This document shows positions 1-64,000 of a stretch of 64,000 nucleotides of DNA, piece after piece. The stretch lies in assembly GCF_014083985.1 (NCBI RefSeq), contig NZ_CP046907.1, forward strand, positions 5,032,501-5,096,500, given 5' to 3'. How positions within the stretch are numbered: the first letter of the stretch is position 1; each line of letters starts with the position of its first letter. Below the pieces are notes generated by a model, which did no database searches, was not told the DNA's origin, and saw nothing but the letters and a program-made list of their open reading frames with translations. The translations under genes and the position numbers were made by a program. This stretch comes from Streptomyces sp. SCUT-3 (lineage in GTDB: Bacteria > Actinomycetota > Actinomycetes > Streptomycetales > Streptomycetaceae).

Positions 1-2083
<2,083 letters not shown>

Positions 2084-2190
2084 CAGATGCTCGCGTTCAC
2101 TATGTGGCTCCCGGGTTGCGAACAGTCGCACCGGTGAAGAACCACTTCTAAATTTAAGAGTGTGCTTGTTCACTTGGAACACCCGATGGT

Positions 2191-2308
2191 GTTTCGGTGG
2201 TTATAGCGTTAGGGAAACGCCCGGTCACATTCCGAACCCGGAAGCTAAGCCTTTCAGCGCCGATGGTACTGCAGGGGGGACCCTGTGGGAGAGTAGGACA
2301 CCGCCGAA
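2191..2308 (+). rRNA. rrf: 5S ribosomal RNA
   Basis: About 118 nt beginning GTTTCGGTGG and ending CACCGCCGAAC, whose ends pair to form helix I. The internal CCGAACCCGGAAGCTAAGCC and the GATGGTACTG / GGGAGAGTAGG segments are the standard Gram-positive 5S signature. It follows the 23S gene at the usual spacing and is directly followed by a strong hairpin terminator, so it closes the rrn operon. Confidence 0.96.
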
Positions 2309-2321
2309 CAATTTTTGAGAG

Positions 2322-2370
2322 GGCCCTCGGTCCCGGCACACAGTGCTGGGACCGAGGGCCTTTTTGTTTT
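2322..2370 (+). terminator. rrn operon intrinsic terminator
   Basis: An 18-bp inverted repeat with one G-U pair (2322-2339 against 2343-2360) encloses a 3-nt ACA loop and is followed by the T-rich run TTTTTGTTTT at 2361-2370. It is the only hairpin found in the window with a proper U-tract. Confidence 0.95.
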
Positions 2371-2451
2371 GCCCCCGGAGCAAGGCACTCTGGTTAACAG
2401 GCAAGACAGCACTGAGTACTGCAGCAGGAACAACCGACAGGAGTCATGTCG

Positions 2452-4929
2452 ATGTCCAACTCGTCCGAGGGCCGCTTCGAGCGGCGCTCCAGTGGCGGCT
2501 CGTACGGTTCGCGTGCCGGCGGGAGCAACGACCGACGTGACTTCCGTTCGGGAGGTCCGCGTCGGGAAGATGACCGTGGTGGGTTCCGCCGGGATGACCG
2601 TCCGAGCGGGCCACGCAGGGATGACGACCGTGGCGGGTTCCGTCGGGACGACCGTCCGAGCGGTCCGCGTCGGGACGACGACCGCGGTGGGTTCCGTCGC
2701 GATGACCGTCCGCGTCGGGACGACGAGCGTGGCGGGTTCCGCCGCGATGACCGTCCGAGCGGTCCGCGTCGGGACGACGAGCGTGGCGGGTTCCGTCGCG
2801 ATGACCGTCCGAGTGGGCCGCGCAGGGACGACCGCGGTGGGTTCCGCCGCGATGACCGTCCGAGCGGTCCGCGTCGGGACGACGAGCGTGGCGGTTTCCG
2901 TCGCGATGACCGTCCGAGTGGTCCGCGCAGGGACGACCGCGGTGGGTTCCGCCGGGACGACCGTCCGAGCGGGCCGCGTCGGGACGACGAGCGTGGCGGG
3001 TTCCGTCGCGATGACCGTCCGAGTGGTCCGCGCAGGGACGACCGCGGTGGGTTCCGCCGGGACGACCGTCCGAGCGGGCCGCGTCGGGACGACGAGCGTG
3101 GCGGTTTCCGTCGCGATGACCGTCCGAGTGGTCCGCGCAGGGACGACCGCGGTGGGTTCCGCCGGGACGACCGTCCGAGCGGGCCGCGTCGGGACGACGA
3201 GCGTGGCGGTTTCCGTCGCGATGACCGTCCGAGTGGTCCGCGCAGGGACGACCGCGGTGGGTTCCGCCGGGACGACCGTCCGAGCGGGCCGCGTCGGGAC
3301 GACGAGCGTGGTGGATTCCGTCGCGATGACCGTCCGAGTGATCCGCGTCGGGACGACGAGCGTGGCGGTTTCCGTCGCGATGACCGTCCGAGTGGTCCGC
3401 GCAGGGACGACCGCGGTGGGTTCCGCCGGGACGACCGTCCGAGTGATCCGCGTCGGGACGACGAGCGTGGCGGTTTCCGTCGCGATGACCGTCCGAGCGG
3501 GCCGCGTCGGGACGACGACCGTGGTGGATTCCGTCGGGACGACCGTCCGCGTCGGGACGACGAGCGTGGTGGGTTCCGTCGGGACGACCGTCCGCGTCGG
3601 GACGACGAGCGTGGTGGGTTCCGTCGGGACGACCGTCCGCGTCGGGACGACGAGCGTGGTGGGTTCCGCAGGGACGACCGTCCGAGCGGGCCGCGCAGGG
3701 ATGACGAGCGTGGTGGGTTCCGTCGGGACGACCGTCCGCGCAGGGATGACGAGCGTGGTGGGTTCCGCGGGGACGACCGTCCGCGTCGGGATGACGAGCG
3801 TGGTGGGTTCCGCGGGGACGACCGTCCGCGTCGGGACGACGAGCGTGGTGGGTTCCGCAGGGACGACCGTCCGAGCGGGCCGCGCAGGGATGACGAGCGT
3901 GGTGGGTTCCGTCGGGACGACCGTCCGCGCAGGGATGACGAGCGCGGCGGGTTCCGCGGGGACGATCGTCCGCGTCGGGACGACGGTGTGCGAGGGCCGC
4001 GCAGGGACCCGCGTGAGAGTGGGCTGGAGCCGGTGCGCCGGCTCCCGATCCCGGAGGAGGTCACCGGTTACGAGCTGGACGCCGACGTGCGCCAGGAGCT
4101 GAAGAGCCTGCCGAAGACCTTGGCGGACGACGTGGCCCGCAACCTGGTGATGGTGGCCCAGCTCCTCGACGAGGAGCCGGAGAAGGCTTACGACTACGCC
4201 AAGATCGCGCTGAGGCTCGCTTCGCGTATTCCGTCCGTCCGGGAGGCCGTCGGTTTCGCTTCCTACGCCACGGAGCGGTACACCGAGGCGCTGGCGGAGT
4301 TCCGTGCCGCGCGTCGGATGACGGGTTCGGCCGAGCTGTGGCCGGTGATGGCCGACTGCGAGCGCGGCCTGGGACGTCCGGAGAAGACGCTGGCCATGGC
4401 CGGCGCTCCCGAGGTGCAGAAGCTGGACCGTGCCGGTCAGGTGGAGATGCGGCTGGTCGCGGCCGGTGCCCGCCGGGACATGGGGCAGGTGGACGCTGCA
4501 GTGGTGACCCTGCAGGGTCCGGAGCTGGCCTCGACCGCCGTTCACCCGTGGACCGCTCGGCTGCGCTACGCGTACGCCGACGCGCTGCTCGCGGTGGGGC
4601 GCGAGGACGAGGCCCGCGACTGGTTCGCGAAGGCCCTCGAGGCGGACACCACCGGCACGACGAACGCCTCCGACCGGCTCGCAGAGCTGGACGGTGTGGA
4701 GTTCATCGACGCGCTCGACCCGGAGGCGGAGACGGAGGAGGACGGGTCCGTGGACGGGGCCGAGGCCGCGGTGAGCGGGGCCGAGACTTCGGACTCGGAC
4801 TCGGACTCGGGCTCGGAGGCCGGCGCCGGTCGTGAGGCGGAGGCCGGGGCCGACGACGCTGCCGCCGACGACGCCGGCACGGATGCGGTTCCTGCGGCTG
4901 CTGCGCAGGAGGACGACGCCGCGAAGTAG
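2452..4929 (+). CDS. TPR protein with a long Arg/Asp-rich GGFRRDD repeat array
   Basis: An 825-residue protein in three parts. Residues about 35-515 are low complexity: some 28 GGFR[R/G]DDRP units with spacers such as SGPRRDDER, very rich in Arg and Asp. Residues about 520-740 form a helical, TPR-like domain (readable helices such as DDVARNLVMVAQLLDEEPEKAYDYAKIA split over the region). The tail is Glu/Asp/Ser/Ala-rich and acidic. The ATG at 2452 is preferred over the one at 2446 because AGGAG at 2439-2443 lies 8 nt before it. The TPR core is found in a conserved streptomycete protein of unknown role; the charged repeat region resembles RNA-binding or condensate-forming disordered segments, which is inference. 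It lies just after the rrn terminator. Confidence 0.85.
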   Translation: MSNSSEGRFERRSSGGSYGSRAGGSNDRRDFRSGGPRREDDRGGFRRDDRPSGPRRDDDRGGFRRDDRPSGPRRDDDRGGFRRDDRPRRDDERGGFRRDDRPSGPRRDDERGGFRRDDRPSGPRRDDRGGFRRDDRPSGPRRDDERGGFRRDDRPSGPRRDDRGGFRRDDRPSGPRRDDERGGFRRDDRPSGPRRDDRGGFRRDDRPSGPRRDDERGGFRRDDRPSGPRRDDRGGFRRDDRPSGPRRDDERGGFRRDDRPSGPRRDDRGGFRRDDRPSGPRRDDERGGFRRDDRPSDPRRDDERGGFRRDDRPSGPRRDDRGGFRRDDRPSDPRRDDERGGFRRDDRPSGPRRDDDRGGFRRDDRPRRDDERGGFRRDDRPRRDDERGGFRRDDRPRRDDERGGFRRDDRPSGPRRDDERGGFRRDDRPRRDDERGGFRGDDRPRRDDERGGFRGDDRPRRDDERGGFRRDDRPSGPRRDDERGGFRRDDRPRRDDERGGFRGDDRPRRDDGVRGPRRDPRESGLEPVRRLPIPEEVTGYELDADVRQELKSLPKTLADDVARNLVMVAQLLDEEPEKAYDYAKIALRLASRIPSVREAVGFASYATERYTEALAEFRAARRMTGSAELWPVMADCERGLGRPEKTLAMAGAPEVQKLDRAGQVEMRLVAAGARRDMGQVDAAVVTLQGPELASTAVHPWTARLRYAYADALLAVGREDEARDWFAKALEADTTGTTNASDRLAELDGVEFIDALDPEAETEEDGSVDGAEAAVSGAETSDSDSDSGSEAGAGREAEAGADDAAADDAGTDAVPAAAAQEDDAAK
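2574..3990 (+). repeat. In-frame tandem repeat array coding GGFRRDDRP units
   Basis: About 28 imperfect units of 45, 51 or 54 bp (15, 17 or 18 codons). In the centre, from about unit 4 to unit 14, 54-bp and 51-bp units alternate, giving a higher-order repeat of about 105 bp; towards the 3' end 45-bp units dominate, some with GGFRGDD in place of GGFRRDD. Unit lengths are all multiples of three, so the frame is preserved. The repeat structure keeps several other frames open on both strands. Confidence 0.95.
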
Positions 4930-4942
4930 CGGGCGGGGTCGG

Positions 4943-4989
4943 AACGCCGGAGGGCCGGGCGCGGTTTTCGCGCCCGGCCCTCCGGCGTT
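4943..4989. terminator. Bidirectional hairpin terminator
   Basis: A perfect 21-bp inverted repeat (4943-4963 against 4969-4989) with a GTTTT loop lies between the convergent TPR gene and DUF1015 gene. AA at the left foot and TTT at the right foot would serve transcription from either side. Confidence 0.85.
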
Positions 4990-5007
4990 TCCGTCGGCGG
5001 TGCGGTG

Positions 5008-6327
5008 TCAGTCCAGTTCGAGGCTTCGGATGACCAGGCCCGTCGCGGGCTTGGGGCCGAAGGACGTGGACTTGCGCGGCATCGTCGTGCCCTGGCGGGC
5101 GAGTTCGAGGACCACCTGCTCGGAGACAGGGTGGAGGAGGACTGCCGTTCCGCCGGCTTCCTCGGCCTTCGCCACGGCGGCCGCCGCGTCGTGGAGGTAG
5201 CCGACGTGGTCGGGCGAGTCCGGTACCTGCCACACGCGGTCGAGCAGCACGTTGTGCAGGACGGTGGCGTCCAGCCGGTGCCAGGCCGGGGGCTTGTCGG
5301 CGTGTGCGGCTCCTCCGGGGAGGGCGGTCGCGGCGGGGGAACCGGGGTCGCTCCCGTTGCCGGTGAGGAGCCGGAACCCCCCGTCGCCGGCGAGGAGGAA
5401 GGCGTTGCCCGTCGCCGCGGCCGCCCCGAGGGAGTCCAGCGCGGCGGGCAGCGGGCCGTCGACCTCGCGGACGCGGAATCCCGGGGAGGCGGCCAGGGCG
5501 GCGAGGGCCCGCTCGGGAGGGAGCCGGTACAGGACCCGGTGGATGGCGCGGACCCGGAGCGGGTAGCGCTCGGTGTCCACCAAGAGGACGAGCCCGCGGT
5601 CCCAGGGGCCGGGGCCGCCGTGCTCCTCCTGCAGCCGCAGGTAGGTGGCCCAGCGGTGGTGCCCGTCGGCGATGAGGGCGTGGAGCCGTGCCAGGTCCTC
5701 GCGCACGGCGGTGATCACGGCGGGATCGGTCAGGGCCCACAGGCGGTGCCGGATGCCGTCCTCGGTGGTGGTGCACAGCAGCGGCTCCTGCAGCACCGTC
5801 CGCTCGACGGTCTCCGCGGCCGCCTGCCCGCCCCGGTAGGCCAGGAGGAGCGGCTCGAGGTTGGCGGCCGTGGCGCGCATGAGGCCGGCGCGGTCGGCGA
5901 CGGGGCCGGGCATGACGTCCTCGTGGGGGAGGACGATGCCCTCCTCCTTCGGGGTGAGCCGGAGGGCGCCGATGAGGCCGCGCTGCAGCATGCCCTCGGC
6001 GCGCTGCTCGTAGACGTACAGGGCGGGCTCGGGGTCGGCGGCCAGGACGCCCTCGCTCTGCCACCGGCGCAGGCGGGCGGCTGCCTGCTCGTGGCGGGCG
6101 GCCGGGTCTTCGCCCTGGGGCAGGATCAGGCGCACGACGTTGTGGGGGTCGGAGGTCTCGAGGTGGAGCTGTTCGTCGGGACGGACGACCACGTCGTAGG
6201 GAGGGGAGGTCACGGACGCGAGCCCGGAGACCCTCTCCGGCACGTAGCGCAGCCCCCGGAAGGGGGCCAGGGACAGTCCCTCGGGACGGGAGGGCGCGGG
6301 TGACTCTGTGCCGGGAGCGCTGCTCAT
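5008..6327 (-). CDS. DUF1015 family protein
   Basis: A 439-residue soluble protein recognised as DUF1015 by its N-terminal block (LAPFRGLRY, then TSPPYDVV and NVVRLILP) and by the central ALIADGHHRWATYLRL motif, typical of the family. The biochemical role of DUF1015 is not established. The ATG at 6327 directly follows GGAGG, with unusually little spacing; no better start is visible, and the upstream in-frame extension to 6462 has no family similarity. It converges with the TPR gene and diverges from the HAD gene with only 76 bp between starts, so both promoters must sit in that gap. Confidence 0.85.
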   Translation of the reverse strand: MSSAPGTESPAPSRPEGLSLAPFRGLRYVPERVSGLASVTSPPYDVVVRPDEQLHLETSDPHNVVRLILPQGEDPAARHEQAAARLRRWQSEGVLAADPEPALYVYEQRAEGMLQRGLIGALRLTPKEEGIVLPHEDVMPGPVADRAGLMRATAANLEPLLLAYRGGQAAAETVERTVLQEPLLCTTTEDGIRHRLWALTDPAVITAVREDLARLHALIADGHHRWATYLRLQEEHGGPGPWDRGLVLLVDTERYPLRVRAIHRVLYRLPPERALAALAASPGFRVREVDGPLPAALDSLGAAAATGNAFLLAGDGGFRLLTGNGSDPGSPAATALPGGAAHADKPPAWHRLDATVLHNVLLDRVWQVPDSPDHVGYLHDAAAAVAKAEEAGGTAVLLHPVSEQVVLELARQGTTMPRKSTSFGPKPATGLVIRSLELD

Positions 6328-6403
6328 CCTCCGAATGCTACGGGGCAGTGCGTGTGGGAGATGATCGGGGTGCGAGGACCCGACGAACAGGGAGTGGCAA
6401 CCG

Positions 6404-7447
6404 ATGACCCACAGGACCCGGCCCGCCGCCGCGGAGCGACCGCTGTGCGAGGCGTACGACACCGCCCTGTACGACCTGGACGGTGTCGTCTACGCGGGGC
6501 GGACGGCGATCCCGTACGCGGTGGAGTCGGTCTCGGAGGCGTCGGCGAGGGGGATGCGGGCCGCGTACGTGACCAACAACGCCTCGCGCACGCCGCAGGC
6601 GGTCGCCGAGCACCTGAACCGGCTGGGGCTGGACGCGGCGCCCGAGGACGTGATCAATTCCGCGCAGGCGGTGGCCCGGCTGGTGGCGGACGACGGGCGG
6701 GTGCCGGCCGGGTCCCGGGTGCTGGTGGTGGGCGGCGCCGGGCTGGTGCAGGCGCTGCGGGAGCGGGGCTTCGAGGTCGTGCGGTCGGCGGAGGACGGGC
6801 CGGCCGCGGTGGTGCAGGGCTACGACCCGACGGTGGGCTGGGAGCACCTGGCGGAGGCGACGTACGCGGTCGCCTCGGGCGTGCCGTGGTTCGCCTCGAA
6901 CACCGACCTGACGATACCCACGGCCCGCGGCACCGCTCCGGGCAACGGGGCGCTCGTGGAAGTGGTGCGTATCGCGACGGGGGCGGACCCGCTGGTGGCG
7001 GGGAAGCCGCGTCCGCCGATGCACCGGGAGACGATCCTGCGCACCGGGGCCGAGCGGCCCTTGGTGGTGGGGGACCGGCTGGACACCGACATCGAGGGGG
7101 CGCACGTCGGGGGTGTCGACTCGCTGCTGGTCATGACCGGTGTGACGACGGCCGCGCAGCTGCTCGCGGCGCCGCCGGAGCACCGTCCGACCTACGTGGC
7201 GACGGACCTGCGCGGGATCCTGGAGCCCCAGCCCGCTGTGGAGGCGTCCGGGACCGGATTCCGCTGCGGCGGGTGGACGGCGGCCCCGGCGGGCGGCGGG
7301 GGCAACGGTGTCGGCCGGGTGCTGCTGGAGGGGGAGGGGGACCCGGCCGACGGGCTGCGGGCGCTGTGCGCGGTGGCGTGGTCGGCGGCCGGGGACGGCA
7401 GGGCGTCGTTGGACGCGGAGGAGGCTTTGGCGCGACTGGACCGGTGA
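6404..7447 (+). CDS. HAD-superfamily phosphatase, NagD-like
   Basis: A 347-residue HAD hydrolase of the NagD / 4-nitrophenylphosphatase type. Motif I is DLDGVVY, with nucleophile D24 and acid/base D26; motif II is the Thr in VTNNAS; motif III is the Lys in GKPRPPM; motif IV is VGDRLDTDIEGA. The C2-type cap lies between motifs II and III. A C-terminal extension of about 80 residues beyond the core, with Gly-rich linker, is longer than in classical NagD. The substrate cannot be told from sequence; sugar or nucleotide monophosphates are typical. Divergent to the DUF1015 gene. Confidence 0.88.
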   Translation: MTHRTRPAAAERPLCEAYDTALYDLDGVVYAGRTAIPYAVESVSEASARGMRAAYVTNNASRTPQAVAEHLNRLGLDAAPEDVINSAQAVARLVADDGRVPAGSRVLVVGGAGLVQALRERGFEVVRSAEDGPAAVVQGYDPTVGWEHLAEATYAVASGVPWFASNTDLTIPTARGTAPGNGALVEVVRIATGADPLVAGKPRPPMHRETILRTGAERPLVVGDRLDTDIEGAHVGGVDSLLVMTGVTTAAQLLAAPPEHRPTYVATDLRGILEPQPAVEASGTGFRCGGWTAAPAGGGGNGVGRVLLEGEGDPADGLRALCAVAWSAAGDGRASLDAEEALARLDR

Positions 7448-7571
7448 AGGACCGGTCGTTGCCTTCGGCGGGGCGGCGTGCGGGCGGCTGCGGGGCCGGA
7501 GACGGAGCCGGACAGGGGCCTGTGGAGCCGCAGGGGACCGGCCGCAGGAGGTTCGGGCCGCGGGGGACCGG

Positions 7572-7919
7572 TCAGAGCAGGGAACGGAGCCGCAGCAGGT
7601 CTCTGAAGCCCGCCTCGACCTTGACGCGGCCGCTCGCCCACGCCTTCGCGAAGTGCAGTTCGCCGTCGACCAGCGCCAGCAGGTCGTCGCCCGCCAGGGC
7701 CAGATGGATCTGGGCCTTCTCCGTCAGCCTTTCGGAGGAGGCCGTCACGTTGCGGAGCCGCCCGTCGGCCAGATGGCCGGTGAAGACCACCGGTAGATCG
7801 GTGATCCGGCAGCTCAGCGACCGGTGCAGCGCGGCGGCCGCGGCTGCCTCGCCCCCGGCCTCCGCGAGGCTGTCCGCCAGGCGCTCCAGGGCGGCGCGGC
7901 ACTCCTCGATGGTCGCCAT
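7572..7919 (-). CDS. SCP2-like sterol-binding domain protein
   Basis: A 115-residue protein resembling a single SCP2/sterol-transfer fold: an N-terminal helix (MATIEECRAALERL), a beta-rich centre including VVFTGHLADGRL, and a C-terminal stretch with ALVDGELHFAKAW and SGRVKVEAGFRDLLRL, where the family lines a lipid-binding tunnel. ATG 7919 has GGAG 10 nt upstream. The ligand is unknown. It converges on the HAD gene and diverges from the H1/HBHA-like gene. Similar small proteins sit upstream of tlyA-nadK-recN in streptomycetes, from memory of gene order. Confidence 0.75.
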   Translation of the reverse strand: MATIEECRAALERLADSLAEAGGEAAAAAALHRSLSCRITDLPVVFTGHLADGRLRNVTASSERLTEKAQIHLALAGDDLLALVDGELHFAKAWASGRVKVEAGFRDLLRLRSLL

Positions 7920-8092
7920 GGTGGTGCTTCTCCAGTCCGGGACGCGGCGGGTACGTGGTGAACGATCCGGTGCGACCGACCGTACAGGAGAGGGGCGACG
8001 GGCACGGAGCGTCGTCCGTGCATCGTTGGGCGGTCGCCGAACGGGTAGCGTCTGGACCATCGGCGTCGATGGCGAGGCGAGGAGTGAGGGCA

Positions 8093-9247
8093 TTGCGTGA
8101 TGCACTGCGCACCTGTCTGCAGATTGCGGGCGGCCTGACCGAGGTGACCCGGCAGCGGGCGGCGTCCGCGGCCCGGGAACTGCTGGACCAGGCGGGGATC
8201 GACCTCGACGAGGTTCAGCGCAAGGTCGCCGACCGGATCCCGCCGGAGGTCCAGACGCTCGCGGACGAACTGGTCACGGCCGGGCGGACCAACCGCGACC
8301 TGCTGGTCGGGCTGATCCGCGAGGAAGTCGACAAGGCGATGCAGAGGGCCGGGCGCATCGGGGACGAACTGGTCCGTGTCGGTGTGCTGGTGGAGATGCT
8401 GGAGCGCCGTATCCGCAACCTGGAGGGCGGCGGGGAGCCCGGCCCGGCGGCGCCGGAGGCACCCGCCGGGGCAGGAGCCGGCGGCGGGACGGAGACCGTC
8501 CGGGCGGTCAAGGGGATCTCGCGCACCACCGGGGCCCGTGAGGCGGCCGCCCTCCGGCTTCCGGCCGAGGAGGCGACGAAGGGCACGCCGACATCGCCCC
8601 GTGAGGCGGCCGCCCACGACCCAGAGGCGAACGGGCGGACGCCCGCCGCAGCGGCCGTCGGTACGGCGAAGAAGACCCCTGCGGCGAAGACTCCGGCGGC
8701 GAAGGCTCCTGCGGCGAAGAAGACCCCCGCGAAGAAGGCTCCGGCGAAGAAGGTTTCGGCCAAGAAAGCCGGAGGCGGTGGGGGTGCGGTGAAACGGGCT
8801 GCCGCGGCCCGCGCCGCGACGGCCTCGGCCTCCGCGTCGACCACCGTCAGGAAGGCGGCGTCCCGGAACTCGCGTGCGGCAGGAGCGGAGGAGCCGGCCC
8901 CCGTCCAGGGGACCGATGCGGCGGAGACCGCCGGGCCGGCGGTGAAGAAGGCGGCGGGGAAGAGGACCGCCGCGAAGAAGACTGCTGCCGAGAAGGCCCC
9001 GGCGAAGAAGGCCCCGGCGAAGAAGGCCGCTGCCAAGAAGGTCGCGACGAAGAAGGCCGCTGCGAAGAAGGCCGTGGTCGTGAAGGGGACGGCGGAGGAC
9101 AAGGCCGCGATCAAGAAGACGACCGCCCGCAGGACGGCCGCCCGGAGGACGTCGGCGGACCGGCCGGCCGAGGGGCCGGAGTCCGCGGGCGGAGGGGCCG
9201 GACGGGCGGACGCGGCGGAACGACCCGGGTCGGGTACCGATGCATGA
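8093..9247 (+). CDS. Coiled-coil protein with Lys/Ala/Pro-rich H1- or HBHA-like tail
   Basis: A 384-residue protein. The first about 115 residues are predicted helical with coiled-coil character (DALRTCLQIAGGLTEVTRQ through VLVEMLERRIRNLE). The remainder is a disordered basic tail with runs of AAKKAPAKK-type repeats, as in histone H1-like proteins and mycobacterial HBHA. It could bind DNA, polyanions or heparin-like glycans, or join a phasin-like envelope complex; the sequence does not decide. TTG 8093 is chosen because AGGAG at 8080-8084 sits 8 nt before it; GTG 8084 is in frame but overlaps that site. The 3' end overlaps the next gene by 8 nt. Confidence 0.72.
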   Translation: MRDALRTCLQIAGGLTEVTRQRAASAARELLDQAGIDLDEVQRKVADRIPPEVQTLADELVTAGRTNRDLLVGLIREEVDKAMQRAGRIGDELVRVGVLVEMLERRIRNLEGGGEPGPAAPEAPAGAGAGGGTETVRAVKGISRTTGAREAAALRLPAEEATKGTPTSPREAAAHDPEANGRTPAAAAVGTAKKTPAAKTPAAKAPAAKKTPAKKAPAKKVSAKKAGGGGGAVKRAAAARAATASASASTTVRKAASRNSRAAGAEEPAPVQGTDAAETAGPAVKKAAGKRTAAKKTAAEKAPAKKAPAKKAAAKKVATKKAAAKKAVVVKGTAEDKAAIKKTTARRTAARRTSADRPAEGPESAGGGAGRADAAERPGSGTDA

Positions 9248-9599
9248 GGATGCGGAGGTCACGGGGCCCCCAGGGGCCCCAGGGGCCCCAGGGGCCCCGG
9301 GGGCCCCTGGGGCCCCGAGGGTCACCGGGGGTGGGGACGAACGGGTCGGCGCGTCCCTCCCGTCCGCCAAGGGGGCCGCTTCGGCGGGCCCGCTCGGGGT
9401 CGGGACGGAGCGCACCGGGGAGGCCGACGTCGACCGGGTCGTCGCCCGGTTGGCCGAGGTGGACCACCTGCCTACGGAGGAGCACCCTGCCGTGTACGAG
9501 GATGTACACCGGGGACTGAGCGACGTGCTCGCCGCTCTGGACTCCCGGCCGGGACCACCCGCCCCCGCACCGGAACCGGTGCACGACGACAGGAGCTGA
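9240..9599 (+). CDS. Small conserved hypothetical protein with GAP repeats
   Basis: A 119-residue acidic protein. After MHEDAEVTG come five GAP/GPP-type triplets coded by a palindromic 9-bp repeat, then a disordered linker, then a helical C-terminal segment (DVDRVVARLAEVDHLPTEEH to VHRGLSDVLAAL) which looks like the conserved part. The start ATG overlaps the 3' end of the preceding gene by 8 nt and the stop is 7 nt before tlyA, so it is translated within the same operon. Function unknown. The collagen-like run is probably an insertion or repeat expansion rather than part of the fold. Confidence 0.68.
   Translation: MHEDAEVTGPPGAPGAPGAPGAPGAPRVTGGGDERVGASLPSAKGAASAGPLGVGTERTGEADVDRVVARLAEVDHLPTEEHPAVYEDVHRGLSDVLAALDSRPGPPAPAPEPVHDDRS
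9263..9316 (+). repeat. Six 9-bp palindromic repeats (AGGGGCCCC)
   Basis: Six consecutive 9-bp units, three of them exact AGGGGCCCC, the others with one change. Each unit contains the palindrome GGGGCCCC. In frame they code GPP/GAP triplets of the small hypothetical protein, so length changes would not shift the frame. Confidence 0.93.
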
Positions 9600-9606
9600 A
9601 CCGCAC

Positions 9607-10419
9607 GTGGCAGTGGCACGACGTCGCCTCGACGCCGAGTTGGTGCGTCGTGGTCTCGCGCGCTCACGGGAGCACGCGAGCCAGTTGATCGACGCAGGGC
9701 GGGTGACCGTGGGCGGCACCACCGCGGCCAAGGCCGCCACACAGGTGGAGACCAGTGCCGCCCTGGTCGTGGCGGAGGACGACAACGATCCCGACTACGT
9801 CTCGCGCGGCGGCCACAAGCTGGCCGGGGCTCTGGCGGCCTTCGTCCCCCGGGGGCTGGTCGTCGAGGGCCGGCGCTGTCTGGACGCGGGGGCGTCCACC
9901 GGCGGCTTCACCGACGTGCTGCTGCGCAACGGCGCGGCGCACGTGGTCGCCGTCGACGTCGGCTACGGCCAGCTCGCCTGGTCGTTGCAGAGCGACGACA
10001 GGGTCACCGTCAAGGACCGCACCAACGTGCGGGAGCTGACCCTGGAGCAGATCGGCGGCGAGCCGGTCGACCTGGTCGTCGGCGACCTGTCGTTCATCCC
10101 GCTGGGGCTGGTCCTGCCAGCCCTGGTGCGCTGCGCGGCGGACGGCGCGGACCTGGTGCTGATGGTCAAGCCGCAGTTCGAGGTGGGCAGGGAGAGGCTC
10201 GGCAGCGGGGGTGTGGTGCGCAGTGCGCAGTTGCGGGCCGAGGCGGTGCGCCACGTGGCCGAGCAGGCCGCGGGGCTCGGGCTGGGCGTGCTGGGTGTGA
10301 CGGCCAGTCCGCTGCCGGGGCCGTCCGGCAACGTCGAGTACTTCCTGTGGTTGCGTGCCGGTGCACCCGCGCTGGACCCGTCGGATGTGGACCGTGCTGT
10401 TGCGGAGGGGCCCCGTTGA
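9607..10419 (+). CDS. tlyA: TlyA-family rRNA 2'-O-methyltransferase
   Basis: A 270-residue protein with an N-terminal S4 RNA-binding domain (RRLDAELVRRGLARSREHAS, residues about 6-60) and an FtsJ-like SAM-dependent methyltransferase domain (CLDAGASTGGFTDVLL near 97-112, DLVVGDLSFIP, MVKPQFEVG). In mycobacteria TlyA methylates C1409 of 16S and C1920 of 23S rRNA and confers capreomycin susceptibility; the same reaction is likely here. GTG 9607 is preceded by GGAG at 11 nt. It overlaps the start of nadK (TTGA), so the two are translationally coupled; the order tlyA-nadK-recN is standard in actinobacteria. Confidence 0.93.
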   Translation: MAVARRRLDAELVRRGLARSREHASQLIDAGRVTVGGTTAAKAATQVETSAALVVAEDDNDPDYVSRGGHKLAGALAAFVPRGLVVEGRRCLDAGASTGGFTDVLLRNGAAHVVAVDVGYGQLAWSLQSDDRVTVKDRTNVRELTLEQIGGEPVDLVVGDLSFIPLGLVLPALVRCAADGADLVLMVKPQFEVGRERLGSGGVVRSAQLRAEAVRHVAEQAAGLGLGVLGVTASPLPGPSGNVEYFLWLRAGAPALDPSDVDRAVAEGPR

Positions 10420-11327
10420 ACGACGTCACCGTCACCGATCGCACCGTCTTCCTGCTGGCGCACACCGGCCGGCCCGCCGCCGTGCGCAGCGCCGAACTCG
10501 TCGTGCAGGGGCTCCTCGGTGCGGGGATAGGGGTGCGGGCGCTGGCCGAGGAGGCCGCCGACCTGCCCCTGCCGCCCGCGGTCGGCCTGGTCGGGGCCGC
10601 GGGGCCGGAGGCGGTCGAGGGCTGCGAGCTGCTGATAGTGCTGGGCGGCGACGGCACGCTGCTGCGCGGGGCCGAGATCTCCCGCGCCTCCGGGGTGCCG
10701 ATGCTGGGGGTCAACCTGGGCAGGGTCGGCTTCCTGGCCGAGGCGGAGCGGGACGACCTGGACAAGGTCGTCGACCGGGTGGTCACCCGCTCCTACGAGG
10801 TCGAGGAGCGGATGACCCTGGACGTGCTGGTCCGCACGGACGGGCAGGTGGTGCACACCGACTGGGCGCTCAACGAGGCGTCGGTGGAGAAGGCGTCCCG
10901 CGAGCGCATGATCGAGGTCGTCACCGAGGTCGACGGCCGCCCGGTGTCGGGGTTCGGCTGCGACGGGGTGGTGTGCGCGACCCCGACCGGGTCGACGGCG
11001 TACGCGTTCTCGGCGGGCGGGCCGGTGGTGTGGCCGGAGGTCGAGGCGCTGCTGATGGTGCCGATCAGCGCGCACGCGCTCTTCGCCAAGCCGCTGGTGA
11101 CGTCGCCCGCCTCGGTGCTGGCGGTCGAGGTGCAGCCCCGGACGTCGCACGGGGTGCTGTGGTGCGACGGGCGCCGCACCTACGAGCTGCCGGCCGGATC
11201 GCGCGTGGAGGTGCGGCGCGGGGCGGTCCCGGTGCGCCTGGCGAGGCTGCACCACGCCTCCTTCACCGACCGCCTGGTGGCGAAGTTCGCCCTGCCGGTG
11301 GCGGGCTGGCGCGGCGCCCCGCACTAG
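10416..11327 (+). CDS. nadK: NAD kinase
   Basis: A 303-residue ATP/polyphosphate NAD kinase making NADP. The glycine-rich GGDGTLL motif with its catalytic Asp is present (VLGGDGTLLRGAE), as are the NE..VEKASRERMIE and DGVVCATPTGSTAYAFSAGGP motifs of the nucleotide-binding domain. TTG 10416 is chosen: GGAGGGG lies 5-6 nt upstream, it overlaps the tlyA stop by 4 nt and it begins at the family's usual N-terminus (DRTVFLLAHTGRP). Upstream in-frame sequence is Cys-rich and belongs to tlyA coding. Followed by a 20-bp hairpin. Confidence 0.94.
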   Translation: MNDVTVTDRTVFLLAHTGRPAAVRSAELVVQGLLGAGIGVRALAEEAADLPLPPAVGLVGAAGPEAVEGCELLIVLGGDGTLLRGAEISRASGVPMLGVNLGRVGFLAEAERDDLDKVVDRVVTRSYEVEERMTLDVLVRTDGQVVHTDWALNEASVEKASRERMIEVVTEVDGRPVSGFGCDGVVCATPTGSTAYAFSAGGPVVWPEVEALLMVPISAHALFAKPLVTSPASVLAVEVQPRTSHGVLWCDGRRTYELPAGSRVEVRRGAVPVRLARLHHASFTDRLVAKFALPVAGWRGAPH

Positions 11328-11331
11328 CCCG

Positions 11332-11396
11332 CCCCTCCCGGCGCCCGGGCCGGGCGGGACGGACCGGTCCCGGCGGGGCCCGGGCGCCGGGAGGGG
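11332..11396 (+). terminator. Hairpin after nadK
   Basis: A perfect 20-bp inverted repeat (11332-11351 against 11377-11396) around a 25-nt loop starts 4 nt after the nadK stop. There is no U-tract. It separates tlyA-nadK from recN. Confidence 0.65.
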
Positions 11397-11522
11397 CCGG
11401 GCGCAGGCGGCTGCGCACTGCGGTTCCGGCACCGGTTCCGGTACCGGTTCGGCGCCGGTTGTTCACCCGCGCCGGGGGTGGCCCTTGGCGTCCGCGGCCC
11501 GGAACCTCGTAAGGTCGTGTCC

Positions 11523-13250
11523 GTGCTGGAGGAGATGCGGATACGGTCGTTGGGTGTCATCGACGACGCCGTGGTCGAGCTGTCGCCCGGGTTCACCGCC
11601 GTCACCGGCGAGACCGGGGCGGGCAAGACCATGGTCGTCACGAGCCTCGGGCTGCTGCTCGGGGGGAGGGCCGATGCCGCGCTGGTGCGCACCGGGGCCA
11701 GGGCGGCGGTGGTCGAGGGCCGGATCACGGTCGGCGCGGACTCGGCCGCGGCCCGCCGCGCCGAGGAGGCGGGGGCCGAGCTGGACGACGGCGCGCTGCT
11801 GATCAGCCGGACGATCTCCGCCGAGGGGCGCTCGCGGGCCCACCTGGGCGGCCGCTCGGTGCCGGTGGGGCTGCTCGGGGAGCTCGCCGACGACCTGGTG
11901 GCCGTGCACGGCCAGACCGACCAGCAGGGACTGCTGCGCCCGGCGCGCCAGCGCCAGGCGCTGGACCGCTACGCGGGCGAGGCGGTCGCCGGGCCGCTGA
12001 AGCGCTACACCGCCGTCTACCGGCGGCTGCGCGAGGTCGCCTCCGCGCTGGAGGAGCTGACGACGCTGGCCCGCGACCGGGCCCAGGAGGCGGACCTGCT
12101 GCGGTTCGGCCTGGAGGAGGTCGCCGCCGCCGAGCCGCGTCCGGGCGAGGACGCGGAGCTGGCCGCCGAGGCCGAGCGGCTCGGACACGCCGAGGCCCTG
12201 GCCTCCGCGGCGACCACCGCGCACGCCGCCCTGCTGGGCAACCCGGAGGACCTTGAGGGCGTCGACGCCAACGCCCTGGTTGCCGGTGCCCGCCGGGCGC
12301 TGGACGCGGTGCGCGGGCACGACGCGTCGCTGGCCGCGCTGGCCGACCGGCTCGGCGAGGTCGGCTACCTGCTCGCCGACGTCGCCGGGGAGCTGGCCGG
12401 CTACGCGGACGACCTGGACGCGGACCCGCTGCGCCTGGCCGCCATCGAGGAGCGCCGCTCGGTCCTGGCCCACCTGACCCGCAAGTACGGGCAGAGCATC
12501 GACGACGTCCTGGCCTGGGCCGAGACCGGGGCGCAGCGGCTGGCCGAGCTGGAGGGCGACGACGAGCGGATCGGGGAGCTGGCCGCCGAGCGGGACGCGC
12601 TGCGCGCGGAGCTGACCGGGCTGGCGCAGGAGCTGGGCGACGCGCGGGCCGCGGCGGCGGAGCGGTTCGCAGCCGCGGTCACCGCGGAGCTCGCCGAGCT
12701 GGCCATGCCGCACGCCCGGGTGAGCGTCGCGATCCGGCGGCACGACGACCCCGACGGGCTGGAGGTCGACGGCCGCACCGTCGCCTTCGGGCCGGCCGGT
12801 GTGGACGAGGTCGAGCTGCAGCTGGCCCCGCACCCGGGTGCCCCGCCCCGTCCCGTCGCCAAGGGCGCCTCCGGCGGTGAGCTCTCGCGCGTGATGCTGG
12901 CCGTCGAGGTGGTCTTCGCCGGCTCCGCCCCGGTGCCGACCTACCTGTTCGACGAGGTGGACGCCGGCGTCGGGGGCAAGGCGGCGGTGGAGGTCGGGCG
13001 GCGCCTGGCCCGGCTGGCCCGCTCGGCGCAGGTCGTGGTCGTCACCCATCTGCCGCAGGTGGCCGCGTTCGCCGACCGGCACCTGGTGGTGGAGAAGACC
13101 AGCGACGGGTCCGTCACCCGCAGCGGCGTCAAGACGCTGGGGGACGAGGAGCGGGTGCGCGAACTGTCCCGCATGCTGGCCGGCCTGGAGGACTCGGAGC
13201 TGGGCCGCGCCCACGCCGAGGAACTGCTGGAGGCGGCCCGCTCGTTGTGA
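11523..13250 (+). CDS. recN: DNA repair protein RecN
   Basis: A 575-residue SMC-like ATPase of double-strand break repair. Walker A is GETGAGKT at residues 29-36; the ABC signature ASGGELSRVMLA and Walker B TYLFDEVDAGVGG lie in the C-terminal half, with the coiled-coil arms between them. GTG 11523 starts the expected LEEMRIRSLGVIDDA sequence and has AAGG 8-9 nt upstream; ATG 11535 is an alternative. No SOS/LexA-type operator was recognised in the 195-bp upstream gap, which mostly holds the nadK hairpin. A 15-bp hairpin follows. Confidence 0.95.
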   Translation: MLEEMRIRSLGVIDDAVVELSPGFTAVTGETGAGKTMVVTSLGLLLGGRADAALVRTGARAAVVEGRITVGADSAAARRAEEAGAELDDGALLISRTISAEGRSRAHLGGRSVPVGLLGELADDLVAVHGQTDQQGLLRPARQRQALDRYAGEAVAGPLKRYTAVYRRLREVASALEELTTLARDRAQEADLLRFGLEEVAAAEPRPGEDAELAAEAERLGHAEALASAATTAHAALLGNPEDLEGVDANALVAGARRALDAVRGHDASLAALADRLGEVGYLLADVAGELAGYADDLDADPLRLAAIEERRSVLAHLTRKYGQSIDDVLAWAETGAQRLAELEGDDERIGELAAERDALRAELTGLAQELGDARAAAAERFAAAVTAELAELAMPHARVSVAIRRHDDPDGLEVDGRTVAFGPAGVDEVELQLAPHPGAPPRPVAKGASGGELSRVMLAVEVVFAGSAPVPTYLFDEVDAGVGGKAAVEVGRRLARLARSAQVVVVTHLPQVAAFADRHLVVEKTSDGSVTRSGVKTLGDEERVRELSRMLAGLEDSELGRAHAEELLEAARSL

Positions 13251-13259
13251 ACCGGCACA

Positions 13260-13292
13260 GGCACCCGGCGCGGCCCGGCCGCGCCGGGTGCC
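13260..13292 (+). terminator. Hairpin after recN
   Basis: A perfect 15-bp stem (13260-13274 against 13278-13292) with a 3-nt loop begins 10 nt after the recN stop. No U-tract. Confidence 0.75.
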
Positions 13293-13432
13293 GCCCGGCC
13301 CGGCGCCCGGCGCCCGGGGGAGCCTCCCCACCGGCCCCGCGGACGGGTCCTGCCCTGCGGGGCGGGTCCGTCCGCGTTCCGTCCCACCGACGGGTCCGGA
13401 GACGGATCCACGACCGAAGGAGTCCGGCCGCC

Positions 13433-14680
13433 GTGAACGGCACACCGGTCCCCCCGAGCGGGCGGCCCCACGGCCCCGCCCGCGGTTTCCCGAACCGCGG
13501 GCTGCACTCCGTCCACGTGATCGGCGGGGGAGTCGGCGCGGGCGCCCACGTCCTGGTGCTGGCCAGGGGGCTGGCGGCGCGCGGGGTCGGGGTGACGGTC
13601 TGCGGGCCCTCCGGGGCGGATTCCGGGTTCGGCTTCACCGCCGCGGGCGCGCGGTTCGCTCCGGTGGAGATCGGCCGCCGGGCCTCGGCGCGCGGTGACG
13701 CCGCGGCCGTCGCCGCGCTGCGGGCGGTGTGCGCCGGCGCGGACGTGGTGCACGCGCACGGCGTGCGGGCCGGGCTGCTGGCCTCCGTCGCGGTCGGCGC
13801 GGCCCCGCTGGCGCCGCGCCGACGCGTCCCGCTGGTCGTCACCTGGCACGCCGCCGCCCGGGCCGAGGGGCCCCGTGCGCGGCTGGTGGAGCTGCTGGAG
13901 CGGCGCGTGGTGCGCGCGGCGGACCTGGTGCTGGGCGCCTCCAGCGCGGTCGTGGACCGGGCGCGGGCGCTCGGCGCCCGGGACGCCCGGCTGGCGTCGG
14001 TGGTGCTGACCGGGCTGTCCGGGCTGTCCAGGTCGTGCGGGCCTTCCGGGTCGTGCGGGGCCGCGGAGCCGCCGGAGGGGGTGGAGGAGACGGAGCGCCG
14101 CCGGCGGAAGGTGCGCGAGGAGCTCGGTGCGGGTGACGGCCCGCTGCTGCTGTCGGTGGGCCGCCTGGGTGCGCACAGGGGATTCGACGGGCTGCTCGAC
14201 GCGTGCCGGGCCTGGCAGGACCTGCGGCCGCAGCCGCTGCTGGTGATCGCGGGGGAGGGCGGCCGGCGGGCGGCCCTGCAGGGCCGCGTCGAGCGGGAGC
14301 GGCTGCCGGTGCGGCTGCTCGGCCTGCGCGACGACTTCACGCACCTGCTGGCGGCCGCCGACCTGATGGTGCTGCCGGGGCGGTGGGAGGCGCGCACCCT
14401 GGTCGTGCGCGAGGCGGTCCGAGCCGGGGTGCCGGTGGTGGCCGCGGGCGCGGGCGGGCTGCCCGAGGTGCTGCGGGAGGCGGTCGCCGTCGTGCCGCAG
14501 GGAAACCCGGCGGCGCTCGGCCGGGCGGTGGCCGCGCTGCTGGAGGACCCGGCCCGCCGGGCCGGGATCGCCCGGTCGGCGCAGGCGCTGGCGGACGCCT
14601 GGCCCACCGAGGACGACGCCGTCGCGCAGGTCCTGAGCAGCTACGACGAGCTGCTCCAGCGCTCCGCCGTCCGCCGCTGA
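13433..14680 (+). CDS. Glycosyltransferase family 4 (GT-B fold)
   Basis: A 415-residue GT-B glycosyltransferase. The N-terminal Rossmann domain begins at LHSVHVIGGGVGAGAHVLVLARGLA and contains the DVVHAHGVRAG motif; the C-terminal domain carries LLLSVGRLGAHRGFDGLLDA, LLVIAGEGGRRAAL, and a nucleotide-sugar binding region ending in LVVREAVRAGVPVVAAGAGGLPEVL. The usual E-x7-E motif is present as (V)VREAVRAGVP. GTG 13433 has AAGGAG about 11 nt upstream. Donor and acceptor are unknown. It probably has its own promoter, since the recN hairpin lies upstream, and it converges on the HTH regulator. Confidence 0.85.
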   Translation: MNGTPVPPSGRPHGPARGFPNRGLHSVHVIGGGVGAGAHVLVLARGLAARGVGVTVCGPSGADSGFGFTAAGARFAPVEIGRRASARGDAAAVAALRAVCAGADVVHAHGVRAGLLASVAVGAAPLAPRRRVPLVVTWHAAARAEGPRARLVELLERRVVRAADLVLGASSAVVDRARALGARDARLASVVLTGLSGLSRSCGPSGSCGAAEPPEGVEETERRRRKVREELGAGDGPLLLSVGRLGAHRGFDGLLDACRAWQDLRPQPLLVIAGEGGRRAALQGRVERERLPVRLLGLRDDFTHLLAAADLMVLPGRWEARTLVVREAVRAGVPVVAAGAGGLPEVLREAVAVVPQGNPAALGRAVAALLEDPARRAGIARSAQALADAWPTEDDAVAQVLSSYDELLQRSAVRR

Positions 14681-14685
14681 CGGTT

Positions 14686-14727
14686 CCCCGGGCCGGGGCC
14701 GGGGCCCGGAGGCGGTCCGGCCCGGGG
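14686..14727. terminator. Hairpin between convergent genes
   Basis: An 11-bp perfect inverted repeat (14686-14696 against 14717-14727) with a 20-nt GC-rich loop lies between the glycosyltransferase and the convergent regulator. Confidence 0.45.
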
Positions 14728-14735
14728 CCGGCCGG

Positions 14736-15836
14736 TCAGACCCAGCCGCGCTTGGCGGCCTGCCAGACGAGCTGGAGGCGGGTCTCCACGCCGGCCAGCG
14801 CGATCAGGTCGCGCAGCCGCCGCTGCACCGTGCGGACGCTGGAGCCCAGCTGGGTGGCGACGGCCTGGTCGGTCAGCCCCGAGACGACCAGGGACAGCAG
14901 GAAGCGGTCCTCGGCCGACGGCCTGCCCCCGTCCGCCGCCGGGTCCGGGCCGTCCAGGGACAGGGGGACCGCGGTCGCCCAGATGCGTTCGAAGAGGGCG
15001 AGGAGCGCGTCCAGCAGTGCGCCGGCGCGCACCACCACGGCGACCGGCTCCCCGGTGGCCCGGCCGTCCTCGCTCAGCAGCGGCAGCAGCGCGTGCTCGC
15101 GGTCGGCCACGATCATCTTCAGCGGCAGCGGGGTGGGCGAGACGCGGGCCTCCTCGCCGGCGGCGAGGAACTCCCGCAGCATCAGGCCGGGGCCGTCCGC
15201 CTCCACCACGTCCCGGTCGTAGAGGACGCGGAAGCGCACCCCGGCCTTGAGCGAGGCGAACTCCGCGGCGTTCTCCTCGGCGGGCACGGCCACGGTGGGC
15301 TGCTTGACGAAGCCGGCCACTTCCTGCCGGGCGCCGCGCTGGAGCCAGTCGACCCGCTGGGCGACGGCGTCCGCGCCGCGCAGGACCTCCAGCAGGTCGC
15401 CGGAGCCGCGCAGCGCGCTCGCCGCCCGGTACGCCTCGGCCAGCCGGGCGACCGCGGCCCGGTCGTCCAGCAGCCGCTCCTGGCGGCGGCGCAGCAGGGG
15501 GGCGAAGGCCACGTCGGGTGCGACCGCGTGGTAGCGGCAGGGGGCGTCGCCGGTGCGCACCGCCATGCCCAGAGCGGTCAGTTCTTCCAGGGCCCGGCCG
15601 GTCCGGCCGGGGCCGGGGACGCCCGGGTGCGCGGCGAGCTCGTGCGCCGCGGCGCTGGGGACGGACACCAGCGCCGCGTAGACGGCGGCGGCCTCCTCGC
15701 TCAGCCCGCAGTCCGCCGGCAGCCCGGGCTCGCCGGCGGGTGCGTCCCCGAGGCCGCGGGCGGCAGGGCCGGGGAGGGGGTGTGCGGACGGCCCGGACGG
15801 CGAATGCCGTCCGGGCGGGGTGTCGGAGCTGGGCAT
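14736..15836 (-). CDS. HTH transcriptional regulator (TrmB-like N-terminus, LuxR-type C-terminus)
   Basis: A 366-residue regulator. After about 45 disordered residues comes a winged-helix region like TrmB (GLSEEAAAVYAALVSVPSAAAHELA), then a ligand- or dimerisation-type domain (RFRVLYDRDVVEADG, SPTPLPLKMIVADREHALLP), and a C-terminal LuxR-type helix-turn-helix (SEDRFLLSLVVSGLTDQAVATQLGSSVRTVQRR split by sequence). This architecture is common and numerous in Streptomyces, often next to secondary metabolism or transport genes. The effector is unknown. ATG 15836 is used; a GTG at 15860 is an alternative. It is 51 bp downstream of the GH15 gene on the same strand, so the two may be co-transcribed. 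Confidence 0.78.
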   Translation of the reverse strand: MPSSDTPPGRHSPSGPSAHPLPGPAARGLGDAPAGEPGLPADCGLSEEAAAVYAALVSVPSAAAHELAAHPGVPGPGRTGRALEELTALGMAVRTGDAPCRYHAVAPDVAFAPLLRRRQERLLDDRAAVARLAEAYRAASALRGSGDLLEVLRGADAVAQRVDWLQRGARQEVAGFVKQPTVAVPAEENAAEFASLKAGVRFRVLYDRDVVEADGPGLMLREFLAAGEEARVSPTPLPLKMIVADREHALLPLLSEDGRATGEPVAVVVRAGALLDALLALFERIWATAVPLSLDGPDPAADGGRPSAEDRFLLSLVVSGLTDQAVATQLGSSVRTVQRRLRDLIALAGVETRLQLVWQAAKRGWV

Positions 15837-15887
15837 GCCCTCGACCCTAACCGGCCGCACGGTGCCGCCGTCCCGGCCGGGGCCGCG

Positions 15888-17708
15888 CTATCCCCCGTAG
15901 GCGCCGCAGGCGGTCAGCCGCAGCGCGGTGTCGATCAGGGGCACGTGGCTGAAGGCCTGCGGGAAGTTGCCCACCTGCCGTCGGCCGACCGGGTCCCACT
16001 CCTCCGCGAGCAGGCCCAGGTCGTTGCGCAGGCTCAGCAGCTTCTCGAACAGCCGGCGGGCCTCGTCGACCCGGCCGATCATCGCCAGGTCGTCGGCGAG
16101 CCAGAAGGAGCAGGCGAGGAAGGCGCCCTCGTCGCCGGGCAGGCCGTCCAGGCCGGTGTGCTCGCCGTCGGTGGGGTAGCGCAGCACGAAGCCGCCCTCG
16201 ACGGTCAGCTCGCGCTGGATGGCCTCGATGGTGCCGATGACCCGCTTGTCGTCCGGCGGGAGGAAGCCGACCTGCGGGATGAGCAGCAGGGAGGCGTCCA
16301 GCTCCTTCGAGCCGTAGGACTGGGTGAAGGTGTTGCGCTCGGGGTCGTAGCCCTTCTCGCACACGTCGGCGTGGATCTCGTCGCGCATCTCGCGCCACTT
16401 CTCCAGCGGCCCGTCGACGTCGCCGGACTCGATGAGCTTGACGGTGCGGTCGACCGCGACCCAGGCCATGACCTTGGAGTGCACGAAGTGGCGGCGCGGG
16501 CCGCGCACCTCCCAGATGCCCTCGTCCGGCTCGCGCCAGTGGTCCTCGAGGTAGCGGATGAGCCGCACCTGCAGGTCGCTGGCGTAGTCGTTGCGGGTCA
16601 GGCCGGTCATGTGGCCGAGGTGGAGGGCCTCGACGACCTCGCCGTAGACGTCGAGCTGGAGCTGGTTGGCGGCGCCGTTGCCCACCCGCACCGGCTTGGA
16701 GCCCTCGTACCCGGGCAGCCAGGCCAGTTCGGTCTCGCCCAGTTCCCGCTCGCCGGCGATGCCGTACATGATCTGCAGGTTCTCCGGGTCGCCGGCGACC
16801 GCGCGCAGCAGCCACTCGCGCCAGGAGCGCGCCTCGTCGCGGTAGCCGGTGCGCAGCAGGGACGACAGGGTGATGGCGGCGTCCCGCAGCCAGGTGAAGC
16901 GGTAGTCCCAGTTGCGGACCCCGCCGATGTCCTCGGGCAGGGAGGTGGTGGGCGCGGCGACGATGCCGCCGGTGGGGCCGTAGGTGAGGGCCTTGAGGGT
17001 GATCAGGGAGCGGATCACCGCGTCGCGGTAGGGGCCCTGGTAGGTGCACTCGTCGACCCAGGTGCGCCAGAACGTCTCGGTGGCCTCGAGGGAGGACTCG
17101 GGCTCGGGCAGCGCGGGCTGGTCGTGGTGGGAGGGCTGCCAGCTGATGGTGAAGGCCACCCGCTCCCCGGGGGAGACGGAGAAGTCGGCATAGGTGGTCA
17201 GGTGCTCGCCGTAGGTCTCGGCGTCGGTGTCGAACCACACCGAGTCGGGGCCGGCGACGGCCGCGGTGCGCTCCTGCTTGGCGTCCGGGTGGGCGACGCG
17301 GTGCACCCACGGCACGACCCAGCCGTAGGAGAAGCGCATGCGCAGCGCCGAGCGCATCGGCACGGTGCCGCTGACGCCCTCCACGATGCGGATGAGCTGG
17401 GGGGCGCCGTCCCGGGGCGGCATGAAGTCGATCACCCGGACCGTTCCGTCGGGGGTGTCGTACTCGGACTCCAGGACCAGGCTGTCACCGCGGTAGCGGC
17501 GCCGCGTGGCCGACGGCGGCTGCCCGCCGTCGGCGAACGCGGGCCCCAGCCGCCAGAAGCCGTGTTCCTCGGTGCCGAGGAGCCCGGCGAAGACGGCGGG
17601 CGAGTCGAAGCGGGGCAGGCACAGCCAATCCACCGTGCCGTCGCGGCAGACCAGGGCAGCGGTCTGCATGTCGCCGATGAGTGCGTAGTCCTCGATGCGC
17701 CCGGCCAC
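15888..17708 (-). CDS. Glycoside hydrolase family 15 protein (trehalase/glucoamylase-like)
   Basis: A 606-residue GH15 protein. It has the N-terminal beta-sandwich (IEDYALIGDMQTAALVCRDG, WLCLPRFDSPAVFAGLLG) and the (alpha/alpha)6 barrel with GGVRNWDYRFTWLRDAA, GIWEVRGPRRHFVHSKVM and, near the C-terminus, AEEWDP, which carries a likely catalytic Glu. Actinobacterial members of this length have been shown to be trehalases acting on alpha,alpha-trehalose, or glucoamylase-like. No signal peptide, so cytoplasmic. GTG 17708 is preferred to ATG 17714: GGAG lies 6 nt before the GTG but abuts the ATG. Divergent from pyrG. Confidence 0.9.
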   Translation of the reverse strand: MAGRIEDYALIGDMQTAALVCRDGTVDWLCLPRFDSPAVFAGLLGTEEHGFWRLGPAFADGGQPPSATRRRYRGDSLVLESEYDTPDGTVRVIDFMPPRDGAPQLIRIVEGVSGTVPMRSALRMRFSYGWVVPWVHRVAHPDAKQERTAAVAGPDSVWFDTDAETYGEHLTTYADFSVSPGERVAFTISWQPSHHDQPALPEPESSLEATETFWRTWVDECTYQGPYRDAVIRSLITLKALTYGPTGGIVAAPTTSLPEDIGGVRNWDYRFTWLRDAAITLSSLLRTGYRDEARSWREWLLRAVAGDPENLQIMYGIAGERELGETELAWLPGYEGSKPVRVGNGAANQLQLDVYGEVVEALHLGHMTGLTRNDYASDLQVRLIRYLEDHWREPDEGIWEVRGPRRHFVHSKVMAWVAVDRTVKLIESGDVDGPLEKWREMRDEIHADVCEKGYDPERNTFTQSYGSKELDASLLLIPQVGFLPPDDKRVIGTIEAIQRELTVEGGFVLRYPTDGEHTGLDGLPGDEGAFLACSFWLADDLAMIGRVDEARRLFEKLLSLRNDLGLLAEEWDPVGRRQVGNFPQAFSHVPLIDTALRLTACGAYGG

Positions 17709-18168
17709 GTGCATCTCCAGTCGAACAGGTCGGGGGTGTCACCCTTGGGAGGGCGTTGCGATCTTTCTTCAGATGATCGTCGAGCCTGTGGCTTCCGGTG
17801 CCCCATTCCCCCCGGGGTCCCGCCGCTTCTCGTACGCGGTCGGGGCGGTCCCAAGGCAGCGGGAGCGGGCTGGGTTGGTGCCGTGCCGGCCGGCTCGCAG
17901 CGATGCGTCCGAGCAGAATACGACGCCCGGGGGCCCTCCGTACCAATCATGCCGGTGGCAGTTGCCTGCCGTTCGTGCGGAAACGGGCCGCCCGGGTACC
18001 AGCCTGTACATATCCTCTCAGGTCCGGGGGTCGACGGGCACGTCATGGCCGCGGCGCTGATACCCTGGTAGCCCGTGGACCGGTGGGAGAACCACTGAAC
18101 CGCAGCGACGCCGCCCCGAAGAAGCAGGGGCCGTACGCCCCTCACCTCGCGACCACGGGAGCCCCCTC
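17709..18168. other. Divergent intergenic region, GH15 / pyrG
   Basis: About 460 bp between the GH15 start and pyrG. It is less GC-rich than its surroundings in places, for example TTTCTTCAGATGATCGTCGAG near 17763 and TGTACATATCC near 18004. It must carry both promoters; a TACCCT near 18060 could be a -10 for pyrG but has no clear -35. Small frames here show no family similarity. No RNA gene was recognised. Confidence 0.5.
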
Positions 18169-19848
<1,680 letters not shown>

Positions 19849-19856
19849 CCCCCGCC

Positions 19857-19902
19857 GCGCAGGGCCGGGACGCCCCCGTCCGGGGGCGTCCCGGCCCTGC
19901 GC
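19857..19902 (+). terminator. Hairpin after pyrG
   Basis: A perfect 21-bp stem (19857-19877 against 19882-19902) with a 4-nt loop begins 8 nt after the pyrG stop. No U-tract. Confidence 0.8.
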
Positions 19903-19967
19903 GCCCACGCCCGTCCCGCGGCCCGGCCGCGGCCCCGCACTGTCTTCACCTGGAGGATCCGACCGAC

Positions 19968-20609
19968 ATGGGCGAGTACACCGGACCCCTGCGCGACATC
20001 GCCGAGGAATGGCCGGTCACCGGCACCACGACGCAGTTCGCCGGCAGGAAGACGGGGGTGCGCACCGACGAGGTGACCATGCCCGACGGCAGCGTCGTCA
20101 GCCGCGACTACCAGACCCATCCCGGGTCGGTCGCCGTGGTGGCGCTCGACGAGCAGGGGCGGGTCGTCGTCCTGCGGCAGTACCGGCACCCGGTGCGGCA
20201 CAAGCTGTGGGAGGTCCCGGCCGGGCTGCTGGACGTCGTCGGGGAGCACCCGCTGGGCGCCGCGCAGCGCGAGCTGTACGAGGAGGCCCACGTCGAGGCG
20301 GGGGACTGGCGCGTGCTGGCCGACGTCTACACCAGCCCCGGCGGCACCGACGAGGCGCTGCGCATCTTCCTCGCGCGGGAGCTGTCGGACGTGGAGGGCG
20401 AGCGCTTCGAGGTCTCCGAGGAGGAGGCCGACATGGAGCTCGCCCGCGTGCCGCTGGAGGAGCTGGTGCGCGGCGTGCTCGCCGGCGACCTGCACAACAC
20501 CTGCCTGGCGGTCGGCGTGCTGGCCCTGCAGGCGGTCCTCAACGGGGACGGGGTGGAGGCGCTCCGTCCGGCCGACGCACCCTGGCCGGCGCGCCCCTTC
20601 ACGCCCTGA
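19968..20609 (+). CDS. NUDIX hydrolase, ADP-ribose pyrophosphatase-like
   Basis: A 213-residue NUDIX protein. The N-terminal part (VTGTTTQFAGRKTGVRTDEVTM) and VVVLRQYRHPVRHKLWEVPAGLLD match the ADP-ribose pyrophosphatase subfamily; the catalytic box ends in QRELYEEAHVEAG with the metal-binding Glu residues. Such enzymes cleave ADP-ribose to AMP and ribose 5-phosphate. ATG 19968 has TGGAGGA about 10 nt upstream. In Streptomyces this gene normally follows pyrG and precedes xerD, but xerD is absent here. The stop codon lies inside the first copy of a 22-bp tandem repeat. Confidence 0.9.
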   Translation: MGEYTGPLRDIAEEWPVTGTTTQFAGRKTGVRTDEVTMPDGSVVSRDYQTHPGSVAVVALDEQGRVVVLRQYRHPVRHKLWEVPAGLLDVVGEHPLGAAQRELYEEAHVEAGDWRVLADVYTSPGGTDEALRIFLARELSDVEGERFEVSEEEADMELARVPLEELVRGVLAGDLHNTCLAVGVLALQAVLNGDGVEALRPADAPWPARPFTP

Positions 20610-20681
20610 GGCGTGACCCTTCACGCCCTGGGGCGGTGCCCCTCACGCCCTGGGGCGGTGGCCCCTTCACGCCCTCCGCGC
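20594..20681 (+). repeat. Four 22-bp tandem repeats at the NUDIX gene 3' end
   Basis: Units of the form CCCTTCACGCCCTGGGGCGGTG begin at about 20595, 20617, 20639 and 20662; the last is partial. The first copy holds the end of the NUDIX gene and its TGA. The cores CACGCCCTGGGGCG(G)TG carry a weak inverted repeat. Confidence 0.9.
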
Positions 20682-20881
20682 ACCGGTGCGGGGGGTGCTC
20701 CCGTTCCCGGGCGCGTCCCGCCGGGCCGCGGAACCGCGCCGGACGGGGCCCGTTCCGTGGCCCGGGCGGGTAGCGCCCGTGGTGAGTCCCGCGAACGGTG
20801 AGCCGGCGTCAACTACGCTCGTCCCCGTTCCCGCCGGCAACAGCGGCGGGCCCGTGTGCGTGGTGGTCGGGAGTGTGGCTC

Positions 20882-23020
20882 GTGGCGGAGCAGGCGCTGG
20901 AGAGGGACGGGCTGTCGGCGGCCGGGGCCGGCACCGGGGCGGGGGCCGCGGCACCCGCCGTCCCGCGCGACCTCCCCCCGTCGGACCCGTGCTTCCTGGG
21001 CCGGGCCGTGGAGACCAGGGAGCTCCTCGCCGAGATCGACCGCCCCGGGCTGGGGGCGTCCCGCGGCCGTCCGCAGGAGGGCTGCCGCGTCCTCCTCGTG
21101 GCCGGCCGGGCGGGTTCGGGGCGCACGGCCCTGGCGGTGCACCTCGCCCGCCTGGTCGCCGACCGCTACCCGGACGGGCAGCTCTTCGCCCGGCTGACCC
21201 GGCCCGGCGGCGCCCCCGTGTCCGCGGCCCAGGCCGCCCGGTCCTTCCTGGAGCGGCTGGGCCGGCCCGACGACGCCCGCGGGCGGGAGCCGGCCGCGGC
21301 GCTGCGGCGGGCGCTCGCGGGACGGCGGGTGCTGATCGTCCTCGACGACGTGGACGGCGCCGCGCAGATCCGGCCGCTGCTGCCGGACGCCCCCGGCAGC
21401 CTGGTGGTCGCCACCTCCGCGGGGCCGCTCACCGGGATCCCCGACGTGCGCCCCTGCGCCCTGGGCGGGCTCGACACCGCCTCCGCCGTCGAGCTGCTCA
21501 CCCGGACCGCGGGCTCCACCCGCGTCACGTGCGACCCCTGCGCGGCCGAGAGCCTGGTCGCCGAGTGCGCGGGGCACCCCGCCGCGCTGCGCCTGGCGGG
21601 GGCGTGGCTGGCGGCCCGGCCGCGGATGTCGGTGACCGACGCGCTGCAGCGCCTGCGGGACGTCCCCGACACGCCCTTCCCCCCGCCGCCGCCGGGGAGG
21701 GCGCTGCCGCCGGAGCAGGAGGGGTGCCCCGGGGAGGAGGCGGCCGGCCCGGACGGGGGAGGGGCCCCGCCGGTGCCCGCGGCGGCCCCGGTGCCGCCGT
21801 CGCCGCTGCTGAGGGCGTTCCGGCTGGTGTACGAGTCGTTCGCCCCCGGCGCGGCGCGGATGCTGCGCCTGCTGGTCCTCGCGCCGGAGGGCGTGGTCGA
21901 CGAGCACGTCGCCTCCGCGCTGGGAGGGTGTTCGGTCGCCGCTGCGCGGTCGACCCTGGACGAACTGGTCCGGGCCGGCGTCCTGGTGGCCGAGGGGGAC
22001 GCGCTGCGCGTCCCCGCCTGCCTGGTCCCGGCCCTGCGGGCCCTGACCGAGGCACTCGACCGGCCGGCCGAGGTGGAGCTGGCCCGGGCCCGGATGCTGG
22101 AGCGCACCGTGCGGCTCCTGCACGCCTGCCGGCTGGCGCTGACGCCCCCGGACGCCGCGGTGCGCGCCCGGATCGAGGCGCTGCCGCGTGCCATGAGGTT
22201 CCGTTCGCGCGCCGCGGCGGCGGACTGGCTGGACGGCCGGCTGCCGTCCCTGCTGGCGGCGGCGGACGCCGCGGCCGCCGACGGCGGGTTCGACACGCTC
22301 GCCCAGCGCCTGGTGGCGGGGCTGGTGCGGGCGCTCACCCACACCGACGGCGACCGGTCGCCCGAGCTGTACCGGCTGCACGGCCTGGTGCTGGAGGTGG
22401 CCACCCGCCGCGGCCTGCACCGTGAACGCGCCGCCGCGCTGATCAACCTGGCCGACCTGGACGTCAGGGCGGGCCGGCCGGAGGAGGCCCTGGGCCGTTA
22501 CCGCGAGGCCGTCACCGCCGCCCGGGCGGACGGCGACGGGGCCGCCGCGGCCCGCGCGCTCGAGGCCATCGGCAGCACCTACCGGCTGCTGGACGACCCG
22601 GACCGGGCCGCCGACTGGTACGGCCGCGCCCTCGCCCTGCGCCAGTTCCGGGGAGAGCAGGCCGACCAGGCCAGGCTCCACGGCCACCTGGGGGCGATGG
22701 GGGCGCGGAGCGGCCGGTGGGCGGAGAGCCTGCGGGAGTGGAGGGCCTGTGCCGCGCTCCACCGCAGGCTGGGGAACCTCTCCTCCCACGCCCGGGCGCT
22801 GGGGGAGGCGGCCGGGGTGCTGGAGAGCGCGGGGGAGGCCGAGGAGGGGCTGCGGGTCTGCCGCGAGGCGCTGCAGCGCGCCCGCACGGCGGGCGACACG
22901 CGGTTGGAGGCCGCGCTCCAGCTGCGGATGGGCGACACCCTGGAGAGGCTGGGGGATGCGGCCGGGGCGCGGCTGCACAGGGCCGAGGCGGCTCGCCTGC
23001 TGGAGGACGGGAACCGGTAA
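20882..23020 (+). CDS. AfsR-like STAND ATPase / TPR protein without a DNA-binding domain
   Basis: A 712-residue protein resembling the ATPase-plus-TPR half of AfsR/SARP regulators. A nucleotide-binding domain covers about 30-300, with P-loop GRAGSGRT at 75-82 and Walker B VLIVLDDVDG; then a proline-rich linker, a winged-helix-like segment (RMLRLLVLAPEGVVDEHVASALGG), and TPR repeats from about 520 to the end (ADLDVRAGRPEEALGRYREAV, GSTYRLLDDPDRAADWYGRAL). The invariant Walker A Lys is Arg at 81, so ATP hydrolysis may be weak or lost. There is no SARP or LuxR DNA-binding domain, suggesting signalling through protein contacts. GTG 20882 has GGGAG 8 nt upstream. It occupies the place where xerD is usually found. 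Confidence 0.82.
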   Translation: MAEQALERDGLSAAGAGTGAGAAAPAVPRDLPPSDPCFLGRAVETRELLAEIDRPGLGASRGRPQEGCRVLLVAGRAGSGRTALAVHLARLVADRYPDGQLFARLTRPGGAPVSAAQAARSFLERLGRPDDARGREPAAALRRALAGRRVLIVLDDVDGAAQIRPLLPDAPGSLVVATSAGPLTGIPDVRPCALGGLDTASAVELLTRTAGSTRVTCDPCAAESLVAECAGHPAALRLAGAWLAARPRMSVTDALQRLRDVPDTPFPPPPPGRALPPEQEGCPGEEAAGPDGGGAPPVPAAAPVPPSPLLRAFRLVYESFAPGAARMLRLLVLAPEGVVDEHVASALGGCSVAAARSTLDELVRAGVLVAEGDALRVPACLVPALRALTEALDRPAEVELARARMLERTVRLLHACRLALTPPDAAVRARIEALPRAMRFRSRAAAADWLDGRLPSLLAAADAAAADGGFDTLAQRLVAGLVRALTHTDGDRSPELYRLHGLVLEVATRRGLHRERAAALINLADLDVRAGRPEEALGRYREAVTAARADGDGAAAARALEAIGSTYRLLDDPDRAADWYGRALALRQFRGEQADQARLHGHLGAMGARSGRWAESLREWRACAALHRRLGNLSSHARALGEAAGVLESAGEAEEGLRVCREALQRARTAGDTRLEAALQLRMGDTLERLGDAAGARLHRAEAARLLEDGNR

Positions 23021-23092
23021 CAGAGCCGACCCGGAGGAGTACAGCCTGCGAAACATCCAGTTCCCTCCGCGAAATTATTCAGTTTGTAAGGC

Positions 23093-23120
23093 TGGACAGC
23101 GGGATCCCCTTCATTAGACT
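23093..23120 (+). promoter_or_regulatory. Candidate sigma-70-type promoter of ald
   Basis: TGGACA (23093-23098) and TAGACT (23115-23120) are 16 bp apart, five and four matches to the housekeeping consensus. They lie in an AT-rich island (about 23050-23120, including GAAATTATTCAGTTTGTAAG) unusual for this genome, about 80 bp before the ald start. The AT-rich stretch upstream could hold an Lrp/AsnC-type operator, as known for ald in other actinobacteria; that is inference. Confidence 0.4.
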
Positions 23121-23200
23121 TGGCCACATCGCGACTGTTGCGACTTGTTCCGGCATGTCCGGACTCTCCCGAATCCCCTCATTCAAGGACCGTGATCCAC

Positions 23201-24316
23201 GTGAAGGTCGGCATCCCCCGCGAGGTCAAGAACAACGAGTTCCGCGTGGCCATCACGCCCGCCGGCGTGCACGAGCTCGCCCGGGGCGGCCACCAGGTGT
23301 TCGTGGAGCACGACGCGGGCGTCGGCTCCTCGATCACCGACGACGAGTACGTCGCGGCGGGGGCCCGCATACTCGGCACGGCCGACGAGGTCTGGGCCGA
23401 GGCCGACCTGCTGCTGAAGGTCAAGGAGCCGATCGCGGAGGAGTACCACCGCCTGCGCAAGGACCAGACGCTCTTCACCTACCTGCACCTGGCCGCCTCC
23501 CGCGAGTGCACCGACGCCCTGCTGGCCTCCGGCACCACGGCGATCGCCTACGAGACGGTCGAGACGGCCAACCGCCGCCTGCCCCTGCTCGCCCCGATGT
23601 CCGAGGTCGCGGGCCGGCTGGCCCCGCAGGTCGGCGCCTACAGCCTGATGCGCTTCGCCGGCGGCCGCGGCGTGCTGCCCGGCGGCGTCCCCGGCGTGGC
23701 CGCGGGCCGCGCCGTGGTGATCGGCGCCGGCGTCTCCGGCTGGAACGCGGCGACCGTGGCGCTGGGCATGGGCTTCCACGTCACCCTGCTCGACCGCGAC
23801 CTCGACAAGCTCCGCGAGGCCGACCGGTTCTTCGGCAACCGCGTGCAGACCGTCGCCTCCAACGCCTTCGAGCTGGAGCGGGCCGTCCTGGCGGCGGACC
23901 TGGTCATCGGCGCGGTGCTGATCCCCGGCGCCCGCGCGCCCAAGCTGGTCACCAACGAGATGGTCTCGCGCATGAAGCCCGGCTCGGTGCTCGTCGACAT
24001 CGCCATCGACCAGGGCGGCTGCTTCGAGGACTCGCGCCCGACCACCCACGCCGAGCCCACCTACCGGGTGCACGACTCGGTCTTCTACTGCGTGGCCAAC
24101 ATGCCCGGCGCGGTGCCCCACACCTCCACCCACGCCCTGACCAACGCCACGCTGCCCTACATCGTGGAGCTGGCCAACCGCGGCTGGCGCGAGGCCGTCC
24201 GGCGCGACGCCGCCCTGGCCAAGGGGCTCAACACCCACGAGGGCCGGGTCACCTACGGTCCGGTCGGCGAGGCGCACGGCCTCGACGTTGTCGACATCGC
24301 GACAGTTCTCGCCTGA
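23201..24316 (+). CDS. ald: Alanine dehydrogenase
   Basis: A 371-residue NAD-dependent L-alanine dehydrogenase interconverting alanine with pyruvate and ammonia. It begins with the family signature [19 protein letters not shown]; the Rossmann motif is [21 protein letters not shown]; active-site residues lie in LLKVKEP and HLAAS, and the later [19 protein letters not shown] is characteristic. GTG 23201 gives the normal N-terminus, with AAGGA about 11 nt upstream; GTG 23192 is a less likely alternative. Preceded by its own candidate promoter and followed by a 14-bp hairpin, so probably monocistronic. Confidence 0.95.
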
Positions 24317-24652
24317 GCGACGGCCGCGCGGCGCCGACGAGCCGCGGACGAGACGCCGACGAGCCGGCGGGGCCCCGACGGGCCCCGCCGGCTTCCGTCG
24401 TGCCGGAGGGGTTGACGCGGGGTCAACTTGCCTCGAACATGACTTTTTCGCCGTTCTCCGCGTCCGGGAAATCTCTCGGACGACCGCCCCGAACCCTTGA
24501 CAGCGGGGCCTTTCGTCACCGACACATCGTGCCGTCTCCGCCGGATTGTGTTGCTGCGGAAGGCCGACACGCCATAGAGTCGCGAACCGTCGGCATGCTG
24601 TCAGGCTGACCTGTCTAGAAGATTCCTGGTCACCAAGGAGGTAAGACGACTT
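24317..24652 (+). other. Intergenic region between ald and parA
   Basis: 336 bp. It begins with the ald hairpin, then has the palindrome GTTGACGCGGGGTCAAC at about 24411-24427, an AT-richer stretch with GACTTTTTCGCCG, and TTGACA near 24496 that could be a -35 element. A well-formed AAGGAGGT precedes parA. No parS-like GTTTCACGTGGAAC was found here or elsewhere in the window. Confidence 0.5.
24362..24393 (+). terminator. Hairpin after ald
   Basis: A 14-bp perfect stem (24362-24375 against 24380-24393) with a 4-nt CGAC loop, 46 nt after the ald stop. Confidence 0.7.
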
Positions 24653-25795
24653 GTGAATGAGTCGACATTTGCTCCCGGGGGTGGTCAGCCAGGAACGCCG
24701 GTGCCGGCGCGGGAGAGCGCCGGGCTCGAGGCCGTCGGCTCCGTCGCGGTGCGGACGTTCGCCGCCCACCAGAGCATCGACACGGCGAGGACCCGCGCGG
24801 TCCGCCACGCGGCGACCGGGGCCGACACCGACCGGTTCGCCGACTACGACGACGACCTGACCGACGGTCAGCTCTACGATCCGGACGCCGAGTACGAGCC
24901 GGACCCCGAGTACGCGGCCACCCTCGCGCCCGACGCCGCCCGGCAGCGCCGCGAGCGGGTCGGCCCCACCGGCCGCCCCCTGCCCTACTTCCCGATCCCC
25001 GGCCCCGTGTCCGAGCACGGCCCCGCCACGATCATCGCCATGTGCAACCAGAAGGGCGGGGTCGGCAAGACGACCTCGACCATCAACCTCGGCGCCGCAC
25101 TGGCCGAGTACGGCCGCCGGGTCCTCCTGGTCGACTTCGACCCGCAGGGAGCCCTGTCCGTGGGCCTGGGGGTCAACCCCATGGAACTCGACATCACCGT
25201 CTACAACCTGCTCATGGAGCGCGGCCTGGCCGCCGACGAGGTGTTGCTGAAGACGGCCGTCCCCGGCATGGACCTGCTGCCCAGCAACATCGACCTGTCC
25301 GCCGCAGAGGTGCAGCTGGTCAGCGAGGTCGCCCGCGAGTCCACCCTGCAGCGCGCCCTCAAGCCGCTGATGCAGGACTACGACTACGTCATCATCGACT
25401 GCCAGCCCTCGCTCGGCCTGCTCACCGTCAACGCGCTGACCGCGGCGCACCGGGTGATCGTGCCGCTGGAGTGCGAGTTCTTCGCGCTGCGCGGAGTCGC
25501 GCTGCTCACCGAGACGATCGAGAAGGTCCGCGAGCGGCTCAACCCCGAGCTGGACCTCGACGGCATCCTGGCCACCATGTACGACTCCCGCACCGTGCAC
25601 AGCCGGGAGGTGCTGGCGCGCGTCGTCGAGGCCTTCGGCGAGCACGTCTTCCACACCGTCATCGGCCGCACCGTGCGCTTCCCGGAGACCACGGTGGCCG
25701 GCGAGCCCATCACCACCTACGCCTCCAACTCCGTCGGTGCCGCCGCATACCGCCAGCTCGCCAGGGAGGTGCTCGCCCGGTGCCACGCCGAGTGA
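24653..25795 (+). CDS. parA: ParA-family ATPase, chromosome partitioning type
   Basis: A 380-residue Walker-type ATPase. The deviant Walker A KGGVGKTTSTINL follows IIAMCNQ at about residue 130; the motifs VLLVDFDPQG and YVIIDCQPSLGLLTVNAL and the late TVAGEPITTYA match ParA/Soj. An unusual 120-residue N-terminal extension is disordered and rich in Asp, Glu, Pro and Ala. GTG 24653 has AAGGAGGT 10 nt upstream. This is not the parAB locus near oriC: no ParB homologue is adjacent. Instead it is followed by an overlapping gene for a possible ribbon-helix-helix protein and by scpA-scpB, pointing to a role in chromosome organisation. Confidence 0.88.
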   Translation: MNESTFAPGGGQPGTPVPARESAGLEAVGSVAVRTFAAHQSIDTARTRAVRHAATGADTDRFADYDDDLTDGQLYDPDAEYEPDPEYAATLAPDAARQRRERVGPTGRPLPYFPIPGPVSEHGPATIIAMCNQKGGVGKTTSTINLGAALAEYGRRVLLVDFDPQGALSVGLGVNPMELDITVYNLLMERGLAADEVLLKTAVPGMDLLPSNIDLSAAEVQLVSEVARESTLQRALKPLMQDYDYVIIDCQPSLGLLTVNALTAAHRVIVPLECEFFALRGVALLTETIEKVRERLNPELDLDGILATMYDSRTVHSREVLARVVEAFGEHVFHTVIGRTVRFPETTVAGEPITTYASNSVGAAAYRQLAREVLARCHAE

Positions 25796-26535
25796 GCCTC
25801 CCCGGGGCCGACGAACTCTTCCGCACCACCGGGGGCACGGCGCTCCAGCCGCCCTCCCGCGGCGCGGACGGCGGCGGAGGGACACCGCAGTCGTCCGGCG
25901 GCCGGGAACGGCCCGAGGAACGGCCGCGCCCGCCCTTCCCCGCAGAAGGCAGGGACGCCTTCGGCGCGGCACCGGGCGCCCAGGCCGGCCCGGCGCCCGC
26001 GGCCGCCGCGGGCACGGGACCGGACCGCCACGACCGCCCGGCCGCGGGCGCCCCGGAGCACTCGGGCCGGGGCTCCGGGACCGGCGCGGAGCAGGACGGC
26101 CGCGACCGCCGCCGCACCGTCCCCGAGCAGCTGCAGCAGACGCAGGCGAACCACGTGCCGCGCACCACGGTGGCCCCGCGCCGCCCCGGCCAGCCGCAGG
26201 CCGCCGCCCCGCAGACCGCCGCCCCGCAGGGGGCCGGGCCGCAGGGGGCCGGGACGGTTCCCGCGGCGTCCGGCCAGCCCCCACGGCGCGCACGGCAGCC
26301 GCGCCCGACGCCGCGCCGCCCCAGCGGCCGCGAACGGCACGACGAGAAGATCACCGTGTACGTCTCGGCCGAGGAGCTGATGGACCTCGAGCACGCGCGG
26401 CTGGTGCTGCGCGGGGAACACGGCCTGGCGGTCGACCGCGGGCGGATCGTCCGCGAGGCGGTCGCCGTGGTGCTCGCCGACCTCGAGGCGCGGGGCGACG
26501 CGAGCATCCTGGTGCGGCGGCTGCGCGGTCGCTGA
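25780..26535 (+). CDS. Hypothetical protein with C-terminal RHH-like domain, ParA partner candidate
   Basis: A 251-residue protein. A short N-terminal block (PRRVSLPGADELFRTTGG) is followed by about 160 disordered residues rich in Pro, Gly, Ala, Arg and Gln. The C-terminal 65 residues are well formed: EKITVYVSAEELMDLEHARL, then HGLAVDRGRIVREAVAVVLADLE, a strand-helix-helix layout like ribbon-helix-helix DNA-binding proteins. GTG 25780 has GGAGGT 9 nt upstream and overlaps parA by 16 nt; GTG 25792 (4-nt overlap) is the alternative. Tight coupling to parA suggests it is the DNA-binding partner, a ParB substitute. That is inference; the family has no established function known to me. Confidence 0.72.
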   Translation: MPRRVSLPGADELFRTTGGTALQPPSRGADGGGGTPQSSGGRERPEERPRPPFPAEGRDAFGAAPGAQAGPAPAAAAGTGPDRHDRPAAGAPEHSGRGSGTGAEQDGRDRRRTVPEQLQQTQANHVPRTTVAPRRPGQPQAAAPQTAAPQGAGPQGAGTVPAASGQPPRRARQPRPTPRRPSGRERHDEKITVYVSAEELMDLEHARLVLRGEHGLAVDRGRIVREAVAVVLADLEARGDASILVRRLRGR

Positions 26536-26612
26536 CCCGCCCGCGGGTAGTCTCGGTCCCGGGTGCGGCCACCGTCCGGCCGGCGCCCGGTCAGCCCCAG
26601 GCAGGAAGCCCG

Positions 26613-27626
26613 ATGCCGCCCACCGACGACGTGGCCCCCGCCGCCCCCTCCCCGGGGGCGGCGGGCGGGCCGTCACGTCCCGCACGGCGCCCCCTGGGCA
26701 GCGGCCCCGGGGCGGGGACCACCGGCGCACCCTCCGGCGGAACCCCCGGTGAGTCCCCGGGCGCGTCCCCCGGGGGGACGGACGGGGAGGCCGGCCGCGA
26801 CGGGCGGGGGGAGCACGGCTTCCGGGTGCGCCTGGAGAACTTCGAGGGCCCCTTCGACCTGCTGCTCCACCTGATCGCCCGGCACAAGATGGACGTCACC
26901 GAGGTCGCCCTGTCCCGGGTCACCGACGACTTCATGGCGCACATCCGGGCCACGGGCCCGGACTGGGACCTCGACCGGACCACGGAGTTCCTCGTCGTCG
27001 CGGCCACCCTGCTCGACCTCAAGGCCGCACGGCTGCTCCCCGTCGCCGAGGTCGAGAACGAGGAGGACCTGGCCCTGCTGGAGGCGCGGGACCTGCTCTT
27101 CGCCCGGCTCCTGCAGTACCGCGCCTACAAGCGCGTCGCGCGGATCCTCGCCGACCGCTGGGAACAGGAGGAACTGCGCCGTCCGCGCACCGTCGGCCTG
27201 GAACCGCACCACGCCGCCCTCCTGCCCGAGGTCGTGCTCGGCATCGGCCCCGAGGGGTTCGCCGAGCTCGCGGCCCGGGTCCTGCGGCCCAGGCCCCGGC
27301 CGCAGGTGTACGTCGACCACATCCACGCCCCGCTGGTCAGCGTGCGCGAGCAGGCGGAGGTCGTGGCCGGCCGCCTGCGGGAGCTGGGCGAGGCGACGTT
27401 CGCGGCGCTCACCGAGGACGCCCGCGGCGACACCCTCACGGTCGTGGCCCGCTTCCTGGCCGTGCTGGAGCTGTACCGGGAGAGGGCGGTGGCGCTGGAC
27501 CAGCCGGAGGCGCTGGGGGAGTTGCTGGTGCGCTGGACCGGGGACGGGACCGGCCGCCCGGCGGTGACCGACGAGTTCGACCGGGAAGAGCGGCCGGACG
27601 CGAGCACGACGGAGACGAGGACGTGA
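26613..27626 (+). CDS. scpA: Segregation and condensation protein A
   Basis: A 337-residue kleisin that bridges SMC heads in bacterial condensin. After about 70 disordered residues comes the conserved FRVRLENFEGPFDLLLHLIARHKMDVTEVAL, then TEFLVVAATLLDLKAARLLP, and a C-terminal winged-helix region (FLAVLELYRERAVALDQPEALGELLVRW). The long Gly/Pro-rich N-terminus is an actinobacterial feature. ATG 26613 follows AGGAAG. It overlaps scpB by 4 nt (GTGA). Confidence 0.93.
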   Translation: MPPTDDVAPAAPSPGAAGGPSRPARRPLGSGPGAGTTGAPSGGTPGESPGASPGGTDGEAGRDGRGEHGFRVRLENFEGPFDLLLHLIARHKMDVTEVALSRVTDDFMAHIRATGPDWDLDRTTEFLVVAATLLDLKAARLLPVAEVENEEDLALLEARDLLFARLLQYRAYKRVARILADRWEQEELRRPRTVGLEPHHAALLPEVVLGIGPEGFAELAARVLRPRPRPQVYVDHIHAPLVSVREQAEVVAGRLRELGEATFAALTEDARGDTLTVVARFLAVLELYRERAVALDQPEALGELLVRWTGDGTGRPAVTDEFDREERPDASTTETRT

Positions 27627-28309
27627 GAGAACCGGGCCCGGACCTGCCGGACACCACCGCGCAGGAGGAAGCACCGGCGCCGCCCCCGGCCGGCCTGCTC
27701 TCCACGGCCGGACTCGACCTCAAACCCGCACTGGAGGCGGTGCTGACGGTCGCCGACGAGCCGGCCGCGGAGGAGCGGCTGGCGCAGGTGCTGCAGCGCC
27801 CCCGCCGCGAGGTCGTCCTGGCCCTGCACGAACTGGCCGAGGAGTACACGGCCGCGGGCCGCGGGTTCGACCTGCGCAAGGTGGCCGGGGGGTGGCGCTT
27901 CTACACCCGCGCCGCCTACTCGCCCGCCGTGGAGCGGTTCGTCCTGGACGGGCGGCAGGCCCGCCTGACACAGGCCGCACTGGAGACCCTCGCGGTGGTC
28001 GCCTACCGCCAGCCGGTCAGCCGCTCGCGGGTCTCCGCGGTGCGCGGGGTCAACTGCGACGGCGTCATGCGCACCCTCCTGCACAGGGGTCTGGTCCGGG
28101 AGGCTGGGACGGAGGCCGCCACAGGTGCGATCCTGTACGGGACGACGGACTACTTCCTGGAGCGGATGGGCCTGCGGGGCCTCGACGAGCTTCCCGAACT
28201 GGCGCCCTTCCTACCGGAGGCGGACGCCGTGGAGGCGGAGTCCGGGGAGGGGGTTCCGTCGTTCGACCCGGACGAAGAAGACACCACCCACTCGACTACG
28301 GAACCTTGA
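27623..28309 (+). CDS. scpB: Segregation and condensation protein B
   Basis: A 228-residue partner of ScpA built from two winged-helix domains: LKPALEAVLTVADEPAAEERLAQVL to RGFDLRKVAGGWRFYTRAAY, and LTQAALETLAVVAYRQPVSRSRV to YGTTDYFLERMGLRGLDELPEL. The GTG start overlaps the scpA stop by 4 nt and its stop overlaps the rluB start by 1 nt, so scpA, scpB and rluB are translationally coupled. The C-terminal tail is acidic. Confidence 0.93.
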   Translation: MREPGPDLPDTTAQEEAPAPPPAGLLSTAGLDLKPALEAVLTVADEPAAEERLAQVLQRPRREVVLALHELAEEYTAAGRGFDLRKVAGGWRFYTRAAYSPAVERFVLDGRQARLTQAALETLAVVAYRQPVSRSRVSAVRGVNCDGVMRTLLHRGLVREAGTEAATGAILYGTTDYFLERMGLRGLDELPELAPFLPEADAVEAESGEGVPSFDPDEEDTTHSTTEP

Positions 28310-29493
28310 TGCGAAGCAGCGGCAGGAACAGCGGCAACCGGAACTACCGGGGCGCCGGCAATCAGCGCGACGACCAGAGCAGGCGCGCGGGCCGACCCCG
28401 CCCCGAGGAGCGCCGCTACGACGTCGGTGGCTCCTCGGGCACCGGATCGGGGGAGGGCAGGCAGGGCGAGGGCCGCAAGGGCGGCCGCCCCGGCACCGGG
28501 GGAGCGGGCGCGGGCGGACGCGGCACCGGCGGCGGACGCCCCGGCGGCACCGGCGGACGTCCCGGCGGCACCGGCGGACGTCCCGGCGGCGGAGGCGGGC
28601 GCCCCGGCGGCGGAGGCGCGGGCGGCGGGCGCGCGGGCGGCGGGGGCGGTCCGCAGCGCGGCCGCCGGCCGGCCCCGGCCCGCTCCCGCGAGTACGAGGC
28701 CCAGGTGGAGGAGCGCAACCGCGCGCGGCACGACAAGCCGCAGGTCAAGCTCCCCAAGACCTTCGGCGAGGTGGAGGGCGAGCGCCTGCAGAAGGTGCTG
28801 GCGCGGGCCGGCATGGGCAGCCGGCGGGCGTGCGAGGAGCTGATCGACGCCGGCCGGGTGGAGGTCAACGGGCAGATCGTCCTGGAGCAGGGCCTGCGGG
28901 TCGACCCGGAGAAGGACGAGATCAAGGTCGACGGCCTGACCGTCGCCACCCAGAGCTACCTGTTCTTCGCGCTCAACAAGCCGGCCGGGGTCGTCTCCAC
29001 CATGGAGGACCCGGACGGACGTCAGTGCCTGGGCGACTACGTGACCAACCGCGAGACGCGGCTGTTCCACGTCGGCCGCCTCGACACCGAGACCGAGGGC
29101 ATCATCCTGCTCACCAACCACGGAGAGCTGGCCCACCGCCTCACCCACCCCAAGTACGGCGTGACCAAGACCTACCTGGCCGCCATCGTCGGCCCCCTCC
29201 CCAAGGACCTGGGCAAGCGGCTCAAGGACGGCATCCCGCTGGAGGACGGCTACGCGCGCGCCGACAACTTCAGGGTCGTCCAGAACACCGGGAAGAACTA
29301 CCTGGTCGAGGTGAGCCTGCACGAGGGGCGCAAGCACATCGTGCGGCGCATGCTCGCCGAGGCGGGCTTCCCCGTGGAGAAGCTGGTGCGCACCCACTTC
29401 GGGCCCATCGCGCTGGGCGACCAGAAGTCCGGCTGGCTGCGCCGCCTGACCAACACCGAGGTCGGCATGCTGATGCGCGAGGTCGGCCTGTAG
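28309..29493 (+). CDS. rluB: Pseudouridine synthase, RluB/RsuA family
   Basis: A 394-residue rRNA pseudouridine synthase. The first about 130 residues are a disordered Gly/Arg-rich stretch with repeated TGGRPGG. Then follow an S4 RNA-binding domain (RLQKVLARAGMGSRRACEELI) and the catalytic domain with HVGRLDTETEGIILLTNHGEL, which has the catalytic Asp, and the closing HEGRKHIVRRMLAEAGFPVEKLVR. It likely modifies U2605-type positions in 23S rRNA. The basic Gly/Arg-rich extension may help bind rRNA. ATG overlaps the scpB stop (TGATG). A 20-bp bidirectional hairpin follows. Confidence 0.92.
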   Translation: MRSSGRNSGNRNYRGAGNQRDDQSRRAGRPRPEERRYDVGGSSGTGSGEGRQGEGRKGGRPGTGGAGAGGRGTGGGRPGGTGGRPGGTGGRPGGGGGRPGGGGAGGGRAGGGGGPQRGRRPAPARSREYEAQVEERNRARHDKPQVKLPKTFGEVEGERLQKVLARAGMGSRRACEELIDAGRVEVNGQIVLEQGLRVDPEKDEIKVDGLTVATQSYLFFALNKPAGVVSTMEDPDGRQCLGDYVTNRETRLFHVGRLDTETEGIILLTNHGELAHRLTHPKYGVTKTYLAAIVGPLPKDLGKRLKDGIPLEDGYARADNFRVVQNTGKNYLVEVSLHEGRKHIVRRMLAEAGFPVEKLVRTHFGPIALGDQKSGWLRRLTNTEVGMLMREVGL

Positions 29494-29537
29494 GACCCGG
29501 CCCGCGGCAGACCCGGCCTTCGGCAGCCGCGCGGGGA

Positions 29538-29580
29538 GCGGGGAGGGGGAGGGACGGCTCCCGTCCCTCCCCCTCCCCGC
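29538..29580. terminator. Bidirectional hairpin between rluB and Rieske gene
   Basis: A perfect 20-bp inverted repeat (29538-29557 against 29561-29580) with a CTC loop. One arm is almost all purine and the other almost all pyrimidine. Confidence 0.8.
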
Positions 29581-29587
29581 GCCGCGG

Positions 29588-29998
29588 TCAGGCCTGCCGG
29601 ATGGAGTCGCCCCGCACGACGATCCTCTCCTCGGCCAGCGGGCGGGTGGCCGGCCCGCCGGCCGGGGCGCCGTCCTCGATGGCGAACCGGCTGCCGTGGC
29701 AGCCGCATTCGATGTGGCCGTCGGCCACCTGGGAGACCAGGCAGCCCTGGTGGGTGCAGATCGCCGAGAACGCCCTGAAGCGGTCCTGCTCCGGCTGGGT
29801 GATCACGATCTTTCTCCCGGGGAGCACCGTGCCGCCGCCCAGCGGGACGTCGGAGGTCCTGGCGATCTCCTCGCCGTCCGCCCCGCCCTGCGCCGCCTCG
29901 GCCGGTCCGCCGCCGTACCCGCTGCACCCCGCGGCCAGCGCCGCGGCCCCCACCGCTGCAGCCGCCACCACCGTCCGTCGTCCCGGTGCGTTCTCCAT
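29588..29998 (-). CDS. Rieske [2Fe-2S] lipoprotein
   Basis: A 136-residue exported Rieske protein. The N-terminus has a twin arginine (GRRTVV), an Ala-rich hydrophobic stretch and a lipobox LAAGC with C25 as the lipidation site, so it is probably a Tat-exported lipoprotein. The cluster ligands are in CTHQGC and, 16 residues later, CGCHGS. Small free-standing Rieske lipoproteins of this kind are common in Streptomyces; the redox partner is unknown. ATG 29998 has GGAGG at 4 nt. It is convergent with rluB. Confidence 0.9.
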   Translation of the reverse strand: MENAPGRRTVVAAAAVGAAALAAGCSGYGGGPAEAAQGGADGEEIARTSDVPLGGGTVLPGRKIVITQPEQDRFRAFSAICTHQGCLVSQVADGHIECGCHGSRFAIEDGAPAGGPATRPLAEERIVVRGDSIRQA

Positions 29999-30177
29999 GT
30001 GACCTCCAAGCCGGCCCGTTCCGTGCGTCGACGCACTGCTTCCGCTCCGCGGGCGTGCGGCCGGGGGCCGGTGCGCCGCGGGGCAGGAGCATCCTCGCCC
30101 CCGGCGCGCCCCGTATGAAGACCCCGGCAGGAAGCCGCGACGGCCGGTTCCGGAAGGACCGGCCCGGCCGGGGCCGC

Positions 30178-30540
30178 TCAGCTCCACAGGGACAGTGCCA
30201 CCGCGTGCCCGTCGGCCTCCCGCTCCACCTCCAGCATCCCGGCGACCGCCGTGCGGTTGATCCGCCCGTACACGTGCGGGAAGAGGGTCCCCTCGGGCAC
30301 GCCCGGGGGCGGGCCGCCCGTGGGCGGCTCCCAGCGGACCCGGGCGTCCAGGGCGTCCTCGTCGATGAGCAGCACCATCAGCGGGCCGACGGCGTCGCGG
30401 TAGAAGGCGTCGGCGACGGCCAGTGCGCTCTCCTCGTCGGGGGAGCAGTGCACGAACCCCTCCTCGGCGAGGGAGCGCGGGGCGTAGGGACGGTCCGGCC
30501 CGACCAGCCAGTCGTCGAGCGGTACCACATGGAAGATCAT
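30178..30540 (-). CDS. DUF952 domain protein
   Basis: A 120-residue protein matching DUF952: it opens with MIFHVVPLDDW, has the conserved GFVHCSPDEES motif, and LMVLLIDEDALDARVRWEPP before FPHVYGRINRTAVAGM. The family is related in fold to ADP-ribosyltransferase-like proteins, but its function is unknown. ATG 30540 is chosen; a TTG two codons upstream at 30546 is possible. It diverges from tyrA. Confidence 0.85.
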   Translation of the reverse strand: MIFHVVPLDDWLVGPDRPYAPRSLAEEGFVHCSPDEESALAVADAFYRDAVGPLMVLLIDEDALDARVRWEPPTGGPPPGVPEGTLFPHVYGRINRTAVAGMLEVEREADGHAVALSLWS

Positions 30541-30728
30541 GGACAACGTTCTACCGAATCGGACGCCCGCCGTCTCGCCCGCCGGTCGCCTGCGGCGCCG
30601 CCGGGGCGGTGCTGGCTAGGCTTGGACACGGGCGCCGACCGCGCCGCGCACGGACGTCGCGCGACGGCCGCACGCCGCACCCGGGCGGCGGACCACCACC
30701 GGAAACGCCAGAGAGGCAGGCACAGCAC

Positions 30729-31814
30729 ATGCGCACCGCCGTCGTCATCGGCACCGGACTGATCGGGACCTCCGCGGCCCTGGCCCTCGCCGGGCGCGGG
30801 GTTACCGTCTACCTCCGGGACCACGACCCCTCCGCGGCGCACACCGCCGCCGCGCTGGGCGCCGGCACCGACCAGGCCCCGCCCGAGCAGGTCGACCTGG
30901 CCGTGGTCGCCGTGCCGCCCGCCCACATCGCCGCCACGGTGGCCGACGCGCAGCGCGCCGGGACGGCCCGCAGCTACCTCGACGTGGGCAGCGTCAAGGG
31001 GGGACCGCGGCGCGACCTGCAGGACCTCGGCTGCGACCTGTCCACCTACATCGGCACCCACCCGATGGCCGGCCGCGAGCGCTCCGGCCCGCTGGCCGCC
31101 ACGGCCGACCTGTTCGAGGGCCGCCCGTGGGTCCTGACCCCGACCCCGGAGACGGGCACCGACACCCTCAACCTCGCCCTGGAACTGGTCTCCCTGTGCC
31201 GGGCGGTGCCGGTGGTCATGGACGCCGACGCCCACGACCGGGCCGTCGCCCTGGTCTCGCACACCCCGCAGCTGCTCGCCAGCCTGGCGGCCGCCAGGCT
31301 GCGGGAGGCTGAGGAGAGCGCGGTGCGGCTGTGCGGCCAGGGCATCCGGGACGTGACCCGGATCGCGGCCTCCGAGCCGGGCATGTGGGTCGACATCCTC
31401 TCCGCCAACCCCGGGCCGGTCGCGGACGTGCTGTCCGCGGTGGCCGCCGACCTCGACGAGACGGTGGCCGCGCTGCGCGCCCTGCAGTCCGCCGACGAGG
31501 ACAAGCGCACCGGCGGCGCGGCCGGCATCGAGGCCGTGCTGAGCCGGGGCAGGGCCGGGCAGGCCCGCATCCCGGGCAAGCACGGCGCCGCTCCGGCCGC
31601 CTACGAGACCGTCGCCGTGCTCATCGGGGACCACCCCGGGGAGCTGGGCCGGCTCTTCGCCGACGCGGGCCGGGCGGGTGTCAACGTCGAGGACGTCGCG
31701 ATCGAGCACGCCACGGGCCAGCAGGCCGGCCTGGTGCAGCTGTCGGTCGCCCCGGCCTCGGTGCCCGTGCTCAGCGCGGCGCTGCGCGAACGCGGCTGGT
31801 CGATCCGGCAGTAG
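30729..31814 (+). CDS. tyrA: Prephenate dehydrogenase
   Basis: A 361-residue enzyme of tyrosine synthesis that oxidatively decarboxylates prephenate with NAD(P). The Rossmann motif VVIGTGLIGTSAALALAGRG is at the N-terminus; LDVGSVKG, GTHPMAGRERSG (with the catalytic His) and SHTPQLLAS are family motifs. The last about 80 residues form an ACT domain (YETVAVLIGDHPGELGRLFADAG), which suggests feedback control by tyrosine. ATG 30729 lies just before the Rossmann fold. It heads the series tyrA-cmk-acyltransferase-der. Confidence 0.93.
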   Translation: MRTAVVIGTGLIGTSAALALAGRGVTVYLRDHDPSAAHTAAALGAGTDQAPPEQVDLAVVAVPPAHIAATVADAQRAGTARSYLDVGSVKGGPRRDLQDLGCDLSTYIGTHPMAGRERSGPLAATADLFEGRPWVLTPTPETGTDTLNLALELVSLCRAVPVVMDADAHDRAVALVSHTPQLLASLAAARLREAEESAVRLCGQGIRDVTRIAASEPGMWVDILSANPGPVADVLSAVAADLDETVAALRALQSADEDKRTGGAAGIEAVLSRGRAGQARIPGKHGAAPAAYETVAVLIGDHPGELGRLFADAGRAGVNVEDVAIEHATGQQAGLVQLSVAPASVPVLSAALRERGWSIRQ

Positions 31815-31825
31815 ACGGTGCTCGG

Positions 31826-31847
31826 CGGCGGCCCCCCGGGGCCGCCG
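31826..31847 (+). terminator. Short hairpin between tyrA and cmk
   Basis: A 10-bp palindromic stem (31826-31835 against 31838-31847) 12 nt after the tyrA stop. No U-tract; it may only weaken read-through. Confidence 0.4.
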
Positions 31848-31969
31848 GGCGGGCCCGGGGGCCGGGGCGGCCGGCGTTTCGGGGGGCGGGCCGGTTACCA
31901 GTAATCTAGGGGCGAGGCGGCGTGTCGCCTCCATCCGCCGTGCCCTGAAGACGAGGAAGGCCATTCACT

Positions 31970-32656
31970 GTGGAAACTGTTGTCGTCGCGATCGACGGCC
32001 CCTCCGGCACGGGCAAGTCCAGCACGTCCAGGGCGGTGGCGGCCAAGCTCGGCCTGCGCTACCTGGACACCGGCGCCCAGTACCGGGCGATCACCTGGTG
32101 GATGCTGGACAACGGCATCGACGTCGACGACGCGGAGGCCGTGGCCGACGCGGCGCGCAAGCCCGGGATCGTCTCGGGCACCGACCCGTCCGCGCCGACC
32201 ATCACCGTGGACGGCACGGACGTCTCCGGCCCGATCCGCACCCGGCAGGTGACCTCCGCGGTCAGCGCGGTCAGCGCGGTGCCCGAGGTGCGCGCCCGCA
32301 TGGTCGAGCTGCAGCGCGCGGCGGCTGCCGAGGGCGGCATCGTCGTGGAGGGCCGCGACATCGGCACCACCGTCCTGCCGGACGCCACCGTGAAGATCTT
32401 CCTCACCGCCTCCCCCGAGGCCCGTGCCGCGCGGCGCAGCGGGGAGCTCAGGGGCAAGGAGGCGGTGAGCCTGGAGGCCACCCGCGAGGCCCTGGTCAAG
32501 CGGGACGCCGCCGACTCCGGCCGCAAGACCTCGCCTATGGCCAAGGCCGACGACGCCGTGGAGGTCGACACCACGGAGCTGACCCTGGAGCAGGTCGTGG
32601 AGTGCGTCATAACCCTGGTCGAGGAGAAGGCCGGGCAGAAGCAGGCGGTGCGGTGA
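31970..32656 (+). CDS. cmk: Cytidylate kinase
   Basis: A 228-residue (d)CMP kinase. The P-loop is IDGPSGTGKSS at residues 8-18; LRYLDTGAQYRAITW is the CMP-binding signature, and GGIVVEGRDIGTTVLPDATVKIFLTASPEARA carries the LID region. GTG 31970 starts the usual VVVAIDGPSG N-terminus. The stop overlaps the next start (GTGA), so cmk and the acyltransferase are coupled. A TAATCT at 31902 could be a -10 box, without a clear -35. Confidence 0.95.
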   Translation: METVVVAIDGPSGTGKSSTSRAVAAKLGLRYLDTGAQYRAITWWMLDNGIDVDDAEAVADAARKPGIVSGTDPSAPTITVDGTDVSGPIRTRQVTSAVSAVSAVPEVRARMVELQRAAAAEGGIVVEGRDIGTTVLPDATVKIFLTASPEARAARRSGELRGKEAVSLEATREALVKRDAADSGRKTSPMAKADDAVEVDTTELTLEQVVECVITLVEEKAGQKQAVR

Positions 32657-33336
32657 CCGCGGTCTCCACCTCGGCCTCCGCCCCGGCGCCGGCCGGCGTG
32701 CCGGGCGCACGCGGCGCGGCGGTCGGCCGGGGGATCGGCATCGGCCTGATGAACGGCCTGTGGCGTCCCCGCGTGCTGGGCGCCTGGAAGGTCCCGGCCT
32801 CCGGACCGGTCATACTGGCGGTCAACCACTCCCACGTCGTCGACGGGCCGATGATCATCGGCACCTCCCCGCGGCCGGTGCACTTCCTGGTCAAGAAGGA
32901 GGCCTTCACCGGCCCGCTGGACCCGTTCCTGCGCGGCATCGGCCAGATCGCGGTGGACCGGGGGAGCACCGACCGCGCCGCGGTCACCGGCGCGCTCGGC
33001 GTGCTGGAGCGCGGCGGCGTGCTGGGGATCTTCCCCGAGGGGACCAGGGGGCAGGGCGACTTCGCCAGCCTGCGCGCGGGGCTGGCCTACTTCGCGCTCC
33101 GCAGCGGCGCGCCGGTCGTGCCGGTCGCGGTGCTGGGCACCACGGGGGAGGGGCGGCTGGTCCGCGGCCTGCCCCCGCTGAGGACCCGCGTCGACGTGGT
33201 CTTCGGGGACCCCTTCGAGGCCGGGGACGGCAGCGGACGCCGCACCCGCACGGCGCTGGACGCCGCGACCGTGCGCATCCAGGAGCGGCTGACCGCCCAC
33301 CTGGACCACTCCAGGCGCGTCACCGGACGCACCTGA
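32653..33336 (+). CDS. 1-acyl-glycerol-3-phosphate acyltransferase (PlsC-like)
   Basis: A 227-residue membrane-associated lysophospholipid acyltransferase. The catalytic HX4D motif is NHSHVVDGP; the substrate-binding motif is [19 protein letters not shown] follows. A hydrophobic segment near [17 protein letters not shown] may dip into the membrane. The family transfers acyl groups to lysophosphatidic acid or related lipids. It begins in a 4-nt overlap with cmk and is followed by der after 46 bp, a gene order conserved in actinobacteria. Confidence 0.9.
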
Positions 33337-33382
33337 CGACCGGGCCCCACGGCCCACCGAACGCATGGACGAGGAAGACTTC

Positions 33383-34843
33383 ATGAGCAACGAGATCGAG
33401 TTCGGCGACGGCGCCGGGGAGTTCGGTGACGCCGCCGAGTACGCGGAGTTCATGGAGCTCGCGGAGCAGGAGGGCTTCGCCCCCGAGGAGATCGAGGGCG
33501 AACTGTCGGCGGCGGGCCACGGCCCGCTGCCGGTGCTCGCCGTGGTCGGCCGTCCCAACGTGGGCAAGTCGACCCTGGTCAACCGCATCCTGGGCCGCCG
33601 CGAGGCCGTCGTCGAGGACCGTCCCGGCGTCACCCGGGACCGGGTGACCTACGAGGCCGACTGGAACGGCCGCCGCTTCAAGCTCGTCGACACCGGCGGC
33701 TGGGAGCAGGACGTGCTCGGCATCGACGCGGCGGTCGCCGCCCAGGCCGAGTTCGCCATCGACGCCGCCGACGCGGTCGTCCTCGTGGTCGACGCCACCG
33801 TCGGCGCCACCGACACCGACGAGGCCGTCGTCAAGCTGCTGCGCCGCTCCGGCAAGCCCGTGGTGCTGTGCGCCAACAAGGTCGACGGGCCGTCCGGCGA
33901 GGCGGACGCCGCCGCCCTGTGGAACCTGGGCCTGGGCGAGCCCCACCCGGTCTCCGCCCTGCACGGCCGCGGCACCGGCGACCTGCTGGACGCGGTCCTC
34001 GACGCGCTGCCCGAGGCGCCGGCCCAGACCTTCGGGCAGGGCACCGGCGGGCCGCGCCGGATCGCGCTGATCGGCCGCCCCAACGTGGGCAAGTCGAGCC
34101 TGCTGAACAAGGTCGCGGGCGAGGACCGGGTGGTCGTCGACCCGCTGGCCGGCACCACCCGGGACCCGGTCGACGAGCTGATCGAACTCGGCGGCAAGAC
34201 CTGGAAGTTCGTGGACACCGCGGGCATCCGCCGTCGCGTCCACCTCCAGGAGGGGGCCGACTACTACGCCTCCCTGCGCACCGCCGCGGCCGTGGAGAAG
34301 GCCGAGGTCGCCGTCGTGCTGATCGACGCGAGCGAGAGCATCAGCGTGCAGGACACCCGGATCATCAGCATGGCCGTCGACGCCGGCCGGGCCGTGGTGA
34401 TCGCCTACAACAAGTGGGACCAGCTCGACGAGGAGCGCCGCTTCTACCTCGAGCGCGAGATCGAGCAGGACCTGGTGCAGGTCCAGTGGGCCCCGCGGGT
34501 CAATGTCTCGGCGATGACCGGGCGGCACGTGGAGAAGCTGGTGCCGGCCATCGAGACGGCGCTGGCCGGCTGGGAGACCCGGGTGCCCACCGGGCGGCTG
34601 AACTCCTTCCTCGGCGAGCTGGTCGCGGCCCACCCGCACCCGATCAGGGGCGGCAAGCAGCCCCGCATCCTCTTCGGCACGCAGGCCGGTACGCGTCCCC
34701 CGCGGTTCGTGCTCTTCGCCTCGGGCTTCCTCGAGGCGGGCTACCGCCGCTTCATCGAGCGGCGGCTGCGCGAGGAGTTCGGCTTCGAGGGCACGCCGAT
34801 CCAGGTGTCGGTGCGGGTGCGCGAGAAGCGCCGCCGCAAGTAG
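33383..34843 (+). CDS. der: Ribosome-associated GTPase Der (EngA)
   Basis: A 486-residue protein with two tandem GTPase domains: the first P-loop is in [11 protein letters not shown], the second in [12 protein letters not shown]3 motifs are DTGGWE and DTAGIR, and G4 motifs are NKVD and NKWD. The C-terminal KH-like domain ends with [15 protein letters not shown]. Der acts in 50S subunit assembly. An acidic N-terminal extension of about 50 residues is typical of streptomycetes. ATG 33383 follows GAGGAAG, while the ATG at 33365 lacks a binding site. Confidence 0.95.
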
Positions 34844-34885
34844 CGCGCCGGTCCCCCGCCCGGGGGCCGCGGGCGCCCGGGGCCG

Positions 34886-35206
34886 CTACAGGCCGCGGGG
34901 GCGGTCCTCGGGGGGCGCCTGGTTCGGCAGCGGCCGCCCGCCGGGCGGCAGCGCGGGCAGTCCGCCGCGGTGCCGCCCCGCGGGCGGCGGGGCCGGCCGC
35001 TCGGCCGGGTCGCCCCGGAAGCCGTCGAACCGCAGCTCCTCCTCGCCGCTGCGGTCGCCGGGGAGCGTCCTGAACAGCCGCTGGTACTCGGAGTACAGCG
35101 CGTCGTAGATGGGCGTGCCCGACGCGCCGGGCGGCTCGCGGGACGGCCGCATGGCCGGGATCCGGCGCGGATACGGGGAGCGGGAGGGCAGGTCGAAGGA
35201 GTGCAC
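34886..35206 (-). CDS. Hypothetical protein with YDALYSEYQRLFR motif
   Basis: A 106-residue protein. The only ordered part is PIYDALYSEYQRLFRTLPGD with RSGEEELRFDGF after it, which resembles a short conserved streptomycete protein found beside der, recalled from similar gene order. The rest is Pro/Arg/Gly-rich and looks disordered. GTG 35206 is a tentative start; ATG 35152 would remove 18 residues. It converges on der with 42 bp between stops. Function unknown. Confidence 0.55.
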   Translation of the reverse strand: MHSFDLPSRSPYPRRIPAMRPSREPPGASGTPIYDALYSEYQRLFRTLPGDRSGEEELRFDGFRGDPAERPAPPPAGRHRGGLPALPPGGRPLPNQAPPEDRPRGL

Positions 35207-35411
35207 GCCCGGTCCAACGAGCGCTTCCGGCCGCGGGATGCGGGTCGGCGGGGGATTGACCGGGACATTCGGCCCGATCGCGGCATCCGCGCCGTGCGGC
35301 GCGGGCGGCCCCGGGCACGGCGGAGCGCCCGGAGCGACCGCAGGGCGGCTGCTCCGGGCGCGTTCGCCCCGGCCGGGCGGAGGAGGGGCCGGCCGGGCGG
35401 GCGCCGGGCGG

Positions 35412-36254
35412 TCAGGTACCCGCCAGCGGCACCACGGCACCGAGCAGCAGGCCGTGCGCGGCGGCCCGGTCGAGCGCCTCGCGCATCAGGTCCTCGCGGG
35501 GCTGGCTGCCCACCGCGCCGACCGGGGCGGCGTACAGGTGCACCCGGTTGTGGCGGTTGACCGCGGCACGCCAGTCGGCGGTGACCTGCAGGGGCTGGTG
35601 CGCCTGCCACCAGGCGACCGGCGCGGAGCCGTTCGGGCCGGGGCGCAGGATGGCGTGCAGCTGTCCCATCGCCATGAGCACCGACCACGACGACAGCCGC
35701 GCGGGCGGCCGGTTGACATCGGTGACCTGCCCGAAGCCCTCCTCCAGGAGGAGTTGCAGGAACTCGTCGCCGCGGGTGCCGTCGCCGCCGGGCCGGCTGA
35801 CCGGGGTGGTCGGCTCCACCACCAGGGCCGGTTCGGGGACGTCGGCGCACAGCACCAGTCCGCAGGTGACCGACAGCACGGCCTGGTTCCGGGCGGGGCC
35901 CGGGGCCCCGGCGGGGGCGGCGTACCGGGGCTCCTGCGCGGGGACGCCGGCCGGTGCCGCGCCGGGCCCGGGCGCGCCGGGCCCGGCGGCGTTCTGCACC
36001 GCCCCCCGCAGCTGCTCCTCCGAGACCGGCACCACCTGCGAGGGGACGCACGTGGCGTGCGCGAAGGCGAGGACTGCGGTCTCCTGCCCGACGAACAGCA
36101 CGGTGCTGGTGGGCATCAGGCCGGTGTCGCCGGGGGTGCGGCACGACGTGCAGTCGTATCCGCCGGGCGCGCCGACGCCGTTCAGGAGGCGGTCGGCCTC
36201 CTCGTCACCGATCTCGGCGCGTACCTCGTCGCTGACGTCGAGCATGAGGGGCAC
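35412..36254 (-). CDS. Conserved protein of unknown function with a CxxC motif
   Basis: A 280-residue protein opening with PLMLDVSDEVRAEIGDEEADRLLN, then YDCTSCRTPGD, whose two cysteines (CTSC) may bind metal. The next block TVLFVGQETAVLAFAHATCVPSQVV is beta-rich; a Pro/Gly/Ala linker follows, and the C-terminal half (WSVLMAMGQLHAILRPGP, NRVHLYAAPVG) is ordered. No signal peptide. GTG 36254 has GGAG 8 nt upstream; ATG 36245 is an in-frame alternative. I recognise it as conserved in Streptomyces near der but know of no assigned function. Confidence 0.75.
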   Translation of the reverse strand: MPLMLDVSDEVRAEIGDEEADRLLNGVGAPGGYDCTSCRTPGDTGLMPTSTVLFVGQETAVLAFAHATCVPSQVVPVSEEQLRGAVQNAAGPGAPGPGAAPAGVPAQEPRYAAPAGAPGPARNQAVLSVTCGLVLCADVPEPALVVEPTTPVSRPGGDGTRGDEFLQLLLEEGFGQVTDVNRPPARLSSWSVLMAMGQLHAILRPGPNGSAPVAWWQAHQPLQVTADWRAAVNRHNRVHLYAAPVGAVGSQPREDLMREALDRAAAHGLLLGAVVPLAGT

Positions 36255-36751
36255 GGGAGGGTCTCCTTGGTTCACTGCGTCCGCCGGGCGGTCCCGGTTC
36301 GCCCGTTCAAACGGGGTACCCGGGCCCCGGGTCACGCCTCCCGCGCCGACCCGCCGGGGAACGGTCCGGAAGAAGCCGAAACCCGCAGTGCCGTGTTCCC
36401 GTACGGCCGGAGATCGTTCTTTTCCGTTCAGGAAGCGACTTCCCGGGCAGGTGGAACGGAGCCCGGTCGACCTGCGGTCTGCCCGGCAATACGGTGAAAT
36501 GTCCGCTGTCGCCGAGTGGCGGAGCCGTTCGACGGCACGCACGGTGGACAGTGGCCCCGGACAGGTGTGACCCCCGGCGTCGTCGAAAGGTTGCCCGAAG
36601 TTCGCTTCCGATTTCCCAACACCTCTGGAACAAGCCTGTGACAACAGGCCAACCCGGCCCAACCCGGACCGTTCGCCGCCGGTCCCACCCGGTGCAAGGC
36701 GGACCCGAGGGCCCGCGTCAGGTACCGGATCCCAAGGAAAAACGGGGCAGG
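36255..36751. other. Divergent intergenic region before the GT4 gene
   Basis: About 500 bp between divergent genes. It is less GC-rich than coding sequence and includes TTCTTTTCCGTTCAGGAAG near 36418 and the direct repeat CCAACCCGG / CCAACCCGG near 36652-36670. A short ACCCGGG-C-CCCGGGT hairpin lies near 36318. No open frame here resembles a protein, and no RNA gene was recognised. An AAGGA at 36734 is the likely ribosome site of the glycosyltransferase. Confidence 0.45.
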
Positions 36752-38011
36752 ATGCATATCTCATTCCTGATTCACAACGGCTACGGGATCGGCGGGACGA
36801 TCCGTACGACGTTCACGCTCGCCCGGACGCTCGCGGAGCACCACGACGTCGAGATCGTGTCGGTCTTCCGGCACCGGGACACCCCGGTGTTCGACCTCGG
36901 CCCCGGGGTGCGCCTGCGGCACCTGGTCGACATGCGCAAGGGCACACCCGGGTACGAGGGCGACGACCCCGCCCACCGGCGGCCGTCCAGGGTCTTCCCG
37001 GTCGACGACAACCGCTACCCGCAGTACAGCGCCCTGACCGACGAGCGGATCGGGCGCTTCCTGAAGTCCCTGGACTCGGACGTGGTCGTCGGCACCCGGC
37101 CCGGACTCAACGTGCACATCGCCCTGCAGTGCCCGAGCCGGGTCGTGCGGGTGGCGCAGGAGCACCTGACCCTGGACGTCCACCCGCCGATGCTGAACCT
37201 GCGGCTGCGCAGCCTCTACCCGAGGATGGACGCGCTCACCACCGTCACCGAGGCCGACGCCGAGGCGTACCGGCGCAGGATGCGCCTGCCCGGCGTGCGG
37301 ATCGAGGCCGTGCCCAACGGCGTCCCCGAGCCGGGGATCGCACCGGGCGACGGCACCGGCAGGTACGTCGTCGCCGCCGGCCGCCTGGCGCCGGTCAAGC
37401 GCTACGACATGCTGGTCACGGCCTTCGGGAAGGTCGTGCGCGAGCGCCCCGACTGGAAGCTGCGGATCTACGGCGGGGGCGAGCAGAAGGAGAGGCTGCG
37501 CTCCCTCATCGACCGGTCCGGGCTGTACAACCACGTCTACCTGATGGGGCCGGCCGCCCCGCTGGAGGCGGAGTGGGTCAAGGGCTCGATCGCCGCGGTC
37601 ACCTCCAGCCTGGAGTCGTTCGGCATGACGATCGTGGAGGCCATGCGCTGCGGCCTGCCCGTGGTCAGCACGGCCTGCCCGCACGGACCGCGGGAGATCA
37701 TCCGGGACGGGGTCGACGGCCGCCTCGTCCCGCCCGGCGACGCCGACGCCATGGCGTCGGCGCTGCTGGAACTGATCAACGACGACGTCCTGCGCCGCCG
37801 CATGGGCCGGGCCGCGCTGAGCAGCTCGGCCCGGTTCGACCCGGGCGAGATCGCGGCGCGCTACGAGGACCTGTTCGACGACCTGGTGCGCGGCCACCGC
37901 GGGGCCGGCGGCGTCCTGCGCTCCCTGGGCCGGGAGACCCGGGGACGGCTGCTCAGCGGCGCCTACACGGTCACCGACACCGCACGTCGCGTGAAGAGGA
38001 GCATCGCCTGA
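36752..38011 (+). CDS. Glycosyltransferase family 4
   Basis: A 419-residue GT-B enzyme. The N-terminal domain begins MHISFLIHNGYGIGGTIRTTF and holds DVVVGTRPGLNVHIALQ and VRVAQEHL; the C-terminal domain holds YVVAAGRLAPVKRYDMLVTAF, WKLRIYGGGEQKERL and the sugar-nucleotide motif SSLESFGMTIVEAMRCGLPVV, with the E-x7-E pair. The layout is that of enzymes adding sugars to wall polymers or glycolipids; the substrate is unknown. Its stop overlaps the start of the next gene by 1 nt (TGATG), so the two form a coupled pair. Confidence 0.88.
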   Translation: MHISFLIHNGYGIGGTIRTTFTLARTLAEHHDVEIVSVFRHRDTPVFDLGPGVRLRHLVDMRKGTPGYEGDDPAHRRPSRVFPVDDNRYPQYSALTDERIGRFLKSLDSDVVVGTRPGLNVHIALQCPSRVVRVAQEHLTLDVHPPMLNLRLRSLYPRMDALTTVTEADAEAYRRRMRLPGVRIEAVPNGVPEPGIAPGDGTGRYVVAAGRLAPVKRYDMLVTAFGKVVRERPDWKLRIYGGGEQKERLRSLIDRSGLYNHVYLMGPAAPLEAEWVKGSIAAVTSSLESFGMTIVEAMRCGLPVVSTACPHGPREIIRDGVDGRLVPPGDADAMASALLELINDDVLRRRMGRAALSSSARFDPGEIAARYEDLFDDLVRGHRGAGGVLRSLGRETRGRLLSGAYTVTDTARRVKRSIA

Positions 38012-38904
38012 TGGCCACCGAGCAGAGCACCGGACGCCCGGCACCGGCCGCCCCCGCCGACGGCCGGGGGGACCGGGCCGCACGCGGCCCGCGGGCCGAC
38101 TGCACCGTCGACCGCTCCGGCGACCTGGCCGTCCGCGTCGTCCTGCCGGGCGCCGCCGCCGGCGCGCGGTTACTGCTGCGCAGGCGCGGCGACGAGCAGG
38201 AGGTGCGCGTCCCGCTGGAGCCGGCCGCCCCCGGGGACGGCGACGTGCTGCGCGCGGTCCTGCCGGCCGCCGTCCGGCTGGCCGAGGGCCGCTGGGACGC
38301 CTACGCGCTGCCCGCCCCCGGCGCCGGACGGCTGCGGCTGGCCCCCGGCCTGAACGACCTGCGCGCCCTGGTCGACCAGGAGCGGGACCCGGGGGTGAGC
38401 CCGGTCGCGGTGCGCATCCCCTACGCGACCAAGCACGCGAACCTGTCGGTCCGCGCCTGGCTGCGCCCGGCCCACGCCGAGGTGGAGGAGCTGCTGGTCA
38501 CCGGCGCGGGGACCGCCGTGCAGGCCCGGCTGCTGGGCGCGCGGCTGTCCGACGACGCCGTCGTGGAGGCCCGCTGCCGGCAGGACCCCCGGCAGGTCCG
38601 CCAGGCCCCGGCCCGCAGGGCGGGGGCGGGGGAGGAGGACCGCTTCACCTTCACGGTCCCCCACCGGGAACTGGCCGCGGCCCGGTCCGGCACGCACGAC
38701 ACCTGGGACCTGTGGCTGCTCCCCGCCCCCGGAGCCGGGGCGGTGCGCGTCGGTCGCCTCCTGGACGACGTGCCGGACCGGAAGAAAATCTTCACCTATC
38801 CGGCGGACTCCCTGGACACCCCGCGCGGGCGGGTCCGCGTCCAGCCGTACTACACGGCCGACAACGACCTGTCCGTCACGGTGTCGGACCTTCCGGCACC
38901 TTAA
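38011..38904 (+). CDS. Unknown beta-rich protein with a TTA codon, coupled to GT4
   Basis: A 297-residue protein without signal peptide or membrane segment. It appears to have two beta-rich repeats: CTVDRSGDLAVRVVLPG and, later, IPYATKHANLSVRAWLRP, each followed by strand-like blocks and a WDAYALP / WDLWLLP motif. The C-terminus is KKIFTYPADSLDT and YYTADNDLSVTVSDLP. Residue 54 is coded by TTA (38170-38172), the only TTA noticed in a gene of this window; in Streptomyces such codons make translation depend on the bldA tRNA. Tight coupling to the glycosyltransferase suggests a role in the same polymer pathway. The stop is shared with the GH89 gene as TTAA. No function assigned. Confidence 0.75.
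   Translation: MATEQSTGRPAPAAPADGRGDRAARGPRADCTVDRSGDLAVRVVLPGAAAGARLLLRRRGDEQEVRVPLEPAAPGDGDVLRAVLPAAVRLAEGRWDAYALPAPGAGRLRLAPGLNDLRALVDQERDPGVSPVAVRIPYATKHANLSVRAWLRPAHAEVEELLVTGAGTAVQARLLGARLSDDAVVEARCRQDPRQVRQAPARRAGAGEEDRFTFTVPHRELAAARSGTHDTWDLWLLPAPGAGAVRVGRLLDDVPDRKKIFTYPADSLDTPRGRVRVQPYYTADNDLSVTVSDLPAP
38901..38904. other. TTAA stop shared by two convergent genes
   Basis: The palindrome TTAA gives TAA to the plus-strand gene (38902-38904) and TAA to the minus-strand GH89 gene (38903-38901). The two coding regions therefore overlap tail to tail and no terminator can lie between them. Confidence 0.95.
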
Positions 38905-41900
38905 GTGACGGAGAAGCCGGAGAACCCGGCGACGCCCCGGGCGCCCGAGCCGCCGCCGACCGCGCTCATGAAGATCCCCACGTCCTGGACGGGCGCCGCG
39001 GCGGGAAGGGTGACGGCGGCGACGGTCTCCCACACCCTGCCGTCGGCGCTGCACTCGCCGGTGCAGCGCCGCCCGTCGCGGGTCAGCCGCAGGTGGACGG
39101 GGGCGGCGTAGCCCGCCAGCAGCCGCCGGGAGTCCAGCCGGCCGTCCCCGTCCGAGTCCCAGGACAGCACGACGCCGTTCGCCGGGGTGAGGGCGAGGCT
39201 CAAAAAGCCCGGCGAGCCCGGGGCGGCCAGGTCGTCGCGGACGACGAGGCCGGCCCGGGCCCACGCCCCGGTGGGGTCCTGGTGCAGCACCCGGACCGTC
39301 GCCCGGGCCCGCCCGGGCAGCCCGCCGGGGTGGACGACCGCGCCGAACTCCTCGGTGGCGCCCCACATGTCGCGGCCGCCGCCCTCCACGGCGAACCGGT
39401 CACCCACCTGGGCGAAGACCGCCCCGTTGGAGCTGACCGTCCGGTGGGGGGCGCCCACCCCGCCCGCGGTCATCACCCGCACGGCCGCGGTCACCGAGCC
39501 GGGCGCGCCGCCCACCGTGCAGCGGGCGACGGGCACCAGCAGGGGGGCCGGCGACGCGGCCGGGCCGGCGGCCGTCAGCCGCCACGACGCCCGGCCGGGG
39601 CCGGCGGGCAGCGGTTCGGCGGTGACGCCCCGGGGCGGGGCCAGGGAGAACGAGACGTCCCGGGCGGGGGTGAACCCGTTGAGGTCCTCGAACCGGGCGG
39701 TGAGCACGACCGGGCGGTCCGGCCCCAGGACGCGCCCGTCCACGGACGCCGTCAGGGAGGTCTGGCAGGTGTCGCGGGCCAGTTCCTCCCGGACGCGGAC
39801 GGCGGCCCGCCAGGTGTCCCCGGCCGGCTCCGCCGGCAGGTCGTGGCGGCGGCGGGCCCAGGCGTCCTCCAGTGCGAACCAGTCGACCGGCGCCGGGCCG
39901 CGGTCCTCGGCGAGCGCGGCGGACAACTCCTCGAACAGGGTGCGCCAGCGCAGCGCGTACAGGCCGCCGACCAGGCCGGACCACTCGCGGTTGGCGTAGT
40001 CGTGCAGCCGCCCCTCGTCGGCGGCCCGGCGCGGCCCCCAGACGGTCAGCAGGGACACCGCGTCGTACTCCAGCCGGTCCGCCTCGGCCCGGTCCGCGCC
40101 CCAGCGGCGCGCGTCGGCGGCCCACCGGCCCAGCAGATGGCGCCCGTCCGTGGCCACCAGCGCCTCCAGCAGCTCCATGTGCCGCATCCACACCCGCGCC
40201 AGCCGGTCGAAGCGCTCCCGGTCGCCGGCCGCGTGCGCCGCCCGCAGGGCCGGCAGCAGGACGCGGCTGCGGTTGGACAGCGCCTGGCGGGCGACGTCCA
40301 GCAGGTCGCAGCGGTAGGCGCTGCTCCGGCGCAGCTTCGGGGCGACCGCGAGCAGCCCGGTCAGGGCGCGGTCGAACTCGCGCACGTCGTACCGCGGCGC
40401 CCGGGGCGACCAGGCGGCGGCCGAGGCGGCGGTCAGGGCCGGGCGGGCGCCGTACAGCCCCTCGTGGGCCTCGCTCCAGCCGTCCTCGCGGGTGGTCCCG
40501 TAGGCGGTCCGGCGCAGCACGTCCCAGGCCGCGGCCGCGTGCGGGTCCGGCGCGCCGTAGCGCTGCACGGACCAGCCGGAGAACCACGACGCGAGGTCCG
40601 GCGCGGCCTCGGACCAGGGCAGGTCGGTGAACAGGGCGAGGGCCGCCGGGTTGTTGTGGGAGGCCTCGGGCATCAGGGCGATGCCCCGCAGGGCGCTGCC
40701 CTCCTTGGCCAGCCAGGCGTGGTAGAGCCGGGCCCAGTCCGGGGTGTTGGCGCCGAGGGTGGTGTGGCCGCCGAAGTTCCAGATGCTGCCGAAGGCGTAC
40801 GGGGTGCCCGCCCAGTCCGTCTCCCGGTCCACCACCGCCGGGCGGCGGTCGGACAGCCCGTCGAGCACGAGCATCCGGTCGCGGTCGACCGCGTCGAGCA
40901 GTTCCCGGGCGGGGTTGGACTGCCAGCCCAGGACCGCCCACACCGCGTCGGGGCGGGCCGTGAGCAGGGCCTCCTGCACGGCGCGGGCCGCCTCCCCGAC
41001 GGGGACGCCGCCGGGCCTGCCGCCCTCGTGCAGCAGGTCCGTCCGGTACAGCGCCGCCTCGCCCAGCAGCTCGCCCTGGACGCGGTAGAAGGCGGCGGCC
41101 ACGCGGGCGAAGAGCCCGGTGCGCGGGTCCAGCCAGTCGGGGCGGTCGAAGCCCAGCCACCGTCCCTGGGGGATCACGACCGCGCCCGGGTTGCGGTCGG
41201 CGAAGCCGTCCGGCACGGCGCCGGACCAGCCCGGCAGGACGGGGGACATGCCCAGCTCGCGCAGCCGGTCCACCACGCGGCGGGCCAGCGCGGCGCGGGC
41301 GTCCAGCAGCTGCTGCGAGACCGGGCCCCCGAAGCCGGACAGGTTCTGCAGCAGCCACCACGGCTGGTGCGCCGGCCCGGGGACCCATTCCCGCAGCTCC
41401 TGCGCGGTGTGGCCGAACTCCTCGAAGACGCGCCGGTGGACGGTGTCCGAGCCCAGGCACACGAGTACCTCGTTGACGCCGTGCAGGGCCAGCACGTCGA
41501 TGGTGCGCTCCCACCACGCCCAGTCGGCGTACGGGGCCGTGTAGCCCTCGCCGGTGTCGTTGAGGGCGAAGCGGTGCGGGACGTTCGCGGTGCGCGCGTA
41601 CGGCGCCGCGGGGGCCGGGAGGCGGGCGGGCAGGTCCGTCTGCTCGCCCGCCCAGGAGACGTGGGCGTGCGCGGTGTGCCGCAGGTAGTGGTGGAAGCCG
41701 GCGAGCTGGACGGCCGGGGTGGTCCCCTCGACGGTGATCAGGCCGGTACGGCCGCCGACGCGGAAGGCGTCGGCGCCGTCGCCGCCCGGCAGGGCCCGGA
41801 ACTCCACCTGCCGGTGGTGGCGCGGCAACAGCCGGGCCAGCGCGTCGGCGGCCGGGCCGCCCGTCCGCGGGGCCGACGGACGCACGGCGGGCGGTGCCCC

Positions 41901-41966
41901 GCCGGCGGCCCCGGGGACCGCGGCGATGCCCAGGGCGGAGAGGAACGAACGGCGGGCCATGCGCAT
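38901..41966 (-). CDS. Exported alpha-N-acetylglucosaminidase, GH89 family
   Basis: A 1021-residue glycosidase. The N-terminus MRMARRSFLSALGIAAVPGA is a Tat signal. The GH89 layout follows: N-terminal domain about 40-130, TIM barrel with RFALNDTGEGYTAPYADWAWWERTI and VNEVLVCLGSD, and candidate catalytic residues E314 (TDLLHEGGRPGG) and E434 (LMPEASHNNP). WNFGGHTTLGAN at about 396-407 is also typical. After the helical domain there are two extra beta domains; the last (about 830-1021) looks like a carbohydrate-binding or DUF1349/laminin-G-like fold. The family removes terminal alpha-GlcNAc from glycans. ATG 41966 has GGAG 5-6 nt upstream. Confidence 0.88.
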   Translation of the reverse strand: MRMARRSFLSALGIAAVPGAAGGAPPAVRPSAPRTGGPAADALARLLPRHHRQVEFRALPGGDGADAFRVGGRTGLITVEGTTPAVQLAGFHHYLRHTAHAHVSWAGEQTDLPARLPAPAAPYARTANVPHRFALNDTGEGYTAPYADWAWWERTIDVLALHGVNEVLVCLGSDTVHRRVFEEFGHTAQELREWVPGPAHQPWWLLQNLSGFGGPVSQQLLDARAALARRVVDRLRELGMSPVLPGWSGAVPDGFADRNPGAVVIPQGRWLGFDRPDWLDPRTGLFARVAAAFYRVQGELLGEAALYRTDLLHEGGRPGGVPVGEAARAVQEALLTARPDAVWAVLGWQSNPARELLDAVDRDRMLVLDGLSDRRPAVVDRETDWAGTPYAFGSIWNFGGHTTLGANTPDWARLYHAWLAKEGSALRGIALMPEASHNNPAALALFTDLPWSEAAPDLASWFSGWSVQRYGAPDPHAAAAWDVLRRTAYGTTREDGWSEAHEGLYGARPALTAASAAAWSPRAPRYDVREFDRALTGLLAVAPKLRRSSAYRCDLLDVARQALSNRSRVLLPALRAAHAAGDRERFDRLARVWMRHMELLEALVATDGRHLLGRWAADARRWGADRAEADRLEYDAVSLLTVWGPRRAADEGRLHDYANREWSGLVGGLYALRWRTLFEELSAALAEDRGPAPVDWFALEDAWARRRHDLPAEPAGDTWRAAVRVREELARDTCQTSLTASVDGRVLGPDRPVVLTARFEDLNGFTPARDVSFSLAPPRGVTAEPLPAGPGRASWRLTAAGPAASPAPLLVPVARCTVGGAPGSVTAAVRVMTAGGVGAPHRTVSSNGAVFAQVGDRFAVEGGGRDMWGATEEFGAVVHPGGLPGRARATVRVLHQDPTGAWARAGLVVRDDLAAPGSPGFLSLALTPANGVVLSWDSDGDGRLDSRRLLAGYAAPVHLRLTRDGRRCTGECSADGRVWETVAAVTLPAAAPVQDVGIFMSAVGGGSGARGVAGFSGFSVT

Positions 41967-42156
41967 GGCTGCTCCCGGCTGCTCGGCGACGGCCTCCGAG
42001 CGTAGAACGGCGGGGCGGCCCTTCGGCAGAGGACACCGCGGGCCGTCCGGGCGACCGGCGGCGGGCCCGGCGCGGCGACGCGCTCCGCACACCCTGAACA
42101 CCTTCGGTGAACGGGTGTTGACGGTCAGTGACTCGTACAGCGATGCGAACTGCCGG

Positions 42157-42181
42157 GCATGTGCGGTGGGTGCCCGGGTAA
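42157..42181 (+). promoter_or_regulatory. Sigma-B-like promoter of the gas vesicle operon
   Basis: GCAT at 42157-42160 is followed after 15 nt by GGGTAA at 42176-42181, matching the GNNT-N14-16-GGGTA pattern of streptomycete sigma-B (stress) promoters. The end of the -10 lies 59 nt before the gvpO ATG. Gas vesicle genes are reported to be induced by osmotic stress in Streptomyces, which would fit. The match is by eye only. Confidence 0.5.
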
Positions 42182-42240
42182 GCGCTGAGACGTCGAGGAG
42201 ACAACTCCCGACAGACCCCGACCCTTGGTACGGAAGGGAT

Positions 42241-42552
42241 ATGGCTACCAGCGAGCGGAACAGCAGCGAGGACGGCGACGGGCGCGTGCCCGCCCCGGTC
42301 GCGATGCGCAACGCGGCACAGCAGCTCGCCGAACTCCTCGGTTCGGCCCCCGAATCGGTCTCCGCCCTCAAGCCCACCGACGACGGCTGGGTGGCGGACG
42401 TGGAGATCGTCGAGGTCGAGCGGATCCCGGACACCATGAGCGTCATGGCCAGCTACCGGGTCACCCTCGACGCCCGGGGGATGCTCCTGGGCTACGAGCG
42501 GCTGCGCCGCTACGCCCGCGGCCAGATCGACCGGGACGACCGTCGGCGGTAG
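42241..42552 (+). CDS. gvpO: Gas vesicle protein GvpO
   Basis: A 103-residue protein, first of the operon. After a charged N-terminus it has AMRNAAQQLAELLGSAPESV and WVADVEIVEVERIPDTMSVMASYRVTLDARG, the signature of GvpO, ending in YERLRRYARGQ. GvpO is required for gas vesicle formation in haloarchaea and is present in most actinobacterial clusters; it may act in regulation or assembly. ATG 42241 follows GAAGGGA. It lies 59 nt downstream of the candidate sigma-B-like -10. Confidence 0.92.
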   Translation: MATSERNSSEDGDGRVPAPVAMRNAAQQLAELLGSAPESVSALKPTDDGWVADVEIVEVERIPDTMSVMASYRVTLDARGMLLGYERLRRYARGQIDRDDRRR

Positions 42553-42590
42553 CCGGCCCTCCCGGAAACCAGTGAAGGGAGAACCACACC

Positions 42591-43022
42591 GTGACTGTCA
42601 TGCCGCAGACCGGCGCCGCCTCCGGCGGGTCCGGATCGGGCAACCTCTACGACATCCTCGAACTCATCCTGGACCGGGGGCTCGTCATCGACGCCTTCGT
42701 GCGGGTGTCCCTGGTGGGCATCGAGATCCTCAAGATCGACGTACGCGTGGTCGTGGCCAGCGTCGACACCTACCTGCGCTTCGCCGAAGCATGCAACCGC
42801 CTCGACCTGGAGTCCGGGCGCAAGGCCCCCACCCAGCTGACCGACATCGTCGGCGACACGGTGGAGAAGGGCGCCAAGGGCAAGTCCAAAGGCGCCCTGA
42901 CCGGCGCGGTCGAGGCGTTCACCGACTCCCTCCAGGGCGGGGGCGAGCGCGAGGAGGAGCCCGAGCGCCGCGAGCGCTCGACCAGCAGCAGCCGCCGCAC
43001 GGCGCGGAAGCGGGAGGAGTAG
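42591..43022 (+). CDS. gvpA: Gas vesicle structural protein GvpA
   Basis: A 143-residue main shell protein. The core [46 protein letters not shown] (read in parts) matches GvpA with its helix-strand-strand-helix amphipathic rib fold. The tail of about 75 residues, ending in a Glu/Arg/Ser-rich stretch, is much longer than in cyanobacterial GvpA of about 70 residues but is usual for streptomycetes. GTG 42591 has AAGGGA about 10 nt upstream; ATG 42600 is an alternative. gvpF follows 3 nt after the stop. Confidence 0.95.
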
Positions 43023-43025
43023 GCA

Positions 43026-43739
43026 GTGTCCGTCTACGTGTACGCCATCACAGCCGCCGACCACCCGCTGCGGCTGGACGACCTCAAGGGCGTGGGTGAG
43101 GCGGAGGCCCCCCTCCGGGCGGTGAAGGAAGGACGGGTCGCCGCCGTGGTGAGCGACGCCCCGGCCGAACTGAGGGCCAAGAGAAGAGACCTGGCCGCCC
43201 ACCAGGCGGTCCTGGAGCGGCTGATGAGCGACGGCGCCGTCCTGCCGATGCGCTTCGGCCTGGTCGGGCCCGACGACGACCAGGTCGCCGAGGTCCTCCG
43301 GGAGCGCTCGGAGGAGTACACCGAGCGCCTGGCCGAACTCGACGGCTGCGTCGAGTACAACCTGAAGGTCTCCCAGGACGAGGACGACCTGCTGCGCGAG
43401 GTGGTCCTCGGCTCGGAGGAGGTCCGCCGCCTCAACGACCTCACCCGCTCCGGCGAGGGCACCCAGGACGACCGCATCGCCCTCGGCGAGCTGGTCGCGC
43501 GGGAGGTCGAGGAGCGCGGGCAGGCCCGCGCCGGCGAGATCGCCGCGGCGCTGGAACCCTTCGCGGTCCGCCGGGAACCCGGCCAGCCGACGAAGGAGCA
43601 CTTCTTCAACACCTCCTTCCTCGTCGAGCGCGGCCGCGCCAAGGAGTTCACCGACGCGGAAGAGGCGCTGGCGGAGAAGTACGGCCAGGGGTACGGGTTC
43701 CGGCTGCACGGCCCGCTGCCCCCCTACAGCTTCGTCTGA
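43026..43739 (+). CDS. gvpF: Gas vesicle protein GvpF (GvpL/GvpF family)
   Basis: A 237-residue assembly factor. It opens with SVYVYAITAADHPL and has AVVSDAP, AHQAVLERLMSDGAVLPMRFGLV and, near the end, NTSFLVERGRAKEFTDAEEAL and LHGPLPPYSFV, all GvpF/L signatures. In other systems GvpF binds GvpA early in assembly. It starts 3 nt after gvpA. A second family member, gvpL, lies 2.7 kb downstream in the same operon. Confidence 0.94.
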   Translation: MSVYVYAITAADHPLRLDDLKGVGEAEAPLRAVKEGRVAAVVSDAPAELRAKRRDLAAHQAVLERLMSDGAVLPMRFGLVGPDDDQVAEVLRERSEEYTERLAELDGCVEYNLKVSQDEDDLLREVVLGSEEVRRLNDLTRSGEGTQDDRIALGELVAREVEERGQARAGEIAAALEPFAVRREPGQPTKEHFFNTSFLVERGRAKEFTDAEEALAEKYGQGYGFRLHGPLPPYSFV

Positions 43740-43761
43740 GCCGCACGGCAGGAGGACCGCC

Positions 43762-44019
43762 ATGGGCCTGATCACGCAGATCCTGACCCTCCCCTTCGCC
43801 CCCGTGAAGGGAGTCGGCTGGGTGCTGGACCAGGTGGTCCTCACCGCGGAACGCCAGTACTACGACCCGGCCCCCGTCCGGAAGGAACTGGCGGAGCTGG
43901 AACAGGCGCTTCTCGACGGAGAGATCGACGAGGAGGAGTTCGACCGTCGCGAGGACGAACTGCTGGACCGCCTCGAGGAGCTCGAGGCGTACCAGCAGTC
44001 CCTGCAGGCGCGCTCGTGA
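43762..44019 (+). CDS. gvpG: Gas vesicle protein GvpG
   Basis: An 85-residue helical protein. The N-terminal GLITQILTLPFAPVKGVGWVLDQV is the GvpG signature, followed by a charged coiled-coil (RKELAELEQALLDGEIDEEEFD). GvpG is a minor assembly protein that interacts with GvpF and GvpL in haloarchaea. AGGAGG precedes the ATG. The stop overlaps the gvpY start (GTGA). Confidence 0.94.
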   Translation: MGLITQILTLPFAPVKGVGWVLDQVVLTAERQYYDPAPVRKELAELEQALLDGEIDEEEFDRREDELLDRLEELEAYQQSLQARS

Positions 44020-44699
44020 ACGACACGGAAAGACAGGGCGAGATGATGGACAACGCGAAGATAGGCGCAGCCCTGGTGGGTGGCTACCTGCTCGGGCGGA
44101 CGAAGAAGGCCAAGCTCGCCGCCGGACTGGGGATGTTCCTGGCCGGCAAGAAGCTCAGCCTGGACCCCGCGCAGTTGGGCAGGATGCTGTCCGGTTCGCA
44201 GGCCCTGGGCGGACTCAGCGACCAGGCCCGCAAGGAGCTGCTGGAAGCCACCAAGTCCGCCGCGGCGACGGCACTGACCAAGAGGGCCAGCAGCCTCGCC
44301 GACACCCTCCACGAGCGCACCGTCGGACTCGGGAAGGGCGGGGGCGGCCGCAAGGAGGAGTCGGCCGAGGAGGAGCCCGAGGAGCCCGAGGCCCGTGAGG
44401 AGCCGGAGGGCGAGGAGGAGCCGGAGGGCGAGGAGTCCCGGGCCGAGGAGGAAGGGGAGGCCGAGGAGCCCGAGGAGGAGAAGGAGGAGAAGGAGGCGCG
44501 GGAGAAGCCCCGGCGCCGTACCGCCTCCGCCTCCCGCAAGACGGCGGGCGCCGCCAAGACGGGGGGCGCCGCCAAGACGGCGGGCACCAGGACGGCGGGC
44601 ACCGCGAAGAAGGCTGCCGCCTCTCCCCGCAAGACCGCGGCCGCGTCCCGGAAGAAGGCCGGCTCGGCCGCCTCCGGAAGGGGGAAGCGCAGTGAGTGA
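44016..44699 (+). CDS. gvpY: Gas vesicle protein GvpY
   Basis: A 227-residue protein found in this position in streptomycete gvp operons. The N-terminus has a hydrophobic Gly-rich helix (AKIGAALVGGYLLGRTKKAKLAAGLGMFLAG), then a helical segment with SDQARKELLEATKSAAATALT; the rest is a Glu/Pro-rich acidic stretch followed by a Lys/Ala/Thr-rich basic tail. GTG 44016 overlaps the gvpG stop by 4 nt; ATG 44043 or 44046 are alternatives. The charge split could let it bridge other components, which is inference. Its exact role is not known. Confidence 0.82.
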   Translation: MNDTERQGEMMDNAKIGAALVGGYLLGRTKKAKLAAGLGMFLAGKKLSLDPAQLGRMLSGSQALGGLSDQARKELLEATKSAAATALTKRASSLADTLHERTVGLGKGGGGRKEESAEEEPEEPEAREEPEGEEEPEGEESRAEEEGEAEEPEEEKEEKEAREKPRRRTASASRKTAGAAKTGGAAKTAGTRTAGTAKKAAASPRKTAAASRKKAGSAASGRGKRSE

Positions 44700-45855
44700 C
44701 ACCAACGGCTTCATGGGCCGGATCGCCGACAACCCGGCCGCCGACCGGCTCAAGCAGGAACTGCAGGACTACCTCCGGGCCAGGGCCCAGCAGGCTGTCA
44801 CCGATCTGGGCCACAAACTCGGCGAGGGGGTCTCCAGACTCGCCGAACCCGGCCAGAACTCCGGACAGGGACTGCTGGGGAGCCTGGCCAAGGGCGGGCA
44901 GGCGCTGGCGGAGGGCAAGTCCCCCGCGAGGGCGGCGATGTCCGTCGGCGCCTCGCACGTGAAGGAGAGCGTCAAGGAGAAGGTCAAGGGCCTCTTCGGC
45001 AAGGGCAAGGGCAAGGGCGGCGGCGGCAAGTCCAAGAGCGTCACGATCATCGAGAACATCGACGTCGGCGTGCCCGTGCGCGTGGCCTACGACCAGTGGA
45101 CGCAGTTCCAGGAGTTCAGCACCTGGGCCAAGGGCGTCGTCAGCGTCGACCGGACCGACGACGTCTCCAGCAACTGGGCGGTGAAGGTCGCCAAGTCGAC
45201 CCGCACCTGGAAGGCCACCGTCACCGAGCAGGTGCCGGACGAGCGGATCAAGTGGACCACCGACGGGCCCAAGGGCACGGTCAAGGGCGTGGTGACGTTC
45301 CACCCGCTCGGGGAGAACCTCACCCGCGTGCTGCTGGTCCTGGAGTACTTCCCGCAGGGCCTGTTCGAGAAGACCGGCAACATCTGGCGCGCCCAGGGCC
45401 GCCGGACCCGTCTCGACCTCAAGCTCTACCGCAAGTTCATCATGATGCGCGGCGAGGCCACCGACGGCTGGCGCGGTGAGATCCGCGAGGGCGAGGTCGT
45501 GCGCGACGACCAGGAGGTCCGCGAGGCCGAGGAGGCCGAGGAGGCCGAGGAGGCCGAGGCCGGGGAAGAGGGCGAGGAGCCCGAGGAGGGCGAGGAGGAG
45601 CGCGGGGAGGAGGAAGAGCCCGAGGACGAGTACGAGGAGGGCGAGGAAGAGCCCGAGGAGGGCGACGAGGAGCCCGAGGACGAGTACGAGGACGAGGAGG
45701 AGGAGCCCGAAGAGGAGGAGGGCGAGGAGGACCGGTACGAGGACGACGAGGAGGAGCCCGAGTACGACGAGGAGCCCGAGGACGAGTACGAGGACGAGGA
45801 AGAGCCCGAGGAGGACGAGGACCGTCCCCGCAGCAGGCCGGCCGCCCGCCGCTGA
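44692..45855 (+). CDS. gvpZ: Gas vesicle protein GvpZ, SRPBCC domain with acidic tail
   Basis: A 387-residue protein. An N-terminal helical region (NPAADRLKQELQDYLRARAQQ) and a basic linker (GKGKGKGGGGKSKS) precede an SRPBCC-fold domain at about 120-260 (VTIIENIDVGVPVRVAYDQW, FQEFSTWAKGV, VLLVLEYFPQGLFEKTGNI). The final about 110 residues are nearly pure Glu/Asp/Pro with Tyr. The GTG start lies inside the gvpY end, 8-nt overlap, with AAGGGGGAAG 5-6 nt upstream. The SRPBCC domain may bind a hydrophobic patch of the shell or a lipid; the tail may keep vesicles dispersed. Both are inference. Confidence 0.85.
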   Translation: MSDTNGFMGRIADNPAADRLKQELQDYLRARAQQAVTDLGHKLGEGVSRLAEPGQNSGQGLLGSLAKGGQALAEGKSPARAAMSVGASHVKESVKEKVKGLFGKGKGKGGGGKSKSVTIIENIDVGVPVRVAYDQWTQFQEFSTWAKGVVSVDRTDDVSSNWAVKVAKSTRTWKATVTEQVPDERIKWTTDGPKGTVKGVVTFHPLGENLTRVLLVLEYFPQGLFEKTGNIWRAQGRRTRLDLKLYRKFIMMRGEATDGWRGEIREGEVVRDDQEVREAEEAEEAEEAEAGEEGEEPEEGEEERGEEEEPEDEYEEGEEEPEEGDEEPEDEYEDEEEEPEEEEGEEDRYEDDEEEPEYDEEPEDEYEDEEEPEEDEDRPRSRPAARR

Positions 45856-45915
45856 CACCCCGGACCCGGAACGATCCCGGAAGACCGAACGACCCCGGAA
45901 GCGAGGCCGAACAGC

Positions 45916-46401
45916 GTGACCGAACCGATCGCCTCCCGCATGGGCCCCACGCCCAACCGGGCGGTGTCCGCCTACGGGCAGCAGGGGTCGTCGGCGAACC
46001 TCGCCGACATCCTCGAGAGGGTGCTGGACAAGGGCGTCGTCATCGCCGGCGACATCCAGATCAACCTGCTCGACATCGAACTGCTGACCATCAAGCTGCG
46101 CCTGCTGGTCGCCTCCGTCGACAAGGCCAAGGAGATGGGCATCGACTGGTGGGAGCACGACCCCTCGCTGTCCTCCCGGGCCAGGGAGGACGGGTACAGC
46201 ATGGAGCGGGGCAGGGCGCACCGTTCGCTCGAGGAGGAGAACGAGCGTCTGCGGGCCGAGGTGGAGAGGCTGCGTTCGGCGGAGGGCCGGGCGGTCGGGG
46301 GCGGCCCCGTCGAGGGCCGTGTCGTCGAGGAGCGCGCCGAGGGCGCCCCCGCCGTCGAGAGCCGTGCCGACGCGGACCGCACGGGCGAGGAACGGAGGTG
46401 A
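45916..46401 (+). CDS. gvpJ: Gas vesicle protein GvpJ
   Basis: A 161-residue GvpA-family minor shell protein. The core LADILERVLDKGVVIAGDIQINLLDIELLTIKLRLLVASVDKAKEMGI (read in parts) matches GvpJ/GvpM, and GIDWWEHDPSL is the GvpJ-type continuation. A coiled-coil (EEENERLRAEVERLR) and a charged tail follow. The stop overlaps an in-frame GTG before gvpL. GvpJ-type proteins are thought to shape the conical tips. Confidence 0.93.
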   Translation: MTEPIASRMGPTPNRAVSAYGQQGSSANLADILERVLDKGVVIAGDIQINLLDIELLTIKLRLLVASVDKAKEMGIDWWEHDPSLSSRAREDGYSMERGRAHRSLEEENERLRAEVERLRSAEGRAVGGGPVEGRVVEERAEGAPAVESRADADRTGEERR

Positions 46402-46406
46402 CCCCG

Positions 46407-47285
46407 GTGGGGAACGAGGAGGAGACGGCCGTCTACGTCTACGCCGTCACCCGCGAGGTGCCGGAGGCCGAGGCGGCCGTCGCCGCCCTCCCGGGGGTGC
46501 TGGGCACACCGGTCCGCACCGTCTCCGAGGGCGGGCTGACGGCCCTGGCGGGGCGGGTGCCCGCGCACCTCTTCGGGGAGGAGGCGCTGAAGCGGCAACT
46601 GGAGGACCTGGAGCAGCTGGAGTCCATGGCCCGCGCGCACAACGCCGTCGTCGAGGCGGTCACCGCGCGGACCCTCGCCCTGCCGCTGCGCCTGGCGACC
46701 GTCTACCTCGACGAGGAGCGGGTGCGGGAGATGCTGCGGGAGCGGGCGGAGGAGTTCCGGGAGCTGCTGGGCCGGCTCGAGGGGCACCTGGAGCTGGGGG
46801 TCAAGGTCTACGCCGACCCGCAGCACCGCCCGGCGGCCTCCGAGCAGTCCGGGGCGGGGGAGCGGGCCCCGGCGGCGCGGGCCGCCGTGAGCCCCGGCCG
46901 CGCCTACCTCCAGCAGCGCAGGATGCAGCGCCGTTCCCGGGAGGACGCCTACCGCAGTGCGGAGCAGGCCGCGGCGGCGGTCGCGGCGGAGGCCGAACTG
47001 ATCGCCGTGGACCGGGTCCGCCACCGCCTCCAGCAGGGGGAGCTCGCCGCCGGTCCGGGCCAGAACATCGCCAACGACGCGTACCTGGTGCCGGTCGCGC
47101 AGGCGGAGGAGTTCCGCCGCAGGGTGCTGGCCGCCGGGGAGGCACCCGGGGTCCGCGTGGAGGTCACGGGGCCGTGGGCGCCGTACTCCTTCGCCACCCC
47201 GCCGCCCGACGCGGCACCGGCCCCCGCCGGGGAGGGTCCGGCCGGCGGCGCCGTGGCCGGGGCCCCGGGGTCGGGGGAGCGATGA
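46407..47285 (+). CDS. gvpL: Gas vesicle protein GvpL (GvpL/GvpF family)
   Basis: A 292-residue second member of the GvpL/F family: TAVYVYAVTREVPEAEA, GLTALAGRVPAHLF, MARAHNAVVEAVTARTLALPLRLATVYLDEERV, and GPWAPYSFATPP near the C-terminus. Compared with GvpF it has an extra arginine-rich insertion (YLQQRRMQRRSREDAYRSAEQ) and a Pro/Ala/Gly tail. GTG 46407 has GGAGG 8 nt upstream; GTG 46398, overlapping the gvpJ stop, is also in frame. It overlaps gvpS by 4 nt (ATGA). Confidence 0.92.
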   Translation: MGNEEETAVYVYAVTREVPEAEAAVAALPGVLGTPVRTVSEGGLTALAGRVPAHLFGEEALKRQLEDLEQLESMARAHNAVVEAVTARTLALPLRLATVYLDEERVREMLRERAEEFRELLGRLEGHLELGVKVYADPQHRPAASEQSGAGERAPAARAAVSPGRAYLQQRRMQRRSREDAYRSAEQAAAAVAAEAELIAVDRVRHRLQQGELAAGPGQNIANDAYLVPVAQAEEFRRRVLAAGEAPGVRVEVTGPWAPYSFATPPPDAAPAPAGEGPAGGAVAGAPGSGER

Positions 47286-47497
47286 GCAACGGGGTGGACC
47301 TGGCGGGCTTCGAGGAGGAGACCGCCGCGCCGGCCGGCCGCCAGGTGGCGCTGATCGACCTGCTGGACCGGCTGCTCACCGGGGGCGCGGTGCTCACCGG
47401 TGACCTGGTCCTGTCGGTCGCCGACGTGGACCTGGTGCGGATCAACCTGCGCGCCGTCATCCACTCGATCGGCCCGGACAGCCCGGCCCCGTGGTAG
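47282..47497 (+). CDS. gvpS: Gas vesicle protein GvpS (GvpA family)
   Basis: A 71-residue GvpA-like protein: VALIDLLDRLLTGGAVLTGD and LVLSVADVDLVRINLRAVIHSI cover the helix-strand-strand part of the rib fold, without a long tail. It is the shortest of the three GvpA-family members here. The ATG overlaps the gvpL stop by 4 nt. GvpS is typical of actinobacterial clusters. Confidence 0.9.
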   Translation: MSNGVDLAGFEEETAAPAGRQVALIDLLDRLLTGGAVLTGDLVLSVADVDLVRINLRAVIHSIGPDSPAPW

Positions 47498-47529
47498 GGG
47501 CCGGTCCGGGGAGAAGGAGGAACGAGACC

Positions 47530-47958
47530 ATGCCCGAGTCCGAGTGGCCGGACGGGCGTCCGGACGAGCGAGCGGACGGGCGTCCGGAAGGGGCCCGCCT
47601 GGAGGAGGTGGCCCGGGCCGCCGCCCGCGCCTTCGACCTGCTGCCCGCAGGGCCGCAGGACCGGCCCGGGAGGGAGAGCACCGCGGCCACCCGGCTCAGG
47701 ACCGACCCCGACACGGTGGAGCGCGACCTGATCAAGCTGGTGCTGACCATCGTCGAGCTGCTGCGCCAGCTGATGGAGCGGACGGCCCTGCACCGGGTGG
47801 ACCAGGGAGACCTGACCGAGGAGCAGGAGGAGCGGATCGGGATGACCCTGATGGTGCTCCAGGACCGGATGGCCGAACTGGTCGAGCGCTACGGCCTCAC
47901 CATGGAGGACCTCAACCTCGACCTCGGGCCGCTGGGGAGCCTGCTGCCGCAGTCCTGA
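47530..47958 (+). CDS. gvpK: Gas vesicle protein GvpK
   Basis: A 142-residue assembly protein ending the operon. The family core TVERDLIKLVLTIVELLRQLMERTALHRVD and LMVLQDRMAELVERYGLTMEDLNLDLGPLG (read in parts) is clear. The N-terminus carries a direct repeat (WPDGRPDERADGRPEG). ATG 47530 has AAGGAGG about 10 nt upstream; the longer frame from 47491 lacks a site. A 13-bp hairpin follows the stop. Confidence 0.93.
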   Translation: MPESEWPDGRPDERADGRPEGARLEEVARAAARAFDLLPAGPQDRPGRESTAATRLRTDPDTVERDLIKLVLTIVELLRQLMERTALHRVDQGDLTEEQEERIGMTLMVLQDRMAELVERYGLTMEDLNLDLGPLGSLLPQS

Positions 47959-47984
47959 CGGGCGGGCGCGACGGCCGGGTGCGG

Positions 47985-48020
47985 CGGCCGGGCGGGCGCG
48001 GACCCGTGCCCGCCCGGCCG
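47985..48020 (+). terminator. Hairpin after the gas vesicle operon
   Basis: A 13-bp perfect stem (47985-47997 against 48008-48020) with a 10-nt loop, 27 nt after the gvpK stop. Confidence 0.65.
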
Positions 48021-48279
48021 TCACGGCTGTGCGTTTCCGCCATTGATTCGATCTTGTCCGGGACGGTCGGCGAGCGGGACCGTCAACCGGGGCGCATCCG
48101 TTCGGCCGCAGGCGGGGCATCGGGCGGGAACTGCGGATTCCCCGTCGGCCCGCCCGCGGCGAATACCTATTCCTGGCCGCTCGCGGCGGTTCGCGTGCGG
48201 GCAGGTAAATCCCCGGAATTCGAGGCCGGAAATCATTCGTTCAGGTGAGGGAGGATTCATAACCTCCTCACGCGATTCT

Positions 48280-48295
48280 GTGACAAAGATGTGAC
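48280..48295 (+). promoter_or_regulatory. Direct repeat GTGAC-N6-GTGAC, possible response-regulator site
   Basis: Two GTGAC copies start 11 bp apart, one helical turn, as in binding sites of OmpR-family response regulators. It lies about 56-71 bp before the I78 inhibitor ATG. The identity of any regulator is a guess. Confidence 0.3.
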
Positions 48296-48350
48296 GATCA
48301 GACTGTGAGCGGGCTTCCGTGTCCCGGACCGAGACCCTACGGTGTGACTC

Positions 48351-48566
48351 ATGGCGCACATACCGAACTCCGGCACCCCGAACGACGACCCGGACGGCTA
48401 CGTCGGCCTGGCCGCCGACACCGCCGAGGAGCGTGCCCGCGGGAAGGGCTGGACCACGGTCCGGCGGCTCGCGCCCGGCGCGATCATCACCATGGAGTAC
48501 CGGGAGGGGCGGCTCAACCTCACCGTCGAGGAGGACGGCACGGTCAGCCGCTGCTGGAAGGGCTGA
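48351..48566 (+). CDS. I78-family peptidase inhibitor
   Basis: A 71-residue protein. YVGLAADTAEERARGKGWTT followed by VRRLAPGAIITMEYREGRLNLTVEEDGTVSRCW (read in parts) matches the potato-inhibitor-I-like I78 family, in which the loop around the PGAIITMEY segment faces the protease. No signal peptide is visible, so it would guard against intracellular or self proteases. It lies between the gas vesicle operon and a PAP2 gene; secreted S1 proteases start 6.4 kb downstream, but a link is not shown. A very strong hairpin follows. Confidence 0.8.
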   Translation: MAHIPNSGTPNDDPDGYVGLAADTAEERARGKGWTTVRRLAPGAIITMEYREGRLNLTVEEDGTVSRCWKG

Positions 48567-48574
48567 CCCGCCCG

Positions 48575-48633
48575 GGTACGGCGAAGGCCCTGGTGGAACA
48601 CCTTGTGTGTTCCACCAGGGCCTTCGCCGTACC
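48575..48633. terminator. 27-bp perfect hairpin, bidirectional terminator
   Basis: A 27-bp perfect inverted repeat (48575-48601 against 48607-48633) with a 5-nt CTTGT loop lies between the convergent I78 and PAP2 genes. It is the longest perfect stem found in the window. Confidence 0.88.
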
Positions 48634-48687
48634 GGTGCCGGCGGGCGGGGGAGGGAGGAGTGTGCGTACCGTCCGCCCCCGCCGGGC

Positions 48688-49773
48688 TCAGCCCCCGGCT
48701 CCCGCGCTGCGCTCGCGGGCCTGGCCGAAGGCGGCGCCGCGGCCGGCGGGGCGCTCCGGGTACGGCCGACGGCTCCCGGGCTGGTGGTGGCCGGCCGGGG
48801 GGCGCTCGCCGCGGGCACCGTGCGGACGCACCGCGGGATGGTGCAGGCGCGGCTCGGCGTGGTGGCCGGCGGCGGCCGACGGGCCGCCGCTCCGGGAGCC
48901 CTCGGCCGTGCGGCGGCCGAACGGACCGCCGTCGACGGCCCCGCGCGCCGCGGAGACGCCCGCCAGGGCCCCGGCGGGCACCGGGGCGGGGGAGGGGGGA
49001 CGGCCCACCGGCACCGCGACCTGCACGGCAGCGCCCCGCCGCCGCGCCACCAGGGCGCGGACGCGGACCTCGACCGAGGCCACGACCGGCTCGAACCACG
49101 GCAGCGCCAGCAGGACGAGCAGCCCCGCGGTCCAGCCGGCGAGCACGTCGCTCACCCAGTGGGTGCCCAGGTAGATGGTGGTCATCCCGACGCCGAGGGC
49201 GAAGACCGCGGCCACCACCGAGGTGACCCGCCGCGCCCGCGTGGTGGTGGCCAGGTAGGCCAGCACCCCCCAGGTCACCACTGCGTTGGCGGTGTGCCCG
49301 GAGGGGAATATCGCGCCTCCGGCGAACAGTTCGGCCGATCCCACGGAGGTCGCGTAGTGCGGTCCGAGGCGGCCCAGTCCGTACTTCACCGATCCGACGG
49401 AGAGGTTGAGCAGCAGCAGGGCGATGCCCAGGATCAGCAGCGGGCGCGCCGTCCGCTGCTTCCAGCAGCGCCACCCCAGCCAGGCCAGCACGATCACGGC
49501 CGTCGGGCCGCGCTGGCCCAGGACCACGAAGTAGTCCAGGAAGGCGTGGAACTCCGGCCACTGCTTGTAGGGGCGCAGCAGCATGACCTGCCAGTCCAGC
49601 CGCACCAGCCAGGAGGTGCTGAGGACGGCCGCTATCACCGCCGCGTAGGTCGCCAGGGTCGCGCCGAACAGGATCCTGCGTGTTCGGCTCAGCCCCGGGA
49701 CGTCGCGACTGCTCGTATGGGAGCCCCGGGGGAGCCGTGACTCCCAGGGGACAACCTTTCCTTCGGTACGCAC
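48688..49773 (-). CDS. PAP2-family phosphatase, membrane-bound
   Basis: A 361-residue integral membrane protein with about six hydrophobic helices in the first 235 residues (ILFGATLATYAAVIAAVL, TAVIVLAWLGW, LLILGIALLLLNLSVG and others). Phosphatase motifs are VKYGLGRLGPH, IFPSGHTANAVV and TIYLGTHWVSDVLAGW, with the catalytic His residues. The last about 125 residues are disordered, rich in Arg, Pro, Gly and His. Substrates of this family include undecaprenyl diphosphate and phosphatidic acid. GTG 49773 has no Shine-Dalgarno sequence; the mRNA may be leaderless. Confidence 0.85.
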   Translation of the reverse strand: MRTEGKVVPWESRLPRGSHTSSRDVPGLSRTRRILFGATLATYAAVIAAVLSTSWLVRLDWQVMLLRPYKQWPEFHAFLDYFVVLGQRGPTAVIVLAWLGWRCWKQRTARPLLILGIALLLLNLSVGSVKYGLGRLGPHYATSVGSAELFAGGAIFPSGHTANAVVTWGVLAYLATTTRARRVTSVVAAVFALGVGMTTIYLGTHWVSDVLAGWTAGLLVLLALPWFEPVVASVEVRVRALVARRRGAAVQVAVPVGRPPSPAPVPAGALAGVSAARGAVDGGPFGRRTAEGSRSGGPSAAAGHHAEPRLHHPAVRPHGARGERPPAGHHQPGSRRPYPERPAGRGAAFGQARERSAGAGG

Positions 49774-50257
49774 GCAATCGACGTTACAGCGTGTGACGGG
49801 CGCACTCGGCCGAACCCGACTCTTTGTGATGACGATGTGATGTGGAGACTCTGCGAAGTTGTCATTCTGCTCACATTTTCGGCCGCCTTTGCGCCGGTGC
49901 GGGGCGTTGTCGGGCCGCGCGTGCCGGCGAATTGGCCGGGGTAATTCCGGCGGCCGATTCAATTGCCGTTCCGCCGCAGGACCCCTCCGCTTAAGGTTCC
50001 ACTGAGGGAAAGTCCGTTCGATTCTGGCGGGCGCGGTGCGCGCGTCCCCGGACCCGCCCCCGCCCGGGAGGCGTCCTCCCCGGCCGGCCGCGCCGGACCG
50101 CTCCCGCCGCCGGCCCGGCGGCCGGGACCGCGAGGTCTGCCACGCACTGCCCTGCGACTCTCGCGTACCCTGGCGACTCACTCGCCTTTTGCCGCCGGGC
50201 CCCCGGAACCGGATTCCGCCGTGCCCGGGCGCGAGCGCAGTACTGGGAGGTGTGCGG
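49774..50257. other. Divergent intergenic region, PAP2 / MFS
   Basis: About 480 bp. Next to the PAP2 start it has GTTAC-N5-GTGAC (49783-49797) and a GTGAT direct repeat with 11-bp spacing (49826-49841). From 49840 to 49990 it is AT-richer (TTGTCATTCTGCTCACATTTTCGG). The part from 50030 to 50230 is GC-rich without repeats. GGGAGG at 50245 serves the MFS gene. No gene recognised. Confidence 0.45.
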
Positions 50258-52030
50258 ATGACGGGAACGGTCCCGGCCGGTACGACCGCGCGGGGAAGGG
50301 GTGGCGGGACGGCCAACAGATGGCTCGTGCTCGTAGTCCTGTGCGTGAGCCTGCTGCTGGTCGCGATCGACGCGACCGTCCTGCACGTGGCGGTCCCCGC
50401 CGTCTCCGAGGACCTGCGGCCCGGCGCCGCGGAACTGCTGTGGATCGTCGACGCCTACCCGCTGGCCGCCGCCGCCCTGCTCATACTGTTCGGCACCCTG
50501 GGCGACCGGGTCGGCAGACGCCGGGTCCTCCTGCTCGGCTACGGCCTGTTCGGGGTGGCCTCGGCCGTCGCGGCCTTCGCCCCCAGCCCCCTCGTCCTCA
50601 TCGGCGCCCGGGTGCTCCTCGGCGTCGGCGGGGCGATGATCATGCCCGCGACGCTGTCGATCCTGCGCCAGGTCTTCCCCGACCGCAGGGAACGCGCCAT
50701 GGCCATCGGCGTGTGGAGCGCGGTCGCCGCGGTCGGCGCCGCCGTCGGGCCGCTGCTGGGCGGTTTCCTGCTCGAGCACTTCTGGTGGGGCTCGGTCTTC
50801 CTGGTGAACATCCCGCTGATGGTGGTCAGCCTGCCGGTGGGCCGCCTGCTGCTGCCGGAGTCGACCGGGGACCGGGACGGCCCCTGGGACCTGCTGGGCG
50901 CCGCGACGGCCGCGGCCGGCGTGCTGGGCCTGGTCCTGGGCGTCAAGCACGCCGGGGCCGGCCCGGGACCGGCCCACCCGGCGGCGCTGGTGCCCCTCCT
51001 CGGCGGCTGCCTGATGCTCTACCTGTTCGTGCGCAGGCAGAAGCGGATCAAGCACCCGCTGGTCGACATGGCGATGTTCTCCAGGCCGGCGTTCGGCACC
51101 TCCGTGGGCTGCATCGTGGTGGCCATGCTGGCCCTGGTCGGCCTCGAGCTCGTCGCCGCCCAGTACCTGCAGCTCGTCCTCGGGCTGAGCCCCCTGGAGA
51201 CCGGCCTGCGCCTGCTGCCGCTGACCTTCGCCGCGATGGCCGCCGGACTGGCCGGTTCGCGGATGCTGCACCGCCTGGGGCCCCGGATCATGGTCGCCCT
51301 GGGGTTCCTGCTCACGGCCTCCGCCGTCCTGGGCCTCACCGTGATGGGCCAGCACGACCGGCCCCTGGTCCTGGCCGCGGGCTTCCTCGTCCTGGGCTTC
51401 GGCCTGGAGACCACCCTCTTCGGGGCCTACGAGAGCATGCTCAACGAGGCCCCGGCCGAGCAGGCCGGCGGAGCCGCCGCCATCGGCGAGACCTCCTACC
51501 AGCTGGGCGCCGGGATCGGCATCGCGCTGCTGGGCAGCGTCATGAACGCCGCCTACGCCCCCGGGGTCCTGGAGGCGCGGGGCGTGCCGGGGCCGGCGAG
51601 GAACGACGCCGCCCACTCCATAGGCGAGGCGTACGAGGTCGCCGGGCAGCTCGGCGGAGCGGCCGGCGAGACGCTGCGCGCCGCGGCCCGGACCGCCTTC
51701 GTGCACGGACTGCACGTCACCCTCGTGGTCAGCGCGGTGCTGCTGTTCCTCGGCGCGCTCGCCGCACTGCGCCTGCCCCGCACCGCCGAACCCGCTCCCG
51801 GAACCGGCCCCGCGCCCGGCGGATCCGGCGGCTCCGGCGCGGCCACCGCGCCGGAGCCCGTGCCCGCAGCCGGGTCCGGCGGGAGCGCGGCCCCCGGGGA
51901 GCGGAAGCAGCAGCCCGGGCCGGGGACGGCCCCCCGGACCGGCGGACCGCAGACGGCACCGGGTGCGGACGGGAGTATCGGCGCCCAGCGCGGGCACGGA
52001 CTGTCCCCCGCGCAGACCGTGCGCCGCTGA
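50258..52030 (+). CDS. MFS drug exporter, DHA2 family (14 TM)
   Basis: A 590-residue transporter of the QacA/SmvA type. About 14 hydrophobic segments are readable, starting WLVLVVLCVSLLLVAIDATV; motif A is GDRVGRRRVLL, motif C is AVGAAVGPLLGGFL, and LLIVD-type motif D appears as AIDATVLHVAVP. A tail of about 75 residues rich in Gly, Pro and Ala follows the last helix. Likely exports cationic or aromatic drugs by proton antiport; substrate unknown. ATG 50258 has GGGAGG 7 nt upstream. No TetR-type regulator is adjacent. Confidence 0.9.
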   Translation: MTGTVPAGTTARGRGGGTANRWLVLVVLCVSLLLVAIDATVLHVAVPAVSEDLRPGAAELLWIVDAYPLAAAALLILFGTLGDRVGRRRVLLLGYGLFGVASAVAAFAPSPLVLIGARVLLGVGGAMIMPATLSILRQVFPDRRERAMAIGVWSAVAAVGAAVGPLLGGFLLEHFWWGSVFLVNIPLMVVSLPVGRLLLPESTGDRDGPWDLLGAATAAAGVLGLVLGVKHAGAGPGPAHPAALVPLLGGCLMLYLFVRRQKRIKHPLVDMAMFSRPAFGTSVGCIVVAMLALVGLELVAAQYLQLVLGLSPLETGLRLLPLTFAAMAAGLAGSRMLHRLGPRIMVALGFLLTASAVLGLTVMGQHDRPLVLAAGFLVLGFGLETTLFGAYESMLNEAPAEQAGGAAAIGETSYQLGAGIGIALLGSVMNAAYAPGVLEARGVPGPARNDAAHSIGEAYEVAGQLGGAAGETLRAAARTAFVHGLHVTLVVSAVLLFLGALAALRLPRTAEPAPGTGPAPGGSGGSGAATAPEPVPAAGSGGSAAPGERKQQPGPGTAPRTGGPQTAPGADGSIGAQRGHGLSPAQTVRR

Positions 52031-52214
52031 CCGGCCCGTACGCCGCCCGCCGGCTCGGCCGGCCCGCTCCGGACCCTCGGCGGGTGCAGGGCCACAATGG
52101 CGCTGCGGGGTCTGGACGCCGTCCCGGGCCCGCACGTACCGTCGGGGCCGGACCGGGACGATCACCGGGTCGTCCGGGCCCGCTCCGAGCCGCAGAGAGC
52201 TGAAAGGCGCGTCC

Positions 52215-53405
52215 ATGAGCGCGAGTGCACCGCCGCCGTTCGACCGTCACGACCCCCTCGGTCTCGACGACCTGCTGAGCGACGAGGACCGCGCGGTGCG
52301 CGACACCGTGCGCCGGTGGGCCGGGGAGCGGGTCCTCCCCTTCGTCGCGGAGTGGTACGAGAGCGGTGAGCTGCCCGGCATCCGCGAGCTGGCCCGCGAG
52401 CTGGGGTCGATCGGCGCCCTGGGCATGTCGCTGGAGGGCTACGGCTGCGCCGGGGCGAGCGCCGTCCAGTACGGCCTGGCGTGCCTGGAGCTGGAGGCCG
52501 CGGACTCCGGCATCCGCTCCCTGGTGTCCGTGCAGGGCTCGCTGGCCATGTACGCGATCCACCGCTTCGGCTCCGAGGAGCAGAAGCAGCAGTGGCTGCC
52601 GCGGATGGCCTCCGGCGAGGTCATCGGCTGCTTCGCGCTGACCGAGCCCGACCACGGCTCCGACCCCGCCGCCATGCGCACCACCGCCAAGCGCGACGGC
52701 TCGGACTGGGTCCTGACCGGCCGCAAGATGTGGATCACCAACGGCAGCGTGGCCGGGGTCGCCGTGGTCTGGGCGCGCACCGACGAGGGGGTCCGCGGCT
52801 TCGTCGTGCCCACCGACGCACCCGGCTTCTCCGCGCCGGAGATCAAGCACAAGTGGTCGCTGCGCGCCTCGGTCACCAGCGAGCTGGTCCTCGACGGGGT
52901 GCGGCTGCCCGCCGACGCGGTGCTGCCCGGGGCCACCGGGCTGCGCGGCCCGCTCAGCTGCCTGAGCCACGCCCGCTACGGCATCGTCTGGGGTTCGATG
53001 GGCGCCGCCCGCGCCTGCTTCGAGAGCGCGCTGGAGTACTCGAGGACCCGTGAGCAGTTCGGGAAGCCGATCGGCGGTTTCCAGCTCACCCAGGGCAAGC
53101 TCGCCGACATGGCCGTCGAACTGCACAAGGGGATCCTGCTGGCGCACCACCTCGGCCGGCGGATGGACGCGGGCCGGCTGCGCCCGGAGCAGATCAGCTT
53201 CGGCAAGCTCAACAACGTCCGGGAGGCCATCGAGATCTGCCGCACGGCGCGCACGATCCTGGGGGCCAACGGCATCTCGCTGGAGTACCCGGTCATGCGG
53301 CACGCCACCAACCTGGAGTCGGTGCTCACCTACGAGGGCACCGTGGAGATGCACCAGCTGGTGCTCGGCAAGGCGCTGACCGGCCTGGACGCCTTCCGGG
53401 GCTGA
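52215..53405 (+). CDS. Acyl-CoA dehydrogenase, glutaryl-CoA dehydrogenase-like
   Basis: A 396-residue flavoprotein of the acyl-CoA dehydrogenase family. The signatures CFALTEPDHGSDPAAMRT and the FAD-binding SRTREQFGKPIGGFQL are present, and the catalytic base is E374 in TYEGTVEMH, in the position used by short-chain and glutaryl-CoA enzymes. KMWITNGSVAGVAVVWAR and KWSLRASVTSELVLDGVRLP resemble glutaryl-CoA dehydrogenase, which also decarboxylates. Lys or Trp degradation is therefore possible, but the exact substrate is not settled. It converges with the SepF-like gene. Confidence 0.88.
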   Translation: MSASAPPPFDRHDPLGLDDLLSDEDRAVRDTVRRWAGERVLPFVAEWYESGELPGIRELARELGSIGALGMSLEGYGCAGASAVQYGLACLELEAADSGIRSLVSVQGSLAMYAIHRFGSEEQKQQWLPRMASGEVIGCFALTEPDHGSDPAAMRTTAKRDGSDWVLTGRKMWITNGSVAGVAVVWARTDEGVRGFVVPTDAPGFSAPEIKHKWSLRASVTSELVLDGVRLPADAVLPGATGLRGPLSCLSHARYGIVWGSMGAARACFESALEYSRTREQFGKPIGGFQLTQGKLADMAVELHKGILLAHHLGRRMDAGRLRPEQISFGKLNNVREAIEICRTARTILGANGISLEYPVMRHATNLESVLTYEGTVEMHQLVLGKALTGLDAFRG

Positions 53406-53485
53406 GGAGCGGGCCTTCCGGGCCTCGGCCCCCGGGCCGCCCGGGCCCTGCACGCCCCGCCCCCCTGCGCGCCCCGCCCGGCCCT

Positions 53486-53516
53486 GCGCGCCCCGCACGC
53501 CCGGTGCGGGGCGCGC
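53486..53516. terminator. Hairpin between acyl-CoA dehydrogenase and SepF-like gene
   Basis: A 13-bp perfect stem (53486-53498 against 53504-53516) with a 5-nt loop. A second palindrome, GCGCTCCCGGCCGGGAGCGC at 53527-53546, follows closely, so the pair could act in both directions. Confidence 0.65.
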
Positions 53517-53572
53517 GGAGCCGGGGCGCTCCCGGCCGGGAGCGCCTCTCCGGAGCCGGCGGGGGAGCGCGG

Positions 53573-54016
53573 TCAGCTCTGGTTGAAGAACTCCGCGCCG
53601 TGGCCGTTGTCGGTGGTGAGCACCTTGTAGTCGGCCGGGGTGAGCAGGAAGACCCGTGTGGCCACCCGCTCGATGGAGCCCCGCAGGCCGAAGGTGAGGC
53701 CGGCCGCGAAGTCCACCACCCGCTTGGCGTCGGCCGGGTCCATCGAGGTGAGGTTCATGATGACCGGGATGCCGTCGCGGAAGAACTCGCCGATGCCGCG
53801 CGCGTCCCGGAAGCCGTCCGGGGTCACCGTGGCGATGCGCCGCCCGTCGTCCGCGGCGCTGCGGGCGGGCACCTGGATCCGGGGATCGGTCACCCACGGG
53901 GCGACCTCCGGCTCGGGGCTCTCGGCGTAACCGTCACCGGCATCGTCGTAGTACCGGTCGTCCTCGCCGTCGTCGACAAGTCCCAGCCAGGCGCTCGCCC
54001 TGCGTACCGAACCCAT
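53573..54016 (-). CDS. sflA: SepF-like cell division protein (SflA type)
   Basis: A 147-residue SepF-family protein. It begins with an amphipathic membrane-binding segment ([15 protein letters not shown]), has an acidic linker, and the SepF core: [49 protein letters not shown] (read in parts). SepF anchors FtsZ to the membrane. In Streptomyces the main sepF lies by ftsZ, and this one, next to an acyl-CoA dehydrogenase gene, corresponds by gene order to the SepF-like SflA; that symbol rests on recalled synteny. AAAGGAGG lies 5 nt before the ATG. Confidence 0.88.
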
Positions 54017-54915
54017 GGACGCCTCCTTTCACACGCGGTCCCTACCGTCCGCCCCCCTATGGTCGTCCATGACGAGGACGATGCGCCAAGCGAAAATCCC
54101 GCCGGACGGTCTTTCGTGACGGTACTGGTGCAGAAGATGTGGTGACCCGTCAGAACTCCTGTTCGGCAGGGGAGGTGACGGGACGGGAAGTGCGGGTGGC
54201 CGCGGCGGCCGACGGCCTCCGCGCCAACTCGGTCCCGGGGGGTGGAAGTCGGCGGACGGGCGGTCGCCGGGTGGAGGTGTCCGCCGTCGGCCGCGGCCCG
54301 TCGCCGACGGGCGGAGTGCCGGTGGCCGGGGGCTCTTTGGGGCGGGCGGCCGGGTGAACGGCCGGCCCGCGACCGGACGGGAAAAGGTGACCGTCCGGGT
54401 GAAGGGCGGGGTTCCGATCGGCGGTGCCCGGCCCCGTCCGACCGGCGGCCGTCGCGCCGTCCGGCGGGTCGCCCCCCGGGTGCGGGGCGCGTTCGGGCGG
54501 TGTGCCGGCGCGGCGGGAACCGTGCGCGCGGCCCGTCCGGGGCCGCGGCCGGCCGTGCGCGGGACGGGGGCCGGCGGCCGGTGCCGGGCCGTGCAGGTGG
54601 AGGTCGCCCATGATCCGCGTCCTACCCCGCGCCCTCCGGCTCATGCCCTCCCGGGCGCCGGGGGAGCCGCGTCCGCCCCCCGGACGGACCCCGGCGGGTG
54701 GCCGCGGACGCGCGGTCGAAGGAACCTGACGGCGCGACACATGGCCGACCGTTCGGACGGGTTGGCGGCGTCCGCCCTCTTGTGCGAGAGGTCGGGGATC
54801 CTGATACTCCCCTCAGGACTTGTCAGGAACACGACGATCCTGGCTCTCGACGTCCGTCCCCACGGCACGACCCCCACAGCACGACCCCCACAGATACTCC
54901 AACAGGAGGAACGCA
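54017..54915. other. Gene-poor 900-bp region
   Basis: No convincing gene between the SepF-like gene and the first protease gene. Frames present (for example 54139-54357 plus, 54150-54740 minus) are Pro/Arg/Gly/Ala-rich with no ordered segment. The plus strand from about 54140 to 54600 is G-rich over C. Promoters for both neighbours must lie here; the last 80 bp contain an imperfect direct repeat CACGACCCCCACAG / CACGACCCCCACAG at about 54865-54893. Confidence 0.55.
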
Positions 54916-55986
54916 GTGAGGATCAGGCGAAGCACCCCCCACAGCGGCGTGGCCCGACGCACCCGGCTGATCGCCGTCGCGTCCGGTCTCCTCGCGGCCA
55001 CGGCCATCACCCTGCCGTCCGCCAACGCCGCACCGACGGGGGCTTCCCCCGAGGCCGCCGCGGCCGTGGCCCAGCAGCTCGGCGCCGCCGCCACCGCGGG
55101 CACCTACGTCGACGACAGCGGCCGGGCCGTCGTCAACGTCACCGACTCCGAGGCCGCGGCCGAGGTCCGCGAGGCCGGCGCGGTCGCCCGCGTGGTCGAG
55201 CACAGCACCGCCGAGCTGAACAAGGCCGGCGACGCGGCGAAGGCCGCCGACATCGCCGGCACCTCCTGGGTCATCGACCCGCAGACCAACAAGATGGTGG
55301 TCACCGCCGACGAGAGCGTCAGCAAGGCCGAGATGGCCAAGCTGAAGAAGGCCGTCGCCGCCCACGGCGACGCCGTGAAGGTCCAGCGCACCGCCGGCAC
55401 CTTCAACAAGCTCATCGGCGGCGGCGAGGCGATCTACGCCAGCAGCGGGCGCTGCTCGCTCGGCTTCAACACCGTCAAGAGCGGCGTCTACTACTTCGTC
55501 ACCGCCGGCCACTGCACCGACGGCGCCGGCACCTGGTACTCCAACTCCGGGCGCACCACCGTCCTCGGCTCGACCGCCGGCACCAGCTTCCCGGTCAACG
55601 ACTACGGTCTGGTGCGCTACACCAACACCTCGGTCACCAAGCACGGGTCGGTCTACCTGTACAACGGCAGCTACCGCGACATCACCGGCGCGGGCGACGC
55701 CTACGTCGGCCAGTCCGTGCAGCGCAGCGGCTCCACCACGGGCCTGCGCGGCGGCAGCGTCACCGGCCTGAACGCCACCGTCAACTACGGCAACGGCGAC
55801 ATCGTCTACGGCATGATCCAGACCAACGTGTGCGCCGAGCCCGGCGACAGCGGTGGTGCGATGTTCTCCGGCAGCACCGCCCTGGGCCTGACCTCCGGCG
55901 GCAGCGGCAACTGCTCCTCCGGCGGCACCACGTTCTTCCAGCCGGTCAAGGAGGCGCTCAGCGCCTACGGCGTCAGCATCTTCTGA
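54916..55986 (+). CDS. Secreted S1 serine protease, streptogrisin B/D-like (1)
   Basis: A 356-residue preproprotease. The signal peptide runs to about ANA at 36-38, the pro-region to about L166, and the 190-residue mature enzyme starts [19 protein letters not shown]. The catalytic triad is H199 (TAGHC), D229 (NDYGLVR) and S312 (GDSGG); disulfide cysteines match streptogrisins. The pro-region is the long form (about 128 residues) with two helical repeats ([19 protein letters not shown]). Pro-regions act as folding chaperones. GTG 54916 has AGGAGG 6 nt upstream, in a 5' sequence nearly identical to that of protease 2. Confidence 0.93.
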
Positions 55987-56140
55987 CGCACCCGAAAGTC
56001 CCGCACGGCCGCCCGGCCCCCGCACGGTGCACCCGCACCGGGCGGCGGCCGGGCGGCCCGTTCCCGTCCCGGCCGCGCCGGGTCCGGCAGCCGCCGCCGG
56101 CCCTGCGGCACCCCACGGAAACCCCGTCAGGAGGAACGCA

Positions 56141-57094
56141 GTGAGGACCGGACGAAGCACCGCCCCCCGCAGTGGCACCGCCCCCCGCAGCGCCGCCGCC
56201 TCCCGCAGCCGCGTGGCCCGGCGCACCCGGCCGATCGCCGTCGCGTCCGTTCTGCTCGCCCTCACGGCGTTCACCCTGCCGTCGGCCGGTGCCGAGCCGG
56301 CGGGGGCCTCCCCCGAGGTCGCCGCGGCCGTGGCCCGGCAGCTCGGCGCCGCGGACATCGCCGGCACCGCCTGGGTCGTCGACCCGCGGACCGGCAGGAC
56401 GGTGGTCACCGCCGACGAGAGGGTCGGCAGGGCGGGGACGGCCGAGCTGGAGAAGATCGCCGCCGCCCACGGCGGCGCCGTGGAGGTCCGGCGCACCGAG
56501 GGCACCTTCGACAAGTTCATCGCCGGCGGCGACCCCGTTTACTCCGACACCGGCTCGCGCTGCACGCTCGGCTTCAACGTCCGCAGCAGCACCGCCCACT
56601 ACTTCCTCGTCGCCGGCCACTGCGCCGACGGCGCGACCACCTGGTACGCCGACCCGGGGCGCACGGTCGTGCTCGGCACCACGGCCGGTTCCAGCTTTCC
56701 GGGCAACGACTACGGCCTGGTGCGCTACACCAACACCTCCGTCCCCAAGGAGGGGACGGTCAACCTCCACAACGGCAGCCACCGCGACATCACCGGCGCG
56801 GGCAACGCCTACGTGGGCCAGTACGTGCAGCGCAGCGGCTCCACCACCGGTCTGCGCGGCGGCACCGTCACCGGCCTGAACGCCACCGTCAACTACGGCG
56901 GGGGCGACATCGTGTACGGGCTGGTCCAGACCACCATGTGCGCGGAGCCCGGCGACAGCGGAGGCCCGGTGTTCTCCGGCGGCACCGCCCTGGGCCTGGT
57001 CTCCGGCGGCAGCGGCAACTGCTCCTCCGGCGGCACCACGTTCTTCCAGCCGGTCACCGAGGCACTCGCCGCCTACGGCGTCGGCGTCTACTGA
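56141..57094 (+). CDS. Secreted S1 serine protease, streptogrisin B-like (2)
   Basis: A 317-residue paralogue of the preceding protease. The signal peptide has a longer N-region with repeated [11 protein letters not shown]; the pro-region is short, about 75 residues, lacking about 53 residues present in protease 1 between GAA and DIAGT. The mature enzyme starts [20 protein letters not shown]; the triad is H160, D190 and S273. The active-site flank is VAGHC rather than TAGHC. The start context AGGAGGAACGCAGTGAGGA is the same as that of protease 1, pointing to tandem duplication. Confidence 0.92.
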
Positions 57095-57179
57095 CGGCGC
57101 GCACCCGGCAGCCGCGCACCCGCGGGCGCGTTACCGTGGAAGGAGCAGGTCACCGCGTACGTGGGCAAGGGGGCCCGCC

Positions 57180-58166
57180 ATGGTCGTGGAATTGCTGACC
57201 GCCGGCCTGTCGGCGGCCGCGCTGCTCGCCGCGAGCGGCGCCCGAGTGGTGCAGCAGTTCGAGCGCGGGGTCGTGTTCCGGTTCGGCCGGCTCCGCTCCC
57301 CTGTGCGCGGCCCCGGCTTCACGATGATCGTCCCCGTGGTCGACCGGATGCGGAAGGTGAACCTGCAGATCGTCACCATGCCCGTCCCCGCCCAGGAGGG
57401 CATCACCCGCGACAACGTCACCGTCCGGGTGGACGCCGTCGTCTACTTCAACGTGGCCGACGCCGCGGACGCGATCATCAAGGTCGAGGACTACCGCTTC
57501 GCCGTCTCCCAGGTCGCCCAGACCTCGCTGCGCTCGATCATCGGCAAGAGCGACCTGGACGACCTGCTGTCCAACCGGGAGAAGCTCAACGAGGGCCTGG
57601 CCCTGATGATCGACAGCCCGGCACTCGGCTGGGGCGTGCAGATCGACCGGGTCGAGATCAAGGACGTCTCCCTGCCGGAGACGATGAAGCGCTCTATGTC
57701 CCGCCAGGCGGAGGCCGAGCGCGAGCGGCGGGCCCGGGTCATCAACGCCGACGCCGAGCTCAGGGCGTCGAAGATGCTCGCCTCGGCCGCGCAGACCATG
57801 GCCGACACCCCTTCGGCCCTCCAACTGCGCCTGCTGCAGACCGTGGTGGAGGTGGCGGCGGAGAAGAACTCCACGCTCGTGCTGCCGTTCCCGGTCGAAC
57901 TGCTGCGTTTCCTGGAGCACTCGACGCACCGGCAGCAGTCCGATCCGCAGCAGTCCGATCCGCAGCAGTCCGGCTCGCAGTCGTCCGAACTGCAGTCGTC
58001 CGAACAGGATTCGGACACGGGGGAGCCGGTCGTGCAGGAGCTCCCGGGGCAGGAGGAGCCCGGTCCGGAGGAGTCCGGGTTGCAGGCGATCGAACGGCGC
58101 CCGGCCGCGCCGAAGGAGGCGCCTTCCGACCTGCCGGAACGCCGGTCCGGGTTCCCCGAGCGGTAG
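57180..58166 (+). CDS. SPFH/Band 7 protein (slipin-like)
   Basis: A 328-residue membrane-anchored stomatin/slipin relative. A hydrophobic N-terminal segment (LLTAGLSAAALLAASGARVV) precedes the SPFH domain: QQFERGVVFRFGRLRSPVRGPGF, NVTVRVDAVVYFNV, TSLRSIIGKSDLDDLLSNRE, and WGVQIDRVEIKDVSLPETMKRSMSRQAEAERERRARVI (read in parts). The last about 75 residues are disordered and Gln/Ser/Glu/Pro-rich with QQSDP repeats. Such proteins organise membrane microdomains, often with NfeD proteases, which are absent here. ATG 57180 follows AAGGGGG. It sits between protease genes 2 and 3. Confidence 0.88.
   Translation: MVVELLTAGLSAAALLAASGARVVQQFERGVVFRFGRLRSPVRGPGFTMIVPVVDRMRKVNLQIVTMPVPAQEGITRDNVTVRVDAVVYFNVADAADAIIKVEDYRFAVSQVAQTSLRSIIGKSDLDDLLSNREKLNEGLALMIDSPALGWGVQIDRVEIKDVSLPETMKRSMSRQAEAERERRARVINADAELRASKMLASAAQTMADTPSALQLRLLQTVVEVAAEKNSTLVLPFPVELLRFLEHSTHRQQSDPQQSDPQQSGSQSSELQSSEQDSDTGEPVVQELPGQEEPGPEESGLQAIERRPAAPKEAPSDLPERRSGFPER
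57933..57977 (+). repeat. Three 15-bp repeats coding QQSDP/QQSGS
   Basis: CAGCAGTCCGATCCG occurs twice and a variant once, in frame in the disordered tail of the SPFH protein. Confidence 0.9.
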
Positions 58167-58413
58167 ACCTGACGGCCCGTCGCCCCGGCGGGTGAGCGTC
58201 CGACATTCCAGTTCATCACAGGGGACGGCCCTCGCGGACGTGTTCGAGTAGATCCCCGAACAGTGGTTGCGTCCTGCCGTCCGGTACCGGAATACTCCCG
58301 TCCGTTGCTTGGCATGGCCACGGCTTTTGCGGTGTGTCATGCCTTTGACAGCGCATCCTCCGGGTCCGCCCCCACATGTTCTGCGGGCCCAACCCCCCAC
58401 TGGAGGTCATGAG

Positions 58414-59502
58414 TTGCAGCACCGACGAGTTACCAAGCGGCGTACCGTCATCGCCGGAGCCGGCGCGACCGCGGTTGCGGCCGCGGCGATCCTGCTTCCC
58501 AACGCCAACGCCGTACCCACCGGAACCGCCGCCCCCGGCCCGAAGGCGCTCACCCCCCGTGCCGCCGTCGAGCTGGCCTCCACCCTCGTGGAGGACCTCG
58601 GATCCGGGACGGCCGGGTCCTACTACGACGAGAGGACCGACCGGCTCACCGTCAACGTCGTCGACGCGGAAGCCGCCGAGGACGTCCGCCGGGCCGGCGC
58701 CGTGGCGAGGATCGTCGAGAACAGCACCGCCGAACTCAGGTCCGCCCGCGCAGAGATCGGCGAGACGGCCGAACAGGTTCCCGGCACCGCCTGGGCCGTG
58801 GACCCGCGCACCAACCGGGTCGTCGTCACCGCGGACACCACCGTCACGGACAAGGCCTGGGACAGGCTCGAGCAGGCCGTCGACGCCCTCGGCGGGAAGG
58901 CCGTCATCAAGAAGGCAGAGGGGGAGTTCAAGCCCTTCGTCTCCGGCGGCGACGCCATCCACAGCGGCGGCGGCCGCTGCTCCCTGGGCTTCAACGTCAC
59001 CGTCGACGGCGCCCCGGCCTTCATCACCGCCGGACACTGCGGGGACGCCGGCTCCTCCTGGGAGGACGGCCAGGGCTCCGCGATCGGCACCATGGAGGAC
59101 TCGCAGTTCCCGGAGAACGACTACGCCCTGGTGAAGTACGCCGACGCCTCGGCCGACGCGCCGAGCGAGGTCAACCTCTACGGCGGCACCCAGCGGATAA
59201 CCGGTGCCGCCGAGGCCACCGTCGGCATGGCCGTGAAGCGCAGCGGCTCCACCACCCAGGTGCACGACGGCAAGGTCACCGGTCTGAACGCCACCGTCAA
59301 CTACGGCAGCGGACAGATCGTCAACGGCCTGATCCAGACCGACGTGTGCGCCGAGCCCGGGGACAGCGGCGGCTCGCTCTTCGCGGGCGAATCGGCCGTG
59401 GGCCTGACCTCCGGCGGCAGCGGTGACTGCTCCTCCGGCGGCACCACGTTCTTCCAGCCGGTCACCGAGGCGCTCAGCGCCTACGGCGCGCAGATCGGCT
59501 GA
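58414..59502 (+). CDS. Secreted S1 serine protease, streptogrisin-like (3)
   Basis: A 362-residue preproprotease. The N-terminus [26 protein letters not shown] is a signal peptide with a twin arginine. The pro-region is the long type, like protease 1. The mature part begins near [19 protein letters not shown]; the triad is H208 (TAGHC), D236 (ENDYALV) and S318 (GDSGG). It diverges more from proteases 1 and 2, with an acidic loop (DASADAPSE). TTG 58414 is chosen because GGAGG at 58402-58406 lies 7 nt before it; the out-of-frame ATG at 58409 cannot be used. A 16-bp hairpin follows. Confidence 0.9.
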
Positions 59503-59562
59503 CGCCCCGGCACATCGGCCGACCGCACCACCCGCACCACCCGCCCCGACCGGGGCACCGCA

Positions 59563-59600
59563 GCCGTGCCCGTCACCGCCCCACCGGTGACGGGCACGGC
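59563..59600 (+). terminator. Hairpin after protease 3
   Basis: A 16-bp perfect stem (59563-59578 against 59585-59600) with a 6-nt loop, 60 nt after the stop; ArsC-like gene lies beyond it in the opposite direction. Confidence 0.75.
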
Positions 59601-59712
59601 CGCGTTACGGGGACGGCGGTGCGGGAGAGAAGAGGACGGCGCCCGGCCGGTACGCCCGACGACCCGTCACCGCCCGTCGCGGAAAGGCCGTCGCGGAAAG
59701 GCCGTTGCGGCC

Positions 59713-60081
59713 TCACGCGCCGGTGCGCCCGATGGCGTCGCGCACCGCGTCCTCGCTGCGGCCGACCACCGCGGTGCCGTCGTCGGCGGTGATGATGGGA
59801 CGCTGGATCAGGGACGGGTGCCGGGAGAGCGCCTCGACCCAGCGCGGCCGGTCGGCAGGGGTGCGGGTCCATCCGGCGATGCCCAGTTCGGCGGCGGCCG
59901 GCTCGCCGGTGCGCGTGATGTCCCACGGCTCCAGGCCCAGCCGGTCCAGGACGGCGGTCAGCTCGGCCTCGGTGGGCGGGTCGTCCAGGTAGCGGCGCAC
60001 CGTGTAGTCGGCCTCGGCGCCGTCCAGGATCTCCACGGCGGACCGGCACTTCGAGCAGGCGGGGTTGATCCAGATCTCCAT
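59713..60081 (-). CDS. ArsC/Spx-family thioredoxin-fold protein
   Basis: A 122-residue protein of the ArsC/YffB/Spx family. The N-terminal active site is INPACSKCRSAVEIL with CxxC at about residues 9-12; further family features are RRYLDDPPTEAEL and a late SLIQRPIITADDGTAVVGR. Glutaredoxin-coupled arsenate reductases have a single active Cys there, while a CxxC pair suggests a thiol oxidoreductase. No ars genes are adjacent, so arsenate reduction is not assured. ATG 60081 has only a weak ribosome site. Confidence 0.85.
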   Translation of the reverse strand: MEIWINPACSKCRSAVEILDGAEADYTVRRYLDDPPTEAELTAVLDRLGLEPWDITRTGEPAAAELGIAGWTRTPADRPRWVEALSRHPSLIQRPIITADDGTAVVGRSEDAVRDAIGRTGA

Positions 60082-60262
60082 GCCGCCACTGTATGGCCAC
60101 GGCCCGCCCCGCCCCGCGGCCCCTGCGGCCCGCCCGCCCGTCCCCGGGTCGCGCGCCCCGCCGGGCCCCCGCCGTCCCGGTATGCGGACACCGGACGTGA
60201 TCGTCGCCTCTTCCGGGTTTCGGCCGGCGACGCGGCGGGCGCAGCATGGAAGGGTGACCGGC

Positions 60263-61858
60263 ATGACGCAGAACCACCGCGCCGCAGTGCTCGACCTGGT
60301 CGAATCCGCCGTCGACCCGGGTACCTGGAGCAGCTGGGACGAACCCCTGGGCGAACTGCCCGCCGACCCCGCCTACCGCGCCGACCTGGAACGGGCCCGG
60401 GAACGCACCGGCCTCGACGAGTCGGTGATCACCGGGGAGGGGCTGATCGGAGGACGGCGGGTCGCGCTCGTCGCCTGCGAGTTCGGCTTCCTGGCCGGCT
60501 CGATCGGGGTCGCGGCCGGGGAGCGGCTGGTGCGCGCGGTCGAGCGCGCCACGCGCGAACGGCTCCCGCTCCTGGCCACCCCCGCCTCCGGCGGCACGCG
60601 GATGCAGGAGGGGACCGTCGCCTTCCTGCAGATGGTCAAGGTGGCCGCGGCGATCACCGACCACAAGGCGGCCGGACTGCCCTACCTGGTCTACCTGCGC
60701 CACCCCACCACGGGCGGGGTCCTGGCCTCGTGGGGGTCGCTGGGCCACATGACGGCGGCCGAGCCGGGGGCGCTGATCGGCTTCCTCGGCCCCCGGGTCC
60801 ACGAGGCCCTGTACGGGGAGAAGTTCCCCGAGGGCGTGCAGACGGCGGAGAACCTGCTGGCCAACGGCCTGGTCGACGCCGTCCTGCCGCCGGAGCAGTT
60901 GCACGGCGTCGCCTCGCGCGCCCTGTCCGTCCTGGCCCGCGGCACGAACGGCACGAACGGCACGAACGGCACGGGCGGTGCGGCGGGGGCTGAGGCTGCC
61001 GCCACGAAACAGCCCGCGGGGCCCGCGCCCGGCTTCGACGGCCCGGCCGCCGCGAGGCCCTCGCCCGTGCCCGCGGCCGTCGCGTCGGCGCCCCCGGCCG
61101 GGGAGTCGATCGAGCGCTCCCGGCGTGCCGACCGCCCCTCGCTGCGGGCCCTGCTCAAGCTGGCCGCCACCGAGGTGACCCCGCTCAACGGCACCGGCGC
61201 GGGCGAGCGCGACCCGGGACTGATGCTCGCCCTGGCGAGCTTCGGCGCGACCCCGTGCGTGGTGGTCGGCCACGACCGGGGCAGCAGCCGCGGTCCCCGT
61301 CCCGCGCCGGTGGGTCCCGCCGGGCTGCGCGAGGCCCGCCGCGGCATGCGGATGGCGGCCGAGCTCGGCCTGCCGCTGGTGTCGGTCATAGACACCGCCG
61401 GGGCGGCGCTGTCGAAGGAGGCGGAGGAGGGCGGCCTCGCGGCCGAGATCGCCCGCTGCCTGGCCGACCTGGTGACCCTGCCCGCGCCCACCCTGTGCCT
61501 GCTCCTCGGCCAGGGCGCGGGCGGCGGCGCCCTGGCGCTCCTGCCCGCGGACCGGGTGCTCGCCGCCCGCCACGCCTGGCTGTCCCCGCTGCCGCCCGAG
61601 GGCGCCTCGGCGATCCTGTACCGGACGACGGAGCGCGCCATGGAGGTGGCGGCCCGGCAGGGAGTGCGCTCCGCCGACCTGCTGGCCAACCGCATCGTCG
61701 ACCGGATCGTGGAGGAGGACGGCGGCCCGGAGGCGTTCCTGCGGCGGCTGGGCGGCGCGCTCGGGGAGGAGCTGTCCGCGCTCGCCGCACGCGAGGACGC
61801 CGAACGGCTCGCCTCCCGCCGCACCCGCTACCGCGACCTCGGCCTGCGCCGCCCGTAG
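60263..61858 (+). CDS. Acetyl-CoA carboxylase carboxyltransferase, AccD/AccA fused type
   Basis: A 531-residue biotin-dependent carboxyltransferase. The N-terminal half is AccD-like: VACEFGFLAGSIGVAAGERLVRAVE and the oxyanion Gly motif in TPASGGTRMQEGTVAF. The C-terminal half is AccA-like: RGSSRGPRPAPVGPAGLREARRGMRMAAELGLPLVSVIDTAGAAL and LLLGQGAGGGALALLPADRVL (read in parts). The linker (about 225-300) is Ala/Pro-rich with NGT repeats. No zinc-finger cysteines of canonical AccD are seen at the N-terminus. The acyl-CoA substrate is not certain. ATG 60263 has AAGGG 8 nt upstream; GTG 60254 is an alternative. Confidence 0.85.
   Translation: MTQNHRAAVLDLVESAVDPGTWSSWDEPLGELPADPAYRADLERARERTGLDESVITGEGLIGGRRVALVACEFGFLAGSIGVAAGERLVRAVERATRERLPLLATPASGGTRMQEGTVAFLQMVKVAAAITDHKAAGLPYLVYLRHPTTGGVLASWGSLGHMTAAEPGALIGFLGPRVHEALYGEKFPEGVQTAENLLANGLVDAVLPPEQLHGVASRALSVLARGTNGTNGTNGTGGAAGAEAAATKQPAGPAPGFDGPAAARPSPVPAAVASAPPAGESIERSRRADRPSLRALLKLAATEVTPLNGTGAGERDPGLMLALASFGATPCVVVGHDRGSSRGPRPAPVGPAGLREARRGMRMAAELGLPLVSVIDTAGAALSKEAEEGGLAAEIARCLADLVTLPAPTLCLLLGQGAGGGALALLPADRVLAARHAWLSPLPPEGASAILYRTTERAMEVAARQGVRSADLLANRIVDRIVEEDGGPEAFLRRLGGALGEELSALAAREDAERLASRRTRYRDLGLRRP
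60941..60976 (+). repeat. Four 9-bp repeats coding GTN in the carboxyltransferase linker
   Basis: GGCACGAAC occurs three times in a row, with a fourth GGCACGGGC copy. In-frame slippage would change linker length only. Confidence 0.9.
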
Positions 61859-61909
61859 CCGTCCGGCGGCCGGTCCCGGCGAACGGCACCCGGCACGGCA
61901 CCCGGCGGT

Positions 61910-61937
61910 CGGTCCCGGCACCCGGCCGCCGGGACCG
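61910..61937 (+). terminator. Short hairpin after the carboxyltransferase gene
   Basis: A 9-bp stem (61910-61918 against 61929-61937) with a 10-nt loop in a stretch of CGGCACC repeats, 52 nt after the stop. Confidence 0.4.
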
Positions 61938-62005
61938 GCGTCCGCGGCAGCGGTGCGGACGCCCTAGGCTGGTCGCCCGACGGCACCGGCGGGAGGAAGT
62001 GCACC

Positions 62006-62806
62006 GTGCAGGCAGATCAGCAGGAGACACCGGCCGCCCCGCCGTTCCCGGCCACCGGGCGGAGGGTGCTGGTCAGCGGCGCCTCGCGCGGCATCGGCCG
62101 CGCGGTGGCGCGGGCGTTCGCGGCCAACGGCGACCGGGTGGCCGTGCACTGGGCCAGCCGCCGCGAGGACGCCGAGGCCACCCTGGCCGGACTGCCCGGG
62201 ACGGGGCACGTGCTGCTGGGCGCCGACCTGGCGGACCCCGACGGGGCGGCCCGGCTGGCGGAGGAGGCGACCGCCGCACTCGGGGGCATCGACGTCCTGG
62301 TCAACAACGCGGCCGTCAACACCGCGCACCCGCCGGCCGGCACCGCCTACGCCGACTGGACGGCGGCCTGGCGGCAGCACGTCTCCGTCAACCTCCTCGG
62401 CACGGCCAACCTCAGCCACCTCGCGGCGGACCGGATGATCGCGCAGGGCACGGGCGGGCGCATCGTCAACGTCGGTTCGCGCGGGGCCTTCCGCGGCGAG
62501 CCGGACCACCCCGCCTACGGGGCGACCAAGGCGGCGGTGCACGCACTCGGACAGTCCCTCGCCGTCGCGCTCGCCCCGTACGGCATCGCCGTGACCTCCG
62601 TCGCGCCGGGGTTCGTCGAGACCGACCGGGTCGCCCACCGGCTGGCGGGGGAGCAGGGCGCGGCGATCCGCGCCCAGAGCCCCTTCGGCCGCGTCGCCGC
62701 GCCCGAGGAGATCGCGTCCGCCGTGCTGTGGCTGGCCTCGCCGGAGGCGCTGTGGGCCTCCGGCACCGTCGTCGACCTCAACGGGGCCTCCCACCTGAGG
62801 ACCTGA
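62006..62806 (+). CDS. Short-chain dehydrogenase/reductase
   Basis: A 266-residue classical SDR. The cofactor motif is VSGASRGIGRAVARAFA; NNAAVN follows; the catalytic Ser is in VNVGSRGAF and the Tyr-Lys pair in AYGATKAAVHAL. VASVAPGFVETD-type sequence (SVAPGFVETDRVA) is standard. The fold suggests NADPH-dependent 3-oxoacyl reduction, and the neighbouring carboxyltransferase hints at acyl metabolism, but the substrate is open. GTG 62006 has GGAGGA about 9 nt upstream. Confidence 0.9.
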   Translation: MQADQQETPAAPPFPATGRRVLVSGASRGIGRAVARAFAANGDRVAVHWASRREDAEATLAGLPGTGHVLLGADLADPDGAARLAEEATAALGGIDVLVNNAAVNTAHPPAGTAYADWTAAWRQHVSVNLLGTANLSHLAADRMIAQGTGGRIVNVGSRGAFRGEPDHPAYGATKAAVHALGQSLAVALAPYGIAVTSVAPGFVETDRVAHRLAGEQGAAIRAQSPFGRVAAPEEIASAVLWLASPEALWASGTVVDLNGASHLRT

Positions 62807-62883
62807 GAGTCTGAGGGCCCGGGGGCCCGGGGCGGTTTCGTGCGGTCCGTGGCAGGTGCCGCGGACAGAAGGGACAGGAAGCA

Positions 62884-63285
62884 GTGGCAGGAATCATCGA
62901 CAAGGTCGCCTGGATCCGGGTCGAGGAGGGCAAGGTCCTCAGCACCCGGTCCCGGGGGAAGGACGCGTACTACTTCCCCGGCGGCAAGCGCGAGGCGGGC
63001 GAGAGCGACCTGCAGACCCTGGTCCGGGAGGCGGCGGAGGAGCTCACGGTGGAGGTGCTCCCGGAGACCGCCTCCCTCATGGGCGTCTACGAGGCGCAGG
63101 CGCACGGCCGCGCCGACGGCGTCCTCGTCCGCATGACCTGCATGACCGCCGACTACCGCGGCACGTTGACGCCCAGCAGCGAGATCGAGGAAGTGGTCTG
63201 GCTGACGTACGCGGACCGCGACCGGGTCTCCCCGGTCGACCGGTTGATCCTCGACGACCTCAGGGCGTCGGGCCGGCTGCTCTGA
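62884..63285 (+). CDS. NUDIX hydrolase
   Basis: A 133-residue protein of the MutT type. The box is complete: GGKREAGES, then LVREAAEELTVEV with the catalytic Glu pair. The N-terminal VAWIRVEEGKVLSTRSRGKDAYYFPGG is typical. It could clean oxidised nucleotides or cut another nucleoside diphosphate derivative. GTG 62884 has AGGAAG 2-3 nt and AAGGGACAGG further upstream. It follows the SDR gene by 77 bp on the same strand. Confidence 0.88.
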   Translation: MAGIIDKVAWIRVEEGKVLSTRSRGKDAYYFPGGKREAGESDLQTLVREAAEELTVEVLPETASLMGVYEAQAHGRADGVLVRMTCMTADYRGTLTPSSEIEEVVWLTYADRDRVSPVDRLILDDLRASGRLL

Positions 63286-63410
63286 CCGCGGGACGGCGAA
63301 GGACGCGGGCAAGGGCGCCGACGCCCTCGGGGGTGCCGGGCACGCCCCTCCCGGACGGCGGCCTGGCGCACAATGAGTGCGACAACGCCGTGCCCGTGGG
63401 GAGAACCGCC

Positions 63411-63800
63411 GTGAGCCTGAAGATCACCATCGATCCCGAGTCCGCCGTCGCGCCGTTCGAGCAGGTGCGGTCCCAGGTCTCGGAGCAGGCGCGGGACGGA
63501 CGCCTGCCGGTGGGCCACCGGATGCCGACGGTGCGGGGGCTCGCGGCGGAACTCGGCCTGGCGGCGAACACGGTGGCCAAGGCGTACCGGGCGCTGGAGG
63601 GCGACGGGGTGATCGAGACCCGCGGCCGCAACGGCACGTTCGTCGCCGCGGCCGGTGACGCCGCCGACCGGGAGGCCGCGGCTGCGGCCGCCACCTACGC
63701 CGAGCGGGTGCGGCGGCTCGGGCTGGACCGGGCCGCCGCCCTCGCCGCGGTGGACGAGGCGGTCCGCGCGGCGTACGGGGACGCGGAACCGCAGCGCTGA
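63411..63800 (+). CDS. GntR-family regulator, short YtrA type
   Basis: A 129-residue regulator. The winged helix-turn-helix is PFEQVRSQVSEQARDGRLPVGHRMPTVRGLAAELGLAANTVAKAYRALEGDGVIETRGRNGTFV (read in parts), and only a short helical tail follows (ERVRRLGLDRAAALAAVDEAVR), so there is no large effector domain. This is the YtrA layout, commonly controlling ABC transporter genes, none of which is next to it here. GTG 63411 has GGGGAG 8 nt upstream. It converges on the partial gene at the window end. Confidence 0.9.
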   Translation: MSLKITIDPESAVAPFEQVRSQVSEQARDGRLPVGHRMPTVRGLAAELGLAANTVAKAYRALEGDGVIETRGRNGTFVAAAGDAADREAAAAAATYAERVRRLGLDRAAALAAVDEAVRAAYGDAEPQR

Positions 63801-63856
63801 GCCGCAGGCGCCGTGTCCGCGCGGTCCACGCGCCGTGCGGTCCGTGCGGCGCGGGA

Positions 63857-64000
63857 TCAGTGCCGCAGGGCGCGGCGGATCCCGTAGGCGGCCGCGCCGG
63901 CGGCGAGGACGGCGGCCCCGGAGACCACGGAGGTCGCCGGGAGGGCCAGGGCCAGGGCGGCGCAGCCGGCCAGGCCGACGACCGGGACGATCCGCGGCGC
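63857..64000 (-). CDS. C-terminal end of a membrane protein (partial)
   Basis: The last 47 codons of a minus-strand gene that continues beyond the window. The readable end is hydrophobic: PRIVPVVGLAGCAALALALP, then SVVSGAAVLAAGAAAYGIRRALRH and a TGA stop at 63857-63859. Two membrane helices and a basic end would suit an APC-type amino acid permease, as I recall for this locus in streptomycetes. The family is a guess from 47 residues. Confidence 0.55.
   Translation of the reverse strand, partial: APRIVPVVGLAGCAALALALPATSVVSGAAVLAAGAAAYGIRRALRH

Follow-up and report, generated by a model that had tools for sequence, protein, structure and literature searches.

A predicted ribbon-helix-helix protein encoded between a PldP-type ParA gene and scpAB in Streptomyces, a candidate ParA partner

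In canonical ParABS systems, the Walker-type ParA works with ParB, a helix-turn-helix (HTH) protein. Type Ib systems, including ParF-ParG of TP228, delta-omega of pSM19035, and ParAB of pCXC100, have a small ParA of about 200-230 residues without an N-terminal HTH. The type Ib partners ParG and omega, whose N-terminus is disordered and whose C-terminal domain is a ribbon-helix-helix (RHH), act via an N-terminal arginine (PMC5016525), and archaeal SegAB is described as a chromosomal ParA with an RHH partner (PMC9178275). Another ParA, linked to scpA, is known as PldP in C. glutamicum, Rv1708/MSMEG_3743, and SCO1772 (ParA2) (PMC3989709, PMC10482377, PMC4255298). A role in septum placement has been published for PldP and Rv1708 (PMC10482377, PMC4255298), and Rv1708 is reported to contact ScpA (PMC10482377). 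The literature treats this ParA as an orphan whose switch and positioning lack a clear explanation.

Here we analysed a 64,000-nucleotide stretch of the Streptomyces sp. SCUT-3 chromosome (the window; contig NZ_CP046907.1, positions 5,032,501 to 5,096,500), in which a further gene (25780-26535) lies between such a parA and scpA. We consider it fairly probable that this gene encodes a DNA-binding partner dedicated to the PldP-type ParA, working like the partners in type Ib partition, and by analogy with these the protein is probably an activator of the ParA ATPase. The gene overlaps parA, has a ribosome-binding site, is closely paired with ParA, and encodes two conserved modules around a variable linker, with an RHH-like prediction for the second; from this we infer that the protein contacts both DNA and ParA. 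A first-pass annotation of this DNA had pointed to an orphan ParA coupled to scpA-scpB, a kind already described as PldP, Rv1708, and SCO1772. The partner gene itself is not described in the available portions of the literature searched, and the accounts of these three proteins mention no RHH neighbour there.

Gene order and the ParA ATPase

Five genes follow one another on the forward strand: parA, the partner gene, scpA, scpB, and an rluB-like gene. parA (24653-25795) starts with a GTG preceded by AAGGAGGT and encodes a 380-residue Walker ATPase matching Pfam AAA_31 (E 5e-61). The partner gene encodes 251 residues and shares 16 nt with parA, an overlap noted in the first pass and confirmed by reading 24653-25795 against 25780-26535. 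Likewise, Pfam confirmed scpA (26613-27626, with ATG 26613 as the start candidate; SMC_ScpA, E 2e-50, searched from 26622) and scpB (27623-28309; SMC_ScpB, E 1e-51) downstream. The last gene (28318-29493, 5' end approximate) encodes an RluB-like pseudouridine synthase with S4 and PseudoU_synth_2 matches.

The partner gene starts with GTG at 25780, 9 nt past GGAGGT (25765-25770), a ribosome-binding site that lies within the 3' end of parA and is kept in relatives. A start codon preceded by a ribosome-binding-type GAGG is found 7-8 residues ahead of PGADELF in 59 of 60 loci, the exception being locus L056; these 60 comprise 30 loci from the family search and 30 from a profile of the RHH domain alone, with genomes partly shared and the window's locus counted twice. 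Because the ribosome-binding-site spacing and the relatives both support it, 25780 is favoured, and a start at 25792, giving a 4-nt GTGA overlap, was rejected on the same grounds. Among the 78 readable named loci (80 listed of at least 549 pattern matches; a contig end cuts the gene in L115, and L148 is masked), the overlap is 16 nt in 60, 4 nt in 9, 17, 19, and 32 nt in two each, and 194 nt in one, with a 13-nt gap in one and no parA in the sequence examined for another.

In a midpoint-rooted tree, the window ParA groups with the scpA-linked ParA (100/99), separate from 16 of 17 other ParA; L166 is long-branched, and L170 and L171 are absent since they did not fit the ParA search string. By this grouping and its position before scpA, the window ParA belongs with the PldP/Rv1708/SCO1772-type orphan ParA, a chromosomal paralogue beside scpA-scpB that is distinct from the ParB-linked ParA. 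Compared with the published accounts, the locus here has a predicted RHH gene besides; in the genomes examined that lack this gene, parA is immediately followed by scpA (12/12 in the same class). At 380 residues, the ParA is also larger than the small type Ib ParA of about 200-230 residues; about 120 of its residues form an N-terminal extension, and a Pfam search found no HTH model there or elsewhere in the protein.

Architecture of the partner protein

A disordered linker connects the two conserved parts of the partner, an N-terminal RRxxLPxAx[DE]LFR motif and a helix-helix domain at the C-terminus. The N-terminal peptide (residues 3-17, RRVSLPGADELFRTT; 25786-25830), which we propose as a ParA-binding and activating motif, contains the conserved arginines R3, R4, and R15, and the structure model places a short undocked helix at residues 10-13. 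The P, A, L, and F of the motif are invariant across 96 partner sequences with varying codons; L056 was left out of this set because it has lost the motif, keeping the RHH domain and ParA. The motif occurs once in the genome. It is found in 29 of 30 loci examined among 39 matches to the RHH-only profile, which is independent of the motif. All 78 readable named loci (80 listed of at least 549) also carry it, 71 by pattern and 7 by eye, although this conservation is not independent because one of the two scan patterns was PGA[DE]ELFRxT. The low-complexity linker (residues about 20-180; 25837-26319) is predicted to be disordered (pLDDT about 50-60), and its length depends strongly on the species, with partner proteins of 102-285 residues in the named loci (80 listed of at least 549).

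The first pass had guessed an RHH domain in the last ~65 residues and suggested a structure prediction for residues 185-251. In the model, the C-terminal domain (residues 183-251; 26326-26532) has two main helices (pLDDT 93-97) and a K-x-T-x-Y segment. RHH domains have a strand-helix-helix order, with alternating exposed residues in the strand. No strand forms in the model, as expected of a monomer, which is not proof of RHH. The first Foldseek match is ParB of plasmid pCXC100, an RHH centromere protein, with a weak E of 2.2-2.9, and the structure comparison is also weak (VIA Z 3.6-4.9). An hhalign comparison with RHH_1, using 9 of 10 sequences (L198 left out), scored 54%, above 30/30 shuffles. 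Pfam, NCBIfam, and PHROGs hold no family for the protein, and PDB sequences and curated families gave nothing convincing, the weak matches being mutually inconsistent. The RHH-like prediction is thus supported by the model and the profile comparison, and tempered by the structural scores and the lack of a curated family. A viral structure search with the partner returned 63 matches at E<=10 (best 0.25, 50 listed), which were set aside.

In its layout, the locus resembles type Ib systems: a partner gene directly follows parA, and its product is predicted to have a disordered N-terminal part and a C-terminal RHH domain. The order and overlap are certain; the RHH fold is predicted. Type Ib systems stabilise plasmids, whereas this system is chromosomal and phylum-wide, with no relative among 72,556 plasmid records (one query protein). 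In addition, the partner here has another N-terminal motif and a longer first helix, and it goes with a larger ParA, scpAB in the operon, and no repeat centromere found. SegAB is comparable by its description, differing in that the available part of its account mentions no scpAB link (PMC9178275).

Upstream region, condensin link, and distribution

The 156 nt ahead of parA (24497-24652) are strongly conserved in an alignment of those 50 of the 65 upstream regions collected that have the parA start context in common, and contain TTGACA (24497-24502) and two GACAC sequences (24521-24525 and 24566-24570). GACAC is the WhiA motif, and WhiA binding has been reported at the ParA-like gene sven1406, a WhiA target before sporulation (PMC3781837), which is probably the orthologue of the window parA. 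The region is therefore read as a probable promoter and WhiA target, and a candidate RHH operator within it is possible; because GACAC lies within the block, we do not assign the block to the RHH protein. Type Ib modules have a repeat centromere ahead of the operon; no iteron-like centromere or repeat array was found upstream of parA here, the block being at least partly explained by WhiA. The inverted repeat TTGAC-N5-GTCAA was rejected as an operator, since the window alone has this spacing among the 65 upstream regions (L116 has a wider-spaced copy elsewhere). As a genome-wide site, GGATTGTGTTGCTG from the conserved block was also rejected, with one exact copy and, at up to 2 mismatches, 11 copies versus 9 for the reversed control.

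The conserved block bears on whether the RHH protein is a mere autorepressor of parA-scpA-scpB, its link to ParA being regulatory rather than mechanical. Repressors are common among RHH proteins, and type Ib partners repress their own operon too (PMC5016525). However, WhiA may account for the block, repression requires no long linker bearing a conserved peptide at the N-terminus, and the pairing tracks parA even where scpAB is elsewhere, so we regard mere autorepression as unlikely.

In most named loci (80 listed of at least 549), as in the window, scpAB belongs to the same operon as the partner. Together with the ScpA contact of Rv1708, this would accommodate a condensin loader or adaptor that targets ScpA/SMC, in which case ParA would be there for a different reason. 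Against it, parA and the partner stay together in loci with scpAB on the opposite strand, kilobases off, or not seen (L100, L128, L076, L086, L112, L094, and L071), and the 12 genomes above keep parA before scpAB without the RHH gene, which makes such an adaptor improbable. The condensin tie proposed in the first pass thus appears to belong more to ParA than to the RHH protein.

A dedicated ParA partner should be found with ParA, and the distribution is consistent with this. Among 296 genomes sampled across the phylum, 38 have both the partner and a PldP-type ParA, 1 has the partner only, 23 have the ParA only, and 234 have neither. In 37 of the 39 genomes with the partner, its domain is encoded 41-519 nt downstream of ParA in the same orientation; of the other two, G169 has it beside a diverged ParA (44% match), and one is split between contigs. 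A nucleoid or division-site protein, whose motif binds a non-ParA target such as a divisome protein and whose operon reflects co-expression, has the slimmest chance, because in the 39 genomes the partner was not seen apart from a ParA bar that contig split, even though PldP and Rv1708 are tied to septum placement, CdbA, an RHH nucleoid protein of Myxococcus, is reported as important for chromosome organisation (PMC7156744), and L056 has ParA and the RHH domain without the motif.

Within the window's family, 60 of 61 genomes match the partner (none in G010; in G002 and G041 the match is limited to the N-terminal part), and it is also present in distantly related actinobacteria. Outside the family, 22 of 23 sampled genomes of the same class with a PldP-type ParA are without it; for 18 genomes of other classes, the best ParA locus alone was inspected. 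The ParA tree points to loss of the partner on two or three occasions, and the pattern fits an old ParA-partner pair with later losses.

Proposed role and relation to ParB

For the partner as ParA activator, we propose that two copies would pair via their strands to form an RHH domain holding a specific DNA sequence. Thanks to the long disordered linker, the RRxxLPxAx[DE]LFR peptide would be able to contact a nucleoid-bound ParA-ATP dimer, on which it may dock as a short helix and a conserved arginine may stimulate ATP hydrolysis. Repeated release and rebinding of ParA could then bring the bound DNA, or ParA itself, into position, which would in turn set where condensin and/or the division site lies relative to the chromosome; the condensin and septum links are taken from work on PldP and Rv1708 (PMC10482377, PMC4255298). 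This reading is weakened by the low Foldseek and VIA scores, by the absence of an iteron-like centromere upstream, and by the N-terminal extension of ParA. It is also weakened by L056, which kept the domain and lost the motif, and by the 23 of 61 genomes whose PldP-type ParA has no partner, so that ParA can act without it. In addition, no ParA column marking partner loss passed the cut-offs in both main RHH-less clades.

More tentatively, and with less than even confidence, actinobacteria may have inherited a second chromosomal partition machine, a PldP-type ParA with an RHH centromere-binding activator, often in one operon with condensin, which would set the position of condensin or of a chromosomal site and link it to septum placement; the studied species would have lost the partner, and ParB would have replaced it as the ligand. 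If ParA had an ancestral DNA-binding activator, the question of its switch and positioning would become directly testable in Streptomyces. A ParA-RHH pair on a bacterial chromosome would then stand beside type Ib on plasmids and SegAB in archaea, and it would hint at how a ParA gradient could couple to condensin.

What survives of the second ParA system in the first-pass annotation is a further ParA that, in place of an adjacent ParB, has a DNA-binding-type partner of its own and shares an operon with scpAB. Its supposed independence from ParB is not supported, since contacts with ParB have been reported for PldP and Rv1708 (PMC7022226, PMC10482377). The RHH gene is probably absent in the lineages of these contacts, judging from the 22 of 23 genomes above. 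As the first pass had stated, the locus has no ParB or parS. Canonical ParABS loci have parB beside parA and parS nearby, and their HTH-type ParB contrasts with the predicted RHH partner here; in this genome, neither ParB nor parS was found within 2 Mb of the window parA in a genome scan. The 8 parS-like sites (up to 2 mismatches) all lie more than 2 Mb off, at 2.68-2.97 Mb of the 6.08-Mb contig versus 5.03-5.10 Mb for the window. The canonical parAB, ParA then ParB as read by eye, is at 2.908 Mb. By eye, this ParB starts with RRRGLGRGLGALI, which loosely resembles RRVSLPGADELF.

The locus and its known ParA

On the single 6.08-Mb contig, the window spans 5.03-5.10 Mb. Within it, parA (24653-25795, +) has a GTG start preceded by AAGGAGGT and encodes KGGVGKTT; its product is 95% identical to the ParA of Streptomyces cirratus. 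The Pfam models that this product matches above cut-off are P-loop ATPases, with no helix-turn-helix model among them. The neighbouring gene (25780-26535, +; 251 residues) starts at a GTG inside parA, with GGAGGT 9 nt before the start, and is followed by scpA (26613-27626, +), scpB (27623-28309, +) and an RluB-like gene (28318-29493, +). The genes and positions in the first-pass annotation, from parA through the overlapping gene to scpB, are confirmed. By eye, the ORF upstream of parA (23120-24316) looks like an alanine dehydrogenase gene, a reading that the reported SCO1774-1773-1772 order would fit (PMC3878966). Only one further close ParA occurs in the genome, at 2.908 Mb, where the gene that follows reads by eye as parB; all eight parS-like sites fall between 2.68 and 2.97 Mb.

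Actinobacteria are reported to carry a second, orphan ParA, represented by PldP, Rv1708 and SCO1772; in the same reports, PldP contacts ParB and is located at septa, and an E. coli minDE mutant is complemented by Rv1708, which contacts ScpA as well as ParB (PMC10482377, PMC3989709, PMC7022226, PMC4255298). Given the reported ParB contacts, the initial description of the system as ParB-independent was too strong. The ParA of this locus is already known; the neighbour gene is not. In the full text of open-licence literature, SCO1772 is mentioned in two papers, whereas SCO1771, presumably the orthologue of the neighbour gene, and SCO1770 are not. Likewise, no RHH-type neighbour of an orphan ParA was found described in the consulted portions of the open-licence literature on PldP, Rv1708, Streptomyces ParA-like proteins, or RHH with ParA and scpA.

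Association of the neighbour with ParA and with scpAB

The neighbour is an old companion of ParA. With the whole protein as query, 60 of 61 genomes of the family match, two of them in the N-terminal part only. A 75-residue C-terminal profile matches 39 of 296 genomes of the phylum: 12 from the window's family (window included), one more of its class and 26 from other classes. ParA itself was found in 61 of the same 296 genomes (E <= 1e-82). Both occur in 38 genomes, the neighbour only in 1, ParA only in 23 and neither in 234 (Fisher p 1e-30, shared ancestry ignored). In 37 of the 39 genomes, ParA precedes the domain by 41-519 nt and is encoded on the same strand. The proposed partnership with ParA is probably right. 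In genome G187 the two are split over two contigs, and in G169 a 44% ParA match stands directly upstream of the domain. One partner protein queried against 72,556 plasmid and 50,697 phage records found no relative.

All but one of the ParA-only genomes (22/23) belong to the window's class, and in the 12 of these 22 that were examined, scpA directly follows parA with no RHH match. In the remaining one, G313, the ORF after parA differs and is thymidine phosphorylase-like by eye. Among 18 other-class genomes without the partner gene, the best ParA reaches only 43-51% identity, and none has scpA within 1.5 kb on either side. A midpoint-rooted tree was built from 74 ParA rows. Its 45 rows with partner and 12 without group together (100/99), apart from 16 of the 17 other ParA; the seventeenth, L166, falls inside this group on a long branch, its placement unsure. 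The RHH-less rows need three changes, two of them forced by well-supported branches. With the root set by midpoint only, this pattern fits an ancestral parA-RHH pair that lost its partner two or three times.

ParA is present in 78 of 80 named loci, and the exceptions, L112 and L115, start near contig ends. In L100 and L128, scpA-scpB lies upstream on the opposite strand; the operon is broken and the parA-RHH pair retained. In L076, L086 and L112, scpA is ~2-3.5 kb away, and no scpAB was seen downstream of the partner gene in about 4 kb of L094 or 1.2 kb of L071; in L092, L117 and L125 the sequence stops less than 0.7 kb past it. Because parA-RHH thus occurs without adjacent scpAB, and parA-scpAB without RHH, the tie to condensin was overstated, and the pairing with ParA is the closer one. 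In L085 and L064, the parA frame extends well beyond the RHH gene start (194 nt in L085), a far longer overlap than elsewhere.

Two conserved modules and a probable mechanism

AlphaFold2 predicts residues 191-250 of the partner at pLDDT 93-97 (~50-60 elsewhere), with helices at 197-214, 220-241 and 243-249. One more short helix, at residues 10-13 near the N-terminus, is not docked; the isolated C-terminal domain has a mean pLDDT of 91. The two best rows in VIA-align, both weak, are ParB of plasmid pCXC100 (Z 4.3, 4.6) and NikR (Z 3.6, 4.9), itself an RHH protein. The same ParB is the first Foldseek match in both PDB searches (E 2.9 and 2.2; weak), and type Ib plasmid partners, pCXC100 ParB included, are reported as RHH proteins (PMC5016525). 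In addition, the partner profile aligns with nine RHH_1 sequences at 54% probability (score 24.1), values that none of 30 column shuffles reached (their best, 4.7% and 16.2), placing K-x-T-V-Y over the RHH strand with about ten surplus residues in the first helix. The suggested RHH fold is likely.

Across 32 full-length proteins, the invariant residues are P8, A10, L13, F14 and R15 and others in the last 65 residues, with none in between; since the proteins of the named loci range in length from 102 to 285 residues, the linker is very variable. The N-terminal consensus over 96 sequences is RRxxLPxAx[DE]LFRxT, in which P, A, L and F are identical in 96/96 and the last R in 95/96, with varying codons. 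In the window, the partner gene shares just five codons plus one base at its start with parA, so the motif is no by-product of the overlap. It occurs once in the genome and in 29 of 30 loci retrieved by the C-terminal profile alone. In the sole exception, L056 (genome G302), the RHH gene retains the first residues VNRRAS and lacks LPGADELFR.

Type Ib partners are described as having a C-terminal RHH domain and a flexible N-terminal tail, whose arginine stimulates ParA and which docks, in helical form, in the cleft of the ParA dimer (PMC5016525, PMC5393062). Because layout, gene order and ParA pairing are alike in the present protein, its N-terminal peptide probably binds and activates ParA, and the RHH domain would hold a DNA site. 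As a kind, ParA-RHH pairing is already known from such plasmid pairs and from archaeal SegAB, reported as one; a widespread chromosomal bacterial pair that mostly stands next to scpAB appears to be a new variation on them. Counting against the ParA-partner reading are the weak structural scores, ParA without partner in 23 of 61 genomes, the failure to find a repeat centromere upstream, and that no ParA positions were found to change in step with partner loss.

The 156 nt before parA, a possible location of that DNA site, are strongly conserved in 50 of 65 upstream regions, those sharing the parA start context, but include two GACAC motifs. A 2013 paper (PMC3781837) reports WhiA binding at GACAC before the ParA-like gene sven1406 and describes the function of sven1406 as "yet to be investigated"; this gene is probably an orthologue of the window parA. 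A perfect inverted repeat, TTGAC-N5-GTCAA (24412-24426), was discarded as a candidate operator, being present only in the window among the 65 regions.

Other features of the window

G+C drops to 0.64 in the first 4 kb, compared with 0.71-0.79 for the remaining 4-kb steps. A large ORF (2446-4929, +) consists of many GGFRRDDRPSGPRRDDE-type repeats, after which comes a C-terminal part of another kind. The 97-nt tRNA-Arg (cct) called by ARAGORN at 22214-22310 (+) lies within a long AfsR-like reading frame and is probably spurious. ORFs at 43026-47285 (+), starting MSVYVYAITA and with AVYVYAVTRE, look like genes for the gas vesicle proteins GvpF/GvpL; the 44-48 kb step shows high AT skew and Glu-rich reading frames.
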